In this document: positions 1 through 58,702 of the stretch, piece after piece
How the letters are laid out: every line of letters begins with the position of its first letter
Numbering within the stretch: the stretch's first letter is position 1
Assembly: GCA_028717885.1 (NCBI GenBank)
Contig: JAQUMX010000008.1
Location: 1 to 58,702 of the forward strand
Length of the DNA: 58,702 bases
Origin: Candidatus Omnitrophota bacterium
GTDB lineage: Bacteria > Omnitrophota > Gorgyraeia > Gygaellales > Profunditerraquicolaceae
Direction: 5' to 3'
Translations under genes and position numbers: made by a program
The notes under the pieces: model-generated
The model's database searches: none
Told to the model about the DNA's origin: nothing
What the model saw: only the letters and a program-made list of their open reading frames with translations

Positions 1-764
1 CCCATTTGCGCGAAAGCCCGTGAAGCAGCGCGAAAAACCTTTTGATAATTTGCCTTGAGAGTTGCCTCGGAATAATCTTTACCGGTAAAAAGCACTGCTG
101 CGGTTAAAGGAAAAAGCGACATCCCGGCAAGGCTGGCTGCTCCGTAAATTGCCGCACTTTTAATAGCGGTTGGCTTCATTGATTCTACCAAAATTAAACT
201 GATAAACTGCTGTGCGCTGGTAATATTTTTATAAACACGGTTTTGGATCCCGATATCATAAACCTCTACCCAAAGCCTGCCTTCTCCGCGGCTATAGTCT
301 TTTAAAATAACTTTACCGATGCTTAAATCCAAGGTATCAATAGCCATTTCCATAGCCTTAGCGGGTTTCGTTTCTTTTGCCCCTTCTTTTTTCGCAACTT
401 TCAGGCTATCCACATTTAACTTTCCCTCTTTATCCTTAATCACTACCACTTCTTTAAGGTCTACTTTTACTTCGGGTAGGTGTAATTTACCTTTTAAGAT
501 TCCCGGTAAATCATAGTTAACATGGATTTTGCCGATATCTAACAATACGCCTTTCGGAAATCCTGCAGGATTAAAAATTTTAAAATCGTTGATCTTTACT
601 CTTTGGTTCAATAATCCGAGGGAAAAACTTCCGATATGCGCCTTTGCACCAGTGATATTACTAACCTGGACTGTGGCAATAGTTTTAATCGCCTGGTCCT
701 TCACAACTCCTAAGACAAATAAAGCAGCGATAACAACGATGATTACTACAAGCTTATTTTTCAT
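1..764 (-). CDS. AsmA-like envelope protein (3' part outside window)
   Basis: This frame is open to the left edge, so the C-terminus is missing. The start at 764 sits 6 nt after a GGGGG ribosome-binding site; an in-frame ATG at 770 has no spacing to that site and is less likely. Residues 1-22 (MKNKLVVIIVVIAALFVLG) form one N-terminal membrane segment. The following part reads like the N-terminal domain of AsmA/DUF748 proteins, with pairs such as KINDFKIFNPAGFPKG and LDIGKIHVNYDLPGILKGK. AsmA-like proteins bridge the inner and outer membrane and are thought to act in lipid transport. The family call is by pattern recall. It lies 21 nt downstream of the preceding gene, possibly in the same operon. 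Confidence 0.6.
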   Translation of the reverse strand, partial: MKNKLVVIIVVIAALFVLGVVKDQAIKTIATVQVSNITGAKAHIGSFSLGLLNQRVKINDFKIFNPAGFPKGVLLDIGKIHVNYDLPGILKGKLHLPEVKVDLKEVVVIKDKEGKLNVDSLKVAKKEGAKETKPAKAMEMAIDTLDLSIGKVILKDYSRGEGRLWVEVYDIGIQNRVYKNITSAQQFISLILVESMKPTAIKSAAIYGAASLAGMSLFPLTAAVLFTGKDYSEATLKANYQKVFRAASRAFAQM

Positions 765-785
765 CGCCATCCCCCTTTCGTTTTT

Positions 786-1433
786 TTAAAGTTCTGCTTC
801 GATTTTCTTAATCAACGCCTCTGCTTCCCGGATAATTCCTGCAGGCAATAATTTCCCGACTTCAATCTCCTGCTTAAGCGACCTTAATGTCCCTAAAAGG
901 CGCCGCACCGTCACGGTTTTTCTCTGCTCCCTGGCTTCTTCCGGCTCAAGCTCTGCCCTTTGCCTGATGATCGCAGTCAAATCCTTTTTTACCTCACGGG
1001 CATCCCTGCCTTTTTCAAAGACCTGCTTTTTTAAATCCTGGTATTCTTCTGCGCCGATTTTTTTGTTCTTTGCCATACGCAGCACATCCACGGATTCATA
1101 GGTCGGGATTGCGACGGCATTTTGTGAATCCATATTTTCCTGCTTAAGGATCGCCGGCTCTTCTTTTTCCAGAAAATAGTACGACCTTAAAAGCTTCATT
1201 GCGGTTTGCTTGCGGATGCCGATTTCCTTAACTGTATAAATATCGAAGCTGCCGTACCCCCAATCCCGGTATAATTTATCCTTTAAAACCGTGTAAAGCG
1301 AGCGGCCTAATTCGATCCATGAGCTTTTGAAATCCTTGGCATTTTCCAGCACATGGTAACGGAATGAGCCCTGGTCCAATTCCTGCATTTTTTCTTCAAT
1401 ATTTTCCAGTGATTTTGATTTTGCGACGTTCAT
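786..1433 (-). CDS. Conserved hypothetical helical protein
   Basis: The product is 215 aa, soluble, with no signal peptide or membrane segment. The N-terminal half contains a compact motif (WIELGRSLYTVLKDKLYRDW near residues 39-58, then GIRKQTAMKLLRSYYFLEKE near 72-91) that resembles a helix-turn-helix or phage-type DNA-binding domain. The C-terminal half is charged and helical (KKDLTAIIRQRAELEPEEAR), likely coiled coil. Its ATG overlaps the stop of the upstream CCA-adding enzyme gene (ATGA), so the two are probably translationally coupled. I cannot name a function; similar proteins occur in deltaproteobacteria and candidate phyla as far as I recall. Confidence 0.7.
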   Translation of the reverse strand: MNVAKSKSLENIEEKMQELDQGSFRYHVLENAKDFKSSWIELGRSLYTVLKDKLYRDWGYGSFDIYTVKEIGIRKQTAMKLLRSYYFLEKEEPAILKQENMDSQNAVAIPTYESVDVLRMAKNKKIGAEEYQDLKKQVFEKGRDAREVKKDLTAIIRQRAELEPEEAREQRKTVTVRRLLGTLRSLKQEIEVGKLLPAGIIREAEALIKKIEAEL

Positions 1434-2863
1434 TTGTTCTCCTTGATAAATTTTTTCGCTTTTTCCAAAGCTTCTCTCTTGCTTTTGATTTTTCCGATTG
1501 CCTGCAGCTCCTCGATTTCGCCTAAAATTTTGCCGATCAAAGGCGACGGGCTTAATTTCAAATTTTTGATCAGGTCATCGCCGTTAATCAAACGCGGCAT
1601 TTTTTTCTCTTTCTGCTTCCTGAAATATTCCCGGATCAAAGCTGCCACTACCCTTTCATGCTGCTGGCGCGATTCCTGGGTGGTTAACCTACCGCGGGTA
1701 GCACGCTGGTCGGCTAAAGATAATAATAAAACACTGATTGCTTCGTTGCCGCTATCGCGAAAATAACGGAACTTTGCCCGCTCGCTCGGACGGTTGCTGT
1801 CTGCCAGATACCCGGGCCTTAAATGCCAGAATACCATTTTAGAAAGCGCCTCTAATTCATCATTGGAAAGCTTTAGCCTCCTGGCGATATTACGCGCGAT
1901 ATGTGCGCCTACTCTTTCATGGCCGTGAAAAATAGTTTTTCCGTCTTTACGGCGCTTTGCCTGGGGTTTACCCACATCATGCAAAAATACCCCTAATTTT
2001 AGAAGCTCCAGGCGCTTTCTTTCTGCTGCTACAGCCTGGTTAAGGAAATTTTTTACATCCGCGCTTGCTTTATATTCCTCGATAATTTCTTCGATTTTGT
2101 TTACGGATTCAAAACTATGCTTTAAAACATCCAGATGGTGATAAGGCCCCTGGTTAACTGCGCGCATAATTTCTATCTCCGGCAGGATAATTTTAAGGAT
2201 TTTTAATTTATCGAGTAAAATCAGGTAATCATAAGCCCGGGCAGTGCCCAGAATTTTAAAAAGCTCATCGCGCACACGCTCCGAAGAAACTGTATTTAAT
2301 TTTCCCTTCTTTACTTTGATTAATTTCAGGGTTTCCGGAGTAATTTTAAACCCGAAGATCGCCGCCAGGCTAAATGCCCTTAAAATCCGCAGCGGATCGT
2401 CGTCAAAAGCCGAAAGGTGGATAAAACGGATGCGTTTTGCCTTTAGATCTTTTTGCCCGCCAAAAGGATCAAGCAAAGTTTGAGAGAATTTCCCTTCCAG
2501 GAAATCCTCTAATTCTATAGCCAATGCATTAATGCTAAAATCACGCAGCAACAAATCTTCTTTTATATCTTTACCGCGAAAATCGGCAAAATCCAAAGTA
2601 CAGTTTTTATTCCGCAAGAACTTAACCACCCGGCAGCAACCATGCTCCTTATCCAAAACCACAAATCCGGCATGCAGTTTCCGCGCCAGTTCTCTGCCAA
2701 AATTAATCGCGTTTTTTTCTAAAGTAAAGTCAATATCCGGGTTAGGCTTGTCGCGCTTTAAAAGCAAGTCGCGCAAATAGCCGCCCACAAGATAAAGCTT
2801 CTTCTTTTTACTTCGGGCAAAGCCCAAAATTTCTTTGAGTAACTGCTTTTCCTGGTTTTCCAC
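1430..2863 (-). CDS. cca: CCA-adding enzyme / poly(A) polymerase family with HD domain
   Basis: The 477-aa protein has the class II nucleotidyltransferase signature: LVGGYLRDLLL at about 24-34, the metal-binding DID at about 43-45, RDFSINALA at about 107-115 and DDPLRILRAFSLAA at about 155-168. An HD phosphohydrolase motif (HDVGKP) follows near residue 303. The family adds or repairs the 3' CCA of tRNAs. That matters here because the Thr and Phe tRNA genes in the window do not encode CCA. The start is GTG and shares its G with the TAG stop of the DUF151 gene upstream. Assignment as CCA-adding rather than A-adding is by overall similarity; some bacteria split the two activities between paralogues. 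Confidence 0.88.
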   Translation of the reverse strand: MENQEKQLLKEILGFARSKKKKLYLVGGYLRDLLLKRDKPNPDIDFTLEKNAINFGRELARKLHAGFVVLDKEHGCCRVVKFLRNKNCTLDFADFRGKDIKEDLLLRDFSINALAIELEDFLEGKFSQTLLDPFGGQKDLKAKRIRFIHLSAFDDDPLRILRAFSLAAIFGFKITPETLKLIKVKKGKLNTVSSERVRDELFKILGTARAYDYLILLDKLKILKIILPEIEIMRAVNQGPYHHLDVLKHSFESVNKIEEIIEEYKASADVKNFLNQAVAAERKRLELLKLGVFLHDVGKPQAKRRKDGKTIFHGHERVGAHIARNIARRLKLSNDELEALSKMVFWHLRPGYLADSNRPSERAKFRYFRDSGNEAISVLLLSLADQRATRGRLTTQESRQQHERVVAALIREYFRKQKEKKMPRLINGDDLIKNLKLSPSPLIGKILGEIEELQAIGKIKSKREALEKAKKFIKENK

Positions 2864-3273
2864 TATTTATCTTGATTAAAAATTTCGGATTGCTTAATTA
2901 CCGAGTCTTCGACATAAATCGGGGCATGGGCCCTGACAGCCAACGCAATACTGTCGGAAGGCCGTGCATCAATTACTTTTGTTTCGCCGGAGCTATTTTT
3001 AATGAATAATTTCGCGTGAAAAGTATTTTCTTCCAATTTATCAATGATGATTTTTTCTACCGAAGCTTCCAGGTTTTCGATGGTTAAATGCAGTAAATCA
3101 TGGGTAAGCGGCCTGGGAGGCTGGAAGCCGCTAATTTTTAATTTAATCGCCGAAGCCTCTGGCAGGCCGATTACAATCGGCAAAACACGCTCGCCGTTCT
3201 TTTCTTTTAAGACGATCAACTGGTCATGCCTTTTTTCATCTATAACGATTTTGTTTAATTCCATTTCTACCAT
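2863..3273 (-). CDS. Bifunctional nuclease family protein (DUF151)
   Basis: The protein is 136 aa, the usual size for DUF151/BFN. Family landmarks are RVLPIVIGLPEASAI near 29-43, RPLTHDLL near 54-61 and the highly conserved IDARPSDSIALAVR near 100-113. Members have been reported to have DNase and RNase activity in plants, and a Thermotoga structure exists. The role in bacteria is not settled. GAGAGGAG lies 9 nt before the ATG. It starts 17 nt after nrdR and overlaps the start of cca by one base, so it belongs to the nrdR-to-AsmA run of genes. Confidence 0.85.
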   Translation of the reverse strand: MVEMELNKIVIDEKRHDQLIVLKEKNGERVLPIVIGLPEASAIKLKISGFQPPRPLTHDLLHLTIENLEASVEKIIIDKLEENTFHAKLFIKNSSGETKVIDARPSDSIALAVRAHAPIYVEDSVIKQSEIFNQDK

Positions 3274-3289
3274 TGAAAAATACTCCTCT

Positions 3290-3778
3290 CTATTTCTTAT
3301 TCCCGATCTTACTTAAAGCAGGCCGTTCTTTATTCAGGATATCCTTTAATTCCACCATAAACTGGCCCACATCCTTAAACTGCCGGTAAACGGAAGCAAA
3401 ACGCACATATGCCACATCATCCAAGGATTTTAATTTCTCCATTACCAGTTCTCCGATGCGGGTAGAGGAGACTTCCCGGTCAGGTTTTTTCTGGATTGCC
3501 CTTTCCACCTGAGAGACAATCTCTTCCATTTTTTCAATCGAGATCTGGCGTTTTTCGCAGGCCTTAATAATTCCGGAAAGGATTTTTTTACGGTCAAAAT
3601 TTTGGCGGCTGCCGTCTTTCTTGATCACCATAAGCGAAACTTCTTCCACATATTCATAAGTAGTAAAACGCTTCTGGCACTTTAAGCATTCGCGGCGGCG
3701 GCGCACTGCCGATTCTTCGGCGGTAGCGCGCGAATCTACAACCTTATCTTCCTTATATCCGCAGTAAGGGCATCTCAT
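3290..3778 (-). CDS. nrdR: Transcriptional repressor NrdR
   Basis: The 162-aa protein begins [18 protein letters not shown], giving a zinc ribbon with C3, C6, C31 and C34, followed by [17 protein letters not shown]. An ATP-cone domain spans roughly residues 49-139 ([16 protein letters not shown] onwards). NrdR senses the ATP/dATP balance and represses ribonucleotide reductase genes through NrdR boxes; no ribonucleotide reductase gene is in this window. Its ATG overlaps the stop of the dCMP deaminase gene (ATGA), a sensible pairing because both control deoxynucleotide pools. Length and motifs are typical. Confidence 0.96.
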
Positions 3779-4245
3779 TTTAATTTTCTGATTTTAATCC
3801 CGGCTTCCTTTAAAAAATCCATCGCCATTTTATCCGGATAATCTCCGGCAATCACGATTTCTTTGATCGCGGCATTAATCAGCATCTTGGCGCAAATAAT
3901 ACAAGGTTGATTGGTCAGGTACAAAATACTCCCACGGGTGCCTACTCCGTGCAAAGCAGCCTGGATAATCACATTCTGCTCGGCGTGCAAAGCGCGGCAA
4001 AGCTCGTGGCGCTCTCCGGAGGGGATCCCCAGCTTCTCCCGCACGCAAAAACCGATCTCCAGGCAATCCTTTAACCCCGAGGGCGCGCCGTTGTAACCAG
4101 TGGCCAAAATCCGTTTATCTTTTACCAATACCGCTCCCACATGCCGGCGATGGCAGGTGGAACGCTTGGCAACTAAATTTGCGACTTCCAGAAAATATTC
4201 ATCCCAGGTAGGGCGCTTAGCAAAATTTTTTTGTTTTTTCTTCAT
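3775..4245 (-). CDS. comEB: dCMP deaminase (ComEB family)
   Basis: The 156-aa protein has the zinc-dependent cytidine/deoxycytidylate deaminase motifs: LHAEQNVI near residue 85 (His ligand and catalytic Glu) and [10 protein letters not shown] near 112 (two Cys ligands). [24 protein letters not shown] carries the substrate-binding region typical of dCMP deaminases. The enzyme converts dCMP to dUMP for thymidylate synthesis and is usually regulated by dCTP/dTTP. It sits 1 nt after glyA and overlaps nrdR by 4 nt. ComEB is the Bacillus name; no competence role is implied. Confidence 0.93.
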
Positions 4246-4246
4246 T

Positions 4247-5503
4247 TTATTTAGTTAGCTGTGGATATAAAGGAAACTTTTTGGTTAATTGCTGCACTTT
4301 TTCTTTAACTGTTTTTAAAGCATCCAGGTCTCCGCTTGATTCTATCGCCTGATTAATGCAACCGGCTATCTGGCGCATTTGCGCTTCTTTCATGCCGCGG
4401 GTAGTTACCGCCGGCGTGCCTAAACGTATCCCGCTGGTAATCCCCGGGCTCTTACTGTCAAAAGGAATCAGGTTCTTATTAGCGGTAATATTCACTTCTT
4501 CTAAAACCGCGGAAGCATCAGCCCCGGTAATTCTTTTTTGCGATAAATCCACCAGCATTAAATGCGTATCTGTCCCTCCGGAAACAATGCGGAATTTATC
4601 TTTCTCTAAAACGCTGGCAAGCTCTTTGGCATTAGCTAAAATCTGTTTCTGGTATTGCTTAAATTCCGGGGTTAATGCTTCTTTAAAGGCAACTGCCTTG
4701 GCAGCGATTACGTGCATTAATGGCCCGCCTTGCAAACCGGGAAAGATCCGCGAATCCAACTTCTTAGCAAATTCTTTCCTGGTAAGAATAAATCCGCCGC
4801 GCGGCCCGCGCAAAGTTTTGTGTGTTGTCGAAGTAACAAAATCAGCGACGGGAACCGGCGATTGGTGCAGCCCTGCGGCAACCAAACCTGCAATATGCGC
4901 CATATCTACAAAAAGTAAAGCTCCCACTTTATCGCAAATCTCGCGGAAAGCGCGAAAATCCATTTCGCGCGGATAAGCAGATGCGCCTGCAAGGATCATT
5001 TTTGGCTTATGTTTCTTTGCCAGATCTAAAATATAATTATAATCCAGCATTTCGGTTTTCCGGTCTACGCCGTAACCCACCATCTTATAAAACATCCCGG
5101 AGAAATTATGCGGGTGCCCATGTGTTAAGTGCCCTCCGGCTGCCAAGTCCATGGCTAAAACCGTATCCCCTAATTCCAATGCCGCAAAATAAACTGCCAT
5201 ATTTGCCTGGCTTCCGGAATGTGCCTGGACATTCGCGTGTTCCGCGCCGAATAATTTTTTTGCCCGCTCGATTGCCAGGCTCTCGGCAGTATCCACATTT
5301 TCGCATCCGCCATACCAGCGCGCTGCAGGATAACCTTCGGCGTATTTGTTGGTAAGTACCGATCCTTGCGCCTCTAATACTGCCAAAGAAGTAAAATTTT
5401 CCGAGGCAATTAATTCCAGATTGTCCTGTTGGCGCTCAAGCTCCCGCAGGATCACCTGGTAAATTTCCGGGTCAGTGTTTTTTAAAAATTTTAAGCTTTC
5501 CAT
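4247..5503 (-). CDS. glyA: Serine hydroxymethyltransferase
   Basis: This 418-aa PLP enzyme interconverts serine and glycine while forming 5,10-methylene-THF. It shows [32 protein letters not shown], the PLP-lysine motif [14 protein letters not shown] (Lys near 229) and [19 protein letters not shown]. The length matches bacterial GlyA. The start at 5503 lies inside the 3' end of rpiB (13-nt overlap), with AGAAGGA just upstream, so it is translated from within the operon. The neighbouring rpiB and Sua5/LMW-phosphatase genes reproduce the conserved Bacillus ywlC-ywlE-ywlF-glyA gene order. Confidence 0.97.
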
Positions 5504-5949
5504 TTTCGTAAGTCCTTCTCAATTTGTTTTAATTGATTTAATCTTTTTCTGTGCCTGCCGCCGGCAAACTTGGTTTCTATCCAGGCGCCTAATATTTTCT
5601 TGGCGGTTTTTTCATTCACGAATGCCGAGCCTAAAACCAGGACATTGCTGTCATTATGTTCACGGGAGAGTTTCGCTGCCTTGACACTATAGGATAAAGC
5701 CGCGCGCACCCCCGGATAACGGTTTGCTACGATGGAATTGCCAATACCGCTTTTACAGACGAGGATTCCTTGCTTATGCTTACCTTGTGAAATATCCTGC
5801 GCTAAAGCAGAGGCAAATTCCGGGTAATTACAGCGCTCTTCGGAATAAGTGCCTAAATCCTTGACCTGAATATGCTTTTTTTCCAGATAATCCTTTAATT
5901 TTTCCTTTAGGCGAAAACCTGCATGATCCGAAGCAATTAACATTTTCAT
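5491..5949 (-). CDS. rpiB: Ribose-5-phosphate isomerase B (RpiB/LacAB family)
   Basis: The 152-aa protein has the family pattern: [17 protein letters not shown] at the N-terminus, [16 protein letters not shown] and then [20 protein letters not shown] with the catalytic-type Cys near 65. The usual text after the Cys is GTGIG; here it is KSGIG, a small departure. It interconverts ribose-5-P and ribulose-5-P, supplying PRPP for the adjacent purine genes. [13 protein letters not shown] is also typical. It overlaps the upstream Sua5 fusion gene by 4 nt (ATGA) and glyA by 13 nt. Confidence 0.92.
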
Positions 5950-7007
5950 ATAATCTTAACGATCCTTTCTATTGCTTCCTTGATTAGGTTTAAGGTGTGT
6001 TGGTAAAATTCTAATGACAAGCCGATAGGATCTTCCACATCAAGGCTGCCGTTATTTATTTTAGCAAATTCCTTTAATAAAAACACCCTATTTTTTATCT
6101 CCGGCGCCACCTGCAGAATTTTTTCTTCGTGTAATTTTTCCATCACCAGGATTAAATCCGATTCATTCAGCAGAATGCGATTAATCCCTTGCGAATGGTG
6201 CCCAGAAACGTCGCAACCTTCTTTTGCCAGGACCCCTTTAGTTGCTTGCGTTGCGCTCATCCCGTTTAACCCCATTACACCGGCGGAAGAAACTTCTACA
6301 TCCTTTCGTCCTGCTTCTTTTAATTTTTTTTCCAGCAGCGCTTTTGCCATCACTGAACGGCAGGAATTCCCCGTACAGACAAAGAGCACGTTTTTTTTCG
6401 TGATTACCTGTTCGATCTCTGCTCTTTTAACTGCGCCTTCGCGTAAAACTTGTAATTGCCCGCTGGATAAATCTACGACTGTGGATTCTGCGCCTAAAAC
6501 TGTGCTTCCTGCGTCGATAGCCGCATCCACCTTGCCGTTTAAACCTGTCAGTGCCGCGGAAAATTCCTGAGGCGCCGCCTTACCGGAAAGATTTGCCGAG
6601 GGGCACGCAAGCGAGGCTCCGGTAAGCTCGATAATTTTTAAGGCAACCTGGTTATTCGGCATACGTAAACCTATAGTATTGCCTCTTGCAGCTTTAAGGA
6701 TAATAGTTAATGCCCCGGGCCAGAATTTGTCGATCAGTTTATAGGCTGCTATCGGTATATCCCTGGCAAGCTCTTCCACTTTTTCTTTCTTTTCAATGAG
6801 CAGAGGAAAAGGTTTATCCGGCGTACGCTGCTTAACCTCGAATAACCTGTCCATGGCTTTACGATTTTGGGAATTTGCGGCAATGCCGTAAACCGTGTCC
6901 GTAGGAATAATCACTAAAGCCCCTCTTTTTAAGAGGTTAGCTGCCTGCTCTAAGGGCTCTAAGGCGATATTCTGGGAGTCGATTTTAAAAACTTTTGTGT
7001 CCGGCAT
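5946..7007 (-). CDS. Fusion: Sua5/YrdC threonylcarbamoyl-AMP synthase + LMW protein phosphatase
   Basis: Residues about 1-200 are a YrdC/Sua5 domain (GALVIIPTDTVYGIAAN, then KQRTPDKPFPLLI, LACPSANLSGKAAP and AESTVVDLSSGQLQVLREG). This makes L-threonylcarbamoyl-AMP for tRNA t6A modification. Residues about 205-350 are a low-molecular-weight phosphatase: NVLFVCTGNSCRSVMAKALL holds the CX5R P-loop, and VEDPIGLSLEFY holds the DP general-acid loop. In Bacillus these are separate adjacent genes (ywlC, ywlE) next to rpiB and glyA, so the fusion joins genomic neighbours. The P-loop has Ser where the arginine phosphatase YwlE has Thr, so the substrate is uncertain. No frameshift is visible. Confidence 0.93.
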   Translation of the reverse strand: MPDTKVFKIDSQNIALEPLEQAANLLKRGALVIIPTDTVYGIAANSQNRKAMDRLFEVKQRTPDKPFPLLIEKKEKVEELARDIPIAAYKLIDKFWPGALTIILKAARGNTIGLRMPNNQVALKIIELTGASLACPSANLSGKAAPQEFSAALTGLNGKVDAAIDAGSTVLGAESTVVDLSSGQLQVLREGAVKRAEIEQVITKKNVLFVCTGNSCRSVMAKALLEKKLKEAGRKDVEVSSAGVMGLNGMSATQATKGVLAKEGCDVSGHHSQGINRILLNESDLILVMEKLHEEKILQVAPEIKNRVFLLKEFAKINNGSLDVEDPIGLSLEFYQHTLNLIKEAIERIVKII

Positions 7008-7010
7008 AGG

Positions 7011-7496
7011 TTAAACGCTTAATCTGATCTTCCTGATCTTCTCGCGCATTCCTTGCTTATATTTTAATAATTTTGCGGCGATTGTTTTATCAACTGTCCC
7101 TAAAATCTCCAGGGCAAAAAGCGCTGCGTTCTTGGCTCCGGCCTTGCCAATAGCCATACTGGCTACAGGAATACCTGCCGGCATTTGTACTGTGGACAAC
7201 AAAGAATCCATGCCTTGCAGACTCTTGGTTTCAATCGGAATCCCGATAACCGGCAATGTTGTATGCGCTGCGATCACACCTGCTAAAGCTGCTGCTCCAC
7301 CAGCAGCGGCAATAAAAACTTTTACGCCTTTTTTGGATGCAGCTTCCACGTATTGCGCCAGTTCTTTGGGTGTACGGTGCGCGGATAAAACCTTTGCCTC
7401 AAAACCAACGCGAAATTCTTTTAAGAGATTAATTGTTTCCTGCAAAGTTTCCAAATCGGATTGCGATCCCATGATAATACTGATTGGCTTTGCCAT
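7011..7496 (-). CDS. purE: N5-carboxyaminoimidazole ribonucleotide mutase (PurE)
   Basis: This 161-aa protein starts with IIMGSQSDLETLQETI and contains VLSAHRTPKELAQYV, AAAGGAAALAGVIAAHT and QMPAGIPVASMAIGKAGAKNAA. These are the phosphate and CO2/N5-CAIR binding motifs of PurE. Class I enzymes convert N5-CAIR to CAIR and need PurK; class II use CO2 directly. PurK is not in the window, and I cannot assign the class with certainty. It is 15 nt downstream of purD and 3 nt upstream of the Sua5 fusion, so it is cotranscribed. Confidence 0.95.
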   Translation of the reverse strand: MAKPISIIMGSQSDLETLQETINLLKEFRVGFEAKVLSAHRTPKELAQYVEAASKKGVKVFIAAAGGAAALAGVIAAHTTLPVIGIPIETKSLQGMDSLLSTVQMPAGIPVASMAIGKAGAKNAALFALEILGTVDKTIAAKLLKYKQGMREKIRKIRLSV

Positions 7497-7511
7497 TTGA
7501 GCCTCCTATGC

Positions 7512-8780
7512 CTATAATGCCTTTGCGCCGATATCTTTGCGATATTGCATACCTTCGAACTTGATTTTTTCTACTGCCTGATAAGTTTTAGTAATCGCTT
7601 CTTTAATAGTTTGGCCTAAGCCGGTAACGCCCAATACTCTTCCGCCGGAAGTAAGGATCTTCTCGCCTTCTTTTTTAGTGCCGGCATGAAAGACTACGAT
7701 ATCTTTCATCTTCGCAGCATCCTGCAGCCCGGAAATTTCTTTACCCTTAGCATAATCGCCCGGATATCCTCCGGAAGCGCAAACTACACAAACACAGGCT
7801 TTGGTTTCCCATTCCAAATTTTTGATCCGGCTTAAATTTCCCTCGCTTACCGCAAGCATGACTTCCAATAAATCGCTTTTTAAGCGCGGTAAAATCGCCT
7901 GGGTTTCCGGGTCACCAAAACGCACGTTAAATTCCAAAGTCTTTGGCCCGCTATCCGTTAACATGATGCCGGCATATAAAACACCCTGATAAGATATTCC
8001 TTCTCTGGCTAATCCGGAAATAGTGCGGTTGATCACTTTCTCCATAATTTCTTGGAATAATTTTGGCGTTACCACTGGCGCCGGAGAATATGCGCCCATG
8101 CCGCCGGTGTTTGGGCCATGGTCGCCGTCAAAAATGCGCTTGTGGTCCTGGCTGGAAGCCAAAGGGACCACGGTTTTGCCATCGGTAAAAACTAAAATCG
8201 AGGCTTCTACTCCCTGCAGGCAATCTTCGATAATCAGGCGCTTACCGGCATCGCCGAAGATTTTTTCTTCCAAAATTGATTTTACCGCCGCCTTTGCTTC
8301 AGGGGCATCCTTAGCAACAATTACGCCTTTACCTTGCGCTAAGCCATCGGCCTTGATCACGCAAGGCGTGCCATATTCATCAATATAATCATATGCTTCT
8401 TTAGCCTCGGAAAATATTTTAAACGCAGCAGTCGGCACATTATATTTTGCCATTAATTCCTTGCAAAAAATCTTGCTTGCTTCCATACGCGCAGCTTTTT
8501 TCTCCGGCCCAAAGATCTTTAACTTGCGGTTGCGGAAATCATCAACAATGCCTAAGGCCAAAGGCACTTCTGGCCCTACCACCGTAAAATCTATCTTTTC
8601 TTTCTTTACGAAATTTAAAATACTCTCGATATCATCGGCTTTAATATCAATGCATTCGGCGATCTGCGCAATCCCGCCATTACCGGGCGCGCAAAAAATC
8701 TTCTCTGCCAATTTCGATTGCGCCAGCTTCCACACCAGCGCATGTTCCCGTCCACCACTTCCAATAACTAATATTCTCAT
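7512..8780 (-). CDS. purD: Phosphoribosylamine-glycine ligase (GAR synthetase)
   Basis: The 422-aa ATP-grasp enzyme joins glycine to phosphoribosylamine. Landmarks are MRILVIGSGGREHALVWKL, FCAPGNGGIAQIAECI, VGPEVPLALGIVDDFR, CVIKADGLAQGKGVIVAKD, DHKRIFDGDHGPNTGGMGAY and LEFNVRFGDPETQAILPRL. Domains run in the standard order N, A, B, C and the length is normal. It begins 3 nt after a small membrane-protein gene and is followed closely by purE. Confidence 0.97.
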   Translation of the reverse strand: MRILVIGSGGREHALVWKLAQSKLAEKIFCAPGNGGIAQIAECIDIKADDIESILNFVKKEKIDFTVVGPEVPLALGIVDDFRNRKLKIFGPEKKAARMEASKIFCKELMAKYNVPTAAFKIFSEAKEAYDYIDEYGTPCVIKADGLAQGKGVIVAKDAPEAKAAVKSILEEKIFGDAGKRLIIEDCLQGVEASILVFTDGKTVVPLASSQDHKRIFDGDHGPNTGGMGAYSPAPVVTPKLFQEIMEKVINRTISGLAREGISYQGVLYAGIMLTDSGPKTLEFNVRFGDPETQAILPRLKSDLLEVMLAVSEGNLSRIKNLEWETKACVCVVCASGGYPGDYAKGKEISGLQDAAKMKDIVVFHAGTKKEGEKILTSGGRVLGVTGLGQTIKEAITKTYQAVEKIKFEGMQYRKDIGAKAL

Positions 8781-8783
8781 CGC

Positions 8784-9338
8784 TTAGAAAGTCTTAAAAA
8801 CCTGCCCTCCGGTTGCGATATCAGCAATAATAATACCGGCAAAAATTATTATATAACTAAATAAGTTCATCAGCACGGAGGTCTTAAAAATTGCCGCTCT
8901 CTTCACTTTACTGCTTATGATAAGAGCAACTAAAATCAATAAACACCATTCTAGGATAACAGTTAAAAAATAACCGGGAATCAATCCTAAATAAGTACCT
9001 AACCGCATATCTTTATAGCCAAGTATTCCGGCGATGCCGGTTAACCTGCCACTGCCGAAAGACAGGCCGGTTAGAGCCATCCCCGCTACAGAAGAAAGAA
9101 AGTTAATCACAAACGCGATAATAAAACTCCAGATAAAATTAAGCAAAAATAACTTACGGATAAAAGTCGCTTCGATAAAGAGTATCAGGATTGCCATAAT
9201 TACCGAGTAATAAGACCGCACTACTACACTGACCATAAACTGGTTTGCAATCGCCGGAAAAACCACATTTGCGTAAGCAAACGTGGTTAAACAAAACAAC
9301 GCTATTAATCCCATTATCGTGCTATTTTTCATATTCAT
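8784..9338 (-). CDS. Hypothetical multi-pass membrane protein
   Basis: The protein is 184 aa with about five hydrophobic segments: residues 7-24 (possibly a signal), 36-56, 64-90, 116-143 and 152-172. The first segment ends in YANVVFP, which could be a signal peptidase site. A polar loop GLSFGSGRLTGIAGILGY separates two of the segments. I do not recognise a family. It lies 3 nt before purD in the same direction and directly beside the SIR2 element, which ends 12 nt upstream of its start, so any original upstream promoter may have been displaced. Confidence 0.65.
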   Translation of the reverse strand: MNMKNSTIMGLIALFCLTTFAYANVVFPAIANQFMVSVVVRSYYSVIMAILILFIEATFIRKLFLLNFIWSFIIAFVINFLSSVAGMALTGLSFGSGRLTGIAGILGYKDMRLGTYLGLIPGYFLTVILEWCLLILVALIISSKVKRAAIFKTSVLMNLFSYIIIFAGIIIADIATGGQVFKTF

Positions 9339-9415
9339 CGCTTTGCTAGTGAATCTGTCCGTTTTCTTTATCGTATCCCGCGTCTGTCTTGTCTGTGCTT
9401 TCGCGAATATTATCT

Positions 9416-9504
9416 GATTTTATGGTTTCGCTTCCGCGTGCTGTCCCGCGCTAGATTTAATACTGTAGCGGGACTAATGCACGCTCCAGCAAAACCATAA
9501 AATC
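9416..9504. repeat. Composite palindrome (about 89 nt) downstream of the SIR2-like gene
   Basis: Perfect 13-bp outer arms GATTTTATGGTTT (9416-9428) and AAACCATAAAATC (9492-9504) enclose two further nested stems (CGTGC/GCACG, and GTCCCG..CTA with TAG..CGGGAC). Small bulges separate the stems. No T-run follows on the minus strand, so it is not a simple terminator. The rest of 9339-9539 holds only the left terminal repeat and AT-rich sequence. Confidence 0.6.
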
Positions 9505-9539
9505 TACTCAAAATTATTCAGAATTAAGTAATATATCCT

Positions 9540-10448
9540 TTAATTCCTAAAGGGATCAAATTCATTCATTAAAAAATCATAGACCTTTACTGAAGAAAAT
9601 CGAATTATTTCATCACCAAAGATATTATTAACCATCCTTTGTTGAACAAGAGGAAGATTATAACTTGTACTAAATACTTTATTACATTTTGAAATTAAAC
9701 TTATATTCAATTTTCTTAAATTAATCTCGTCATGCCCAAACCCTAAAAAATAAATACATTCTGCCTTTTCAATAATCTGATATACTTCATTTAAAACTTT
9801 AATTTCATCATTAGGAAGAATCATCTTTTCTGCAATTTCAAATATATTTGGGATAAATCCTCTACTCGCAAATGAACACCCCTCTCGAGAATCTTCCCAA
9901 GGTAACATATGAATTCTTCCATGAAGATGAATTATCGGTACTTTCTTTAGAAGAGACAATATTACACTTTGATTTTTTTCTCCATAATCATTTAATAACT
10001 GATTAAATAAGAAATGTTCAAGCGAACGATCATAGTTGAAAGTAAGGATACTAAGTTTATTCATTCCAAAATTTTCTAAATTGGGGTATCCGCAAATCAG
10101 TTTATATAAAATTTTGTACCACGAATCACTTTGAAAAATAGAATTATCGTCTTCGCAATCTGTGATTATCTTCGCAATTGCTACTTTACCAAGAGTTTGA
10201 TATTCTTTTGAGCTTTTAGCTAAAAATCTATCTATCGTTAAAGCCCTGTCTCTCCTTAAGTCTTGAATGAATGCTGGAATAAAATCCTCCATTCCTGGTC
10301 GAAACCCGTACCCCTTCTTTAATGCTTCTTTAAAGTTAGGATTTGATAGAACATGTAAAACTCTAATTTTTAAATCTTCGCCAAGCGGATAGCCAAAATC
10401 AACACTAGCTCCTGCCCCAAGAATTAAGACGGTATTCGTATCAATCAT
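9540..10448 (-). CDS. SIR2-like NAD-binding protein, candidate defence NADase
   Basis: The 302-aa protein begins MIDTNTVLILGAGASVDFGY; GAGAS at residues 11-15 is the NAD-binding loop of the SIR2 fold. TFNYD (136-140) and IHLHGRIH (173-180) supply the Asn and His positions used for NAD cleavage, and YFLGFGHDE (233-241) fits the SIR2_2-type C-terminal part. Such SIR2-like domains act as NAD-depleting effectors in several anti-phage systems (Thoeris ThsA, DSR, SIR2-HerA). Here it stands alone: no partner ATPase, TIR or Argonaute gene is adjacent. Its AT-rich composition differs clearly from neighbours and it lies inside a terminal-repeat-bounded unit, which suggests transfer. Whether it defends the cell is inference. 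Confidence 0.75.
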   Translation of the reverse strand: MIDTNTVLILGAGASVDFGYPLGEDLKIRVLHVLSNPNFKEALKKGYGFRPGMEDFIPAFIQDLRRDRALTIDRFLAKSSKEYQTLGKVAIAKIITDCEDDNSIFQSDSWYKILYKLICGYPNLENFGMNKLSILTFNYDRSLEHFLFNQLLNDYGEKNQSVILSLLKKVPIIHLHGRIHMLPWEDSREGCSFASRGFIPNIFEIAEKMILPNDEIKVLNEVYQIIEKAECIYFLGFGHDEINLRKLNISLISKCNKVFSTSYNLPLVQQRMVNNIFGDEIIRFSSVKVYDFLMNEFDPFRN

Positions 10449-10542
10449 AGCTAATTTATTCCTGAATAAATAACTAAAATCTTACTTTAGCGAGTGACGA
10501 GGCGCGTTTAAATCCGGTCACTCCGAAATACTTTTACAATGA

Positions 10543-10784
10543 ATCTGGGCGCTTTGTCGAGCGAAATGGAGCTTTTAGGCAAAGCAGCTCGAGCATTTTT
10601 GGGAATCCCGAGGTCAACGCTTTAGCGTTGACAATCTCGGGACGGCGATGCTGTTCGAGCGCCGAGCGAGAGCGCGAGGCGCGAGTTCAGCAGCCGCCAA
10701 AAATGCGAGAGACCTTTGCCGGCACCCGCCACGATTTATGGCGGGGGCAAAAGCGACCTTGAGCGAGAGAAAGCGGACAGATCC
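10543..10784. repeat. Large imperfect GC-rich palindrome upstream of the SIR2-like gene
   Basis: The 354-nt gap 10449-10802 has no gene. It holds a hairpin GAGTGAC (10492-10498)/GTCACTC (10518-10524). Then comes a roughly 240-nt imperfect palindrome with outer arms near 10546-10580 and 10745-10784, middle arms near 10578-10602 and 10696-10720 (GGCAAAG and GCATTTTTGG matched on both sides), and a central hairpin 10606-10642. That central hairpin pairs TCCCGAG with CTCGGGA and GTCAACGCT with AGCGTTGAC around a TT loop. The centre-right part is rich in GAGCG/GCGAG words. Confidence 0.6.
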
Positions 10785-10802
10785 ATTTAAATATCAAAGA
10801 AA

Positions 10803-11687
10803 CTAAATCAGCTTCTTATCGTCCTTGGACGATTCTTTCCTTAATGGCAACACACCGGCCATTTCGCCGATAACATTTACTAATTCTGTATTCGAAGGAA
10901 TGACGATTTTCGCGTTATTTGCTAAAGCATGCTCGACAGTTTCAAGCTTGCGTAAGACCTGTGCATTACCGACAAAATAATGCTCGGCAGCTTCGTTCAC
11001 TAATTTAATTGCCTCGGCTTCGCCTTCTGCCTGCAATATTCTTGCCTGCTTAATACCTTCAGCCTTCTTGATCTCCGCGCGCTTTTGCCCGTCAGCTGCG
11101 GTTTCCGTGGCGGTGGCAAAATCAACGGCTGCGATCTTTTCGTTTTCCGCTTTGACTACTTTGTTCATCGTCTCCTGCACGTCTTTGGGCGGATCGATCT
11201 CTTTTAATTCCGTGCGCACGATTTCGATTCCCCAGTTGGCAGTTTCCTGCATCAGGGTATTATGCAATTCCGCGTTGATTTTTCCGCGCTCGCTATTTGC
11301 CGATTTTAAGGTAAGCGTGCCGATAATATTCCTTAAGGTGGTGCGCGCTAAATTCACAATCTGGTATTGATAATTAAAAACATTATATATCGAGCTCTTT
11401 ACACTTTGTTCGGTAGATGTCACTTTAAAATAAACCTGAGCGTCAACCTTGGCATTCAAGTTATCATTGGTAATAATTTCCTGCGGCTCGGCATCCACCA
11501 TTTGTTCGGTAATATTCACCAGGTAGATATTTTCGATCACCGGAAAAATCCAATTAAACCCCGGGTTGGCAAAACGGTTGTATTTACCGAATCTTTCGAT
11601 CAACCCGCGGTGCGTTGGGCGCACGATCCTGATGCCTGCCAAAAAAACTACCAGTACGATGATGCCGATAAGATACCAGATATTCAT
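10803..11687 (-). CDS. SPFH/Band 7 (stomatin-like) membrane protein
   Basis: This 294-aa protein has one N-terminal membrane segment (residues 4-21, WYLIGIIVLVVFLAGI). The stomatin signature follows: RPTHRGLIERFGKYNRFANP, then FPVIENIYLVNITEQMVDAE, and NLNAKVDAQVYFKVT. A helical C-terminal part (AEIKKAEGIKQARILQAEGE) is typical of SPFH oligomers. The family organises membrane microdomains and often works with an NfeD protein or the FtsH protease. No NfeD is beside it here; an FtsH-type gene lies at 24010. Upstream of its start (GGAGGGAG ribosome-binding site) is a dispersed palindrome (11712-11740), then purM. Confidence 0.92.
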   Translation of the reverse strand: MNIWYLIGIIVLVVFLAGIRIVRPTHRGLIERFGKYNRFANPGFNWIFPVIENIYLVNITEQMVDAEPQEIITNDNLNAKVDAQVYFKVTSTEQSVKSSIYNVFNYQYQIVNLARTTLRNIIGTLTLKSANSERGKINAELHNTLMQETANWGIEIVRTELKEIDPPKDVQETMNKVVKAENEKIAAVDFATATETAADGQKRAEIKKAEGIKQARILQAEGEAEAIKLVNEAAEHYFVGNAQVLRKLETVEHALANNAKIVIPSNTELVNVIGEMAGVLPLRKESSKDDKKLI

Positions 11688-11711
11688 CGCTCCCTCCTTC
11701 GTAGTTAACGA

Positions 11712-11740
11712 ACACCGGCCAATCAGATATGGCCGGGTGT
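11712..11740 (-). repeat. Dispersed palindromic repeat, copy 1
   Basis: On the minus strand ACACCCGGCC and GGCCGGTGT pair around the loop ATATCTGATT. It lies 25 nt upstream of the SPFH start codon. Related copies with the same orientation relative to the loop occur at 23781-23809, 28968-28998 and 42283-42311. Confidence 0.7.
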
Positions 11741-11742
11741 CA

Positions 11743-12759
11743 TCATACTATCTCTACCTTTTTACTCCCCCTAACTACTTCTCCGATAATTGAGGATTTG
11801 ATCTTTTGCTGGGTTAACCTGGCTGTAGTGACTTTAAGATAATCCGGATCCACAATTATTACCATACCAATACCCATATTTAAGGTGTGATAAATCTCCC
11901 GGTCCTGGATATCCCCGCGATTTTGGATCACCTGAAAGATTTTGGGCACTACCCAGGAATCCTTTTCAATAATCACATCCAGATGATGCGGCAATATTCT
12001 GGCGATTTTATCGTAAAAAGCTCCTCCGGTAATATGCGCAATCCCCTTAATGGCATTGCGCTGTGCCGTAGAAGCATTATTTAATAATGCAAGAATAGGT
12101 TTTACATATATGCGCGTCGGGGTCAATAATTCCTGCGAAAGCTTAATCAGTTCATTCTGCGAAAAAACGCTTCTTACTAACGAATAGCCGTTGGAATGTA
12201 TGCCGCTGGAAGCTAAGCCAATCACAATATCTCCGGCCTTGATATTCGAGCCATCGATAATTTTCTTTCTCTCCACCACTCCCACGCAAAAGCCCGCGAT
12301 ATCGTATTCGCCTTCTTTGTACATTCCCGGCATCTGCGCGGTTTCTCCGCCTATTAAAGCGCAGTCTGATTCGATACACCCGCGGTTTAGGCCTTTGATC
12401 AGATTAACCAGGGTTGCAGAACTTACCTTGCTATAAGCAATATAATCCAGGAAAAATAAGGGCTGCGCTCCGGTGCAAAGAATATCATTCACATTCATTG
12501 CTACCGCGTCAATACCCACAGTATCATGCTTATCCACTAAAAAAGCGACCTTTAATTTTGTTCCGACTCCGTCTGCGGAAGAAACCAGTACCGGCTCGCG
12601 GAATTTTCCTTCCGGGATGCTAAAAAAACTGCCAAACCCTCCGATATCCTTTAATACGCCTTTACGGAAGGATTTTCTTACCAATGGCTTGATGCGGTTC
12701 TTAAAAATAGTCGCTGCGCTGATATCTACGCCGGAACTCTTGTAAGTGATTTTGCTCAT
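11743..12759 (-). CDS. purM: Phosphoribosylformylglycinamidine cyclo-ligase (AIR synthetase)
   Basis: The 338-aa protein shows SSADGVGTKLKVAFLVDKHD, TGAQPLFFLDYIAYSKV, LIGGETAQMPGMYKEGEYDI and GLASSGIHSNGYSLVRSVF, all classic PurM motifs of the PurM/SelD/HypE superfamily. It closes the imidazole ring, making AIR from FGAM with ATP. Length and order are standard. Its ATG overlaps the stop of purF by 4 nt. Confidence 0.97.
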   Translation of the reverse strand: MSKITYKSSGVDISAATIFKNRIKPLVRKSFRKGVLKDIGGFGSFFSIPEGKFREPVLVSSADGVGTKLKVAFLVDKHDTVGIDAVAMNVNDILCTGAQPLFFLDYIAYSKVSSATLVNLIKGLNRGCIESDCALIGGETAQMPGMYKEGEYDIAGFCVGVVERKKIIDGSNIKAGDIVIGLASSGIHSNGYSLVRSVFSQNELIKLSQELLTPTRIYVKPILALLNNASTAQRNAIKGIAHITGGAFYDKIARILPHHLDVIIEKDSWVVPKIFQVIQNRGDIQDREIYHTLNMGIGMVIIVDPDYLKVTTARLTQQKIKSSIIGEVVRGSKKVEIV

Positions 12760-14225
12760 TTTCTCCTCGGTTTTTTATGGCTTAAGATTTCCCCCTGTCC
12801 GCAACAATGCTCTTCCAGGGAAAATTTGCTGTAGCGCTTTTCCGCTATGATCGGGTATTTTCCCGACCAACAGGCAGTGCAATAAAAATTCCGCGCGCTC
12901 TTCAGGCAATTCAACATCCCATCCAGGCTTAAATAACCTAAAGTATCTACCTCAAGGTATTTCCTGATCTGCTCTAAGGAATCGTATTTATTGGCGATCA
13001 ATTCATTGGAACGGTGGAAATCGATCCCGTAAAAACATGGGAAACGGTGCGGCGGGCAGGAAATGCGCAAATGCACTTCCCTTGCTCCGGCGCGGCGTAG
13101 ATTACGCACACGGATCTTGGAAGTAGTCCCGCGCACAATCGAATCATCCACTACGATAATACGTTTTCCTTTTAAGATATCCCGCAGTAAATTGAATTTT
13201 ACCCGTACGCCTAAATCGCGGCTATCCTGCACCGGCTGGATAAAGGTACGCCCCACGTAATGGTTTCTGATAATCCCCATCTCCAAAGGAATCCCTGATT
13301 CCGCAGCATAACCTAAAGCCGCGGAATACCCGGAATCGGGGACCGGCACGACAAAATCCGCATCCACCGGATGCTCCCTGGCTAATTGCTCGCCGAGCCT
13401 GCGCCGTACTGCATGCACAGTCTCGCCAAAGACAATCGAATCCGGCCGGGAAAAATAAACATGCTCAAAGGTGCAAAAACTGAATTTATTTTTATGCTGC
13501 AGTTCTTTGGGCCTGACTGATTTAATTGAATCATTTTTTATGAAAACGATTTCTCCCGGCTCAACCTCGCGGATGTATTTTGCACCGATTAAATCAAGAG
13601 CGCAGGTTTCCGAAGCCAGGCACCAGGAATTTTTTAATTTGCCTAAAACCAGCGGCCGGAAGCCGTAAGGGTCCCTTGCTCCGATCATCGTGGACTTATC
13701 CATCATGATCAAAGAATACGCGCCCTTAATTCTTTTTAAGGCGTAAATTAAGCTTGCCCCCAGGTCGCGCGATTTATTCCTTGCCATCAAATGGATAATA
13801 ATCTCCGAATCCGTAGTAGTCTGAAAGATTGACCCGGTCCTCTCCAAGCTTTGGCGCAGCTGCAAAGAATTAACCAAATTGCCGTTATGGGCAATACAGA
13901 TCGAGCCCTTGGCATAATCAATTAAAAGCGGCTGGGAATTTTTTAAGACGCTTGAGCCGGTAGTGGAATAACGCACATGGCCAACACTCATCGTACCCTT
14001 AAGCTTATTCAAAACCTGCTCACTAAAAACGTCGCTTACTAGCCCCATTTCTTTATGCAGGGAAAGCACGCCGTTATTACAGGAAACAATTCCGCAGGCT
14101 TCCTGGCCGCGGTGCTGCAACGCATAAAGCCCCAGGTAGGTTAACCAGCTGGCATGCCGGTTATTGACTATACCGAAGAGCCCACAGTATTCTTTTGGCG
14201 CGCAATCGAGACTTTTTTTGTACAT
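12756..14225 (-). CDS. purF: Amidophosphoribosyltransferase (catalytic PurF)
   Basis: The 489-aa protein starts with a 13-residue propeptide, MYKKSLDCAPKEY, followed by CGLFGIV. Cys14 would be the N-terminal nucleophile after processing, as in the Bacillus enzyme. Other landmarks are ALQHRGQEACGIVS, VGHVRYSTTGSS, the PRPP loop IIVVDDSIVRGTTSK near residue 358, and the cluster cysteines in FPCFYGIDF and FYCTACWSGKYP. The last two suggest a [4Fe-4S]-containing, oxygen-sensitive PurF. Its start lies 58 nt inside the 3' end of the upstream PurF paralogue, read in another frame. No alternative ATG occurs before Cys14, so the overlap looks real. Confidence 0.96.
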   Translation of the reverse strand: MYKKSLDCAPKEYCGLFGIVNNRHASWLTYLGLYALQHRGQEACGIVSCNNGVLSLHKEMGLVSDVFSEQVLNKLKGTMSVGHVRYSTTGSSVLKNSQPLLIDYAKGSICIAHNGNLVNSLQLRQSLERTGSIFQTTTDSEIIIHLMARNKSRDLGASLIYALKRIKGAYSLIMMDKSTMIGARDPYGFRPLVLGKLKNSWCLASETCALDLIGAKYIREVEPGEIVFIKNDSIKSVRPKELQHKNKFSFCTFEHVYFSRPDSIVFGETVHAVRRRLGEQLAREHPVDADFVVPVPDSGYSAALGYAAESGIPLEMGIIRNHYVGRTFIQPVQDSRDLGVRVKFNLLRDILKGKRIIVVDDSIVRGTTSKIRVRNLRRAGAREVHLRISCPPHRFPCFYGIDFHRSNELIANKYDSLEQIRKYLEVDTLGYLSLDGMLNCLKSARNFYCTACWSGKYPIIAEKRYSKFSLEEHCCGQGEILSHKKPRRK

Positions 14226-15637
14226 GTTTTCTCTCCGTTTTTATTGGGATAATTGCCTGTCCAGCAATAAACGCAAAGGTTTTCTTTTGGTAAGCCAATG
14301 GCATTGACCATATCTTCCAATTTCTGGTATTTTAGAGTGGCTACCCCCAAATCCTCGGTAATCCATTGCACCATTCTTTTATGTTTAGGAGAATCTTCAT
14401 TGATATAAGCTGAGACATCTTCGATATCCTTGCCTTCCAGCGCCTTGATTGCCCGGCGCGCTGCCAATTCATTGATATTGCGCGTGGAAAAATTGAATTT
14501 GCAGGGGAACATCAGAGGCGGGCAGGCAATGCGGAAATGAATTTCTTTTATACCGCATTCGCGCAGCTTCTGAATCGTATAATTTTTTAATTGCGTGCCG
14601 CGCACGATCGAATCATCGCAGAAAACAATACGCTTGCCTTTGATGATTTCCGGGATCGGCAAAAGTTTCATCCTGGCAACTAAATCTCTTCTCTGCTGTG
14701 AAGCAGGAATGTAGCTACGGTCAAACCCGGGCGTATATTTGACGAGCGGCCTACGGAAAGGAATCTTTGCTTCCATGGCATAGCCGATAGCGTGGGTCGT
14801 GCCGGAATCAGGAATCCCTGCTGCCATATCTGCTTCCAGATGATCACGCTTTGCCAGGCACCTGCCGCATTTTTCCCGTACTGCTTCCACATTGATCCCT
14901 TCATAAGAAGAAGCGGGAAACCCCGTATAAATCCAGAGAAAGGAACAAATCTGATTGCATGCTTCGGCCTTACGTAAAGCTTTAATGCCGGTTTCGCTTA
15001 ATAAAATAATTTCGCCCGGCTGGGTTTCCTTAATGGTTTTAAAACCTAAATTGCTAAAAGCTGTGGTTTCCGTGGTTACGGAAAAAACTCCCTCGCGCTC
15101 GCCGATAATCAAAGGGCTGTAGCCTAACCTGTCCCTGGCGATATAAATGCCTTCGGCATTCATCAGCAGCAATGAACATGACCCTTCGATTTTTTCAAAC
15201 ATCTGCTCAATGCCGCCAATCAAGCTCTTACCCTGGATAATTAATTTAGCGACTAATTCCGTTAAATTAACTTTGCCGTCGGTAATCTCGCTGAAAGAAT
15301 ACCCCTGCTCGTAAAGGCCCTGCGCCAGCTTATCCGCATTATCAATAAAGCCGTTAGTTACAATGGCAAATGGCCCGAAACGCGAATTGATTACGATCGG
15401 CTGCTCATCTTTGGCGCTGATCACTCCCAGGCCTTTATTGCCCTGCATCTTCTGATAATCTTCGTAAAACTTGGTCTTAAACTGGCTGCCCCTGATATCG
15501 TGGATTTTGCGTACCAGGTTATCCGCCTGCACTGCCAATCCGGCAAACTGCGCACCTAAATGGGAATGGTAATCCGTGCCGTAAAATAAATCCTCAAGGC
15601 AATCCTTTTTGGAAACCACACCGAAAATCCCGCTCAT
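14168..15637 (-). CDS. PurF-like paralogue lacking the N-terminal catalytic Cys
   Basis: This 489-aa protein has the full two-domain PurF layout but begins MSGIFGVVSKKDCLEDLFYG, with Ser where the glutaminase nucleophile Cys should be. GIPDSGTTHAIGYAMEAKIP and the PRPP loop IVFCDDSIVRGTQLKN are present, as is a cluster-type LCVYCWTGNYP. Similar Ser-2 PurF-like proteins occur in Bacteroidetes and related groups, where they are annotated as amidophosphoribosyltransferases. Without Cys it may use ammonia, act as a regulatory subunit of the adjacent PurF, or do something else. It shares an operon with purQ (15 nt upstream) and purF (58-nt overlap). Confidence 0.85.
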   Translation of the reverse strand: MSGIFGVVSKKDCLEDLFYGTDYHSHLGAQFAGLAVQADNLVRKIHDIRGSQFKTKFYEDYQKMQGNKGLGVISAKDEQPIVINSRFGPFAIVTNGFIDNADKLAQGLYEQGYSFSEITDGKVNLTELVAKLIIQGKSLIGGIEQMFEKIEGSCSLLLMNAEGIYIARDRLGYSPLIIGEREGVFSVTTETTAFSNLGFKTIKETQPGEIILLSETGIKALRKAEACNQICSFLWIYTGFPASSYEGINVEAVREKCGRCLAKRDHLEADMAAGIPDSGTTHAIGYAMEAKIPFRRPLVKYTPGFDRSYIPASQQRRDLVARMKLLPIPEIIKGKRIVFCDDSIVRGTQLKNYTIQKLRECGIKEIHFRIACPPLMFPCKFNFSTRNINELAARRAIKALEGKDIEDVSAYINEDSPKHKRMVQWITEDLGVATLKYQKLEDMVNAIGLPKENLCVYCWTGNYPNKNGEKTCTKKVSIARQKNTVGSSV

Positions 15638-15652
15638 TGGGCCTCTCCCCCT

Positions 15653-16438
15653 CTAAAGAAGTTTTTTCGCGTAATCTACGCCATTCTGAAAAATCTGCAA
15701 ACCATCGCCTGATTTTTTGTTTTTTCCGGCTGCACTCCAGCAAGGATGCTGCACATTCAATTGATGCCTTTCCGGATGCGGCATTAAACCTAAAATCCTT
15801 CCGGTCGCATCGCATATTCCGGCGATATTATCAATTGCGCCATTAGGATTATCCGGATAGCCGCTTAAATCCCCTTGTTTGTCGCAATACTGAAAAACGA
15901 TTTGCTGATTCTTTTTTAGCCTTTCCAATACCGATTTTTCTTTAACTACGAATTTGCCTTCTCCGTGCGCCACGGGAAGATAAATTACCTGCGGCAAATT
16001 CTTCGTCCAGATACATTTTGTTTTTACTGCGCGTAAATATGTCCAACGGTCTTCGAACTTCCCCGAATCATTGGTGATTAAACTTGCTTCCTGCGTAAAA
16101 TCCTTATTACCCGGGAGTAACCCCGCCTTAACCAGGATCTGAAAACCATTGCAAATACCGATAATCAATTTGCCCTGGCTAACAAAATCTTTTATTTGGT
16201 TGGCCAATTTACACTTTAATTCGTTAGCCAAAATTTTTCCCGCGGCAATATCATCACCGTAAGAAAAACCTCCGGGGAAAGCCAAAATCTGGTAATCCTC
16301 TAACTGCTTTTCCCAGCCGATCAAACGGTTTACATGCACTAACTCGGTTTCTGCGCCTGCCGTTTTAAAAGCAAAAGCAGTTTCCTTGTCGCAATTTGTT
16401 CCCGCGGTCCTTAAAATACAAACACGGACTTTTCTCAT
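15653..16438 (-). CDS. purQ: FGAM synthase glutaminase subunit PurQ
   Basis: The 261-aa class I glutamine amidotransferase has the PurQ start VRVCILRTAGTNCDKETAFA, AFPGGFSYGDDIAAGKI, the nucleophile elbow LIIGICNGFQILVKAG (Cys near 96) and the C-terminal LMPHPERH. It supplies ammonia to the PurL subunit encoded two genes upstream. It abuts the LOG gene: the LOG stop and the purQ start are adjacent. The product is slightly longer than Bacillus PurQ (227 aa), matching the Thermotoga/archaeal-like long form. Confidence 0.95.
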   Translation of the reverse strand: MRKVRVCILRTAGTNCDKETAFAFKTAGAETELVHVNRLIGWEKQLEDYQILAFPGGFSYGDDIAAGKILANELKCKLANQIKDFVSQGKLIIGICNGFQILVKAGLLPGNKDFTQEASLITNDSGKFEDRWTYLRAVKTKCIWTKNLPQVIYLPVAHGEGKFVVKEKSVLERLKKNQQIVFQYCDKQGDLSGYPDNPNGAIDNIAGICDATGRILGLMPHPERHQLNVQHPCWSAAGKNKKSGDGLQIFQNGVDYAKKLL

Positions 16439-17095
16439 CTAATGTTTTTGGTAAAAATTCCGGATTGCCTTTACCACATCTTCCGGCTTATCTACTATGG
16501 TAAAAATATCCAGGTCATGAGGGCTGATATTACCGATCCTTAAAACCACCTTACGCAGCCACTCGACCATCCCTTTCCAATATTCGCTGCCCAGCAGCAC
16601 TACCGGGAATTTCGGGATGCGTTTGGTCTGGATCAGGTTTATGGCCTCGAAGAACTCATCCAATGTGCCGTACCCGCCCGGCATGATCACGAATGCCTTG
16701 GCGTATTTGACAAACATTACCTTGCGCACGAAAAAATAACGGAAATCCAAAAGCGTATCCACGTATTTATTAGGTTTTTGTTCCGAGGGAATCTGGATAT
16801 TTAGGCCAATGGACTGGCCCTTAGCGCGCCGGGCGCCTTTATTCCCTGCTTCCATAATCCCGGGGCCGCTTCCGGTAATTACGGCGTAACCTGCTTTTGC
16901 CAATTGATAAGCAGTTTCCTCGGCGAGCTTGTAATATTTGTTTGCTGGTTTTAACCTGCTGGAGCCGAAAATAGAAACCGCTTGCCCTATATCCGAAAGG
17001 GTTTCAAAACCATCCACGAATTCGGACATAATGCGAAACATCCGCCAGGTGTCTTCTTTGGTAAAGTCGTCTTTGATCATCTTATATCTCTGCAT
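16439..17095 (-). CDS. LOG family protein (nucleoside-5'-monophosphate phosphoribohydrolase type)
   Basis: The 218-aa Rossmann-fold protein carries VITGSGPGIMEAGNKGARRA near 75-94 and the diagnostic MPGGYGTLDEFFEAI (PGGxGTxxE) near 150. LOG enzymes remove ribose-5-phosphate from nucleoside monophosphates; the plant members activate cytokinins, and the bacterial role is mostly nucleotide salvage or unknown. It lies between purL and purQ in the purine operon, so a purine-monophosphate salvage or housekeeping role is a reasonable guess. Length fits the TIGR00730-type family. Confidence 0.88.
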   Translation of the reverse strand: MQRYKMIKDDFTKEDTWRMFRIMSEFVDGFETLSDIGQAVSIFGSSRLKPANKYYKLAEETAYQLAKAGYAVITGSGPGIMEAGNKGARRAKGQSIGLNIQIPSEQKPNKYVDTLLDFRYFFVRKVMFVKYAKAFVIMPGGYGTLDEFFEAINLIQTKRIPKFPVVLLGSEYWKGMVEWLRKVVLRIGNISPHDLDIFTIVDKPEDVVKAIRNFYQKH

Positions 17096-17107
17096 AGGTT
17101 CCTCCCT

Positions 17108-20035
17108 TTACCACTTTAAAGGCTTTTGCCAAGCGCATTTTAATTCTTCCAGCGTAGCCTTTATACAGATATTTCCCTCTAACCCAAAAACCTGAAAATC
17201 TTTTTTTTCTTTTAAACACCCTGCCAGGCCAAATGGCATCCCCTTAAGAGCGCTTTCGAATTTTTTCTGATTCTTCTTTTCTACTTCCACGATAAAACGG
17301 GAATTCGATTCCGAAAACAAAAGGAAATCATTTCTTTTTTCTTTCTCCGGATAAGGAATTTCCGAAAGGAACAAATCCATGCCTAAGCCGCCGGAAAAAG
17401 CCATTTCCGCAGCCGCTACAGCAATGCCCCCCTCTGAACAATCATGCATTGCCGCAACTAACCCTACGCCTGTAGCCTTGCTTAAGGCCTGAAAAACCGC
17501 CTTGGCTTTTTTTGCATTTACCTTTGGCACGGCGTTGCCGATAATCTCCGATAAAGCATAATAATGCGAGCCGCCCAATTCATTAAAAGTTTCCCCTACT
17601 AGATAAATCAGATTGCCGGCTTTCTTGGCATACATGGAAACCGCTTTTTCTACATCATCCATTACTGCCAAAGCGGAAATTAAAAGCGTGCCAGGAATAG
17701 CAATGGATTTATTATGCACGGTATATTCATTATAAAAACTGTCCTTGCCGGAAATAAACGGGGCCTCAAAAATGCGCGCCGCATCATAACAGCCGTATGC
17801 TGCCCGCACTAAGCCGCCTAAGCGGTCCGGTTTATCGGGATTGCCCCAGCAGAAATTGTCCAGGATAGCTACTTCTTTTAATGAGCCGCCCACGGAAATA
17901 ACCTGGCGCAGCGCTTCATCGATACAGGAAGCTGCCATCCAATATGGGTCGATCAGGCCAAACCGGAAATTAATCCCGTTAGAAACAATTACGCCTTTTT
18001 GTGAATTTAATAATGGCTTAACAATGCTGGCATCCGATGGCCCGTCATTGACGATGCCAACTAACGGCTTTAAAATCGAACCGCCCTGCACTTCATGATC
18101 GTATTGCCGGATTACCCATTCCTTGGAGCAGATATCATAACGGGAAAATAATTTAGAAAGCGTTTCTGTCAGGTCTTTAGCGCATTTAAGCTTCGGCTCT
18201 AGGTGCCGGGCATGTACAAAAAGCGCTTTTTTCTCGATTTGCGGGGTGCCGTGATGCAAAAATTCCATCTCTAAATCGCAAACCAAAGCCCCTTTATAAA
18301 AAAGCTCCAGCCGCTTGGTATCGGTAAACTCTCCGATTACCGTTGCCTCTACATTTTCTCGCGAAAAAACTTCCTTTAGTTCCTCGATTTTTTCCGGAGA
18401 AACAGAAAGCACCATTCTCTCCTGCGATTCAGAGATCCAGATTTCCATATAAGACAATCCGGAATATTTCAAGGGCACTTTCTCCAAATCAACACGCGCG
18501 CCTAAATCCGCACCCATCTCTCCTACTGCGCTGGATAGCCCGCCTGCGCCGCAATCGGTAATTGCGCTGTATAAATTCAAATCGCGCGCCTGCAAAATCG
18601 TATCCACCATTTTCTTTTCCTGGATAGGATTGCCGATTTGCACTGCGCCGCTGGAAATGGTTTCTGATTCATGGGTCAGTTCCCCGGAAGAAAATGTTGC
18701 ACCGTGAATCCCGTCTCTTCCGGTGCGCCCACCCACCACCACTACCAAATCGCCAACATGGGTCTCTTTAAAAGATTTTTCCTTAGGCATGATCCCGGCA
18801 GTGCCGCAATAAACCAAGGGGTTGCCGACGAATCTTTCGTGAAAAAGAATTGCACCGTTGACCGTAGGAATCCCCATTTTATTTCCGTAATCGCGCACTC
18901 CGGAAACCACACCTTTCATCACCCGCTTAGGATGAAGGCTGCCTTTCGGGACCTTGCCGGTTGCAAGGTCCGGCGGAGCAAAACAGAAAACATCGGTATT
19001 GAAAAATGGTTTTGCGCCTAAGCCAGTGCCCAGAGGATCGCGGATAACGCCGCCTACTCCGGTATTTGCACCGCCAAAAGGCTCTAATGCCGAAGGATGG
19101 TTGTGGGTCTCAACTTTAAAGCATACATTGTATTGCTCATCGAAGCGAATAACGCCGGAATTATCTTGAAATACCGATACACACCAGGGCTTGTTTAGCT
19201 CTTTAGTAACTTTAACGATAGTTTGTTTTAAAAGATTATCGATTTTCCCAGACTTGATTTTAGGATTTGAAATTTGGGATTTATTTTGGGCTTTGGACTT
19301 TGGATTTTGGATTTTTTCCTTGTAATCTATTTTGCCGCGGAAGGTTTTATGACAGCAATGCTCTGACCAGGTCTGGGCAATGGTTTCCAGCTCGCAATCG
19401 GTAGGGTTACGCTTTAATCCCTGGAAATATTTTTTGATCTGGCGCATTTCCGCAAGGTTTAAAAACAACTGCCCCTTGCGGCTGATCTCTAATAATTTCT
19501 TATCTATAGCCCCTAATAGATCTACTGTGATTAATTTAAATTGATATGTGGTTTCGCTGAGAGCTGACGGCTGAGAGCTGACGGCTATATGTTGAATCAA
19601 TTTATTATAGAGCAGTTTTTCGGCGATAGTCTTTAACTGCTGCGAGCTCAAATTACCTTTTAAATAATATTTCTTTGCGGTCTTAACTGAAGAGGCGCCT
19701 TCTATCCCTAAATCACGGATACCCTTTAAAACCGAGTCTTCAGCCGGGTCCATTACGCCCGGATTATAGGCGATTTCGATAACGGAATCGTTATGCGCTT
19801 TGCGTTTTGCGCCTTGCGCATTAATCGAAAAAACTTGCGAAACTTTATCCGTTAATAATTCTTCGGCAATTTTTTTGGCTTCTTCTGAGGTCAAGTTTCC
19901 TTCGATGGAATAAACTTGGGCGAAGCGGACTTGGCGGATAGTATTCAACCCTAAATCCAGAATATCTTTTTTGACGCCGCAACCAACAGCATCAAAAACA
20001 CCCGCTTTGTCGCTAACTTCAATTTTGTAAGGCAT
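17108..20035 (-). CDS. purL: FGAM synthase large subunit: PurS-PurS-PurL fusion
   Basis: The 975-aa protein begins with two PurS-like domains: residues about 3-72 (YKIEVSDKAGVFDAVGCGVK) and about 80-150 (VIEIAYNPGVMDPAEDSVLK). These are followed by a full PurL synthetase with TIAQTWSEHCCHKTF, VCFKVETHNHPSALEPFGGA, GDLVVVVGGRTGRDGIHGA and a C-terminal MHDCSEGGIAVAAAEMAF. Glutaminase activity is separate (purQ). The tandem PurS part resembles the N-terminal domain of large PurL, which mimics a PurS dimer. Two short repeat-derived insertions sit near residues 149-160 and 240-261. A TTGGCG-16-TATAAT promoter lies upstream. It makes FGAM from FGAR. Confidence 0.95.
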   Translation of the reverse strand: MPYKIEVSDKAGVFDAVGCGVKKDILDLGLNTIRQVRFAQVYSIEGNLTSEEAKKIAEELLTDKVSQVFSINAQGAKRKAHNDSVIEIAYNPGVMDPAEDSVLKGIRDLGIEGASSVKTAKKYYLKGNLSSQQLKTIAEKLLYNKLIQHIAVSSQPSALSETTYQFKLITVDLLGAIDKKLLEISRKGQLFLNLAEMRQIKKYFQGLKRNPTDCELETIAQTWSEHCCHKTFRGKIDYKEKIQNPKSKAQNKSQISNPKIKSGKIDNLLKQTIVKVTKELNKPWCVSVFQDNSGVIRFDEQYNVCFKVETHNHPSALEPFGGANTGVGGVIRDPLGTGLGAKPFFNTDVFCFAPPDLATGKVPKGSLHPKRVMKGVVSGVRDYGNKMGIPTVNGAILFHERFVGNPLVYCGTAGIMPKEKSFKETHVGDLVVVVGGRTGRDGIHGATFSSGELTHESETISSGAVQIGNPIQEKKMVDTILQARDLNLYSAITDCGAGGLSSAVGEMGADLGARVDLEKVPLKYSGLSYMEIWISESQERMVLSVSPEKIEELKEVFSRENVEATVIGEFTDTKRLELFYKGALVCDLEMEFLHHGTPQIEKKALFVHARHLEPKLKCAKDLTETLSKLFSRYDICSKEWVIRQYDHEVQGGSILKPLVGIVNDGPSDASIVKPLLNSQKGVIVSNGINFRFGLIDPYWMAASCIDEALRQVISVGGSLKEVAILDNFCWGNPDKPDRLGGLVRAAYGCYDAARIFEAPFISGKDSFYNEYTVHNKSIAIPGTLLISALAVMDDVEKAVSMYAKKAGNLIYLVGETFNELGGSHYYALSEIIGNAVPKVNAKKAKAVFQALSKATGVGLVAAMHDCSEGGIAVAAAEMAFSGGLGMDLFLSEIPYPEKEKRNDFLLFSESNSRFIVEVEKKNQKKFESALKGMPFGLAGCLKEKKDFQVFGLEGNICIKATLEELKCAWQKPLKW
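19255..19317 (-). repeat. Heptamer-like mini-repeat inserted in frame in purL
   Basis: On the coding strand this stretch reads as successive units AAAATCC, AAAATCC, AAAGTCC, AAAGCCC and further decayed versions. It encodes a Lys/Asn/Gln/Ser-rich segment (IQNPKSKAQNKSQISNPKIK) at about residues 240-261, directly after the conserved HCCHKTFRGKIDYKE. It keeps the frame open. Confidence 0.75.
19557..19584 (-). repeat. Perfect 2 x 14-bp tandem repeat in purL
   Basis: The unit CTGAGAGCTGACGG (plus strand) occurs twice in direct succession. It encodes AVSSQPSALSE near residues 150-160, the linker between the second PurS domain and the PurL core. Confidence 0.8.
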
Positions 20036-20054
20036 GGCCTAACAGGTAGGGAGA

Positions 20055-20082
20055 ATTATAAACCGACTCTTGTTCCCGCCAA
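20055..20082 (-). promoter_or_regulatory. Likely promoter upstream of purL
   Basis: On the minus strand TTGGCG (20077-20082) and TATAAT (20055-20060) are 16 nt apart, in the 74-nt purB-purL gap. It would allow purL expression apart from purB. No purine riboswitch fits in this short space. Confidence 0.45.
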
Positions 20083-20109
20083 AGTATCTATTTCTCGGGC
20101 GGGATCCCG

Positions 20110-21411
20110 CTAAGTATTTTTACTAAAAACGCGGGAATAAATTTTATCGACGTTACGCAGATAATAATCCAAAGTAAAAATATTATCCAGCGCTTTGCTG
20201 TCGAGATATTTCGCCACTTGATGGTCTTCTAATAAATTATCTTTAAAATCAGTGCCCTCTTTCCAGGTTTTCATGGCATTTCTTTGTACCAAATCATACG
20301 CTACCGGGCGCTTTAGCCCTTTATCCATTAAAGCTAAAAGCACCCGTTGTGAAAAAATCAAGCCCTGGGTCTTGACCAAATTCTTAAGCATATTTTCCGG
20401 ATAGACATTTAGCCCCTTGATTACTTCGATAAATTTATTCAACATATAGTCCAAAAGGATCGTAGAATCCGGCATAATCACCCGCTCTACCGACGAGTGG
20501 CTAATGTCCCGTTCATGCCAAAGCGCTACATTCTCCATTGCCGCTACGGAATTCCCTCTTAAAATCCTGCTTAAGCCGCAGATGCGTTCGCAAATTACCG
20601 GGTTACGTTTATGCGGCATTGCCGAAGAGCCTTTCTGCCCCTTACCAAACGGCTCTTCTGCTTCATAAACTTCCGTGCGTTGCAGATGCCTGATCTCCAA
20701 AGCGAATTTTTCTAAGCTCGCGGCAATTACTGCTAAAGTGGCCATATATTGTGCATATACATCCCGTTGGATAATCTGGGTGGAAATCTTCGCCGACTTA
20801 AGGCCGAGTTTTTTGCAGATATAGGCTTCGATCTCCGGCCCGCTATTAGCATACGTGCCGACAGCTCCGGAAATTTTGCCTACGCTGATTTCTTCTTTGG
20901 CTTGCAAGAGGCGCTCTATATTGCGCGCGGTTTCATCGAACATAAGAGCCAGTTTCAAACCAAAAGTAGTCGGTTCCGCATGCACTCCGTGCGTCCTGCC
21001 GATACAAATCATATCCTTATATTTTTTAGCTTTCAGGGCGAGGATTTTGCGTAAACGTATTAAATCCGCCAATAGAATATCCGATGCGGCTTTAAGCTGT
21101 ACCCCAAGTGTAGTATCCAGCAAATCCGAAGAAGTCAGCCCCAAATGCAAATATTTGGCATCCTCCCCAATATTTTGTGCCACATTGGTGACGAATGCCA
21201 CAATATCATGTTGTGTTTTCTTTTCGATCTCCTGGATTTTTTTTAGATTAAACTTTGCCTTGCGGCGGACTCTTTGAGGGATATTGGCGGGGATTTTCCT
21301 CTGTTTCGCAAGCGCTTCCAGCGTAAGCAACTCTATCTCCAGCATGACTTTGAACTTATACTCGTCCTGCCAGATACTGCTCATTTGCGCTAGGCTGTAA
21401 CGCTTGATCAT
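20110..21411 (-). CDS. purB: Adenylosuccinate lyase
   Basis: The 433-aa fumarase/aspartase-superfamily enzyme contains the signature KGSSAMPHKRNPVICERICG near 261-280, HDIVAFVTNVAQNIGEDAKY and LGLTSSDLLDTTLGVQL. It catalyses two steps: SAICAR to AICAR and adenylosuccinate to AMP, each releasing fumarate. The start at 21411 follows AGGAGC by about 6 nt. It is the first gene of the purine run, with its own promoter and only about 27 nt of leader. Confidence 0.96.
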   Translation of the reverse strand: MIKRYSLAQMSSIWQDEYKFKVMLEIELLTLEALAKQRKIPANIPQRVRRKAKFNLKKIQEIEKKTQHDIVAFVTNVAQNIGEDAKYLHLGLTSSDLLDTTLGVQLKAASDILLADLIRLRKILALKAKKYKDMICIGRTHGVHAEPTTFGLKLALMFDETARNIERLLQAKEEISVGKISGAVGTYANSGPEIEAYICKKLGLKSAKISTQIIQRDVYAQYMATLAVIAASLEKFALEIRHLQRTEVYEAEEPFGKGQKGSSAMPHKRNPVICERICGLSRILRGNSVAAMENVALWHERDISHSSVERVIMPDSTILLDYMLNKFIEVIKGLNVYPENMLKNLVKTQGLIFSQRVLLALMDKGLKRPVAYDLVQRNAMKTWKEGTDFKDNLLEDHQVAKYLDSKALDNIFTLDYYLRNVDKIYSRVFSKNT

Positions 21412-21444
21412 CGAAAAGCTCCTGTTAGAAATGCAAGAGATTTA

Positions 21445-21472
21445 ATTATAGCAGAAAATTGGCTTTTGGCAA
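21445..21472 (-). promoter_or_regulatory. Promoter of the purB-led purine operon
   Basis: On the minus strand TTGCCA (21467-21472) and TATAAT (21445-21450) are separated by 16 nt. The start of transcription should fall near 21438. It lies just after the terminator of the small upstream gene. Confidence 0.6.
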
Positions 21473-21473
21473 C

Positions 21474-21506
21474 AAAAAACCCGCGCTTTATTTTTCTTCA
21501 CGCGGG
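21474..21506 (-). terminator. Rho-independent terminator of the 78-aa gene
   Basis: On the minus strand CCCGCG (from 21501-21506) pairs with CGCGGG (from 21480-21485) and is followed by TTTTTT. It separates the small gene from purB. Confidence 0.75.
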
Positions 21507-21516
21507 CGGAAAAAAC

Positions 21517-21753
21517 TTAAACTGCCGCGGCAACTACGCCGCAACCTAGCGTTTCTCCTTCCAGCAAGTGCTTGTATGCTTCGGGCTTATGGATTTTTAA
21601 CCAGATTTTTCCATAGGCACGCAGCCATTCCAAAGTCGCCCTTTCTTTTCCGATATCCCAGCCCACACGCTCGCTTTCTATCCATTTATAACGTTCGATC
21701 TCCTGAATTACCCGGTAGTCATCCAATAATTTCATTAATAAAAATATCCGCAT
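21517..21753 (-). CDS. Hypothetical small protein (78 aa)
   Basis: The protein begins MRIFLLMKLLDDYRVIQEIE and is soluble, rich in Tyr/Trp/Glu, with the helical motif YKWIESERVGWDIGKERATL and then WLRAYGKIWLKIHKP. I do not recognise a named domain. GGAGGAGGG lies just before the ATG, giving strong translation. It has its own strong promoter (22000-22027), a leader of about 240 nt and a terminator, so it is a single-gene unit. Such an investment suggests a real, regulated gene. Confidence 0.7.
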   Translation of the reverse strand: MRIFLLMKLLDDYRVIQEIERYKWIESERVGWDIGKERATLEWLRAYGKIWLKIHKPEAYKHLLEGETLGCGVVAAAV

Positions 21754-21993
21754 GCCCCCTCCTCCGGTAAAATTTATGATAAGAACCTATGCAATTATAA
21801 GATGAAGAGAGAATTCTCTTATATGTGATTTCCGTTTTCTTCTGACTTTTTCCTAACTTTGGGCTTACTTCGGGGAGAAACAGAATTAAAGATACGGTTG
21901 GCTTACGATGCCGAGTATTTATGAAGACGTCTTCTTAAAAAATGGTTTTGCCCTGCTTCTTTATCTCTTTTACCCCGTGGCTTTCAAAAAGCG
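21754..21993 (-). ncRNA. Long structured 5' leader or small RNA of unknown class
   Basis: Transcription from the promoter at 22000-22027 gives about 240 nt before the 78-aa gene. The RNA has complementary words (CACGGGG near 21973 with CCCCG near 21875; GGGC with GCCC), an irregular long-hairpin tendency, and the palindrome GAAGACGTCTTC at about 21922-21933. No known riboswitch core (TPP, SAM, cobalamin, glycine, FMN, c-di-GMP) is recognisable. It could be a regulatory leader or a 6S-like RNA; this is inference. Confidence 0.35.
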
Positions 21994-21999
21994 AAAGAC

Positions 22000-22027
22000 A
22001 ATATAGCATCGGAAGAAAAATTGTCAA
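22000..22027 (-). promoter_or_regulatory. Strong promoter for the leader / 78-aa gene
   Basis: On the minus strand TTGACA (22022-22027) and TATATT (22000-22005) have a 16-nt spacer. Transcription would start near 21993. Confidence 0.65.
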
Positions 22028-22061
22028 GAAAAATATGATTTTCCCGTCGGAGATTTAAAAT

Positions 22062-22100
22062 AAAAAAACCGCTGCGATTTTTTATGCAGCGGTTTTTTTA
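22062..22100. terminator. Bidirectional terminator after tRNA-fMet
   Basis: AAAAAAACCGCTGC and GCAGCGGTTTTTT pair perfectly around ATTTTTTAT. A-runs and T-runs on both sides allow termination in either direction; it directly follows the tRNA 3' end. Confidence 0.85.
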
Positions 22101-22101
22101 T

Positions 22102-22178
<77 letters not shown>

Positions 22179-22239
22179 AAATTTTTTTTCTAAAGAACAA
22201 CGTTGATATTACTATAGCATAAATTACCGGCTTTGTCGC

Positions 22240-22509
22240 TTAGTTTTTTTCCGGCACCAACCTTACCGGAATCTCGCCCTTACGCACAACGCCCATTTTT
22301 TCCCGGGCGATTTTCTCCTGGTACACAGGGTCGTTCTCTACTTTTCTTAATTCTTCCTGCAAAAGGGCATTCTCAACTGCCAGGCGCTTGATCTTGCCTT
22401 CCAGGTCGTTATTACGGTCTTTAAGCTCTTGCAGCTTGGTATAGCCGGGAAGAAAAAGGATCAAAAGAAAAACCGCCAAGCCAAAAAGCCCGAATGCTTT
22501 TTTTAACAT
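22240..22509 (-). CDS. FtsB/DivIC-like septum formation initiator protein
   Basis: The 89-aa protein has one N-terminal membrane segment (residues 7-24) followed by a coiled coil ([20 protein letters not shown]) and the DivIC/FtsB C-terminal pattern [20 protein letters not shown]. FtsB links FtsL and FtsQ in the divisome. It overlaps the enolase stop by 7 nt. The eno-ftsB order is the same as in many proteobacteria, supporting the call. Confidence 0.88.
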
Positions 22510-23753
22510 GCGTAAACAGCTTTACTCCCAAGTTCCTCTTCAATCCTTAAAAGCTCGTTGTATTTGCAAATTCTGTCCGTACGTGAAAGCGATCCGGTTT
22601 TAATCTGGCCGCAACCGCAGGCAACTGCCAAATGCGCAATCGTCGTGTCTTCGGTTTCGCCGGAACGATGCGAAATAACCGCATTATACTTATTCTTCTT
22701 TGCCATGGAGATAGCTTCCAGGGTTTCCGAAAGCGAACCGATCTGATTTACCTTCACTAAAATGGCATTGCCGATTTTCTCGTCGATGCCTTTCTTAAAG
22801 ATCTTGGGGTTAGTGACAAAGATATCGTCGCCGACCAATTGTAATTTGTTTCCTAGCTGCTTGGTCATTGCCTGCCAACCCTGCCAATCGCGCTCGGACA
22901 ATCCGTCTTCGATAGAAATTACCGGGTATTTACTTAACCAGCCTTCGTATAAAGCGATCAGGTCGGCAGAAGTCTTCTGGCCGTTTTCAAAATTATACTT
23001 TCCGTCCTTGTAAAACTCACTAGCAGCGCAATCAAGCCCTAAGAAAATATCTTTCCCCGGCTTATAACCGGCTTTTTCAATTGCCTGTAAAATCAGTGCT
23101 AACGCTTCCTGATTCGACTGCAAGTTCGGGGCAAATCCGCCTTCATCGCCTACTGAAGTACTTAAGCCTTTGGATTTTAATATTGATTTCAGGCTATGAA
23201 AGGTTTCCGTAGCATACCTTAAAGCTTCTGCAAAGCTGGGAGCTCCTTTTGGCACAATCATGAATTCCTGGATATCCAGGTTATTGTCTGCGTGTGCTCC
23301 GCCGTTTAAAATATTCATTAGCGGCACCGGCAAAATCTTAGCTTGCTCGCCGCCCAAAAACTTATAGAGCGGTTCTTTCTTGTCTAAAGCCGCTGCCTTG
23401 GCTACTGCCATAGAAACGCCGAGTATGGCATTAGCGCCTAACTTGGATTTATTTTCCGTGCCGTCCAATTCCAGCATCAACTTGTCAATTTTTTCAAATT
23501 CAGGAGCTAAACCTTTTATCTTTGAAGCAATTACGGTATTAACGTTATTTACCGCCTTAAGCACCCCTTTACCTAAATATTTTGTTTTATCCCCATCCCT
23601 TAACTCCAGCGCTTCATGTTCACCTGTAGAAGCTCCGGAAGGAACTGCTGCCCGCCCAAGAATACCATTATCCAAAGTGATATCCACCTCAACTGTAGGG
23701 TTGCCTCTTGAGTCGAGGATTTGCCTTGCCCAACATCTTTGAATCTTTGCCAT
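22503..23753 (-). CDS. eno: Enolase
   Basis: The 416-aa protein has [84 protein letters not shown] and the C-terminal [20 protein letters not shown]. These include the Mg ligands and catalytic Lys/His/Glu positions. It converts 2-phosphoglycerate to PEP in glycolysis. It is transcribed from a TTGACT-16-TATAAT promoter with a leader of about 160 nt that contains three palindromes. Confidence 0.98.
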
Positions 23754-23780
23754 TTTATTACCCTCCTAGCATACAGATGC

Positions 23781-23900
23781 ACACCGAACCATCAGATAGG
23801 TTCGGGTGTCAGCATACAGATGCACACACCTCGCCCAAAATGATGGGCGAGTGTGCACTGGTGTGCAACCGACCTAATATATATGGCCGGGTGTATTATA
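23781..23900 (-). repeat. Dispersed palindromic repeats in the eno leader (copies 2a-2c)
   Basis: Three hairpin-like units lie in tandem: GAACC/GGTTC based (23781-23809), CTCGCCC/GGGCGAG based (about 23829-23855), and a partial CCGGCC-type unit near 23865-23893. The first two are each preceded by the same direct repeat AGCATACAGATGCACAC. The first has the loop word TATCTGAT shared with copies 1 and 3. Confidence 0.65.
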
Positions 23901-23918
23901 TTAGATTTTAGAAAATTT

Positions 23919-23946
23919 ATTATACTCTTATTGGTTTTTAAGTCAA
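23919..23946 (-). promoter_or_regulatory. Promoter of eno
   Basis: On the minus strand TTGACT (23941-23946) and TATAAT (23919-23924) have a 16-nt spacer. It is back to back with the promoter of the FtsH-type gene. Confidence 0.7.
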
Positions 23947-23954
23947 GAAAAGGT

Positions 23955-23983
23955 TTGACTTGCCGTTTTTAATGTGATATTTT
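23955..23983 (+). promoter_or_regulatory. Promoter of the FtsH-type gene
   Basis: TTGACT (23955-23960) and TATTTT (23978-23983) are 17 nt apart. A leader of about 20 nt with AAGGGAG leads to the ATG at 24010. Confidence 0.6.
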
Positions 23984-24009
23984 AATAAAAATTACTAAGG
24001 GAGAAAAAT

Positions 24010-25686
24010 ATGGATTCGAAAAAATTTAAATTCTATCTGAAGACGCACTGGATAAAAATCATTATGATTCTGGCAGGCACCTTACTCCTGGTTTCTTTGA
24101 TCTTCTTTATCATTAAGGGCATACGCGCCTGGAACGAATCGGAATCTTACCTTAGGCAGTCGCAGTTGGCAATGATCCCCTTGCAACTTTACCTGCAAAT
24201 CATCATGGCGCTCATCTTCGGTATGGTATATACCTATATGTGGTATTGGCTGATGTTCAAGAAAGGCGCTGGTTCATTCTCCCAAACCAGCAAAAAGTCT
24301 ATCGAAGGCAAGGAGATCGGCATTACCTGGAAAGACGTCATTGGCATGGATGAAGCCAAGCAGGAAGCCTTTGAAGTAGTAAGGTTAATTAAGGACCGCG
24401 CAGAATTACAGCGTATCGGAGGAAAAATTTTAAGAGGTATTCTCATGCTCGGGCCTCCGGGATGCGGAAAAACCTATTTGGCAAAAGCTATTGCCACAGA
24501 AGCAAACCTTCCCTTTATTTCCATGTCCGGTTCGGAATTTGTGGAAATGTTTGTCGGTGTAGGCGCAGGCAGGATCCGCAGCTTATTCAAAAAGGCCCGT
24601 CAGCTGGCTGAGTTTGAAGGCGGCTGCATAATCTTTATCGACGAAATTGACGCCGTGGGTGCCCAGCGCTCAGCAGATTCAGGTTTTGGCGGGCAAACCG
24701 AAAGCAATACCACTTTAAACCAGCTGCTGGTGGAAATGGACGGCTTAAAGGAAAAAGACATCAACATCGTAATTATCGGCGCTACCAACATGAATGAAAG
24801 TTTCCTTGACGCCGCTTTGCTTCGTCCCGGAAGATTTGACCGCAAAATTTATGTCGATAAACCTAACCTTGAAGACCGGGCTAAACTGATTGCCTATTAT
24901 TTAAAAAATGTCCAGTATGACCCCAACGATGTAAAGATTGAACGCCTGGCGCGCATTTGCGTAGGAAGCAGCCCCGCAGATATCGCAAATATGATCCGCG
25001 AAGCAGCTTTGATTGCCGTGCGCAATCGCAGGCCGCTGATTACCATGAAGGATATTGATGACGCCCGGGAAAGAATTGCCTTAGGTATCAAGCGCCGCAT
25101 CAAATTAACTGACAAGGAAAAATTACAGGTTGCTTACCATGAAGCAGGCCATGCCATTGTCACTTATTTGCTGGTTGCTTCCAAGGATGTTTTTAAGATT
25201 ACGATTACCCCGCGTGGGCATACAGGAGGCGTTACCTGGGTGCCGGAACGAGAGGAAACCTTTATCTCTGATCAAAAACAACTCTTGAATGACATTAAAA
25301 TTTCCCTCGGCTCTTATGCCGCGGAAAAAATCAAGTTTGGCTTTACTACTGCCGGCGTAGGCGGTGATTTTGCCAATGCGCTTTATACTGCGCACAATAT
25401 GGTCTGGCGCTTAGGCATGGGAAAATCCGGGATTATCGGTGATTTCCACGCCCTGGATTTTTACCGGCGCATGGGCGGCAGCGTCTTAATTTCCGAAGAG
25501 ATGAAATTAAAGCTCGATAATGACGTGCAGGAAATCATGCAAAGTTGCCTAAAAGAAGCTCAAAACCTTCTAACCAAAGAATTGCCCCTTTTGGACCGCT
25601 TAGCCAAAGAACTAGTGGCAAAAGAAGAGCTGAACTATGATGAAATCGAAGCCATCTTTAAGGAATTTGGCAAGAGCCGTCCTTAG
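24010..25686 (+). CDS. FtsH-type AAA+ zinc metalloprotease, short periplasmic form
   Basis: The 558-aa protein has two membrane segments (about 13-37 and 58-82) separated by only about 20 residues, against roughly 70 in typical FtsH. The AAA+ module has Walker A GPPGCGKT (148-155), Walker B IIFIDEIDAVG (207-217) and the second region of homology LLRPGRFDRKIYVDKP. The protease has the zinc motif HEAGH (377-381) and a later conserved Asp in VGGDFANALYTAHN. It degrades membrane and misfolded proteins at the cytoplasmic face. The next gene, a lipoprotein, begins inside its 3' end. The short loop suggests a divergent paralogue. Confidence 0.92.
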   Translation: MDSKKFKFYLKTHWIKIIMILAGTLLLVSLIFFIIKGIRAWNESESYLRQSQLAMIPLQLYLQIIMALIFGMVYTYMWYWLMFKKGAGSFSQTSKKSIEGKEIGITWKDVIGMDEAKQEAFEVVRLIKDRAELQRIGGKILRGILMLGPPGCGKTYLAKAIATEANLPFISMSGSEFVEMFVGVGAGRIRSLFKKARQLAEFEGGCIIFIDEIDAVGAQRSADSGFGGQTESNTTLNQLLVEMDGLKEKDINIVIIGATNMNESFLDAALLRPGRFDRKIYVDKPNLEDRAKLIAYYLKNVQYDPNDVKIERLARICVGSSPADIANMIREAALIAVRNRRPLITMKDIDDARERIALGIKRRIKLTDKEKLQVAYHEAGHAIVTYLLVASKDVFKITITPRGHTGGVTWVPEREETFISDQKQLLNDIKISLGSYAAEKIKFGFTTAGVGGDFANALYTAHNMVWRLGMGKSGIIGDFHALDFYRRMGGSVLISEEMKLKLDNDVQEIMQSCLKEAQNLLTKELPLLDRLAKELVAKEELNYDEIEAIFKEFGKSRP

Positions 25687-26548
25687 CTTAATTATTCTCT
25701 CAGGGTTCATTTGCGGCTGCACCTCTTCCACCACCCCCACATACCTAAAAGAAGATATTCCTAAGGCTGTCCAAGACATCTGTAAAAAAGAATACAAGAT
25801 CGACGTAGTAGTTAAGCAGATCGGCACCACTCTCTGGATTTACATGCCGGTTGGCCAATTACTGGAAAAGAACCCCCAAAAGTTTACGGAAAAATTTACC
25901 ATCCTCTCCGATGATGTACAATACCAGCAGAAATCATTCGAAATCACCTATCATATCAAACCGCACCCTGACAGAGAAAAGACTAATGATTATAAATACA
26001 GCAAAGACGTGCTGGATAAAGTAAACGACATCTGGATGGTCTTACGCCGGGTAATCTTCAGCACCGAGGCTTCAGATAAAGCCCCGCAGTTTTTTTATTT
26101 GGTAGTTGCGGATACAAAAAATACCTTTGATATTTTTGGCCAAAAATTCGGCCTGGAAATAGAACAGTTGACTTATTATCCGGATTTTAAAAAAGTTTTC
26201 TACGGACTGATCTCCATTACCGAATACCAGCACCGCAGCATCCAGGAATCGGATAAAATACCCGCCGAAGAAATTATCAACGATACGCAAGGCGAGCACC
26301 TAAAGTACCGAGAGATTACGATGGCGGAATTCCTGACCAAACAGATTAAACAGCGGCTGGAGCTAAAATTCGAAAAACCCGAAGTAGGCAGGAATATCGA
26401 TATCGATAAAGAAATCGAAAATCTCTCCAGCCTTACTTTAAAAATTTATGATTTTCGGGATTTTAATGAGGTGGAATTGCATAACCTGGCAACAAAGAAC
26501 CGGATTATTTTGAATCGCGCGGCAGTATTGGAAAAACCGATAGAATAA
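25637..26548 (+). CDS. Predicted lipoprotein, function unknown
   Basis: The 303-aa protein has a signal peptide (RAVLSLIILSGFICGC) with a lipidation Cys near residue 28. The mature part is hydrophilic, with no repeats that I recognise (KIDVVVKQIGTTLWIYMPVG). It starts 50 nt inside the FtsH-type gene, in another frame, with AAGAAGAG about 8 nt before the ATG. The overlap implies coupled translation and possibly a functional link with that protease. It is the only other plus-strand gene in this block and converges on purN, with their stops adjacent. Confidence 0.75.
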   Translation: MMKSKPSLRNLARAVLSLIILSGFICGCTSSTTPTYLKEDIPKAVQDICKKEYKIDVVVKQIGTTLWIYMPVGQLLEKNPQKFTEKFTILSDDVQYQQKSFEITYHIKPHPDREKTNDYKYSKDVLDKVNDIWMVLRRVIFSTEASDKAPQFFYLVVADTKNTFDIFGQKFGLEIEQLTYYPDFKKVFYGLISITEYQHRSIQESDKIPAEEIINDTQGEHLKYREITMAEFLTKQIKQRLELKFEKPEVGRNIDIDKEIENLSSLTLKIYDFRDFNEVELHNLATKNRIILNRAAVLEKPIE

Positions 26549-27145
26549 CTACTTTACTTTCCTTCCTTCGATCTTAAGCTTGCCTTCAATAAACAAACTG
26601 ATTGCTTTGGGATAAAGCTTATGCTCAATTTTATGGATCCTTTCTTCCAATGATTCTAAAGTATCGCCTTGCTTTATTTCTACCTCTTCCTGCAGGATAA
26701 TCGGGCCATGGTCCATTTTCTCATCGACAAAATGCACGGTTACGCCGGTTACTTTAACTCCGTAATCAAAAGCATCTTTAATTGCATGCCCGCCTTTAAA
26801 AGCAGGTAAAAGCGCCGGATGGATATTAATGATCTTATCTTTAAAACGGCCCACGAATTCCGGGCTTAAGATACGCATAAACCCGGCCATGGCTATTAAA
26901 TCGATTTTTTCTTCCTCTAAATGCCGGATGATCTGCGCCTCGAAATCTTTTTTAGCCGGAAAATCCTCTCTTTTTACCAGCACGGTTTTCACCGCTGCCC
27001 TTTTCGCCTTAGCCAATACGCCTGCGCCCGCAGTATCACAAACCAAAAGCGTAAGACTCGCTTTAATTCTTCCGCTTTTTACTGCCCGGGCAATTGCGCT
27101 AAAATTCGACCCTCTTCCTGAAGCAAAAACCGCTATTCTAACCAT
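26549..27145 (-). CDS. purN: Phosphoribosylglycinamide formyltransferase (folate-dependent)
   Basis: The 198-aa protein starts MVRIAVFASGRGSNFSAIAR at 27145, preceded by GGAGG at 5 nt. The open frame extends further upstream, but that part overlaps the MFS gene and has no homology. Catalytic motifs are INIHPALLPAFKG (Asn and His) and HFVDEKMDHGPII (Asp). It transfers formyl from 10-formyl-THF to GAR, consistent with the nearby glyA-derived one-carbon pathway. It overlaps the MFS gene by 13 nt. Confidence 0.95.
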   Translation of the reverse strand: MVRIAVFASGRGSNFSAIARAVKSGRIKASLTLLVCDTAGAGVLAKAKRAAVKTVLVKREDFPAKKDFEAQIIRHLEEEKIDLIAMAGFMRILSPEFVGRFKDKIINIHPALLPAFKGGHAIKDAFDYGVKVTGVTVHFVDEKMDHGPIILQEEVEIKQGDTLESLEERIHKIEHKLYPKAISLFIEGKLKIEGRKVK

Positions 27146-28386
27146 GGTATCCTCCGGTGATAAATCAGGCTGATAATCCCCACAATCCCGATAATACCGC
27201 CTACGGTAACTAAAATTAATACCGGCGCCACCCTTTCCGCTAAATAGCTGCTTAAGAGCATAAAAAGCAGGAAGCCTAAATGCATGACTATTTCTAAGGA
27301 GCTGAAAATTTTCCCGCGCATTTCGCTTTCGCTGGCATTGTGGATAATTGTATTCGAGGCGATCATAATCGGAGCAATCGACAAGCCCAGCCAAAACGCC
27401 AGCAACGCCGCCAGCTGAAAACTCGGATAACGTTCCAACATAGCAGCAAAGGCAATTAACATTACTCCGCTAAGAATCAGAGAAGTAAAAATACTTTTGT
27501 AATGGGAAACTCTCTGGCCAAAACGGCCATACAGTAAAGACCCTACAAACAAACCGATACCCAGGAACATCACCAATAACCCTAGGTCTTTAGTGATGGA
27601 ATTTAGGGTTTGCTGGACAAAAACGATGACTACTACATAAACCGAACCCAGGGCGGAAAACAGGACAAAGGTAATTGCCGCGGTGAACCTAATATCCTTT
27701 TTGCGCATAAAATAGAGGATGCCGTCTTTCATCTCGGCAAGCACAGATTTCCTGATTACCTCCACGATCTCTTTCCCCACTTCCTTGAAACCCAGATGGA
27801 TAGATGACCTGCGGGAAATAAAATATATGCAGGTTCCGGAAGCCAGAAAGCTAAAGGCATCCAGGTAAAAGCCGCCTCTGGCTTTGAGCCATTCTACGAT
27901 AATACCGCTCACGCCAAAGCCTAAAATTGCCGCGATCATTCCGGTAGTATTCACCAAAGAGTTAGCAATCAAGATATCCTTTTTATCTACCAGGTCAGGA
28001 ATAATCGACATCTTCGCAGGAACAAAAAAACGGCCGATAGAAAAAATTATAAAGACAATTAGATAGACGGGAATAAGGTTTTGCCGGTTTAAGAAGAAAA
28101 ATGGTATGGTAAAAACCAGGGCTGCCCGTAACAAATCGCTGATAAACATCGTACGGCGCCTGTCCCACCTGTCCACATAGGCACCGGCCAAAGGGCCAAT
28201 GATAAATACCGGGATTATCGTGAAAGAGAGGATTTTGGCAATATCCAGCGTAGACGTGCCTTCGCGCGAAGAGATAAAAGCAATCAGTGCCATCTGGTCG
28301 AGCCTGTCTCCTACCTGAGAAATAATCTGGCCCACCCAGAGTAAAAAGAAATTACGGTTTTTGAGGACCTTGGTAAATTTAGTCAT
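27133..28386 (-). CDS. MFS transporter (MFS_3 / EntS-like efflux type)
   Basis: The 417-aa protein has about 12 membrane segments. Its start FTKVLKNRNFFLLWVGQIIS, followed by DRLDQMALIAF, and the loop AGAYVDRWDRRRTMFISDLL are typical of the MFS_3 subgroup, which includes the enterobactin exporter EntS and macrolide efflux pumps. The substrate is unknown. It shares a transcript with purN downstream, with a 13-nt overlap, though no functional link is evident. Confidence 0.87.
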   Translation of the reverse strand: MTKFTKVLKNRNFFLLWVGQIISQVGDRLDQMALIAFISSREGTSTLDIAKILSFTIIPVFIIGPLAGAYVDRWDRRRTMFISDLLRAALVFTIPFFFLNRQNLIPVYLIVFIIFSIGRFFVPAKMSIIPDLVDKKDILIANSLVNTTGMIAAILGFGVSGIIVEWLKARGGFYLDAFSFLASGTCIYFISRRSSIHLGFKEVGKEIVEVIRKSVLAEMKDGILYFMRKKDIRFTAAITFVLFSALGSVYVVVIVFVQQTLNSITKDLGLLVMFLGIGLFVGSLLYGRFGQRVSHYKSIFTSLILSGVMLIAFAAMLERYPSFQLAALLAFWLGLSIAPIMIASNTIIHNASESEMRGKIFSSLEIVMHLGFLLFMLLSSYLAERVAPVLILVTVGGIIGIVGIISLIYHRRIPWLE

Positions 28387-28393
28387 AAAATAA

Positions 28394-28466
28394 AGCCGAT
28401 GAGTGGGATCGAACCACCGACCCGCGCTTTACGAAAGCGCTGCTCTACCAACTGAGCTACATCGGC
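28394..28466 (-). tRNA. tRNA-Thr (CGU)
   Basis: Acceptor arms GCCGATG and CATCGGC pair fully. The D-arm is TAGCTCAGTTGGTAGAGC and the anticodon stem-loop is GCGCT-TTCGTAA-AGCGC, reading ACG codons. The T-arm GGTGG-TTCGATC-CCACT is normal. CCA is not encoded, so the CCA-adding enzyme is required. Confidence 0.95.
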
Positions 28467-28520
28467 AATTTCGCTTTATTATACCAATTCTTTATCAATA
28501 GTCAACCCGTAAAAAATCAG

Positions 28521-28548
28521 TTGACAAGATAAAAAAAGATGTTATATT
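28521..28548 (+). promoter_or_regulatory. Promoter of the cold-shock gene
   Basis: TTGACA (28521-28526) and TATATT (28543-28548) have a 16-nt spacer. Transcription should start near 28555, giving a 200-nt leader, typical of cold-shock genes. Confidence 0.65.
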
Positions 28549-28599
28549 ACAAATGGTTGGAACAGTTTTAGAAGGAGTAAGGAAATTTGCACTTTAATA

Positions 28600-28645
28600 C
28601 CGTAAAGCCAGAAAAAGTTTGATTTAAGCGCTTTACGGTTTTTTT
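28600..28645 (+). terminator. Terminator-like hairpin inside the csp leader (possible attenuator)
   Basis: CCGTAAAGC (28600-28608) pairs with GCTTTACGG (28630-28638), followed by seven T. Transcription from the promoter at 28521 would stop about 90 nt in unless antiterminated. Further hairpins GAATCCGCC/GGCGGATTC (about 28651-28679) and GCAC.TATAATTTAC/GTAAATTAT.TGC (about 28683-28723) fill the rest of the leader. Confidence 0.6.
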
Positions 28646-28754
28646 GTGCCAAGAATCCGCCAAAAAAGCGGCGGATTCAATTCGCACTTATAATTTACTC
28701 ACACTGCGTGTTCGTAAATTATGTGCTCTATTCGAAGGGGGTGAACTGTAACAA

Positions 28755-28955
28755 ATGGCGAAAGGTAAAGTAAAGTGGTTTTCAAATCAAAAGGGATACG
28801 GCTTTATCACGCGCGAAGATGGCAAGGACGTGTTCGTGCATTTTAGCGCAATTAAAGGAGACGGTTATAAATCCTTAGCTGAAGGTGACGAAGTCGAATT
28901 CGAAGTTACTCAAGGCCCTAAAGGCGAGCAAGCAAGCAACGTAACTAAAGCTTAA
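28755..28955 (+). CDS. Cold-shock domain protein (CspA family)
   Basis: The 66-aa single-domain protein is [18 protein letters not shown] at its start, with RNP1 KGYGFI (13-18) and RNP2 VFVHF (27-31). It binds single-stranded RNA/DNA and melts RNA structure at low temperature. GAAGGGGGTG precedes the ATG by about 11 nt. The gene is monocistronic, with a 200-nt leader containing strong hairpins and a terminator after it. Confidence 0.97.
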
Positions 28956-28967
28956 GACGATAATTAT

Positions 28968-28998
28968 GCACCCGGCCATAGCTGATTGGCCGGTGTGC
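28968..28998 (+). repeat. Dispersed palindromic repeat, copy 3
   Basis: GCACCCGGCC and GGCCGGTGTGC pair around the loop ATAGCTGATT. This copy lies downstream of the csp gene, in the same orientation relative to its loop as copy 1 has on the minus strand. Confidence 0.7.
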
Positions 28999-29014
28999 CG
29001 TTTTCTACGGCAAA

Positions 29015-29048
29015 AAAACCCCGCTGCTGTTTAAAGCAGCGGGGTTTT
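29015..29048. terminator. Bidirectional terminator between csp and the secreted-protein gene
   Basis: AAAACCCCGCTGCT pairs with AGCAGCGGGGTTTT around GTTTAA-type loop bases, with T-runs in both directions. It serves two convergent genes. Confidence 0.88.
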
Positions 29049-29068
29049 GTTTTTACCTAAAATGTTGT

Positions 29069-30175
29069 TTAAGGATTATAAGAATCTGGATCCGGGTAAT
29101 TGCTTGCTCGTTGCGCTGCTTCACGCCGTATCGCATCGAAATTCGCATTATTACGGGCTTGCGTATCTTCACGCAGGCCATCACTCATCATATCGGTTTC
29201 CTGCTGAGTATACTCTTGAGCACGGGTTATTGCGGCAGGAATTGCCTGATTCGGAGTCTGGCCATTAGCAATATCAGCCTGATATTGCGCATCATCTGCC
29301 GGATTAAATACTGTTACCGGCCTTTCCTCGTATATAGGTAATCCCGCTGCCCATTGGCCATTGGCGGAAACATCTATCAATTCCGGGACAGTACTGAGCG
29401 ACCCCGGATCTTCTAACGGTGGTTCCGGTTCCGGGGGCTTAATTATTCCAAAGGCATTAGAAGTATCGGTTCTGCCGTCACTGGCTAACCTGTTTACTTC
29501 TCCGATAGTAACATCTTTATATCCGGCACCCCACTCAGCATCGGCCATATTTTGCCCGGGCTTAAGGAACGCTACATTTACGGTTAATCCTTCTGCGTGA
29601 ATATTAGGGCCTTCCCCGCCGGTAGGTATCGCAATACGATTTTGTACATTTCCCTCTGTGTCTCTTACTATCTCTTCCGTACTCCACGTATCACCTTCGC
29701 CATAAGTTGCATTAGCGGTCTGGCGGGTTAATTGATATTCCTTACCCGTACCAGGATCGAATACCTGAATCGCAGCCATAGTGTCGCCACTTTTAAAACG
29801 ATCCATTGTTCCGGTATATCCCTGTTGCCCCATAAGAGTAGCATCCTCAGCTGCGCGTTCAGTAGAAAGCTGCGCTTGAGAATCTGCAAAAGCAGCGGTG
29901 TCTATCTGATGGTCCAGGTCAGACGAACGCTCGTTTAGACGTTCATCGAAAACATCGGAAATTGGCTCCTGATCAGACCAAAACGATTCGTCATTCCAGA
30001 AATCGTAATCATCATAATACTCATCATCTGTGCCATCTGCCGAATCAGGTACCGATAAGTCTACTTCGGCTGAATCTTGAGCGTAGGAATTGTCGGTAAA
30101 GATAAACCCAAAAATAACGAAAAACACTGTAATGATGCCTAAAGCTAACCAATGACCCGTGGCCTTGTATTCCAT
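29069..30175 (-). CDS. Hypothetical secreted or membrane-anchored acidic protein
   Basis: The 368-aa protein has an N-terminal hydrophobic segment (residues 9-27) ending in NSYAQD, a likely signal peptidase site. It is followed by an Asp/Tyr/Trp-rich stretch (DDEYYDDYDFWNDESFW near 51-67). The middle includes FKSGDTMAAIQVFDPGTGKE. The C-terminal third is Gln/Asn/Ala-rich, with many ARNNANF-like words and a final YPDPDSYNP. No known domain is apparent. GGAGGAG precedes the ATG, and a TTGAAA-16-TATACT promoter lies upstream. It is a single-gene unit bounded by terminators. Confidence 0.7.
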   Translation of the reverse strand: MEYKATGHWLALGIITVFFVIFGFIFTDNSYAQDSAEVDLSVPDSADGTDDEYYDDYDFWNDESFWSDQEPISDVFDERLNERSSDLDHQIDTAAFADSQAQLSTERAAEDATLMGQQGYTGTMDRFKSGDTMAAIQVFDPGTGKEYQLTRQTANATYGEGDTWSTEEIVRDTEGNVQNRIAIPTGGEGPNIHAEGLTVNVAFLKPGQNMADAEWGAGYKDVTIGEVNRLASDGRTDTSNAFGIIKPPEPEPPLEDPGSLSTVPELIDVSANGQWAAGLPIYEERPVTVFNPADDAQYQADIANGQTPNQAIPAAITRAQEYTQQETDMMSDGLREDTQARNNANFDAIRREAAQRASNYPDPDSYNP

Positions 30176-30227
30176 TTTCTCCTCCTGTTTTTAAAATTTT
30201 ATTCTCTTATCCGTGGCTTGTGCAAGA

Positions 30228-30255
30228 AGTATATCATCTGTCAAGCCCCTTTCAA
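30228..30255 (-). promoter_or_regulatory. Promoter of the secreted acidic protein gene
   Basis: On the minus strand TTGAAA (30250-30255) and TATACT (30228-30233) have a 16-nt spacer. Confidence 0.6.
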
Positions 30256-30294
30256 GAGAGGATAGGCCAAAAAAAGAAAACGGTTTCATAGTAA

Positions 30295-30333
30295 ATAAAA
30301 AAGGCAGCTCTTATTTTTCTTTAAGAACTGCCT
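30295..30333 (-). terminator. Terminator after the cupin cassette and tRNA remnant C
   Basis: On the minus strand AGGCAGTTCTTA pairs with TAAGAGCTGCCT (one G-U) and is followed by TTTTTT. Other than this, remnant C and the promoter at 30228, the 313-nt gap 30176-30488 holds only short AT-rich hairpins. Confidence 0.75.
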
Positions 30334-30342
30334 CTTAAAACA

Positions 30343-30361
30343 AATGCCGAGGGAGGGAATC
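30343..30361 (-). repeat. tRNA-Phe 3'-end remnant C
   Basis: The 19-nt match to the tRNA-Phe 3' end and its flank (plus-strand AATGCCGAGGGAGGGAATC) is identical to 34801-34819 in the intact gene. The similarity stops abruptly after the T-loop side. Confidence 0.7.
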
Positions 30362-30488
30362 AAATATAACTCCCCCTAACTTCTCATATTATCAACAGAT
30401 TTGTAAATCTTCAAGCATTTTGTGCCGTTAATGTGGCAATAATTTATCTCAAAACGTTGGCGAACTTGCAACAAAAGCAAGATTCCTG

Positions 30489-30887
30489 CTATTCTGTAAC
30501 CCTACCGTCAAACTCTTGGTCATTAGCTTCGGCTTCTTCCTTGGTTTGCCGGACTATGCCGTCTTTGTGATGTGCTGGAGAATAGATGGTGTACAGTTTC
30601 AATTCCTTTGAATCCGATATATTGATGATATTATGCTTTGCTCCTGCTGGTACAATTACCGCTATGCCGTCGCCGACTTCATATTCGTTACCATCAATAA
30701 TTACTTTACCAAGACCTTCCTCAAAACGGAAGAATTGATCATTTTCCGCATGTGTTTCCATTCCGATTTCTTCTTTTGGGCGAAGGCTCATCAGCACCAA
30801 TTGGCTATGCTTTCCGGTGTATAACACTTTACGAAACTTGCTGTTTTCTAAAGTGTCTTTTTCGATATTCCCTCTAAATCCTTTCAT
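30489..30887 (-). CDS. Small cupin-domain protein
   Basis: The 132-aa protein fits a single cupin_2 barrel. The first conserved motif is IGMETHAENDQFFRFEEGLG (His and Glu ligands) and the second is VPAGAKHNIIN (last His). Such proteins bind a metal and act as isomerases, dioxygenases or sensors; this one cannot be assigned further. It is the last gene of the DUF134-led cassette, 70 nt after the DsrE-like gene, with AGGAGG before its start. Confidence 0.85.
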   Translation of the reverse strand: MKGFRGNIEKDTLENSKFRKVLYTGKHSQLVLMSLRPKEEIGMETHAENDQFFRFEEGLGKVIIDGNEYEVGDGIAVIVPAGAKHNIINISDSKELKLYTIYSPAHHKDGIVRQTKEEAEANDQEFDGRVTE

Positions 30888-30957
30888 AACTATTTCCTCC
30901 TTTTCTTAGCCCGAGATAACTTCTTCACACACCATAAAGATTGTGGCACCGAACATT

Positions 30958-31278
30958 TCAAAATGTTACGACTTTGTCACTCTCTTTGATAATTTCATAC
31001 ATATCCTTCATCGTATTGATTGGGCACATTTCGGTTCCTTCCTGATTGCGAGATTTAATACAGGTGCCGCAGGCAAGTATTTTCCCGCCTCCCTGTAAAA
31101 GTTTCTCAGCCTGCTCAATGGTGTTGAATTTATCCGTGCTTATTTTCTGATACTCAACGCCCTTACCGGTCAAAAATACCTTCGCTTCATCTTTCTGCCC
31201 AAGGCAAAAATTCGCATAACGCAAAGCATTCCAACAAGTCTCAGCATCATTAGTTGAAATCACCACTCCTATTTTCAT
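30958..31278 (-). CDS. DsrE-like sulfur-relay family protein
   Basis: The 106-aa protein begins MKIGVVISTNDAETCWNALR, preceded by AGGAGG at 6 nt. An upstream in-frame ATG is possible but lacks a ribosome-binding site. Cysteines at ILACGTCIKSRN match the conserved position that carries persulfide in DsrE/YchN-type proteins. It may relay sulfur or sense redox state. It lies 11 nt after the NifX-like gene in the DUF134 cassette. Confidence 0.8.
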   Translation of the reverse strand: MKIGVVISTNDAETCWNALRYANFCLGQKDEAKVFLTGKGVEYQKISTDKFNTIEQAEKLLQGGGKILACGTCIKSRNQEGTEMCPINTMKDMYEIIKESDKVVTF

Positions 31279-31289
31279 TTGAATCCTCC

Positions 31290-31655
31290 TTAATGGCAAC
31301 CGTGCTGCGCGCAGGCATTCTGAACAGTTATTTCCTCAAGCCCGCCTTTGGTGAACTGACTTACAATATCAGCAACTGTTCCCGGGATAGCTCGATAAGC
31401 CTTGACCCCGCCTTCATTAAGTTTCTGAACAGCCCGGGCGCCCATTCCACCGGTAACCACAGCGTCAACCTTCTTACCAGACAAAGCTCCCATCGGATGG
31501 CACATACCGTGCGCATGATGTTGATTTGCATTGTTGATGATCTCTACGGAATCTTTCTCTGTGTCAATGATGGTGAAATACGGCGCGCTACCAAAATGAC
31601 CATAAACCTCCGCCTTCTTCCCTTCATTTGTCTCTGTTGGAATACACAATTTCAT
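31290..31655 (-). CDS. Dinitrogenase iron-molybdenum cofactor biosynthesis-like protein (NifX/NafY family)
   Basis: The 121-aa protein shows MKLCIPTETNEGKKAEVYGH, the family start with FGSAPYFTIID. VVTGGMGARAVQKLNEGGVK follows, with a His/Cys-rich loop (ANQHHAHGMCHPMG) and tail (CAQHGCH). These proteins bind metal clusters. Stand-alone copies outside nitrogen-fixation clusters are common in anaerobes, often beside DUF134 genes. No nif genes are present, so a metal-cluster or redox role is more likely than nitrogenase maturation. Confidence 0.87.
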   Translation of the reverse strand: MKLCIPTETNEGKKAEVYGHFGSAPYFTIIDTEKDSVEIINNANQHHAHGMCHPMGALSGKKVDAVVTGGMGARAVQKLNEGGVKAYRAIPGTVADIVSQFTKGGLEEITVQNACAQHGCH

Positions 31656-32266
31656 TTTACCGCTCCTTTCTGTGCAATAAATACATCTTGGTATCGAGTG
31701 CTTTCTTGTTTAACATCAAAATCATTTTTGGTTAAATAAGTTTTGAAGCCACCTAAAGTAATCTCGCTTACTTCATGTTTGCGCCCTTCAAGAGCGTGGA
31801 TTTTATCCATTATCATTAACCCTTCTGTGGTAAAATCGCTTACAATAAGCTTCCCCTTAAAAGTAAGCAAACGGATTAATTCATCAAGGACTTTATAGGG
31901 ATTTATAAGATGGTGGAATGTGTTTATTGAAAAGACAACATCAAAGCTCTTATCCTCAAAACTCAAAGATTCGCCATTTTCTATGCGGAAATCAACTAAA
32001 TGATCTAAACCGAAATACTTAAGATTCAGCTTTGCAAATGCCTGTTCAGTCTCTGAAATATCAAAGGTTGTAAAATGGTATCCTGCTTTTGCCAGTTCAA
32101 GCGCAAAATGCCCCTTTCCTGTTCCGGCTTCCAAAATATTGCCTTGAATAGGCTCGGCCTGTTTAATTATAAAAGCCCGTTCCCTATCGATATCATAGCC
32201 GAAACTTTTATACAATTCTTTTCTGGCTAAATACTTTTCGTGATTATCCGTAACTTCTCTTTCCAT
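31652..32266 (-). CDS. Class I SAM-dependent methyltransferase
   Basis: The 204-aa protein has motif I ILEAGTGKGHFALELAKAGY near 44-63, motif II-like TTFDISE, and SFDVVFSINTFHHL near 107-120. It fits the Methyltransf_11/25 group. The substrate is unknown. It overlaps the NifX-like gene by 4 nt and follows the DUF134 regulator by 3 nt, so it is a core member of the cassette. Confidence 0.85.
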   Translation of the reverse strand: MEREVTDNHEKYLARKELYKSFGYDIDRERAFIIKQAEPIQGNILEAGTGKGHFALELAKAGYHFTTFDISETEQAFAKLNLKYFGLDHLVDFRIENGESLSFEDKSFDVVFSINTFHHLINPYKVLDELIRLLTFKGKLIVSDFTTEGLMIMDKIHALEGRKHEVSEITLGGFKTYLTKNDFDVKQESTRYQDVFIAQKGAVK

Positions 32267-32269
32267 ATA

Positions 32270-32566
32270 TTAATTAACCCTTTTTACTACTCCGCCCTCA
32301 ATCTTCAAAGCTTTAGCGTTTAACAAAACATCTGCTATTTTCTTATGAGCTGAATTTATAATATTGCCGAAGGTCTGCCTTGAGATATTCATTTTCTCCG
32401 CGGCATCTTCTTGGTATAACCCTTCCCAATCCGCAAGCCTCACCGCTTCTAGCTCATCCAGAGTTAGGGTTACCTCTTCAAGCATATCCACGGGAATACC
32501 GCGCGGTTTAAAATAATTAGTATCGGGCTTACAGCGTATCCTTCTACATCTACATGGCCTGGGCAT
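32270..32566 (-). CDS. DUF134 family DNA-binding regulator
   Basis: The 98-aa protein begins MPRPCRCRRIRCKPDTNYFK, with clustered cysteines, and continues VTLTLDELEAVRLADWEGLY and then MNISRQTFGNIINSAHKKIA. That last segment is a sigma-70 region 4-like helix-turn-helix. DUF134 proteins commonly accompany NifX-like genes and are thought to regulate them. It is the first gene of the cassette, and a 20-bp palindrome overlaps its promoter, which suggests self-control. Confidence 0.9.
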   Translation of the reverse strand: MPRPCRCRRIRCKPDTNYFKPRGIPVDMLEEVTLTLDELEAVRLADWEGLYQEDAAEKMNISRQTFGNIINSAHKKIADVLLNAKALKIEGGVVKRVN

Positions 32567-32581
32567 GTACTTTCCTTTTAG

Positions 32582-32626
32582 TTATTGGCATATGCTAATA
32601 ATATAACGCCGTTTAATTCTTGTCAA
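32582..32626 (-). promoter_or_regulatory. Promoter and candidate DUF134 operator
   Basis: On the minus strand TTGACA (32621-32626) and TATTAT (32598-32603) have a 17-nt spacer. A near-perfect palindrome TTATTGGCATATGCTAATAA (32582-32601, plus strand) overlaps the -10 and start region, the usual place for a repressor site. Confidence 0.6.
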
Positions 32627-32652
32627 GAGTATTTTATTCGATTTATAAAAAC

Positions 32653-32686
32653 AAAAAAGAGGAACCTATACAGGTCCCTCTTTTTT
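32653..32686. terminator. Terminator next to tRNA remnant B
   Basis: AAAAAAGAGGAACCT pairs with AGGTCCCTCTTTTTT (one mismatch) around ATAC. T-runs lie on both strands. It ends transcription from the glycosyltransferase side before the DUF134 promoter. Confidence 0.8.
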
Positions 32687-32694
32687 AATAATTT

Positions 32695-32738
32695 GCCGAG
32701 GGAGGGAATCGGCCCCCCCACGCCGGCCTTTTTACTTG
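32695..32738 (-). pseudogene. tRNA-Phe remnant B (3' half)
   Basis: About 40 nt match the intact tRNA-Phe from the acceptor 3' strand through the T-arm to the anticodon stem (plus-strand GCCGAGGGAGGGAATCGG, then the C-run and ACGCCGGCCTTTT). The anticodon loop then changes and the 5' half is missing. The T-loop is further altered (GCCGATT). Confidence 0.75.
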
Positions 32739-32756
32739 GCCGGGCTTTATATTTCG

Positions 32757-33758
32757 TTACCCCACTCTGCCGGATCTCATTTGATTCATTATTTCACTAA
32801 AAAATCCACAGATTATTCCGCTTGCCATTACTAAGTTATCAAAAAAAGTCACAAAAATTGAAGTAATCAAAAAATATATGTTCTTTTCTCGGGCTAAAAA
32901 TACAAAAAACTTGATATTTGATAGTAACCAAATCAAGCACATTATAGAAGTAATTAACCTGGTTGAAGTTCCGAAAACAGTCATCATAATTAAGACGGTA
33001 ATGGGGTAAATAAGGATTATGCTCATAAGTTGTTCTTTCGGTGCATGACAATAACCTGTATCATGTTTACCAAGTTGTTTCCATCCTTTATATCTGACAA
33101 ATATTTTAGCCCAGTCAAACGGGATCTGAAAATCATTTATCACAAAAGAAACTAGGCTATATTTCTTAAGATGAACCACTTCAAGGTCTTTTAAGAAAAA
33201 GATTTGTTTTCCGCTTAAAAAAATCCGCTGCCCCCGCTCTGTATCATCTGTTATAACTCCCTCGCATATGACTACGGCTGCTTTTGCCTTTACTGCATTA
33301 ATATCGCCTTGTAAAAAAGTTATCCGTGAAGGCAATTTACTTAACCTGTAATGCATATATAGATTTTTATATTGGCTAAAAAAATCGGGATTGGGATGTT
33401 CTTTTGACACAAGGCCGACTACAGCATCCGCTTCGGGGTGCCGCATAAAAAAATCGTTAATCCTGGAAAGGGTATCCTGGCGGACTATGTTGTCAGAATC
33501 AGTAAAAACTAAAATATCTCCTTTAGCCTCTTTTATACCTACATTGTGCGCGGTTGTCCGACCACACCTCTGGTCTAATTCTATAACTTTATCGGCATAT
33601 TTTCTTGCTATTGTAACCGTTTCATCCTGGCTATTAGCATCAATTACTATTAATTCATAATCATGGTAAGTTGATAGCCGGATAGCTTCAAGGCATCGGC
33701 CAATTTCATTATCCTTTGCCCTATTATAAACAGAAATTATTATTGATAAGTGTGGCAT
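32757..33758 (-). CDS. Family 2 glycosyltransferase with C-terminal membrane segments
   Basis: The 333-aa protein starts MPHLSIIISVYNRAKDNEIG. It has YELIVIDANSQDETVTIARK, the DxD-type motif ILVFTDSDNIVRQDTLSRIN and GRTTAHNVGIKEAKGD, all GT-A family 2. Hydrophobic stretches near 248-270, 275-295 and 300-325 would anchor it in the membrane. It likely transfers a sugar to a lipid-linked or surface glycan. Composition is AT-rich compared with the core genes. With the FkbM gene upstream it forms a two-gene module between tRNA remnant B and tRNA-Phe. Confidence 0.87.
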   Translation of the reverse strand: MPHLSIIISVYNRAKDNEIGRCLEAIRLSTYHDYELIVIDANSQDETVTIARKYADKVIELDQRCGRTTAHNVGIKEAKGDILVFTDSDNIVRQDTLSRINDFFMRHPEADAVVGLVSKEHPNPDFFSQYKNLYMHYRLSKLPSRITFLQGDINAVKAKAAVVICEGVITDDTERGQRIFLSGKQIFFLKDLEVVHLKKYSLVSFVINDFQIPFDWAKIFVRYKGWKQLGKHDTGYCHAPKEQLMSIILIYPITVLIMMTVFGTSTRLITSIMCLIWLLSNIKFFVFLAREKNIYFLITSIFVTFFDNLVMASGIICGFFSEIMNQMRSGRVG

Positions 33759-33805
33759 GCAGGTTTTTTATAAACAAAATTCGGTCAAATTAACATTTGC
33801 CCATT

Positions 33806-34594
33806 TCAATTATCAAGCTTAGTATATATGTCCCCCATAGATATTCCTTTTGGGAGAGAAAGAAGGGCTTTCCTTATTTCCTCGATATTAAACCATTCCG
33901 GTGAAACTAATTCCATTGTTTCGTCAATAGAATAATTAAAATTTCTCACGCCGATACCAAAGAGGTACTGAATGCAATTTAATGCTATATCGACACACTC
34001 GCTGTTAAATTCAAAACTCATATACTTAACCGGTTTTGATAAACCTTTGATAACCTCTAACTCATACCCCTCAACATCAATTTTACAGAATGTCGGTTTG
34101 CCGTAATTCCTAATCAGTTCATCTAAAGTAATAATATGCACTTTTTCTCGACCGCGCCAATTAAATACAGAAAATCTTCGGCTATTCTTCATTATATTTA
34201 TCCATTCCTTAGAGATTGAAGAAGATCGATAGTTATCGCAAAGCATTAGTTCGGTTGTGCCGAGCTTCTCCCCGCAGGCCATTTTAACTAATTTAACTTT
34301 ATTGTTTTTTTCGAATTGTTTCTGTAGCTGTTGCATACAATAATCTTGGGGCTCAACTGCAACAACCTGAGCCCCTAATTCTAGAAAGATTTTTGTCTTA
34401 CTGCCTACATTTGCCCCGATATCAAAGCATAAATCCCCTTTGTTAATAAAGTTTGCATAAAAACTTAGTATTTTGTTTTTGCGAAAAAAATACCTGAGCT
34501 GATTTTCGGCATAGATAAAACACTTGTACGCCCCGGGGATCTTGAGTGCTATTTTTTTTAATAAACGGAGTTCGGCAAGAGAGAATTTCTTCAT
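33806..34594 (-). CDS. FkbM family SAM-dependent methyltransferase
   Basis: The 262-aa protein has GDLCFDIGANVGSKTKIFLE (SAM motif I) near 52-71, VVAVEPQDYCMQQLQKQFEK and the FkbM hallmark FCKIDVEGYELEVIKGL near 174-190. FkbM methyltransferases O-methylate sugars or polyketides; next to a family 2 glycosyltransferase, methylation of a surface glycan is plausible. It is AT-rich. The 208-nt gap to the tRNA-Phe gene (34595-34802) holds AT-rich sequence and a weak hairpin with a T-run near 34768-34787; no clear promoter is visible. Confidence 0.87.
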   Translation of the reverse strand: MKKFSLAELRLLKKIALKIPGAYKCFIYAENQLRYFFRKNKILSFYANFINKGDLCFDIGANVGSKTKIFLELGAQVVAVEPQDYCMQQLQKQFEKNNKVKLVKMACGEKLGTTELMLCDNYRSSSISKEWINIMKNSRRFSVFNWRGREKVHIITLDELIRNYGKPTFCKIDVEGYELEVIKGLSKPVKYMSFEFNSECVDIALNCIQYLFGIGVRNFNYSIDETMELVSPEWFNIEEIRKALLSLPKGISMGDIYTKLDN

Positions 34595-34802
34595 ATTATT
34601 CGCTAAATTTGCTCTATATATCCACAGCCAAATATCGCCTTTTGATCTTACATTAGTAATAATATTATCACCGAAGCCATTACTGTCAGCATAGAATGAT
34701 CCACCGAATCTAAAACGAAAAAAAACGTAACCGCTTTAAAAATCAGACAATTACGCTTAGCTTAAAAAAGAGAGTTGTGGAAATTCTCCTTAAATATCAA
34801 AA

Positions 34803-34874
34803 TGCCGAGGGAGGGAATCGGACCCCCCACGCCGGCCTTTTCAGGGCCGCGCTCTACCACTGAGCTACCTCGGC
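34803..34874 (-). tRNA. tRNA-Phe (GAA)
   Basis: GCCGAGG pairs with CCTCGGC, A73 follows, and CCA is not encoded. The anticodon arm is CGGCC-CTGAAAA-GGCCG. The T-arm is GGGGG-TCCGATT-CCCTC, in which position 55 is C instead of the near-universal U. Copies of its 3' end lie at 32695 and 30343, and a copy of its 5' end lies at 34913. Confidence 0.88.
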
Positions 34875-34912
34875 TATTAACTTATTGGCGAATCCCCCGC
34901 GTTTTTCGGGGG

Positions 34913-34926
34913 AGAGCTACCTCGGC
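34913..34926 (-). repeat. tRNA-Phe 5'-end duplicate D, overlapping the pssA stop
   Basis: AGCCGAGGTAGCTC (minus strand) is identical to the tRNA-Phe 5' end plus one flanking base (34862-34875). Between the two copies is a 37-nt spacer with a CCCCCG/CGGGGG hairpin. The TAG in this copy is the stop codon of pssA. Confidence 0.75.
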
Positions 34927-35636
34927 TTAAATGTAAGCAATTTTACCATAAACGGAGAAAATATCAAGTAGATTAGGAAGATCGCAAAGATGCCAATCTC
35001 AGGTAAAAAAACGCCGGTAATCCAGTAAAAACCGGCAATACTAAGGCCCACAGCCGCTAAAACAGCCAAAAGGGCCATCCTGGAACGCGAAAGAACCTCC
35101 TTGACGTAATCTAAATTCAGGTATTTTACCTTTGAAACCATTAACACCGCCAGCAACAAAACTAACAAAACAAAAATTCCCGAAGGAGGCAGCTGCGTGT
35201 ATCTGCGGTAAATTAAGATAAATGCGGCTAACGCGCCGCCGCTTACGGTAGTAGGCAATCCCAAAAAGTAGTTTTTTAATTCTTCCTTGGCAGTGATGTT
35301 ATATTTAGCCAGCCGAAATACGCTGCAGCATAAGTAAACGAATAAGGCTAAAGTAGCCCAGAAATGGAAATGTTGGTAAATAAAAACATAACCCAGGATA
35401 CTCGGGGCAACGCCAAAAGAAATCACATCTACCAAAGAATCCAATTCTTCCCCGAAAGAGCTGGGTGCGGGGTTCTTCCTTGCTACCTGGCCGTCTAACC
35501 CGTCAAAAATTACGGAGCAAATAATTGCCCAGCTGGCAAAAGTAAAATGCGACTCCAGGGAAAAAATAATCGAAACAAAACCGCCGAATAAACTTAAGCC
35601 CGTAAGCAAATTGGCTGCAAAATTATAATAATTCAT
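34917..35636 (-). CDS. pssA: CDP-diacylglycerol-serine O-phosphatidyltransferase
   Basis: The 239-aa membrane protein carries the CDP-alcohol phosphotransferase motif split as FDGLDGQVARK and SSFGEELDSLVDVISFG (DGxxAR..G...D...D). Seven to eight hydrophobic segments follow. I start it at MNYYNFAANLL (35636), where the ATG overlaps the stop of the 44-aa gene (ATGA); the longer upstream frame is the other genes read out of phase. It makes phosphatidylserine, precursor of phosphatidylethanolamine. The last codons KPR-stop lie in the duplicated tRNA-Phe 5' fragment. Confidence 0.9.
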   Translation of the reverse strand: MNYYNFAANLLTGLSLFGGFVSIIFSLESHFTFASWAIICSVIFDGLDGQVARKNPAPSSFGEELDSLVDVISFGVAPSILGYVFIYQHFHFWATLALFVYLCCSVFRLAKYNITAKEELKNYFLGLPTTVSGGALAAFILIYRRYTQLPPSGIFVLLVLLLAVLMVSKVKYLNLDYVKEVLSRSRMALLAVLAAVGLSIAGFYWITGVFLPEIGIFAIFLIYLIFSPFMVKLLTFKPR

Positions 35637-35767
35637 CTTACCTCTCCCATCATTTTTGTGTAGAAATCTTCTGCTGCTCCTACTGCGCCGCCAATGATAA
35701 AAGGCAAACATCCCGAAGAAAAACATGACAAAAATGAAAGTGCGGCGGCAAAAATGATTTTCCTCAC
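35633..35767 (-). CDS. Tiny predicted lipoprotein or secreted peptide (44 aa)
   Basis: A GTG at 35767, preceded by AAGGA at about 6 nt, opens a 44-residue frame beginning with a signal-like segment RKIIFAAALSFLSCFSSGC and ending FYTKMMGEVR. Cys19 or so could be a lipidation site, though the lipobox is not ideal. Its GTG overlaps the stop of the preceding 34-aa gene (GTGA) and its stop overlaps the pssA start (ATGA), a strong sign of coupled translation. The function is unknown. Confidence 0.5.
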   Translation of the reverse strand: MRKIIFAAALSFLSCFSSGCLPFIIGGAVGAAEDFYTKMMGEVR

Positions 35768-35868
35768 TTTAGTTCCTTCTTGGAAAATACCCTGGTAAAA
35801 CAAAAAACCGCAAGCGCTAAAATCATCCCCCAGGAAATAAAAAGGAAAAACCATCCGCCTACGCTCAT
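35764..35868 (-). CDS. MetS-like small subunit of NSS transporter (34 aa)
   Basis: The frame starts at an ATG (35868) overlapping the transporter stop (ATGA) and encodes MSVGGWFFLFISWG followed by MILALAVFCFTRVF and SKKELK. It is one membrane helix with a short basic tail. Small one-helix proteins of this type (MetS and relatives) follow many NSS-family transporters and are required by some. The pairing here, rather than sequence alone, supports the call. Confidence 0.65.
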   Translation of the reverse strand: MSVGGWFFLFISWGMILALAVFCFTRVFSKKELK

Positions 35869-37427
35869 TTTGCTTGTCCTGCTTTCTTTCTTCTGCCCCA
35901 GGCAATTTTTACTAATACGGCTAAAAGTAACAATATAGCAAATAGCCCTATACGCGTGCCAAGGATAAAAGGCTGGTTAGCCGCAGATACATTTTTCATA
36001 AAAATGATCGGCAGCCATTCCTGCCAGAGCCACATTCCCAGGATAAAAAATAAAAATAACGGCGTAATATATTTAATAATGAATTTATAAAATTTAGGCA
36101 CCCGCATATCCGCGCCTTTATGAATCTCGTCCCAAGCCTTCTCCATCCCGAATACCCAGGCAAAAAGGATAGTTTCGATAGTAGCGAATAAAACCAAAAA
36201 GAAAGTCCCACCCCAGAAATCCAACTCATCAACTACTCCCCGGCTTAAGAAGAAAACCGCCGGTTGGCAAAGGACAAAGGAAATAACCGCGAATATAGAA
36301 ACTGCTTTTTTACGGTTAATTTCAAATTCGTCTTCTAAAAACGCTACTGCCGGCTGGGCAAGAGAGACCGAAGAAGTAATTCCCGCAAGAAACAAAAGGA
36401 AAAACCAGCAAAAACCTAAAATCGGGGCTAAAGGTAATTTATTCAATACCAAAGGTGTTGTAACAAACCCTAAATTAAATACTCCGGAACGCGCAATTGA
36501 CTGAATATCTACCGGCCCAAAAAACACAAAGGCAGCCGGAATAACGATACTGCCGCCTAAAATTACTTCTGCTACTTCATTGGTACTGGCGGCAGTTAAA
36601 CCGGAAAGTACCACATCATCGCCCTTAGAAAGATAACTCGCGTAGGTTAAAATCACGCCTATCCCTACACTTAAAGTAAAAAATATTTGGCCTGCTGCTT
36701 CCAGCCAGACTTTAGCTGATTTTAAAGCCGAGAAATCCGGATTCCATAAAAACCCAAAACCATTGGCGATATTCCAGTCAGGCCTATTCGTGTCAGGCGC
36801 GCCTAAAGTCAATACCCTGATCAATAAAACCAGCCCGAAAACAAATAAAAGCGGCATTGCCCATTTGCAAAGCCGCTCAATCCCGCCTTTAATCCCGTAA
36901 TAAATTACCCAGGTATTCAGGATAAAAGTAACCAGGAAGAAAAAATAAGCCGGGGCAAAACTGCTAAAGAACTGGTTTTTTTCCAACCCCTGAAATCCGC
37001 TTAAAAAACTTTGCATGGTTTGCTGGTCGGCGATCTTGCCATACTTTCCGGCAATAGCGAAAAAACTGTAGGCTAACGTCCATGACTCTATATAGGTATA
37101 ATATATAAATATTACTAAGGGGCCAAATATGCCGATTACCCCAAAATATTTAATGAACCGGTTCTTTTGCCAGACGCTATGAAAAATCCCCGGGGCTGTC
37201 CCGTGTTCAAATCCTCCGCCATAACGGCCCAAGGTCCACTCTATCCACATCAGCGGTATCCCTAGTAAAAATAAAGAGATAAAATAAGGGATCATAAAGG
37301 CTCCGCCCCCGTTTGCCGCCGCCTTTGCCGGGAACCTCAAAAAATTACCCAGGCCGATGGCAGAACCGGCTACCGCCATAATTATCCCTAAGCGCGAACC
37401 CCAGCTATCCCTTTTCTTTTGCGCCAT
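35865..37427 (-). CDS. Sodium-dependent transporter, NSS/SNF family
   Basis: The 520-aa protein has about 12 membrane segments and the NSS start WGSRLGIIMAVAGSAIGLGN, then FLRFPAKAAANGGGAFMIPY. This is the Na+ and substrate-binding helix 1 seen in LeuT. IEWTLGRYGGGFEHGTAPG and a helix-6 region (AAGQIFFTLSVGIGVILTYA) are also typical. It likely imports an amino acid with Na+, which fits the Na+-coupled energetics suggested by the Mrp genes. It overlaps the hydrogenase protease gene by 23 nt at its start and the 34-aa gene by 4 nt at its end. Confidence 0.93.
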   Translation of the reverse strand: MAQKKRDSWGSRLGIIMAVAGSAIGLGNFLRFPAKAAANGGGAFMIPYFISLFLLGIPLMWIEWTLGRYGGGFEHGTAPGIFHSVWQKNRFIKYFGVIGIFGPLVIFIYYTYIESWTLAYSFFAIAGKYGKIADQQTMQSFLSGFQGLEKNQFFSSFAPAYFFFLVTFILNTWVIYYGIKGGIERLCKWAMPLLFVFGLVLLIRVLTLGAPDTNRPDWNIANGFGFLWNPDFSALKSAKVWLEAAGQIFFTLSVGIGVILTYASYLSKGDDVVLSGLTAASTNEVAEVILGGSIVIPAAFVFFGPVDIQSIARSGVFNLGFVTTPLVLNKLPLAPILGFCWFFLLFLAGITSSVSLAQPAVAFLEDEFEINRKKAVSIFAVISFVLCQPAVFFLSRGVVDELDFWGGTFFLVLFATIETILFAWVFGMEKAWDEIHKGADMRVPKFYKFIIKYITPLFLFFILGMWLWQEWLPIIFMKNVSAANQPFILGTRIGLFAILLLLAVLVKIAWGRRKKAGQAK

Positions 37428-37878
37428 TGAATAACCCTTCCAATTCTTCTAAAGTTTGAGCGATTTCAGGGCTGATTTTATCCCCGAAAGAAATTGACTT
37501 TGGCTGGACAATTAAAATAATTATATCCGCCTTGATATGGCTTTGCAAGTAATTTATCGTTAAGGATAGCGACGCATTATGCGTAGAATACAAATTTACC
37601 GTCTTAACTTCTTCCCCTTCCAGAATACGGTATTCACCGGGCTTGCCCCCAAAATCCGCAGCATCGATGATCACCACATTATCCGGGTTATCTCTGATGA
37701 TCTTTCCCAGGTAATTCTCCGGAGTGCTTGCGGCATCATAAACAATAAAGGGGGCTTTTCCTTGCAGGCGGATGGCGAGCAAAGAACCTAAAGCATCGTC
37801 GCTCTTCAGGCTATTGCCGATACCCAATATTACCACTCTACCCTTAAGGTGGGCTTTAAGATGTTCAAAAAATTCCAT
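37405..37878 (-). CDS. Hydrogenase maturation protease (HycI-like)
   Basis: The 157-aa protein has the family start VVILGIGNSLKSDDALGSLL, with the conserved Asp, and IIDAADFGGKPGEYRIL with the second metal-binding Asp. A later His (STHNASLSL) matches the HycI pattern. These proteases clip the C-terminus of [NiFe] hydrogenase large subunits after Ni insertion. The likely target is the large subunit encoded about 11.7 kb away at 49127-50323, which has about 40 residues after its last Cys motif. It starts 1 nt overlapping the upstream lipoprotein gene. Confidence 0.88.
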   Translation of the reverse strand: MEFFEHLKAHLKGRVVILGIGNSLKSDDALGSLLAIRLQGKAPFIVYDAASTPENYLGKIIRDNPDNVVIIDAADFGGKPGEYRILEGEEVKTVNLYSTHNASLSLTINYLQSHIKADIIILIVQPKSISFGDKISPEIAQTLEELEGLFNGAKEKG

Positions 37879-38309
37879 TATTGCTGCGGGGCAGTTGAAT
37901 TTTCCTCTATGGGGTTTAAATACATGGTCAATTTCGCAAATAACCTTAAGCCGATAAGGTCCCTGGCATAAGTACTGGGGGAAGAGACTTCAACCTGGGT
38001 ATTATCGGCGTCAATTACTTTAAAAAATACCCCTACGGGTGTCGTGTCCTGTTCCGAGACAAAAACTGCGATCATCTTGTTCTTCTTATCCTTGGCAAAA
38101 AGGAAGGTATTAATATCCTTCAAGCTTACCAATGATTTTTCATAACAGGTATCGAAATCAAAGTTAAAGATTTGTTTTATCGCTTCCGGCCGCGAGGCTT
38201 CGACACTACTGGTGGAAGTGCCTAACAATTCCCGGGCTCCTTTTTCCAAAAGAGCGCATCCGCTAATAAAAACAGTGCTCAAGATAACCGTAATAATGAA
38301 TTTATTCAT
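37878..38309 (-). CDS. Predicted lipoprotein
   Basis: The 143-aa protein has a signal peptide MNKFIITVILSTVFISGC with lipidation at Cys18. The mature domain is small and mixed (NFDFDTCYEKSLVSLKDINT, later AVFVSEQDTTPVGVFFKVID), resembling small envelope lipoproteins of unknown role. It lies 13 nt after the patatin fusion gene and overlaps the HycI-like start by one base. Confidence 0.78.
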   Translation of the reverse strand: MNKFIITVILSTVFISGCALLEKGARELLGTSTSSVEASRPEAIKQIFNFDFDTCYEKSLVSLKDINTFLFAKDKKNKMIAVFVSEQDTTPVGVFFKVIDADNTQVEVSSPSTYARDLIGLRLFAKLTMYLNPIEENSTAPQQ

Positions 38310-38322
38310 AGCTTCTCCTTCT

Positions 38323-40329
38323 TTATTCGTTAATTACCTGCCAAATCTTATCCAAATTTTTACGCGCCTCTTCTTCCCCTCTTCTGGCAAACTCGCTTGA
38401 GCGGTGCAATTCCAGCCAATGCATGCCGCTGGTATCTGGATGCAAAACTACATCCGCCAGCTGTACTTCTTTTTCCACTAATTCTGCCTGCATTACTTCG
38501 ATACTGCTAAAAATGATATCCAGGATATTTGTCTTAAACCTTTCTTTCAGGTATTTTTTCAAATTAAACCATTCTCTCTTTTTTACTGCCTCGTAAGTTA
38601 CAGACAGCTGCTCTTTGATCTTTTCATATTGGCTGACAATATCACTGCGGCAGGGCGTTACATTGACCGCAATAATTTTTCGTACCCCCATTTTAAAAAG
38701 TATCTCTGTAGGCAATGGGGTAATGATCCCACCGTCCAACAATAACCCCTGGGCAAAAGAAAACGGCCTGAATACCCCGGGCATGGCGCAACTAGCCATT
38801 AATGCTTCGACCAGCGGGCCCTCATCGAAAATCTTGGATTCTTTCTTACGCACATCGCTGGCTACCACTTTTAACGGAAGGCGCACATCATAAAAAGTTT
38901 TGTCTCCTAAATATTTCTTTAAGAAATGGTACATTTTATTGCCCTTAATGAACCCTAATGACGGAAAGGTAAAATCCGCCAGGCTCCACATGAATTTTGG
39001 CTCTCTAAATTCCCGGGTAATCTCCATGATTTCTGCGCTGGACCTGCCGGTAGCCCAAAGGCTGGCGATAATCGCTCCGATAGAAGCTCCGGAAATGACA
39101 TCAATAGGGATTTTTTGTTCTTCAATTACTTTCAAGACCCCGATATGGCAAAAACCGTACCCCATCCCCACCCCTAAAGCCAGCCCCACGCAGGAATCGC
39201 TTGCCTGCCGGGAAATCCTTCTTATTGCCTTGGCATATTCACTATCAGCGTCCTCCAAAACCAACCTATCTTTAGCCACTAACCCCATCTTCGGCAAAGT
39301 AGCAAATATTGCCGAACCCAAGAATTCCTTCTGCTCAACGCAGCTAATTTTCGATAATTTATATTCGTTAATGATAATTTTAATTTTTGTTTCCGGAAAA
39401 TTAAATTCTGCTTTTAACCTTTCCACCAGGTGGTGGGTACGCTTAAGGTCAATGCATTCAGGGCTGCTTAAGAGATGGATAAAATCAGACTGGTTAAGCA
39501 CGCTAAAAACAAAATTATCCATCGCCGCAGGAAGGTCCAAAATGATATAATGATAGTCGTTAACCAGGTTACTTAAAATGGCGTTGAGCTTTTTCCGGCA
39601 GGCATCGTCCTCTGCCTGGTAATTTAAACAAAACAGGTCAACCCCGAATTTACTTGCTAAAATATAATTCTTTGCTTCCCGGACATCGCTCTTCGCCTTA
39701 TCCTCCAGGGCAAAAACCTTCGGGCTATCATCAATCTCCAATTTTTTCGGCAAGCTATGTATTTTTTCCCCAGAGGCTATATCCAGGACGATTACCGATT
39801 TCCGGGTCTCTTTCTTAAGACTCAGCGCCAGGTTTAAAGCATAAATGGTTTTGCCGGCATGGGAATAAGAGCTGTAGACCGAGAAAATCGTGCTCTCAAA
39901 AATGCTCTTCTGGTGCAGGTCTTTATTCTTCAGGCGCCGGCAAAGCGTACGGCTTAGGTCAACAGCTAAAACCGGAACCTGTTTTATAATCAAGTCAAAA
40001 TCGGCCTTGCTTATTACCAATAACGCGCAATCATTGATTGCTTTTGCGCTGACAGAATGCGGCTCGCCGGTAAGCAAAGAAATAATCCCGAAGTATTTTC
40101 CGCGGTGCAAATATTCCAAAGGCTTTTCGTTGCCGTTTAAATCCTTGGTATAAATCAAAATCCTGCCCAAGATTAAACAATAAAAAGCATCGGGCGGAGC
40201 GCCTTCTTCATAGACAATCTGCCCCTTTTTGTATTCCACGATCCTGCTTTTCTGCAAAAGCAACGCCTTCTCTTTCCGATTCAAAGCCATGAACAGGGGG
40301 ATCTCTTGCAGGATTAAATCTTTTTCCAT
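38323..40329 (-). CDS. cNMP-binding + MinD/ParA-like + patatin-like phospholipase fusion
   Basis: The 668-aa protein has three parts. Residues about 10-130 form a cyclic-nucleotide-binding-type domain (GQIVYEEGAPPDAFYCLILG and then YFGIISLLTGEPHSVSAKA). Residues about 145-375 look like a MinD/CpaE fold with a degenerate P-loop (SHAGKTIYALNLALSLKK) and YHYIILDLPAAMDN. Residues about 383-560 form a patatin domain with the serine elbow VISGASIGAIIASLWATG and the catalytic Asp in LLLDGGIITPLP. Bacterial NTE/RssA-like lipases often carry cNMP domains; the MinD-like middle is unusual. It may hydrolyse phospholipids under nucleotide or positional control. Confidence 0.87.
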   Translation of the reverse strand: MEKDLILQEIPLFMALNRKEKALLLQKSRIVEYKKGQIVYEEGAPPDAFYCLILGRILIYTKDLNGNEKPLEYLHRGKYFGIISLLTGEPHSVSAKAINDCALLVISKADFDLIIKQVPVLAVDLSRTLCRRLKNKDLHQKSIFESTIFSVYSSYSHAGKTIYALNLALSLKKETRKSVIVLDIASGEKIHSLPKKLEIDDSPKVFALEDKAKSDVREAKNYILASKFGVDLFCLNYQAEDDACRKKLNAILSNLVNDYHYIILDLPAAMDNFVFSVLNQSDFIHLLSSPECIDLKRTHHLVERLKAEFNFPETKIKIIINEYKLSKISCVEQKEFLGSAIFATLPKMGLVAKDRLVLEDADSEYAKAIRRISRQASDSCVGLALGVGMGYGFCHIGVLKVIEEQKIPIDVISGASIGAIIASLWATGRSSAEIMEITREFREPKFMWSLADFTFPSLGFIKGNKMYHFLKKYLGDKTFYDVRLPLKVVASDVRKKESKIFDEGPLVEALMASCAMPGVFRPFSFAQGLLLDGGIITPLPTEILFKMGVRKIIAVNVTPCRSDIVSQYEKIKEQLSVTYEAVKKREWFNLKKYLKERFKTNILDIIFSSIEVMQAELVEKEVQLADVVLHPDTSGMHWLELHRSSEFARRGEEEARKNLDKIWQVINE

Positions 40330-40330
40330 A

Positions 40331-41551
40331 TTATTCTATTTTTCCGTTTTGGCAGACCTGAGCGTACTTTTTAGCGCTTTCTCTGATAGTACGGCCGTAA
40401 GTTTGATAGTCCACTTCAATCAGCCCGAAACGCGGGCCGAAGCCCTTATCCCATTCAAAATTATCGATTAGCGACCAATATAAATATCCGGTTACCTTTA
40501 CGCCCTGCTGAATTGCCGAAGCAACACTCTTAAGGTGTCCCCGGATAAATTCCCAACGCATATTATCATCGTCGATACAAATGCCGTTTTCCGTAATAAT
40601 TACGGGGAGATCGTATTTTTTTAATTTAAGCAATAAATCATAAAGCCCTTGCGGATAAATATCCCAACCCAGGGAATTTTTCGGCAAGGGGTGGTGGTTT
40701 TGGTTACAGGTGTCCGTAAAAAAACTCCATGGCCACCAACTGTGCAGCTCAACGAGGCTGCGCGAATAATAATTAATCCCGATATAGTCCAGGGCCTTAT
40801 TTCTAAGCAACGCCTCGAGAAAACCGAAATTAAAAAGTTTATTCCTCAATTTTACCGCTAATTTATCTCTAAGCGAAGAGGTGCAAGGAACAAAAGACTG
40901 CATATGATTGGCAAAACTCACTAGAGGTGCCGCTAAATTATTCCGGCGGTAAATTTCATGGATTGCCCGGTAAGAAGCTATATGCGCTGCGATCAAATTA
41001 CTTTCAGCCTGCTTTGATTTAAACAAGGATTTTTCCTGCGGCGGCCAGGCGCCGGAGATAAAACCATGGTAAAGATACACCTGCGGCTCATTGATCGTCA
41101 TCCAAAAACGCACCTGCGGCCCTAAGGCCTCGACGATATAGCGCACATAACGCAAAAAATATTCTTTTGAGCGGCGGTTACGCCATCCGCCTTTTTTAGA
41201 AAACCAGAGCGGATTGGTAAAATGATGCAGGGTAACCAACGGCTCAAGCCGGTAATCCTTCAGGCAGGAAAGTACTCTTTTATAATGCTCTACTTCTTTT
41301 GCGTCGAATTTGCCTTCTTCGGGCTCGATCCTGCTCCATTCGATAGATAAACGGTGGGCATTATGATTGAGTTCTTTGGCTAAAGCGAAATCGGTTTCGA
41401 AAAGTTCGTAGTGGCGGCAGGCAAGGCCGGAGGAGTCCTTTAAACCAATTCGTTTTTCCCACTCCCACCAGTCACAGTAGGAATTTTGGCCTTCTACCTG
41501 ATAAGCGGAAGTAGCTGCACCCCAGAGGAAATTATCGGGAAACTGCGTCAT
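40331..41551 (-). CDS. Glycoside hydrolase family 1 (beta-glucosidase/galactosidase type)
   Basis: I start this 406-aa protein at MTQFPDNFLWGAATSAYQVE (41551); the longer frame upstream lies in a terminator. The acid/base Glu is in FWMTINEPQVY near residue 164 and the nucleophile Glu in VIITENGICIDDD near 337. HRLSIEWSRIEPEEGKFD is also family-typical. It hydrolyses beta-glycosides; no transporter partner is adjacent. Its promoter (41562-41590) predicts a start of transcription only a few bases before ATG, so the mRNA may be nearly leaderless. It lies 1 nt before the patatin fusion gene. Confidence 0.93.
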   Translation of the reverse strand: MTQFPDNFLWGAATSAYQVEGQNSYCDWWEWEKRIGLKDSSGLACRHYELFETDFALAKELNHNAHRLSIEWSRIEPEEGKFDAKEVEHYKRVLSCLKDYRLEPLVTLHHFTNPLWFSKKGGWRNRRSKEYFLRYVRYIVEALGPQVRFWMTINEPQVYLYHGFISGAWPPQEKSLFKSKQAESNLIAAHIASYRAIHEIYRRNNLAAPLVSFANHMQSFVPCTSSLRDKLAVKLRNKLFNFGFLEALLRNKALDYIGINYYSRSLVELHSWWPWSFFTDTCNQNHHPLPKNSLGWDIYPQGLYDLLLKLKKYDLPVIITENGICIDDDNMRWEFIRGHLKSVASAIQQGVKVTGYLYWSLIDNFEWDKGFGPRFGLIEVDYQTYGRTIRESAKKYAQVCQNGKIE

Positions 41552-41561
41552 AATTACCGAT

Positions 41562-41590
41562 ATTATAACACTATAAATAAAAAATCCCAA
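41562..41590 (-). promoter_or_regulatory. Promoter of the GH1 gene, overlapping a terminator
   Basis: On the minus strand TTGGGA (41585-41590) and TATAAT (41562-41567) have a 17-nt spacer. The -35 box lies in the descending arm of the terminator hairpin of the riboswitch RNA. Confidence 0.55.
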
Positions 41591-41607
41591 CAAAATTAGT
41601 TGGGATT
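41573..41607 (-). terminator. Terminator of the c-di-GMP riboswitch RNA
   Basis: On the minus strand AATCCCAAC pairs with GTTGGGATT around TAATTTT and is followed by TTTTTATTTAT. It lies about 11 nt after the stem that encloses the riboswitch. Confidence 0.8.
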
Positions 41608-41617
41608 AATTAGGGAC

Positions 41618-41753
41618 GCCGATAAAGGCTTGCGGCTCGACCACTCGTCGGGCCGTCGCACCTTCGGCAACCCAGCTGCCCTATTACCGCGATGGTAACG
41701 TAGGCCTGTGGCTTTGTGTCCCCATCTTTCGAAGGGTTTACCTTTATCGGCAT
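41618..41753 (-). ncRNA. Cyclic di-GMP-I (GEMM-I) riboswitch RNA
   Basis: The minus strand reads GGTAAACCCTTCGAAAGATG, then GGGGACACAAAGCCACAGGC, CTACGTTACC and GGGCAGCTGGGTTGCCG. This matches the GEMM-I consensus, including the GNRA-like CGAAAG loop, its receptor, and the G at the position equivalent to G20 that favours c-di-GMP. The core is about 41660-41751. An 11-bp stem (41741-41751 with 41618-41628) encloses the core plus a second hairpin. Its own promoter lies before it and a terminator after it. The regulated gene, if any, is GH1. Confidence 0.88.
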
Positions 41754-41757
41754 TAAA

Positions 41758-41785
41758 AGTATACAACAAAAAAACCAAATTTCAA
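41758..41785 (-). promoter_or_regulatory. Promoter of the riboswitch RNA
   Basis: On the minus strand TTGAAA (41780-41785) and TATACT (41758-41763) are 16 nt apart, placing the RNA start near 41752, right at the enclosing stem. Confidence 0.65.
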
Positions 41786-41795
41786 GGGCCAGCGG

Positions 41796-42248
41796 TTATC
41801 TTTTTTGCGTCTTTAAGTACTGTTCCAACGCAGCCCATGTAACCGGACCAACCTTGCCGTCAGCCGTAAGGTTGTGTGCCTTTTGAAATTCTTCAATGGC
41901 CTTCTTGGTCATCGGGCCTTTTTTCCCATCTACTGCCCCGGTGTAAAAACCGGCATTTTTCAATGCAGTCTGGATCTCTTCAGTACTCGGCTTATAAGGG
42001 CCTGACGGCGGCAAAGCTTCTAAAGCCGGCGTAGTCGGCGTAGTTGTTGCTTGTACTGAAGCTGCGGGCATTTTGGTTTCTATGGGTTTTACTTCCGCTG
42101 CCATAGGCTTTACCTCAGTGCTGACCGTGCCTAAAGATTCGATAGACATCGGCGCCTGCATTTCTTCAAGCGGCTGCTGCTTCTTGCCGCATCCTAAAAA
42201 ATAAAAACTTAACGCTAAAACTAAAGCAATTAAACAATATTTCCTCAT
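41796..42248 (-). CDS. Lipoprotein with peptidoglycan-binding domain (PG_binding_1)
   Basis: I start this 150-aa protein at MRKYCLIALVLALSFYFLGC (42248), which follows GGGGGTG by about 11 nt; the longer frame reads through a palindrome. Cys20 is the lipidation site. A Pro/Thr/Val-rich linker leads to a C-terminal PG_binding_1 domain: IQTALKNAGFYTGAVDGKKG, then KKAIEEFQKAHNLTADGKVG and VTWAALEQYL. It probably anchors the envelope to peptidoglycan. It sits directly upstream of the c-di-GMP riboswitch RNA and has its own promoter. Confidence 0.88.
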   Translation of the reverse strand: MRKYCLIALVLALSFYFLGCGKKQQPLEEMQAPMSIESLGTVSTEVKPMAAEVKPIETKMPAASVQATTTPTTPALEALPPSGPYKPSTEEIQTALKNAGFYTGAVDGKKGPMTKKAIEEFQKAHNLTADGKVGPVTWAALEQYLKTQKR

Positions 42249-42282
42249 TTCTCTTAATTCACCCCCTTTTACATACGGATGT

Positions 42283-42311
42283 ACACCGGCCTTTTCCGTA
42301 AGGCCGGGTGT
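42283..42311 (-). repeat. Dispersed palindromic repeat, copy 4
   Basis: On the minus strand ACACCCGGCC pairs with GGCCGGTGT around TTACGGAAAA. It is followed by ACATCCGTATGT, resembling the GCATCTGTATGC that follows the eno copies. It lies 35 nt before the lipoprotein start, within the leader. Confidence 0.7.
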
Positions 42312-42332
42312 GATCATTAAAATAATAAATTT

Positions 42333-42360
42333 ATTGTAATACTTTCCCCGGAAAAATCAA
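42333..42360 (-). promoter_or_regulatory. Promoter of the peptidoglycan-binding lipoprotein gene
   Basis: On the minus strand TTGATT (42355-42360) and TACAAT (42333-42338) have a 16-nt spacer. The transcript leader would include palindrome copy 4. Confidence 0.5.
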
Positions 42361-42368
42361 ACAAAATA

Positions 42369-42986
42369 TTATGATTTTACTGCTGCTTCCCTGCGGCAGC
42401 GCGGGCAAAGGATCTTTATCCGGTCAGGCCTGCGCAATTCCAGGTCGTCTTTGCGCGCAGGCTCGTTTTTTAAAGCCAGGTCCAAAACCCTTAAATAAAA
42501 GAGGAATAGCGCCGGATTAGAAAACGACATGGGCCCGATTTTTTCCGCCACCCAAGCATACTGGTCAAAAGGCACAATCGTTTCTCCGCAGCAATCGCAA
42601 AGTGCCAATTCTTTTTCCACTTCATTAGACAACGCTTCCCGATTCTCTGTAGTTGAAAAATCGTATTCCTGGGAAAGGATGATCCCTTTGTCAGTAATGC
42701 AATTTGCCTGGCATTGCCCGCAGAATATACAAATATCCCAATGCACAACAAGTTTTCTTTTTCCCTTGCCGTTAATTACCGAATCTTCGTATTCAATTGC
42801 CTTTGCCGGACAGACCTGTGCGCAGGCAGTGCACCCTACACAGTCCTCTTCATGAAAATAAGGCCTGCCGCGGAACCGCTCAAAAGCCTTATGAGGCTTA
42901 CGCGGGTAATCGGAAGTATACGGCCCTTTAACCAGGGCCTTAACCGCCTCCCTTAATTCTCTTAATTTAGGATAGCGCATTCTCAT
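42369..42986 (-). CDS. NuoI/MbhN-like two-cluster ferredoxin subunit with extra Cys pairs
   Basis: The 205-aa protein has two [4Fe-4S] motifs, CVGCTACAQVCPAKAI near 49-64 and CIFCGQCQANCITDKG near 86-101. Two CxxC pairs follow, CDCCGE near 138 and LCPRCRRE near 195, which may form a zinc or rubredoxin-like site not found in ordinary NuoI. It would pass electrons to the hydrogenase small subunit. ATG at 42980 is an alternative start with a better-spaced GCGAGG. It is the last gene of the hydrogenase operon and overlaps mrpG by 20 nt. Confidence 0.88.
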   Translation of the reverse strand: MRMRYPKLRELREAVKALVKGPYTSDYPRKPHKAFERFRGRPYFHEEDCVGCTACAQVCPAKAIEYEDSVINGKGKRKLVVHWDICIFCGQCQANCITDKGIILSQEYDFSTTENREALSNEVEKELALCDCCGETIVPFDQYAWVAEKIGPMSFSNPALFLFYLRVLDLALKNEPARKDDLELRRPDRIKILCPRCRREAAVKS

Positions 42987-43302
42987 CCTCGCTGTATTTA
43001 TCGCAAACGGATTTTTCCCAAAGCTTCACCCCTGATTTATGGGCGCTTCTTGCCAGCACGTGCGCAGAAACCGGGGCAGTTAAAACCAAAAAGACGATAC
43101 AAAGCAAAGCTTTTATCCCGGTGGCAGAAATCCCTTTATATAAAAATAAACCGAAAAGAATGCTTGATGTGCCGAGGGTCACGCATTTTATCGAAGAGTG
43201 CAGCCGGTTATAAAGGTCAGGAAACCTTAAAAGCCCGAGGCAACCAAAGAAATCAAAGGCCAAGCCAATACCGATAAAAACATATCCGATTATTTCATTC
43301 AT
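42967..43302 (-). CDS. Mrp/Mnh antiporter subunit G (MbhC-like)
   Basis: The 111-aa protein has three membrane segments and the MnhG/PhaG pattern GIGLAFDFFGCLGLLRFPDL, YNRLHSSIKCVTLGTSSILF and ALLCIVFLVLTAPVSAHVLA. Together with E and F it forms the Mrp cation module. Its start overlaps the MrpF stop by 8 nt. Confidence 0.92.
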   Translation of the reverse strand: MNEIIGYVFIGIGLAFDFFGCLGLLRFPDLYNRLHSSIKCVTLGTSSILFGLFLYKGISATGIKALLCIVFLVLTAPVSAHVLARSAHKSGVKLWEKSVCDKYSEDENALS

Positions 43303-43654
43303 CGAAACGCCTTCCTTCCAGATATTTCCCTAAAGTGAGAATAGAAATAAAACTCTGCAGCGCCCAGGCAATCCCGATATCGATATACCAATCCCTGCCC
43401 GTAGGAATACCTAAAATCGCGCAAAAGCCGATGATCAGGATCCCTAAAATATCCAAAGCCACGGCACGGTCGGCAGCGGTTGGGCCGCGCAATATCCTCC
43501 ATAGCGAGAATGATGCGGAAATTATCAGGATAAAAAAAGCATGCTTTAAAAAATCCGATTGCCAGGACAATAAAGACGGTAAGGGGTAGAAAAATACCAA
43601 CGCGAAACTTACGCCCAATGCTATCAGACCCAAAAACCACCTTAATCTTCTCAT
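43295..43654 (-). CDS. Mrp/Mnh antiporter subunit F (MbhB-like)
   Basis: The 119-aa protein carries the MrpF signature WRILRGPTAADRAVALDILG in the first cytoplasmic loop. Four hydrophobic stretches are visible; the first (LGLIALGVSFALVFF) is an extra N-terminal helix compared with the usual 85-95-aa MrpF. The ATG overlaps the MrpE stop by 4 nt. Confidence 0.9.
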   Translation of the reverse strand: MRRLRWFLGLIALGVSFALVFFYPLPSLLSWQSDFLKHAFFILIISASFSLWRILRGPTAADRAVALDILGILIIGFCAILGIPTGRDWYIDIGIAWALQSFISILTLGKYLEGRRFDE

Positions 43655-44145
43655 GGGAAAATCCTCATCAATACGCGTTCGAATTTACGTACGATTAATT
43701 CGGTAGCCTTCTCCACATCCTGCGCTTTTACATCCGACCAATGGATATAAAGGAACCCGTTTTCCTTATCGATATCCACGGTCATAGTCCCCGGCTTTAA
43801 GGTTAGGGAATTTGCCAAGAAAGTTAAGCCTACCTCCGACTTTAACTGCGTCTTGACTTTCACTATCCCCGGGTTGATCGGCAGGTCAGGATGTATTACC
43901 CTCCAGGCTCCGTCGAGATTTGCCTTAAAACATTCCCAGGCAAAAAGAATAATGTAATAAACGAACCAGAGATAGCGGGAGGGCTTTTTAAAAACTTGCG
44001 GGCTCTCGAGGAAGATATCCGCAGTGACGAAACAAACCAAAACGGCAATCAGTACACCCAAGAACAAATGCACGGGGTCTACTGACCAGCTAAGCAGCAG
44101 CCAGAGTAAAAAAGCCAGAATAAAAATGATTATTTTTACCTTCAT
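43651..44145 (-). CDS. Mrp/Mnh antiporter subunit E (MbhA-like)
   Basis: The 164-aa protein has an N-terminal hydrophobic part (IIIFILAFLLWLLLSWSVDP) and the conserved C-terminal domain LTFLANSLTLKPGTMTVDID followed by FLYIHWSDV. This is standard for MrpE. It lies 4 nt after the MrpD-like gene. Confidence 0.92.
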   Translation of the reverse strand: MKVKIIIFILAFLLWLLLSWSVDPVHLFLGVLIAVLVCFVTADIFLESPQVFKKPSRYLWFVYYIILFAWECFKANLDGAWRVIHPDLPINPGIVKVKTQLKSEVGLTFLANSLTLKPGTMTVDIDKENGFLYIHWSDVKAQDVEKATELIVRKFERVLMRIFP

Positions 44146-44149
44146 CGCT

Positions 44150-45598
44150 TTAGCGCATTAACACATTTGCCGCTGCCTGTAAATAAATCCTTAATCCCGG
44201 AAGCAGTACGCCTCCGGCTATTAAAGAAATTATTGCCAGGGCCACCAGCGAAAACTTCATAGTAAAAGGCACTGCTTTAACTTCGGCGATAGCCGCATTA
44301 AGCGAGCCTAAAAAAACAGTATTATAAAATTTCAAGTAATATACCAATGTCACAACGCTTACCAGCACAGCTACCAACGCAAAATTAAAATATCCGGCCT
44401 GCACTGCCGCAATAATAATAATCAGCTTGCTCCAAAACCCGCCTAAAGGCGGGATCCCAGAAATACTCATCGAAGCGACCAGGCTGCTAACCGAGGCTAC
44501 GGGAAGTTTATCATTTAAGCCGCCAAGTCCCTTTAGGCTGCGGGTATCGGTAGCATATTCTATCGTCCCGGCATTCAAAAAAAGCAATGATTTCAAAACT
44601 GCGTGGTTAAATAAATGTAAAAGTGCCCCGAAAATTGCCAAGGGACTGGCAATGCCTAAAGCAAAAATAATATAGCCTACCTGGCTGATGCTAGAATATG
44701 CGAACATCCTTTTAATATCATTCTGCGCCACTGCCAAAAACGCGCCGATGGCCATGGAAAGGATTCCTAATATCATCAAAACATAAAACAATTGCGCTGA
44801 GATACCTATGATATTAAAGAAAACCCTGGCTAAAGCATAAACCCCCAGCGTCTTGATAAAAACTCCGGACAATACCGCGGAAACCGGGCTGGGCGCCGAG
44901 GAATGCGCATCAGGCAGCCAGGCATGAAAAGGAACTATTGCCGCTTTTAGCCCGAACCCTGCCAGGAATAAAACAGAGATAAAATTAATCAGTATTCCCC
45001 GCGGCTTAGCAGCCAGGCTCAAAGCAATATCCGCCATATTCAGAGTAGAGGTATGGCTATAAAGCAAAGCGATCCCTAAAAGAACAAAAATCGAAGCAAG
45101 CGCACCCATAATCGCATATTTGAAGGCCGCTTCCAAATCTTCGGCTTGTGTGCCAAAAGCAACCAAGGCATACCCGGAAATCGAGGCTACCTCGATAAAA
45201 ATATAAAGGTTGAATAAATCACCGCTTAAAATTACCCCGTTCATTCCGGTGAGCATCATTAAAAATAAAGCGTGGAATTTCCATTTTTCCGTATACCTGC
45301 GCATGTAACTGATAGCATAGATCATTGCCAGAAAAGCGACTAAATTTACGGTCAGAAGCATAAATGCGCTTAAGCCATCCATTACTAATGCGATGCCTAT
45401 CGGAGGCGCCCAGCCGGATATATTATAGGTAAGCACACCCTGAGCAGCTACTTGTTTTAAGGAAAAACAGGCAAGCAAAAGTAAAAATAGGGCGGCCGTA
45501 TTAGCCAGGATGTCGCTTAAGGCTTTGAACCGCCTGGCTAAAAGCACGATCAGAAAAACACATGCTAAAGGAACAATCACGAATAATGCCAAATTCAT
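44150..45598 (-). CDS. Mrp/Mnh antiporter subunit D-like (MbhH-like) proton/ion channel
   Basis: The 482-aa protein has about 14 membrane segments and the complex I antiporter-type core: SVLFLAGFGLKAAIVPFHAW and then LPDAHSSAPSPVSAVLSGVF, with the channel Lys and Glu positions of NuoL/M/N and MrpD. FAYSSISQVGYIIFALG is also conserved. It is one of two large antiporter subunits in this operon. The ATG overlaps the MrpC stop by 4 nt. Confidence 0.93.
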   Translation of the reverse strand: MNLALFVIVPLACVFLIVLLARRFKALSDILANTAALFLLLLACFSLKQVAAQGVLTYNISGWAPPIGIALVMDGLSAFMLLTVNLVAFLAMIYAISYMRRYTEKWKFHALFLMMLTGMNGVILSGDLFNLYIFIEVASISGYALVAFGTQAEDLEAAFKYAIMGALASIFVLLGIALLYSHTSTLNMADIALSLAAKPRGILINFISVLFLAGFGLKAAIVPFHAWLPDAHSSAPSPVSAVLSGVFIKTLGVYALARVFFNIIGISAQLFYVLMILGILSMAIGAFLAVAQNDIKRMFAYSSISQVGYIIFALGIASPLAIFGALLHLFNHAVLKSLLFLNAGTIEYATDTRSLKGLGGLNDKLPVASVSSLVASMSISGIPPLGGFWSKLIIIIAAVQAGYFNFALVAVLVSVVTLVYYLKFYNTVFLGSLNAAIAEVKAVPFTMKFSLVALAIISLIAGGVLLPGLRIYLQAAANVLMR

Positions 45599-45933
45599 CC
45601 TTTTAATCTCCGGATCTTGGTAATATCGAAGGTCCCGTACTTTTCATAAACGCGTAACGCTAAACTCACCACAGTTACCATTACTGCCAGCCCCACCACA
45701 ATCGTGGTTAAAACCATTGCCTGCGGTAAGGGGTCAACGGTATTTATGAGCTCCTGTTCCGAGATAAGTATGGGTGCGCGGCCTTGCGTGCGGTAACCAA
45801 GAAGAATAAAAAACAGGTTCAGGGAATATTCTATAATCCCTAAACCAATCACGATTTTAATGATATTACGCTTACGCACCAGGCAATATAACCCCACACA
45901 GAAAAGCATAAAACATAAGAAATAAAGGCTCAT
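45595..45933 (-). CDS. Mrp/Mnh antiporter subunit C (NuoK-like, MbhG-like)
   Basis: The 112-aa protein has three membrane helices. The NuoK/MrpC-type motif is IVIGLGIIEYSLNLFFILLG, and DPLPQAMVLTTIVVGLAVMV is the classic MrpC/NuoK stretch with a buried Glu in the second helix. It overlaps MrpB and MrpD by 4 nt at each end. Confidence 0.93.
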   Translation of the reverse strand: MSLYFLCFMLFCVGLYCLVRKRNIIKIVIGLGIIEYSLNLFFILLGYRTQGRAPILISEQELINTVDPLPQAMVLTTIVVGLAVMVTVVSLALRVYEKYGTFDITKIRRLKG

Positions 45934-46340
45934 TGTTTATTTCCTTTTGCGGATTCTTTGATAAATAATACCAGCGTTAAAAATACTACGAATAGCCCTG
46001 CCCCTACCATCGTAGCAATGGCAATATCGCTTAGGAGCACTCCGGTAAAATGGTTTTTTGTGACCAGCCTGGAAAGAGCAATCACTAAAAAAGCAATTGC
46101 CCCGCAACTCATTAAGCATACGCTGTTAATTTGGCTGATTTTCTTTAGCACGGCATCCCTTCCAAAGGCAAGCACCAGGTGAATCAGGGAAAGCGCCATT
46201 ACTACACCGCCGGCAAAACCTCCGCCCGGAGCGATATGGCTCTGTAAAACTATATAAAAACCGTAAATCAAAATCAGCCCCACGGTCAATCTGGTAATGG
46301 TTTTTACAATCAGGCTCATTCCTGAAGGGTTATTTGTCAT
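45930..46340 (-). CDS. Mrp/Mnh antiporter subunit B (MbhF-like)
   Basis: The 136-aa protein has four membrane helices and the MnhB domain motif LQSHIAPGGGFAGGVVMALS. The N-terminal VKTITRLTVGLILIYGFYIV fits as well. It overlaps the MbhDE-like gene by 11 nt. Confidence 0.93.
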   Translation of the reverse strand: MTNNPSGMSLIVKTITRLTVGLILIYGFYIVLQSHIAPGGGFAGGVVMALSLIHLVLAFGRDAVLKKISQINSVCLMSCGAIAFLVIALSRLVTKNHFTGVLLSDIAIATMVGAGLFVVFLTLVLFIKESAKGNKQ

Positions 46341-46851
46341 GAGCTTTTCCTGTCTTCCTGGTAATTGCTAAAACAGCTATCACTGCAGTAAAAAGCACGG
46401 AGGCTTCTGCTAAGGCGTCGAACCTTCTAAAATTTAAGGTAATCGCAGTCACGATATTAGCTAATCCGCCCTGCGTTAAGCTATTGGCCAGATATTCCCG
46501 AGAAACTAACATTGTCGGCTGGCCGAAATTCGGCAGCTCTTTAAGCGCGAAATAACCAAAGGTAAGAAAAATCCCGATAAAAAGCAAAGTGGAAACCGTA
46601 TTAAAAAGCCAACGGCCGTCCCTGACCAGGGGCAGGTCTTTTTTGATGGTAGCGCGGATTAAAACTATAACCAGCAAGATCTCTACCACCAGCTGTGTAA
46701 TCGCCAGGTTCGGGGCTTTTAAAACCAAAAATGCAAGGCATAACCCTAAGCCTACTGCGCTTAAAGCGATAACGCTGGAAATCAAATCCTTGATCTCCAC
46801 AGCCATAATGCTGGCGCAAATCATAAAAATTAAAATCAAATGTAGTTCCAT
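46330..46851 (-). CDS. MbhD/MbhE-like fused subunit (DUF4040 + MrpA C-terminal type)
   Basis: The 173-aa protein has about five membrane helices. The first half is DUF4040/MbhD (AVEIKDLISSVIALSAVGLG, then APNLAITQLVVEILLVIVLI). The second half matches MbhE / MrpA C-terminal (IVTAITLNFRRFDALAEASV, then LFTAVIAVLAI). In Pyrococcus Mbh these are two genes; here they are one, as at the MrpA C-terminus. Confidence 0.87.
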   Translation of the reverse strand: MELHLILIFMICASIMAVEIKDLISSVIALSAVGLGLCLAFLVLKAPNLAITQLVVEILLVIVLIRATIKKDLPLVRDGRWLFNTVSTLLFIGIFLTFGYFALKELPNFGQPTMLVSREYLANSLTQGGLANIVTAITLNFRRFDALAEASVLFTAVIAVLAITRKTGKAHDK

Positions 46852-46858
46852 GGACTAA

Positions 46859-48514
46859 TTACCCGATTAGAATCAAAAATAGCCCCATCATCCCTAAAAG
46901 GATCCAGACCAGGTATGTGGGCAAAACACCGTTATGTAAAAACTGTAAAACTTTAGAAATTTTGAAAATTTTCCTGGATTGCTCGTAAAGATCAAAAGTG
47001 CCTGCTTGCGCTTTTTGATAAACCTTCTTTAAGAAAGGCATCTCCTGGACCGTATTATAAAAGTCTGTTCCCGTCACCATTGCCTCCTGCCCTTGTTCTT
47101 CAAGTTCTCCGCCGGAAAAAGTAGAATCTTCGCGGATATTGGATTTAACCTTTCCTGACCTAAAAAGCAAAGCACCTGTGAGAAGGCCGATTAAAATCAA
47201 TATCGTTGCCAAAACCGGGGACCAGTGGCCAGGCAAACTTGCCGCGTTAAGCTGGGCATAAACACTTAACACGGGAAAAATAAAGTATTTTAACGGCAGG
47301 ACAAAAGCAAAGATGCCGAAGATAATACAGATGACCGCAAGCACCAGGCAAGGAGCAAGCATGGTAAAGGAAACTTCTTTGATCTCTTTTGATTTCAGGG
47401 TGTTTAAGCGCTGCCCTAAAAACACCGCATGCAATGTTTTCATAAAAGTAGCTAAGGTAAGCGCAGAACCGAACATTGCCGCAATCAGGCAAAAGATGCT
47501 AATAATTTTCATACTGTAATCCGCAAATTGAAGGTTTTGGATCAGCCCCTGATAGATGAGCCATTTGGAAACAAACCCGTTAAAAGGCGGGATCCCGGAA
47601 ATAGAAAGGCTGGCAACCAAAAACGAAAAAAAAGTAAACGGCATTAAACTGCTTAAGCCGCCTAACTGATCAAGTTCGGCAGTCTTTGTACGGTACTCTA
47701 CGTTTCCCGCACTAAAAAACAGGCAGGATTTGTAAACCGTATGGTTCAACATATGGAATAACCCGCCGGCGATACCGATAGGATTGCCGGTACCGATTCC
47801 TAAAACCATGTAGCCGACCTGCGATACCGTGGAATAACCGAGGAGTTTTTTTAAATTCTGCTGCACCAAAGCCATCATTACCGCGGCAATAATAGTAATT
47901 GCCCCGATTATCATAAGTACCATAGCAACTGCCTTGCTCATCACGAATAAATTCAAAGAAAGGCGGCTCAAAAGATAGATTCCCAACAACTTGTCTAACG
48001 CGGAAGGCAAAAAAGCAGTCACCGGAATAGGAGCACTCTTAGCGCAATCCGGCACCCAGGAATGATATGGCATTGCTCCGGCCTTGGCAAAACAAGCGCT
48101 GGCAATACAAAAATAAGCCAGAATCAACGGCTCCTGGTTTAATTCCAGCCTGATTTTATCCAGCTGCATGGTCTGGGTAAAATAATAAATGATGCCGATA
48201 CCGAAAATCATCAGCGCATCTGTGCCGCCGACGATAACCAGGGATTTTTTCGCTGCTTGCGGAGCATCGCTGTCTCCCATATTGATCAAAAGATAAAGCA
48301 ATAACCCTAAAAACCCCCAGCAAACCAAAAGCACAACCAGGTTATTGGTAAGCACAACCCCTAAAGAAGCAAGCGCGGATAAAACTATATAGAAGTAATA
48401 AAGCACTAAATGCTTCCTACCTTTCATGAACTTCAAAGAATAGGAAATAGCCAGAATAAAGAATAACCCGATTGCACCGGCAATAAATGAATTTAAGGCA
48501 TCTAATTTAAACAT
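46859..48514 (-). CDS. NuoL/MrpA-like large antiporter subunit
   Basis: The 551-aa protein has about 14 membrane segments. FAKAGAMPYHSWVPDCAKSA and PIPVTAFLPSALDKLLGIYL hold the channel-type Lys/His region, and LLGYSTVSQVGYMVLGIGTG and LFHMLNHTVYKSCLFFSAGN are conserved in NuoL/MrpA/HyfB. A C-terminal amphipathic extension (EEQGQEAMVTGTDFYNTVQE) resembles the lateral arm region of NuoL. Having both this and the MrpD-like subunit suggests two ion channels. It overlaps the PhoU-like gene by 8 nt. Confidence 0.9.
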   Translation of the reverse strand: MFKLDALNSFIAGAIGLFFILAISYSLKFMKGRKHLVLYYFYIVLSALASLGVVLTNNLVVLLVCWGFLGLLLYLLINMGDSDAPQAAKKSLVIVGGTDALMIFGIGIIYYFTQTMQLDKIRLELNQEPLILAYFCIASACFAKAGAMPYHSWVPDCAKSAPIPVTAFLPSALDKLLGIYLLSRLSLNLFVMSKAVAMVLMIIGAITIIAAVMMALVQQNLKKLLGYSTVSQVGYMVLGIGTGNPIGIAGGLFHMLNHTVYKSCLFFSAGNVEYRTKTAELDQLGGLSSLMPFTFFSFLVASLSISGIPPFNGFVSKWLIYQGLIQNLQFADYSMKIISIFCLIAAMFGSALTLATFMKTLHAVFLGQRLNTLKSKEIKEVSFTMLAPCLVLAVICIIFGIFAFVLPLKYFIFPVLSVYAQLNAASLPGHWSPVLATILILIGLLTGALLFRSGKVKSNIREDSTFSGGELEEQGQEAMVTGTDFYNTVQEMPFLKKVYQKAQAGTFDLYEQSRKIFKISKVLQFLHNGVLPTYLVWILLGMMGLFLILIG

Positions 48515-49130
48515 TTTTTATCTTTAATAGCCCCTTAGCGATCTTCTTTATGTGGTAATAAATCGCCGCGGTAAAATCCAACATATTCAAAAACATATTA
48601 CACCCCATGGGAGTACAGACTTTGTCGATCATGCGCTGAGTATGGCGCCTGCGGTATTCATCCACCAGGCTATCGATATGTTCTTCGTGTTTTAAAACAG
48701 CTTTAACACTGGAAGGCAAATTTTTTTCCAAAGCGCTTGCTACTTCTTTCATAGATTTTTCGGCAAGCGCGTATAAATTATTATATTCTTTTACCCCGTC
48801 TTCGCTAAAAAGCAGCTTTTCTTCGATTTTTATCTCCACGCGCTCTAAAATGTCCTTACAATAGTCGCCGATCATTTCCAGGTCGCCGACCACATCCGTA
48901 AGGATGGCAACTTTATTGCGTTCTTCCTTCTTGGCGCAACCGTGCCCAAATTCTACCAGGCTAGAAGTAATGCTCTTTTCCATATCATTGAGCTTGGTTT
49001 CTTCTTCTAAGGCAGTGGTAATCAGGTCGCGGTCATGCTCCATAAAAGCTGCGTGGGTAGTTTCCAACATTTTTAAGGCTACCTGGGACATTGCGGAAAT
49101 TTCCTGCTGAATGGACTGGAGGTCTTTCAT
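48507..49130 (-). CDS. PhoU-domain protein embedded in the hydrogenase operon
   Basis: The 207-aa all-helical protein matches the PhoU domain. SQVALKMLETTHAAFMEHDR, LNDMEKSITSSLVEFGHG and LTDVVGDLEMIGDYCKDILE (ExxxD-type metal-binding helix) lie in the first half, and a second, weaker repeat (YALAEKSMKEVASALEKNLP) follows. PhoU proteins normally regulate phosphate uptake; here no pst genes are near. Its ATG overlaps the stop of the hydrogenase large subunit (ATGA) and its end overlaps the NuoL-like gene, so it is made with the complex and may regulate or help assemble it. That role is inference. Confidence 0.85.
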   Translation of the reverse strand: MKDLQSIQQEISAMSQVALKMLETTHAAFMEHDRDLITTALEEETKLNDMEKSITSSLVEFGHGCAKKEERNKVAILTDVVGDLEMIGDYCKDILERVEIKIEEKLLFSEDGVKEYNNLYALAEKSMKEVASALEKNLPSSVKAVLKHEEHIDSLVDEYRRRHTQRMIDKVCTPMGCNMFLNMLDFTAAIYYHIKKIAKGLLKIKNV

Positions 49131-50323
49131 TGTTTCATCTCCTCCTTTATTTTGTTGGTCTTCGCTTGGGACATTTTAATCAAATCCCAACCATTCATAA
49201 TTTTCCTGTTATCCGGCTTATTAATCACTGCTACCCTCTCTGTACAACAATAACAAGGGTCTACCGCCGCCAAGGTAATCGTAGCGTCGGAAATCGTGCC
49301 ACCCACGGCACCGACCTTATCCGAAGCCACATTCATAAAACTGGGGGCGCGTACCTTTAACCTTACCGGCCGGTTTGTGCCGTCGGTTTTGATATAATGG
49401 AAACATTCCCCTCTCGGCGCTTCTACCCTGCCAATTCCTTCCCCTGCCGGGATATCTGCTACCTTTGCATCAATCTCTCCCTGCGGCATCTTATCCAGGC
49501 ATTGCCTAATCATGCGCACTGATTCATACATTTCCAGGATACGCACAATCGTCTTGGCATAAACATCGCCGTCTTTTTCGATAATTACTTTCCAATCCAG
49601 CCTATCCACTGCTCCGTACGGCTCATCCCTTCTTACATCTATATTTACGCCGGATGCGCGCGCAGTCGGGCCAACCACACACCAATCAATACATTGCTGC
49701 TTAGTAAGGATACCTACGTTTTTAAGCCTGGCCTGAATCACCGGGTCATCCATTACCGCTCCGCGGAATAAATCTAATGCCGGGACTAATTCATCGAGAG
49801 CTTTTTTTAATACCGGCACATCCTCATCCTTAATATCGCGCCTGACTCCGCCTACTTTAAACATCGCGTAGTTATTGCGGTTACCGGTAATCATTTCGAA
49901 CATATCCAAGACCGGCTCGCGGTATTTCCATGCCCACATCCAAACCGTGTTGTAGCCGATAAAATGGCCGGCTAGCCCCAGCCATAATAAATGGCTATGG
50001 ATCCTTTGTAACTCGTCGATAATCGTGCGGATGTAAAGTGCGCGTTCAGGCACAACCGCTTTTTCCCCGCCTAAAATATCTTCTACCGCCAAAACATATG
50101 TATAAGGATGGCTGGAAGAACAGATCCCGCAGATACGTTCTACTAAGAAGGGAATCTGATCGAGATGTTTAGTCTCTGCCAATTGTTCAATGCCTCTATG
50201 GCTATAGCCGATAATAATATCTATATCTACGACCTTTTCACCCTCGACGTGCAGCTGGAATAGTTCCGGCTCTTCCAATAACGGGTGGTACGGCCCAATA
50301 GGAACAATTACATTATGCGACAT
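49127..50323 (-). CDS. Group 4 [NiFe] hydrogenase large subunit (EchE/MbhL-like)
   Basis: I start this 398-aa protein at MSHNVIVPIGPYHPLLEEPE (50323), 1 nt after the NuoC-like gene. Both Ni-Fe ligand pairs are present: ERICGICSSSHPY (C65, C68) and DPCYCCTERVAV near 360 (CxxC). This distinguishes a true hydrogenase from NuoD. About 35-40 residues follow the last Cys pair and could be clipped by the HycI-like protease at 37405. It would carry out proton reduction to H2 or the reverse. The CYCC spelling of the second motif, with an extra Cys, is unusual. Confidence 0.94.
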   Translation of the reverse strand: MSHNVIVPIGPYHPLLEEPELFQLHVEGEKVVDIDIIIGYSHRGIEQLAETKHLDQIPFLVERICGICSSSHPYTYVLAVEDILGGEKAVVPERALYIRTIIDELQRIHSHLLWLGLAGHFIGYNTVWMWAWKYREPVLDMFEMITGNRNNYAMFKVGGVRRDIKDEDVPVLKKALDELVPALDLFRGAVMDDPVIQARLKNVGILTKQQCIDWCVVGPTARASGVNIDVRRDEPYGAVDRLDWKVIIEKDGDVYAKTIVRILEMYESVRMIRQCLDKMPQGEIDAKVADIPAGEGIGRVEAPRGECFHYIKTDGTNRPVRLKVRAPSFMNVASDKVGAVGGTISDATITLAAVDPCYCCTERVAVINKPDNRKIMNGWDLIKMSQAKTNKIKEEMKQ

Positions 50324-50324
50324 A

Positions 50325-50756
50325 TTAACCTTCCTTATGCCTGAGCGGGAAATTTCCTTCCGGCCAATCATCCGCCAACAACAGGCGCTTTAAATTAGGA
50401 TGCCCAATAAACTTAATCCCCAGCATCTCCCAGATTTCGCGCTCGATCCATTCTGCGCCGGGAAAAAGCGTGGCGATAGAATCGATTTGCGGATTTTTTT
50501 TATCATCCAGGAAAACCCGCGCCGAATAAATCTCTCCGGCCTTATCGTAACTAAAATGATAAAGAATCTCAAAGCCTTGCGGGGTATGGGTAGCGCTGGC
50601 GATCACAAATCTTAAACCCAAATCCTTGAAAATAATCCGGGTAATTGCGACGATATCTTCTTTTTTTACCGTAAAATATACCCGGCGGGGAAATTTTTCC
50701 TGCCAATCAAGGATCCTGCTTCCCAGGCTTTCTTTAATATTATCTCTGATATTCAT
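50325..50756 (-). CDS. NuoC/EchD/MbhK-like subunit
   Basis: The 143-aa protein has the 30-kDa subunit features: IATLFPGAEWIEREIWEMLG, then KFIGHPNLKRLLLADDWPEG and NFPLRHKEG at the C-terminus. This is a structural subunit that contacts the large subunit. It lies 1 nt after the small-subunit gene. Confidence 0.92.
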   Translation of the reverse strand: MNIRDNIKESLGSRILDWQEKFPRRVYFTVKKEDIVAITRIIFKDLGLRFVIASATHTPQGFEILYHFSYDKAGEIYSARVFLDDKKNPQIDSIATLFPGAEWIEREIWEMLGIKFIGHPNLKRLLLADDWPEGNFPLRHKEG

Positions 50757-50757
50757 T

Positions 50758-51183
50758 TTATTTATTGCCCCTTACTTTATTCACTAATTTCACGATACCG
50801 TCTATCATTGCCTCCGGACGCGGAGGGCAGCCGGGAATGTATAAATCAACAGGAAGAATCTTGTCCAGCGGCTCACAAACATTATAGCTGTAACGGAACA
50901 TATGCCGCGAAAGCGCACACTGCCCGACGGCAATTACCACGCAGGGCTTAGGCGCTTGCGCATAAATCTTTTTCATCCTGGGAACCGATTTACGGTTCAT
51001 AGCACCTGTAATCAACAACGCATCTGCATGCCGCACAGAACCGACCAATTGAATGCCAAAACGCTCCAAGTCAAAACGCGGGGTAAGGCAATCCAAAATT
51101 TCGATATCGCAGTTATTGCAGGAGCCGCAGCTGACATGAAAAACCCAAATCGATTTTAGCAATGCTTTTGTCTTTAGGTCCAT
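50758..51183 (-). CDS. [NiFe] hydrogenase small subunit (NuoB/EchC/MbhJ-like)
   Basis: The 141-aa protein has Cys ligands for one proximal [4Fe-4S] cluster: SCGSCNNCDIEILDCLTP, AVGQCALSRHMF and IPGCPPRPEAMIDGIVKLV. It is short, as in group 4 hydrogenases, and lacks the extra clusters of group 1 small subunits. It lies 1 nt upstream of the NuoC-like gene. Confidence 0.94.
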   Translation of the reverse strand: MDLKTKALLKSIWVFHVSCGSCNNCDIEILDCLTPRFDLERFGIQLVGSVRHADALLITGAMNRKSVPRMKKIYAQAPKPCVVIAVGQCALSRHMFRYSYNVCEPLDKILPVDLYIPGCPPRPEAMIDGIVKLVNKVRGNK

Positions 51184-51184
51184 T

Positions 51185-52096
51185 TTATAGCCCTAATAGC
51201 GCCAAAATAAGCGCCAATCCCGCAATTGCCGTTACCGGCCCCCAGAAAAAACGCACTGCCTGGTCGATACGCAAGCGCGGGTTAGTATTTTTAATCAAAA
51301 TAAAAACCACGAGGATAATAATATATTTTGCCAGCGAAAAAATTGGCGAAATGTCTTTCCCTAAAAAGAATAAGATTAACAACACAGGCATTGTATAAAG
51401 AAGGATTGCCTTTGTCAATTTAAAGGCTGCTAAAGCTGACCCTGAATATTCGATCACCGTGCCTGCCATAATCTCCTGTTCCGCCTCTGCGACTTCAAAA
51501 GGGGCTAGCCCTAACTTTGCCTGGCAGCAAAGAAGCGCAGCGATAAAAGCAAGCGCTCCGGAAAAAGAAAAAAACAGAGAATTGAAATTCATCTGGAATG
51601 CAAGGATATCTCCTAAGCGGATTCCTCCGTGCGTTTTCACAATTACCGTAGCGATAGACAAAACAAAAGGCAATTCATAACCTAAGACCAGCTTCATTTC
51701 GCGCGCAGCCCCTACGGAAGCCAAAGGGTTACGCGAGCTTGACGCTCCGATAATTGCGCAAATCGCCGGGATAACCAAAAGATAAACCACGACGATTAAA
51801 TCCCCGGTAAAACTTTGCTGCGGGGTAAAAAGTGCCAGCCCCAAAATAGTAGCTGCCAATACCAGGCTAAAAAGCCCTAAGTAAGGCGCTAAGAGAAAAG
51901 TAGCCCTTGCTTGCTTAGGGATAATCGTTTCTTTTCCGGAAAGCTTGATTAAATCGAGAAAATTTTGATACCAGGGAGGCCCTACCCTCCACTGGATGCG
52001 CGCGGTGACTTTGCGTTCCACCCAGGAACTCAAAAGCCCGGCCACAGCGCTAAACAGGAAACCCGGAAAAATAAGGTAATAAAACAATGCTTTCAT
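51185..52096 (-). CDS. NuoH/EchB/MbhM-like membrane anchor subunit
   Basis: I start this 303-aa protein at MKALFYYLIFPGFLFSAVAG (52096); the longer frame overlaps the ferredoxin gene without homology. It has about eight membrane helices, and WVERKVTARIQWRVGPPWYQ and FEVAEAEQEIMAGTVIEYSG are the NuoH-family signatures. Four charged residues in the second motif form part of the ion pathway. It links the peripheral hydrogenase to the antiporter arm. Confidence 0.94.
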   Translation of the reverse strand: MKALFYYLIFPGFLFSAVAGLLSSWVERKVTARIQWRVGPPWYQNFLDLIKLSGKETIIPKQARATFLLAPYLGLFSLVLAATILGLALFTPQQSFTGDLIVVVYLLVIPAICAIIGASSSRNPLASVGAAREMKLVLGYELPFVLSIATVIVKTHGGIRLGDILAFQMNFNSLFFSFSGALAFIAALLCCQAKLGLAPFEVAEAEQEIMAGTVIEYSGSALAAFKLTKAILLYTMPVLLILFFLGKDISPIFSLAKYIIILVVFILIKNTNPRLRIDQAVRFFWGPVTAIAGLALILALLGL

Positions 52097-52100
52097 ATTC

Positions 52101-52598
52101 TTACTTCTTCTTTGGCGGCTGGATATCTTCCCGCGACCATTTACGCGTATGCACCGCCAGGTAATCACCGATGAAATAAATATTTGCCTCTAAATTTTCT
52201 TCTACTTCTTTGACTTCTATGGCTTTCTTTGGGCAGCTCACTACGCATTTAGGAAGCTTGCCTTGCGTTGCACCCAGGCAAAAATCGCAACGCGAATCCA
52301 GGTATTCGATAAAATCCTGGAAGATTATCCCAAAAGGGCAGGCTACCGAACAGGATTTACAGCTGGTGCAAAGCATTTTTTTGCGCTTAATGTGCCCGTC
52401 GCTGGCACGCTCCAAAGCGCAATGATAGCAGGAATTAACACAAGGCGCCTGTTCGCAATGGCGGCAGATTGTAGCAAAGGTGGCGTATTCGCGTAAGGAT
52501 GTAACGCCATTATTCTGCGGATGATAAAAATAATCGCAGGCTGCAATGCATTCTTCGCAATTATTGCAAATGTCCAGGTCGACAAACAAACGCTTCAT
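52101..52598 (-). CDS. Four-cluster ferredoxin (HycB/CooF type)
   Basis: The 165-aa protein contains four Cys groups: CNNCEECIAACDYF, CRHCEQAPCVNSCYHCALE, CTSCKSCSVACPFGII and CDFCLGATQGKLPKCVVSC. This matches the electron-transfer subunits of formate hydrogenlyase and CO-linked hydrogenases. Lying between the NAD(P)H module and the hydrogenase core, it is the probable wire between them. Confidence 0.93.
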   Translation of the reverse strand: MKRLFVDLDICNNCEECIAACDYFYHPQNNGVTSLREYATFATICRHCEQAPCVNSCYHCALERASDGHIKRKKMLCTSCKSCSVACPFGIIFQDFIEYLDSRCDFCLGATQGKLPKCVVSCPKKAIEVKEVEENLEANIYFIGDYLAVHTRKWSREDIQPPKKK

Positions 52599-52604
52599 TT
52601 ATTT

Positions 52605-53420
52605 TTAGTCCCAGATATCGTTTATGCCCTGTAATTGGGCATAAGTAAAAACCGGGCCGTCCTTACAGGTGTAATATTTCCCCAGCCGGCAATGCCCGCA
52701 TTTCCCTAATCCGCAGGACATATTTTTTTCCATCGATAAATAAATATCTTTCGGGTCAAACCCCAAATCCAGCAATTTCAAATTCACGAATTTCATCATA
52801 ATCGGCGGGCCGCAGACAATCGCCACCGCATTCTTCACATCAACCGGCAAATCATTCAAAACGGTAGTAATCAGGCCGACATTTCCCTGCCAATCGGGGC
52901 TGCCCACATCCACGGTGGTCATGATATCAACTTTGTTTAACTTGGCCCATTCAGGAATAGCCTGTTTATAGACAATATCAGCCGGGCTTCTTGCTCCGTA
53001 ACGCAACACCACCTTGTTATATTTATCGATTTGCGCAAAAAGGCTAAAAAGTAAAGAACGTAAAGGCGCTAAACCAACGCCGCCTCCGATAATCAAGACG
53101 TCTTTACCGAAAAATTTCTCTAAAGGATACCCCTTGCCATACGGCCCGCGTATCCCTAAGGAGATATTCTTCTGCGCACTGTGCAATAAAGAAGTCACCC
53201 TTCCGGCTTTCATAACCGTGACATCGATTTTCTCTTTGACGTTCGGGTCGGAAGAAGGAGTAAATGGCGCTTCCCCGATCCCAGGGATACTCAATTCGAT
53301 AAACTGACCGGCGCGGAAAGAAAAATCTTCTTTGGACCGGATCACAAAAGTCTTGATATTTGAGGTCTCGGTAATAATTTCTTCCAATATGCCTTCTATC
53401 GGCCGGTAGATATTTTTCAT
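52605..53420 (-). CDS. FAD/NAD(P)H-binding reductase subunit (HydG/AsrB-like)
   Basis: I start this 271-aa protein at MKNIYRPIEGILEEIITETS (53420), which overlaps the upstream stop by 4 nt. It has the ferredoxin-reductase FAD motif FRAGQFIELSIPG, the NAD(P) motif VLIIGGGVGLAPLRSLLFSL and a C-terminal [2Fe-2S] site (MSCGLGKCGHCRLG plus YYTCKDGPVF). The family includes the sulfhydrogenase gamma subunit and anaerobic sulfite reductase B. It would exchange electrons with NAD(P)H. Confidence 0.92.
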   Translation of the reverse strand: MKNIYRPIEGILEEIITETSNIKTFVIRSKEDFSFRAGQFIELSIPGIGEAPFTPSSDPNVKEKIDVTVMKAGRVTSLLHSAQKNISLGIRGPYGKGYPLEKFFGKDVLIIGGGVGLAPLRSLLFSLFAQIDKYNKVVLRYGARSPADIVYKQAIPEWAKLNKVDIMTTVDVGSPDWQGNVGLITTVLNDLPVDVKNAVAIVCGPPIMMKFVNLKLLDLGFDPKDIYLSMEKNMSCGLGKCGHCRLGKYYTCKDGPVFTYAQLQGINDIWD

Positions 53421-54502
53421 GTTTTTTCTTTGGTTTCTTCGGCTAAACTTTTGAGCACTTCGCGGATGTCGATTTTTCCGGGGCAGACTTCGATACACCT
53501 GCCGCAGCCGCAACAGGCCGGAATTCCAAGGTTACTGACGAAGAAGTCGAATTTTTTCGTAAACCTGAATCTCAACCTCTGTGCGCGCAATTTGTTAGGG
53601 TTAGCTCCGCCGGCAACCCGCGCATAATTGGCATAAAGGCAAGCATCCCAAAGCCTTAATTTAGCGTTTTGCCCGCCTGCCGGCAGCCCAGGCTGGTTTT
53701 GCTTTTTTTCTTCCAAGAGAAAACAATGGCAGGTATCACAGATAAAATTACAACCGCCGCATTCCACACAAGTAAGCATAAATTCTTTCCAGGTCTTGGC
53801 ATTATAGCCCTGTTGTACCAGTTTTTGCACACTGTCTTTAGTAACTAAATTTTGCGGCAGTAAATGCCGTTTTAGCCTATCTACCAGGCTCTCGCGTTTT
53901 GCGCGCCGGCCGGCAATCTGCGCATCGCGTATGGGAACAAAAAGGCTTTTATGCTGGGCAATCAATTCTTCGCCTTTTCTGGAACCCACCTCTGCTACAA
54001 ACCCCTCATTTAAAGGCGAAAGGTTAAGGTCAAAACCCCAGGTCGGGTACGGCAAGATTTCCCAGGCCAAACAATGGCAGACTTGTTTAAAATCAATGCA
54101 ATCACCGGAAATAATCAGCGTATGCTCTCTTTTCGCCCGGTATAAAGCATCGACTTCTACTCCTTCCAGGAAAACAAAATCCTGGATTTTATGCCCGGCA
54201 ATGTCGCAGCTTTTCACGCCAAAAACAACTGTTTCCTGCGGAATATCGACCACATTTTTTTCGGCCGAGAAATAATCTGCAACTTTTTCATGTGGATAAG
54301 TAAAAAATGATTTTAGAGGTTCGACTGCGCGATAGGGGTTGAAATCAAGCGTGGAACTTAAGGAAAACTTCTTATAGGAAAAATCCGCTTCGCAGGTAAA
54401 ATTCGCCCTTTTTTCCACCGGCGCGAATACGCGATGGGTTTTGGTTAAATCCTGTGCCAGCTGATTCAGCTTGGAACTCTCGATAAAATAAATGCTGTAC
54501 AT
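53417..54502 (-). CDS. Fe-S subunit of sulfhydrogenase-beta / AsrA type
   Basis: The 361-aa protein has an N-terminal domain with VVFGVKSCDIAGHKIQDFVF typical of HydB/AsrA. Two [4Fe-4S] motifs follow: CVECGGCNFICDTCHCFLL near 243-261 and ACCGCGRCIEVCPGKIDI near 328-345. It partners the reductase subunit downstream. It is the first structural gene of the hydrogenase set and begins 1 nt overlapping the release-factor-like gene. Confidence 0.92.
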   Translation of the reverse strand: MYSIYFIESSKLNQLAQDLTKTHRVFAPVEKRANFTCEADFSYKKFSLSSTLDFNPYRAVEPLKSFFTYPHEKVADYFSAEKNVVDIPQETVVFGVKSCDIAGHKIQDFVFLEGVEVDALYRAKREHTLIISGDCIDFKQVCHCLAWEILPYPTWGFDLNLSPLNEGFVAEVGSRKGEELIAQHKSLFVPIRDAQIAGRRAKRESLVDRLKRHLLPQNLVTKDSVQKLVQQGYNAKTWKEFMLTCVECGGCNFICDTCHCFLLEEKKQNQPGLPAGGQNAKLRLWDACLYANYARVAGGANPNKLRAQRLRFRFTKKFDFFVSNLGIPACCGCGRCIEVCPGKIDIREVLKSLAEETKEKT

Positions 54503-54867
54503 TAATCCGCTTCCTGGACCTTTCGGCGTAAATTCTTTTTTTGGGAATGTTTACGTTTTTCTTCCAGGATCTTTACTTTTAGATACTGCGGCTTCTTACG
54601 TTTCTGCCGCCTGATTTTTTCTTTTTCCTGCACTGCCTGCGCTATCTGCCTGCGCCTTAGGCTTAAGACTTTTTCGCGCAGCAATCTCCAGGCTAAAATA
54701 CGGTTCTGCGCCTGGGAACGCTCCTGCTGGCACTTAACCTCTATTCCCGTAGGAACATGCTTCAGGTAAACGCAGGTTGAGGTTTTATTTACCTTTTGCC
54801 CTCCCGGGCCTTGCGAACGGATAAACTTTTCGACTACATCCTCTAGCCTCAACAACGCTTCATCCAT
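54502..54867 (-). CDS. Peptide chain release factor-like protein (GGQ domain only)
   Basis: The 121-aa protein has only the catalytic RF domain: FIRSQGPGGQKVNKTSTCVY carries the GGQ that triggers peptidyl-tRNA hydrolysis. VPTGIEVKCQQERSQAQNRI and a basic tail (RRQKRKKPQYLKVKILEEKR) follow. It lacks codon-recognition domains, so it resembles ArfB/YaeJ or the mtRF-R/C12orf65 group that rescues stalled ribosomes. It sits between rex and the hydrogenase genes in one operon, with 7 nt and 1-nt overlap spacing; the link may be only positional. Confidence 0.88.
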   Translation of the reverse strand: MDEALLRLEDVVEKFIRSQGPGGQKVNKTSTCVYLKHVPTGIEVKCQQERSQAQNRILAWRLLREKVLSLRRRQIAQAVQEKEKIRRQKRKKPQYLKVKILEEKRKHSQKKNLRRKVQEAD

Positions 54868-54874
54868 AGGAAAA

Positions 54875-55507
54875 TCATTTTACTTTAGTTTTATCCAGCA
54901 CATTCACAAAGTAAATCAAATTTTCCAGCTCGTGCTCAAGGTTCACGTAATTCACTACGCAATCATCCGGAGACTTGATTCTCGTCGGAGCAAAATTCAA
55001 AATCCCTTTTATCCCGGCTTCGAACAAAAGGTCCGCCACTTGTTGCGCCGCCACATCCGGCACAGCGATGATAGCGATCCTGATTTGGTTCTCTTTAACG
55101 ACTGTTTTTAGTTCCTCAAGCGGCAGGATGGGAATTTCGTTATTCTTTTTGAATTTGGAGGGGTCGATGTCAAAAGCGGCAGTAAGCCTGATCCCTTCTT
55201 TTTCAAATCCCTTATATTTCATTAATGCCGAAGCAATATTGCCGGCTCCTACGATAATTACTTTCTGGATCTTATCTTTCCCGAGGATATATTGAAGTTT
55301 TTCCAGCAGGTTATCGATTTGATAACCGCCTTTCTTGTTGCCGGAAATACCAAAGAGCGAAAAATCTTTTCTTACTTGCGAAGCAGTGCAGCCTACGGCG
55401 TCGGCCAGATTATCGGAGAATACCTTGACAAACCCTAAGGATTGCAGGCGATTGAGTGCATTTTTGTACCGGGAAAGCCGGATAATGGAATTTCGATTTG
55501 CCACCAT
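54875..55507 (-). CDS. rex: Redox-sensing transcriptional repressor Rex
   Basis: The 210-aa protein has the winged-helix part (RLSRYKNALNRLQSLGFVKV and then CTASQVRKDFSLFGISGNKK) and a Rossmann domain (VIIVGAGNIASALMKYKGFE, then IIAVPDVAAQQVADLLFEAG, FAPTRIKSP and NYVNLEHELENLIYFV). Rex leaves DNA when NADH/NAD+ is high. Two Rex-type operators flank its promoter, giving self-control and control of the downstream hydrogenase genes, which follow without a terminator. Confidence 0.97.
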   Translation of the reverse strand: MVANRNSIIRLSRYKNALNRLQSLGFVKVFSDNLADAVGCTASQVRKDFSLFGISGNKKGGYQIDNLLEKLQYILGKDKIQKVIIVGAGNIASALMKYKGFEKEGIRLTAAFDIDPSKFKKNNEIPILPLEELKTVVKENQIRIAIIAVPDVAAQQVADLLFEAGIKGILNFAPTRIKSPDDCVVNYVNLEHELENLIYFVNVLDKTKVK

Positions 55508-55508
55508 A

Positions 55509-55526
55509 TTGTTCTTTTTTTCACAA
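55509..55526 (-). promoter_or_regulatory. Rex operator, downstream copy
   Basis: The minus strand TTGTGAAAAAAAGAACAA matches the Rex consensus TTGTGAA-N4-TTCACAA at 11 of 14 fixed positions. It ends 2 nt before the rex ATG and lies downstream of the -10 box. Confidence 0.6.
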
Positions 55527-55537
55527 TAAACATTTTA

Positions 55538-55565
55538 AATATAACACAGCGGCTTTTTTTGTCAA
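55538..55565 (-). promoter_or_regulatory. Promoter of the rex-hydrogenase operon
   Basis: On the minus strand TTGACA (55560-55565) and TATATT (55538-55543) have a 16-nt spacer. The two Rex operators lie 7 nt upstream of the -35 box and 11 nt downstream of the -10 box. Confidence 0.75.
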
Positions 55566-55572
55566 GTTTTTT

Positions 55573-55590
55573 TTGCGATTTTTTTCACAA
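55573..55590 (-). promoter_or_regulatory. Rex operator, upstream copy
   Basis: The minus strand TTGTGAAAAAAATCGCAA matches the consensus TTGTGAA-N4-TTCACAA at 12 of 14 fixed positions. It lies just upstream of the -35 box. Confidence 0.65.
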
Positions 55591-55607
55591 AAAATACTAA
55601 ATAAAGT

Positions 55608-55632
55608 GGGCGGCCCCTTGGAAAAGCCGCCC
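55608..55632 (-). terminator. Likely terminator of the YqeY-PfkB-CPBP genes
   Basis: GGGCGGC (55608-55614) and GCCGCCC (55626-55632) form a strong stem 7 nt past the YqeY-like stop. The T-run that follows on the minus strand is imperfect. Confidence 0.55.
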
Positions 55633-55638
55633 CAATAT

Positions 55639-56088
55639 TTATTCTGTAAGCCTTCCTCTTACCAGGTCGCTTACCAACTTACCATCTGCTTGCCCCGCTA
55701 CTTTTGCCGTAACTTCCTTCATTACCTTACCCATGTCTTTCATTCCCTGTGCACCGGTAGCAGCAACTGCTTCTTCAATAATCTTCTTTATTTCCGCTTC
55801 CGGAAGCTGAGCGGGCAAATATAATCTCAGGATCTCCAGCTCCTTCTTTTCTTTATCGGCTAAATCCGGGCGGTTGCCTTTAGTAAACTGTTCGATAGAA
55901 TCCTGGCGCGCTTTGATTTGCTTACGGACAATCACCAGGCATTCATTATCATCGCATTTATCCTTCTTTTTGGCAATTGCCGCATTAATCATTTCCGCGC
56001 GTAAAAAACTTAACACCGATGATTTCAAGCTATCCTTTTGTTTCATCGCTTCCTTATATTCGCTTAAGATCTTTTCTTCAAATGTCAT
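55639..56088 (-). CDS. GatB/YqeY domain-containing protein
   Basis: The 149-aa protein has the YqeY pattern: AMKQKDSLKSSVLSFLRAEM, KQIKARQDSIEQFTKGNRPD, YLPAQLPEAEIKKII and MGKVMKEVTAKVAGQADGKL. The fold is the tRNA-binding tail of GatB. Its stand-alone role is unclear, possibly tRNA-linked. It follows the PfkB gene by 14 nt. Confidence 0.93.
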   Translation of the reverse strand: MTFEEKILSEYKEAMKQKDSLKSSVLSFLRAEMINAAIAKKKDKCDDNECLVIVRKQIKARQDSIEQFTKGNRPDLADKEKKELEILRLYLPAQLPEAEIKKIIEEAVAATGAQGMKDMGKVMKEVTAKVAGQADGKLVSDLVRGRLTE

Positions 56089-56102
56089 TTAATCCTCCCA
56101 TG

Positions 56103-57002
56103 TTAAATAGAAATGATCTTTGTAAAATCCTTTACCCTTTGGTTCAATTGCCGCAAGTTTACCCCGGAAGTTCTTTCTACTCCGAAGTCTTCGACATTAA
56201 ATGATGCTGCGACAGTCCCGTAGATGAGCGCCTTCTTTAGGTAAGTTGTGTTGATTTTCCTGGCTTGAGCCAGATACCCCATAAACCCCCCGGCAAAGGT
56301 ATCCCCTGCTCCGGTGGGATCCGTCACTTTTTCCATCGGGTACGCCGGTAAAGCAAAAACAAAATCCTTGCTGTAAAAAAACAGCCCGTGCTCGCCTTTT
56401 TTGATCAGGACCATACGCGGCCCCAGAGAATATAATTTTTTTGCAGCCTTAAGCAGATTTGCCTCTTCGCTTAAATCACGGGCTTCCTGGTCATTAGCAA
56501 CGAAGATATCTGCTTTCTTAAGCACCTTTAAGAGCGAAGTGCGCTTATTCTTGATCCAAAAATTCATGCTGTCCAAGCCCACAAAAGCGCCCGGGCAAGC
56601 CTGGCCCAAAAAATAAAGCTGGATATCAGGGTCGACATTAGCCAAAAAGATATTCTTGATCTTTTTTTGCCCCTCGGAAATGCAGGGCTTAAAAGTGGCA
56701 AGCACCCCTAATTCGGTATTCAGCGTCAAAGCAGCATTAAGGTCTCCCCGGTATTCCCCTTCCCATTTAAAAGTCAACCCTTCTTCTCTAATTAGAGAGG
56801 TAACAACTATGCCTTTACGTTTCAAGAAGCGCATATAGGTGAGAGGAAAATCACTGCCTACTACTGCCACGAGATTAACTTCGGTAAATAACCGGCTGGA
56901 CATGGAAAAATGAACGGCAGAGCCGCCTAACATTTTTTCTCTTATTCCAGAAGGAGTTTTCACCGTATCCAAAGCCACTGTTCCTAACACCAGAATGCTC
57001 AT
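56103..57002 (-). CDS. PfkB family sugar/nucleoside kinase
   Basis: The 299-aa protein begins MSILVLGTVALDTVKTPSGI and has the first signature region GGSAVHFSMSSRLFTEVNLV. The second PfkB signature is VTDPTGAGDTFAGGFMGYLA near 235-254, with the catalytic Asp. DIFVANDQEARDLSEEANLL is the usual mid-protein motif. Similar proteins are annotated as ribokinase- or adenosine-kinase-like; the substrate cannot be told from sequence. It overlaps the CPBP gene by 4 nt. Confidence 0.88.
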   Translation of the reverse strand: MSILVLGTVALDTVKTPSGIREKMLGGSAVHFSMSSRLFTEVNLVAVVGSDFPLTYMRFLKRKGIVVTSLIREEGLTFKWEGEYRGDLNAALTLNTELGVLATFKPCISEGQKKIKNIFLANVDPDIQLYFLGQACPGAFVGLDSMNFWIKNKRTSLLKVLKKADIFVANDQEARDLSEEANLLKAAKKLYSLGPRMVLIKKGEHGLFFYSKDFVFALPAYPMEKVTDPTGAGDTFAGGFMGYLAQARKINTTYLKKALIYGTVAASFNVEDFGVERTSGVNLRQLNQRVKDFTKIISI

Positions 57003-58702
57003 CTAAAAACCTCCTCGATTGCCAACTGTATCAATTCAGGATCCCAGCGGTGCGCGGTTAAAGCGGTTTTAATTTCTTCGGCAGCCTTACCCTGCAGTTT
57101 TTGAGAAACGACAAATGATTTCAGAACCCCTAAATTATATTCCTGAATTTCATTTAGAATACTTTTCGGCTCCTCTTCCCGGTCGCTTCTATTAATCATA
57201 AAAGCTGCCAAAGCAAAAACCAGAGGGAGCGCTAAAATAAATATTGAGCTGTAAAAAAACCCGCTGTTGCTCTTTCCCAGGATGTAAGCAGCTACGCCTA
57301 GAAAAGCGTCGAATAAATAATGCGCTACAATTACCGGAATAATCCCGTATTTCAGGAAAACAAAACCAAAGAGCAAGCCCAGGATAGTTACCTCTATCGC
57401 CCTAAACCAAACCGGGAATAACGCATATTGGCTATGGCCTAGGCCCCAGATTACACTGGCAAAAAGTACCGCGATAAACGCATTCTTTAAATATTTTTTT
57501 GCCCAGCTAATACTAAAAGAACGAAAAATTACTTCTTCGTTAACTGCGGCAGTCACGGCAATCACAAAAGCGCTAAAAAGCGGCCAATACGCCGAGGAAA
57601 ATTGGGTAAGGTTGAACCACTCCTTCCATACCCCGAGGTATTTCCTGCCGAAATAGAATATCGCTGCTTGGGCCCCAAGCATAATTACAAATAAGCCGTA
57701 GCCGAAAAGAATTGCCCACGTCAGGTTACGGCTAAAAAAAGTAGACCGGATATAATGCGTAAAAGAACTGTAAGGTTTTTGAGGCAAAACTTCCTTGCGC
57801 AATACCTCTCCTGCCAAACCCGGCAAAATCACTACCGCACAAAAAATCGCCAGGTTAATAATCACCTTTACTAAATAAATAAAAAGGTAAGCGGATAACG
57901 AAGAGCTGGTAGGATAATCCATGATTGCATCCTGGATATTATTGAAAAGCGAGGCCAGGTTAAGTGCGATGATAAATGCCACTAATAGAGAAAACCACCT
58001 GCCGCAGGAACGGATGACCAGGTTTTGGCGCCTCTGGGCAATAGTAATGATACTTTGCGTGATGAGAAAAATAAAAATCAGAAAATAAAAGCTGTAAAGG
58101 TATTCACCGAAAACCACCTGCTGTTCGATATAGCGGTGGAATTTTTCCGGGATATCCAAAGTCTCCGAAAAGAATTTCCTGATCTCGTTCCCCGAAACCG
58201 TGACCCCGATTAAAAGTTTCGCCCCGCCTTCGTTTTCTTTCCAGGGGATAAAAATGCCTTTTCTTTCCCAGGTAAAGGTATAATCCGTCCTCTGGTCATA
58301 GCGTTTTGTTTTTTCCTCGTGAAAATCGTAATCATTTAAGTCAAATGCAAAATTACGCTCTAGGAATTCTTCCGAATTCAAGCGCGCAGCTTCTTTTCCT
58401 GTTTCTTCGCGTGCGGCAACATCTTCAATCAGATGAGAAAACCCGAGCACCTTACCGGAGCGCGGGCTTACTTCAACGATATATTCCTCTTTTTTAAGCT
58501 CCTTAAAAAACCTTACCTGCCAGGAAAAAATTTCGTACCCGTATTTGGTGATAAAATCTTTTTCCTGCTCCAGGCCGATAGTTTTCTGTAAATACCTATC
58601 TGCCCAGTCATCGCTGTTAAAAACCGCGGCCTTTAAATATGTGTTTGTTTCCACACCGCGTTGGCGCAGAAAATTTTCCGCGCGGGCAACAGCTTCTTTT
58701 CT
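56999..58702 (-). CDS. CPBP-family intramembrane protease with N-terminal PepSY-like region (5' end outside window)
   Basis: The frame is open to the right edge (RKEAVARAENFLRQRGVETN before the first GTG at 58654), so the true start lies outside the window. The N-terminal third has two related alpha-beta units with SPRSGKVLGFSHLIED, PepSY-like. The rest has about eight membrane segments with the CPBP/CAAX protease motifs: NEEVIFRSFSISWAKKYL (Glu-Glu-x3-Arg), a His in WGLGHSQYALFP, and VAHYLFDAFLG. The family cleaves prenylated or other membrane proteins. It begins a run with the PfkB and YqeY-like genes. Confidence 0.87.
   Translation of the reverse strand, partial: RKEAVARAENFLRQRGVETNTYLKAAVFNSDDWADRYLQKTIGLEQEKDFITKYGYEIFSWQVRFFKELKKEEYIVEVSPRSGKVLGFSHLIEDVAAREETGKEAARLNSEEFLERNFAFDLNDYDFHEEKTKRYDQRTDYTFTWERKGIFIPWKENEGGAKLLIGVTVSGNEIRKFFSETLDIPEKFHRYIEQQVVFGEYLYSFYFLIFIFLITQSIITIAQRRQNLVIRSCGRWFSLLVAFIIALNLASLFNNIQDAIMDYPTSSSLSAYLFIYLVKVIINLAIFCAVVILPGLAGEVLRKEVLPQKPYSSFTHYIRSTFFSRNLTWAILFGYGLFVIMLGAQAAIFYFGRKYLGVWKEWFNLTQFSSAYWPLFSAFVIAVTAAVNEEVIFRSFSISWAKKYLKNAFIAVLFASVIWGLGHSQYALFPVWFRAIEVTILGLLFGFVFLKYGIIPVIVAHYLFDAFLGVAAYILGKSNSGFFYSSIFILALPLVFALAAFMINRSDREEEPKSILNEIQEYNLGVLKSFVVSQKLQGKAAEEIKTALTAHRWDPELIQLAIEEVFR

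Follow-up and report, generated by a model that had tools for sequence, protein, structure and literature searches.

A group 4 [NiFe] hydrogenase operon with a putative sulfhydrogenase-type NAD(P)H module and a PhoU-type gene in Omnitrophota and other bacteria

Described relatives and the layout of the operon

Several described complexes share parts with the operon analysed here. Mbh of P. furiosus (6cfw) shares with it the NuoB/C/D/H/I-like core, MbhDE and the MrpB-G arm, and is the best solved match for both NuoD and MrpD; to our knowledge AsrAB, a HycB-like protein, a second NuoL-like subunit and PhoU are all missing from Mbh. Mbh (group 4d) is defined by ferredoxin as the sole donor and by the lack of an NAD(P)H module, and AsrAB, CooF, NuoL and PhoU are additional in the present operon. 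The Mrp-type arm of the P. furiosus MBS/MBX complexes (6u8y) contains, as in this operon, two large subunits of antiporter type, but we know of no Ni ligands in these complexes, whereas the NuoD described here keeps its ligands. E. coli formate hydrogenlyase (7z0s) likewise feeds electrons to a group 4 hydrogenase through proteins of the HycB and HycF type. It has a formate dehydrogenase where the operon has the putative NAD(P)H module, and we are aware of no MrpB-G arm in it; no formate dehydrogenase is found among the genes of the operon. Finally, the beta and gamma subunits (AsrAB/HydBG) of P. furiosus soluble hydrogenase I, or sulfhydrogenase I (SHI, 9nez), are homologous to AsrA and AsrB; the large and small subunits of SHI are soluble and of group 3b.

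A hydrogenase that combines asrAB, cooF and Mrp-like subunits is already known from one genome. The main text of Matheus Carnevali et al. 2019 (PMC6349859) reports that Saganbacteria (WOR-1) RX5A encodes cooF, asrA and asrB together with Mrp-like subunits as parts of a group 4 NiFe hydrogenase, and gives Zixibacteria and Omnitrophica as the nearest sequences; complexes related to hydrogenases, of the MBS/MBX kind, are also covered there. The RX5A region has in addition a molybdopterin oxidoreductase, which the run described here does not have, and that main text makes no mention of PhoU, which this run does have. Mrp-linked hydrogenases of Omnitrophota and Cloacimonadota have been assigned to HydDB group 4g and treated as ferredoxin-coupled Mbh (PMC8542988), the 4g label being used here as a literature assignment for the Omnitrophota enzymes only; HydDB lists group 4g as of undetermined function (PMC5037454). 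These enzymes come from the same phylum and are likewise group 4 and Mrp-linked, and the passages of PMC8542988 consulted mention no AsrAB module. New here are the phylogenetic breadth of the arrangement, its link with Rex and an apparently dedicated PhoU subunit.

The window covers positions 1 to 58,702 of a contig of a Candidatus Omnitrophota bacterium (GCA_028717885.1, JAQUMX010000008.1), in which gene families were assigned by HMM searches. From position 54502 to 42369 the minus strand carries 17 contiguous co-directional genes, most of which overlap or sit within 7 nt of each other, in the order AsrA, AsrB, CooF/HycB, NuoH, NuoB, NuoC, NuoD, PhoU, NuoL, MbhDE, MrpB-MrpG, NuoI (Table 1). 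An uninterrupted 17-gene run had been recognised in a prior sequence-only reading, and all 17 open reading frames are indeed present on the same strand. The families named in that reading all fit the HMMs; the eighth gene, with its PhoU domain, had been left unnamed. The NuoH start is most likely the ATG at 52096, not 52168. The co-directional run extends upstream past asrA, through an arfB-like gene, to rex as its first gene. Hydrogenase maturation genes are present, the HycI-type protease gene in the window and HypD elsewhere in the genome (contig C1).

Table 1. Features of the operon and its surroundings in the window
Feature	Position	Strand	Evidence
Rex-operator-like palindrome TTGTGAAAAAAATCGCAA	55573..55590	-	2 mismatches to TTGTGAANNNNTTCACAA
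Second Rex-operator-like site TTGTGAAAAAAAGAACAA	55509..55526	-	3 mismatches; immediately before rex start codon
rex, NADH/NAD+-sensing repressor	54875..55507	-	NF003996 243 bits (cut-off 138)
RF-1 domain protein (ArfB/PrfB-like peptide release factor)	54502..54867	-	PF00472 2.4e-25; between rex and asrA
AsrA/HydB/ShyB-like [4Fe-4S] protein	53417..54502	-	NF040829 1.2e-49; PDB 9nez_B SHI beta 1.9e-35; conserved Cys sets
AsrB/HydG/ShyC-like FAD, NAD(P), [2Fe-2S] protein	52605..53420	-	TIGR02911 3.8e-64; PDB 9nez_C SHI gamma 6.8e-52
CooF/HycB-like four-cluster ferredoxin	52101..52598	-	best PDB HycB 7z0s_B and HDCR HycB4/3
NuoH/MbhM-like membrane anchor	51185..52096	-	PF00146 2.4e-59
NuoB/MbhJ-like small subunit	50758..51183	-	NF005012 over cut-off
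NuoC/MbhK-like subunit	50325..50756	-	PF00329 2.6e-27
NuoD/MbhL-like large subunit	49127..50371	-	HMM; Ni ligands RICGIC and DPCYCC, C-terminal tail beyond last ligand
PhoU-fold protein	48507..49130	-	PF01895 5.6e-16; AF2 pLDDT 92; PDB 4q25 TM 0.90
NuoL/MbsH'-like antiporter subunit	46859..48514	-	PF00361 3.4e-57; 6u8y_X alignment reaches residue 539
MbhD-MbhE fusion	46330..46851	-	PF13244, PF20501
MrpB/MbhF	45930..46340	-	PF04039
MrpC/MbhG	45595..45933	-	PF00420
MrpD/MbhH antiporter subunit	44150..45598	-	PF00361 2.3e-69; 6cfw_H 9.9e-75
MrpE/MbhA	43651..44145	-	PF01899
MrpF/MbhB	43295..43654	-	PF04066
MrpG/MbhC	42967..43302	-	PF03334
NuoI/HycF-like subunit, two [4Fe-4S] and four conserved C-terminal Cys	42369..42986	-	HycF 7z0s_F best PDB match outside polyferredoxins
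HycI-type hydrogenase maturation protease	37405..37878	-	TIGR00072 over cut-off; ~4.5 kb downstream of operon

Hydrogenase core and putative NAD(P)H module

Both Ni-ligand motifs of NuoD are intact, with RICGIC toward the N-terminus and DPCYCC toward the C-terminus, and these give the two CxxC ligand pairs of a [NiFe] group 4 hydrogenase. RICGIC or RVCGIC, paired with DPCYCC or DPCYSC, is kept in nearly all NuoD homologues (n = 101); one entry is without the first motif because its contig begins late. Retention of the ligands in essentially all homologues suggests that hydrogenase activity is under selection. The best solved relative is the large subunit of P. furiosus Mbh (6cfw_L, 2.5e-87), with HycE and NuoD ranking behind. 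With its ligands intact and Mbh as the top solved match, the large subunit is thus of the hydrogenase type and not complex I-like, as had been read from the sequence.

In AsrB, the residues that make up the FAD, NAD and [2Fe-2S] sites are invariant or near-invariant among homologues. AsrA and AsrB are closest to the beta and gamma subunits of SHI, in agreement with the earlier description of a putative NAD(P)H-reactive Fe-S/FAD pair. Homology supports AsrB as the predicted NAD(P)H entry site and AsrA as the inner part of the module, and the CooF/HycB-like protein would link AsrA to NuoI. An electron-confurcating hydrogenase, which would use reduced ferredoxin and NAD(P)H jointly, had also been suggested, and there are two possible electron entry routes within the one operon. 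However the run has SHI-type single-FAD machinery only; no flavin subunit resembling NfnL or HydB/NuoF is annotated among its genes, and no bifurcating flavin module of a known kind, as expected of an electron-bifurcating hydrogenase, is recognised. Confurcation is therefore most improbable here.

The genome, which is 88% complete, was scanned for partners of AsrAB. No match over cut-off to AsrC was found in it, and a reading of the genes as an AsrABC sulfite reductase was rejected. Nor was a [NiFe] large subunit outside group 4 found; the only large subunits are three group-4-like ones, with none of the group 3b sulfhydrogenase kind among them. It should be noted that one group-4-like large subunit (C15) has no CxxC ligand pair, and that another (C24), with both Cys ligand pairs present, is a second group 4 hydrogenase.

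Conservation, the PhoU-type protein and Rex-like sites

Loci were collected from Omnitrophota, Elusimicrobia, WOR-3/Stahlbacteria, Mcinerneyibacterium, Bacteroidales/Bacteroidetes, Planctomycetota and Acetothermia (a phylum set plus named genomes), and the layout is shared by several bacterial phyla. The upstream synteny count was restricted to loci with at least 4.5 kb of sequence upstream of NuoD (n = 67). AsrA, AsrB, CooF, NuoH and NuoB are all present in 66 of these, the Acetothermia locus being the sole exception. Two outcomes had been named beforehand as speaking against the sequence-only reading, a large subunit grouping with complex I-like proteins and an AsrAB pair out of synteny in relatives, and neither was seen. 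An apparent loss of AsrAB in locus L047 is an artefact, as the region upstream of NuoH is one huge open frame that fits masked N, and this locus was excluded from the count. In WOR-3 loci AsrB and CooF are separated by a short gene resembling molybdopterin oxidoreductase, which the run in the window lacks.

Pairwise distances of AsrA, AsrB, CooF and NuoI correlate with those of NuoD (0.84, 0.90, 0.88 and 0.90, respectively), and the values are lower for MrpD (0.66) and MrpE (0.61); such parallel divergence is expected in part from co-inherited operon genes. These data bear on the possibility that AsrAB is an independent enzyme, part of a sulfite reductase or a group 3b hydrogenase, that merely shares the operon. 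The family names do derive from sulfite reductase and sulfhydrogenase, and locus L111 carries a second AsrA/B pair, located separately. Against this stand the near-complete synteny and strong parallel divergence with NuoD, together with the missing AsrC and non-group-4 large subunit in the genome, and we consider such independence very unlikely.

Where enough downstream sequence is available, the complete NuoL-MbhDE-MrpB-G-NuoI set is found in 47 of 54 loci, and in 6 of the 54 most of the Mrp arm is missing. The earlier reading had thus put too much weight on the Mrp arm as something that defines the system, since several otherwise similar operons are without MrpB-G. The putative NAD(P)H module, AsrA-AsrB-CooF, varies less from locus to locus than this arm. 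The second large channel had been noted as missing from Mbh; next to Mbh it is unusual, yet MBS offers a precedent (6u8y chains H and X). The NuoL-like subunit is ~65 N-terminal residues shorter than family models. A tie between PhoU and this truncated N-terminus was rejected, as PhoU-negative operons have equally short NuoL.

The eighth gene product has the PhoU-family fold, both by family match and by its AF2 model. No Pst gene of the phosphate system is found in the run. Across 270 genomes, stand-alone PhoU homologues of ~200 residues lie nearly all inside the hydrogenase operon, where they either follow NuoD immediately or separate MrpG from NuoI; two on other contigs, when checked, also proved to stand between MrpG and NuoI. 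One weak exception (G206) has no recognised operon genes beside it. PhoU proteins at both positions share a common invariant signature. Next in similarity come the C-terminal domains of larger, Na/Pi-cotransporter-like proteins, and two of these that were inspected display the repeated QSSSATT-type motifs of Na/Pi cotransporters. The placement and common signature thus point to a dedicated subunit or regulator of the ion-translocating arm, in which the PhoU-type protein probably serves as a subunit for regulation or assembly. In the literature searched, no precedent linking PhoU with hydrogenase, Mrp or NiFe was seen, the matches being unrelated by title and abstract.

With the Rex-operator consensus TTGTGAANNNNTTCACAA taken from PMC6391272, sites with no more than 1 mismatch precede asrA in 12 of 64 operons, versus 15 of the 4974 tiles into which all loci were cut, those 12 included; the majority of operons have no site at this threshold. 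As judged from these sites, expression of the operon is probably under Rex (NADH/NAD+) control. Rex of Caldicellulosiruptor bescii also binds upstream of NiFe (ech) hydrogenase genes (PMC6391272), and the sites therefore favour redox control and not a given identity of the donor.

Possible function

From gene context and homology we infer that the products form a single physical complex. The explanation that we moderately favour is an energy-converting [NiFe] group 4 hydrogenase with a SHI-type NAD(P)H dehydrogenase module as its electron input. The likeness of AsrA and AsrB to SHI beta and gamma, and of CooF and NuoI to HycB and HycF of formate hydrogenlyase, suggests an electron path. Electrons from NAD(P)H would enter the FAD and [2Fe-2S] of AsrB, pass to the [4Fe-4S] clusters of AsrA, and from there through the four-cluster CooF/HycB-like protein, NuoI/HycF and NuoB to the NiFe site of NuoD, with Na+ or H+ moved by NuoH, NuoL and the Mrp arm. 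The complex would thus work as a formate hydrogenlyase in which a SHI-type NAD(P)H module takes the place of the formate dehydrogenase. As a reversible NAD(P)H:H+ oxidoreductase it would let reductant leave as H2, at the expense of the ion gradient where the H2 potential makes this necessary, and in the reverse direction H2 would reduce NAD(P)+. An extra entry for ferredoxin may exist at CooF/NuoI.

Further points count against this explanation. NADH (~ -320 mV) cannot drive H2 evolution together with pumping under standard conditions, and H2 metabolism could be the task of the C24 hydrogenase, which might draw on the NAD(P)H module as well. Only when H2 is scarce does electron transfer from NAD(P)H to H+ come near equilibrium, and the membrane arm may accordingly either cover the cost of H2 evolution or profit from H2 oxidation.

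A ferredoxin-dependent pump of the Mbh type should also be considered, in which AsrAB-CooF would be a ferredoxin:NAD(P)+ branch (Rnf- or Mbx-like), while H2 would be a by-product or serve as an alternative acceptor. CooF and NuoI belong to a kind of protein that typically accepts electrons from ferredoxin; the genome encodes POR, a source of reduced ferredoxin, and RnfC was not found in it at 88% completeness. However the operon and Rnf occur independently among 270 genomes (56/77 versus 137/193, p = 0.88), and the Ni ligands are retained throughout the homologues; we regard such a pump as rather unlikely. A general role of the operon as an Rnf replacement across the phylum was rejected on the same lack of association.

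The NAD(P)H-fed hydrogenase may, more tentatively, represent a widespread type of respiratory enzyme, an NAD(P)H:H2 oxidoreductase that translocates ions and whose Na+/H+ arm would be controlled or assembled by a dedicated PhoU-type subunit related to the regulatory domain of Na+/phosphate cotransporters. The operon points to such a partner as one without precedent in the literature searched, and it illustrates the exchange of input modules on a shared group 4 framework. A testable assignment thereby becomes available for a large clade within Omnitrophota and its relatives: an ion-coupled hydrogenase, fed by NAD(P)H, which could use an ion gradient to release H2 from NADH, or run in reverse.

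Large subunit and operon variants

The second Ni-ligand motif of the NuoD-like large subunit (49127-50371) carries an additional conserved cysteine, DPC-Y-C-C, which is kept in nearly all homologues of its clade. The homologous operons L036, L037, L065, L071, L072 and L091 have lost MbhDE along with the larger part of the Mrp arm, and the genes from AsrAB to NuoL are retained together with NuoI (AsrAB were sampled in only part of these loci). The WOR-3 operons L101, L117 and L121 have a shortened molybdopterin-oxidoreductase-like gene inserted between AsrB and CooF.

Other genes of the window

As read from the sequence, the N-terminal start of the 9540-10448 protein, ILGAGASVDFGYP, resembles a putative SIR2-type domain, and the 38323-40329 protein appears to combine putative cyclic-nucleotide-binding, MinD-like and patatin-like parts.

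Features in the window and on other contigs of the same genome (G000)
Feature	Location	Position
ArfB/RF-1-like peptide release factor gene	54502-54867	between rex and asrA
Second group 4 hydrogenase cluster	G000:C24 (L033:4504-14238)
NuoC-NuoD fusion	G000:C15 (L003:798-2372)

Related gene sets on other contigs

The hydrogenase cluster of contig C24 displays the first Cys ligand pair as RICGIC and the second as DPCFSC, and has a HycI-like gene of its own; it is devoid of AsrAB, CooF and MrpB/E/F/G genes. A long membrane protein found nearby looks like a candidate membrane pyrophosphatase.

The fusion gene of contig C15 is missing the CxxC ligand pairs at both ends, and is adjoined by MrpD-like and NuoB-like genes. 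This gene set is a hydrogenase-related (Ehr-type) complex.
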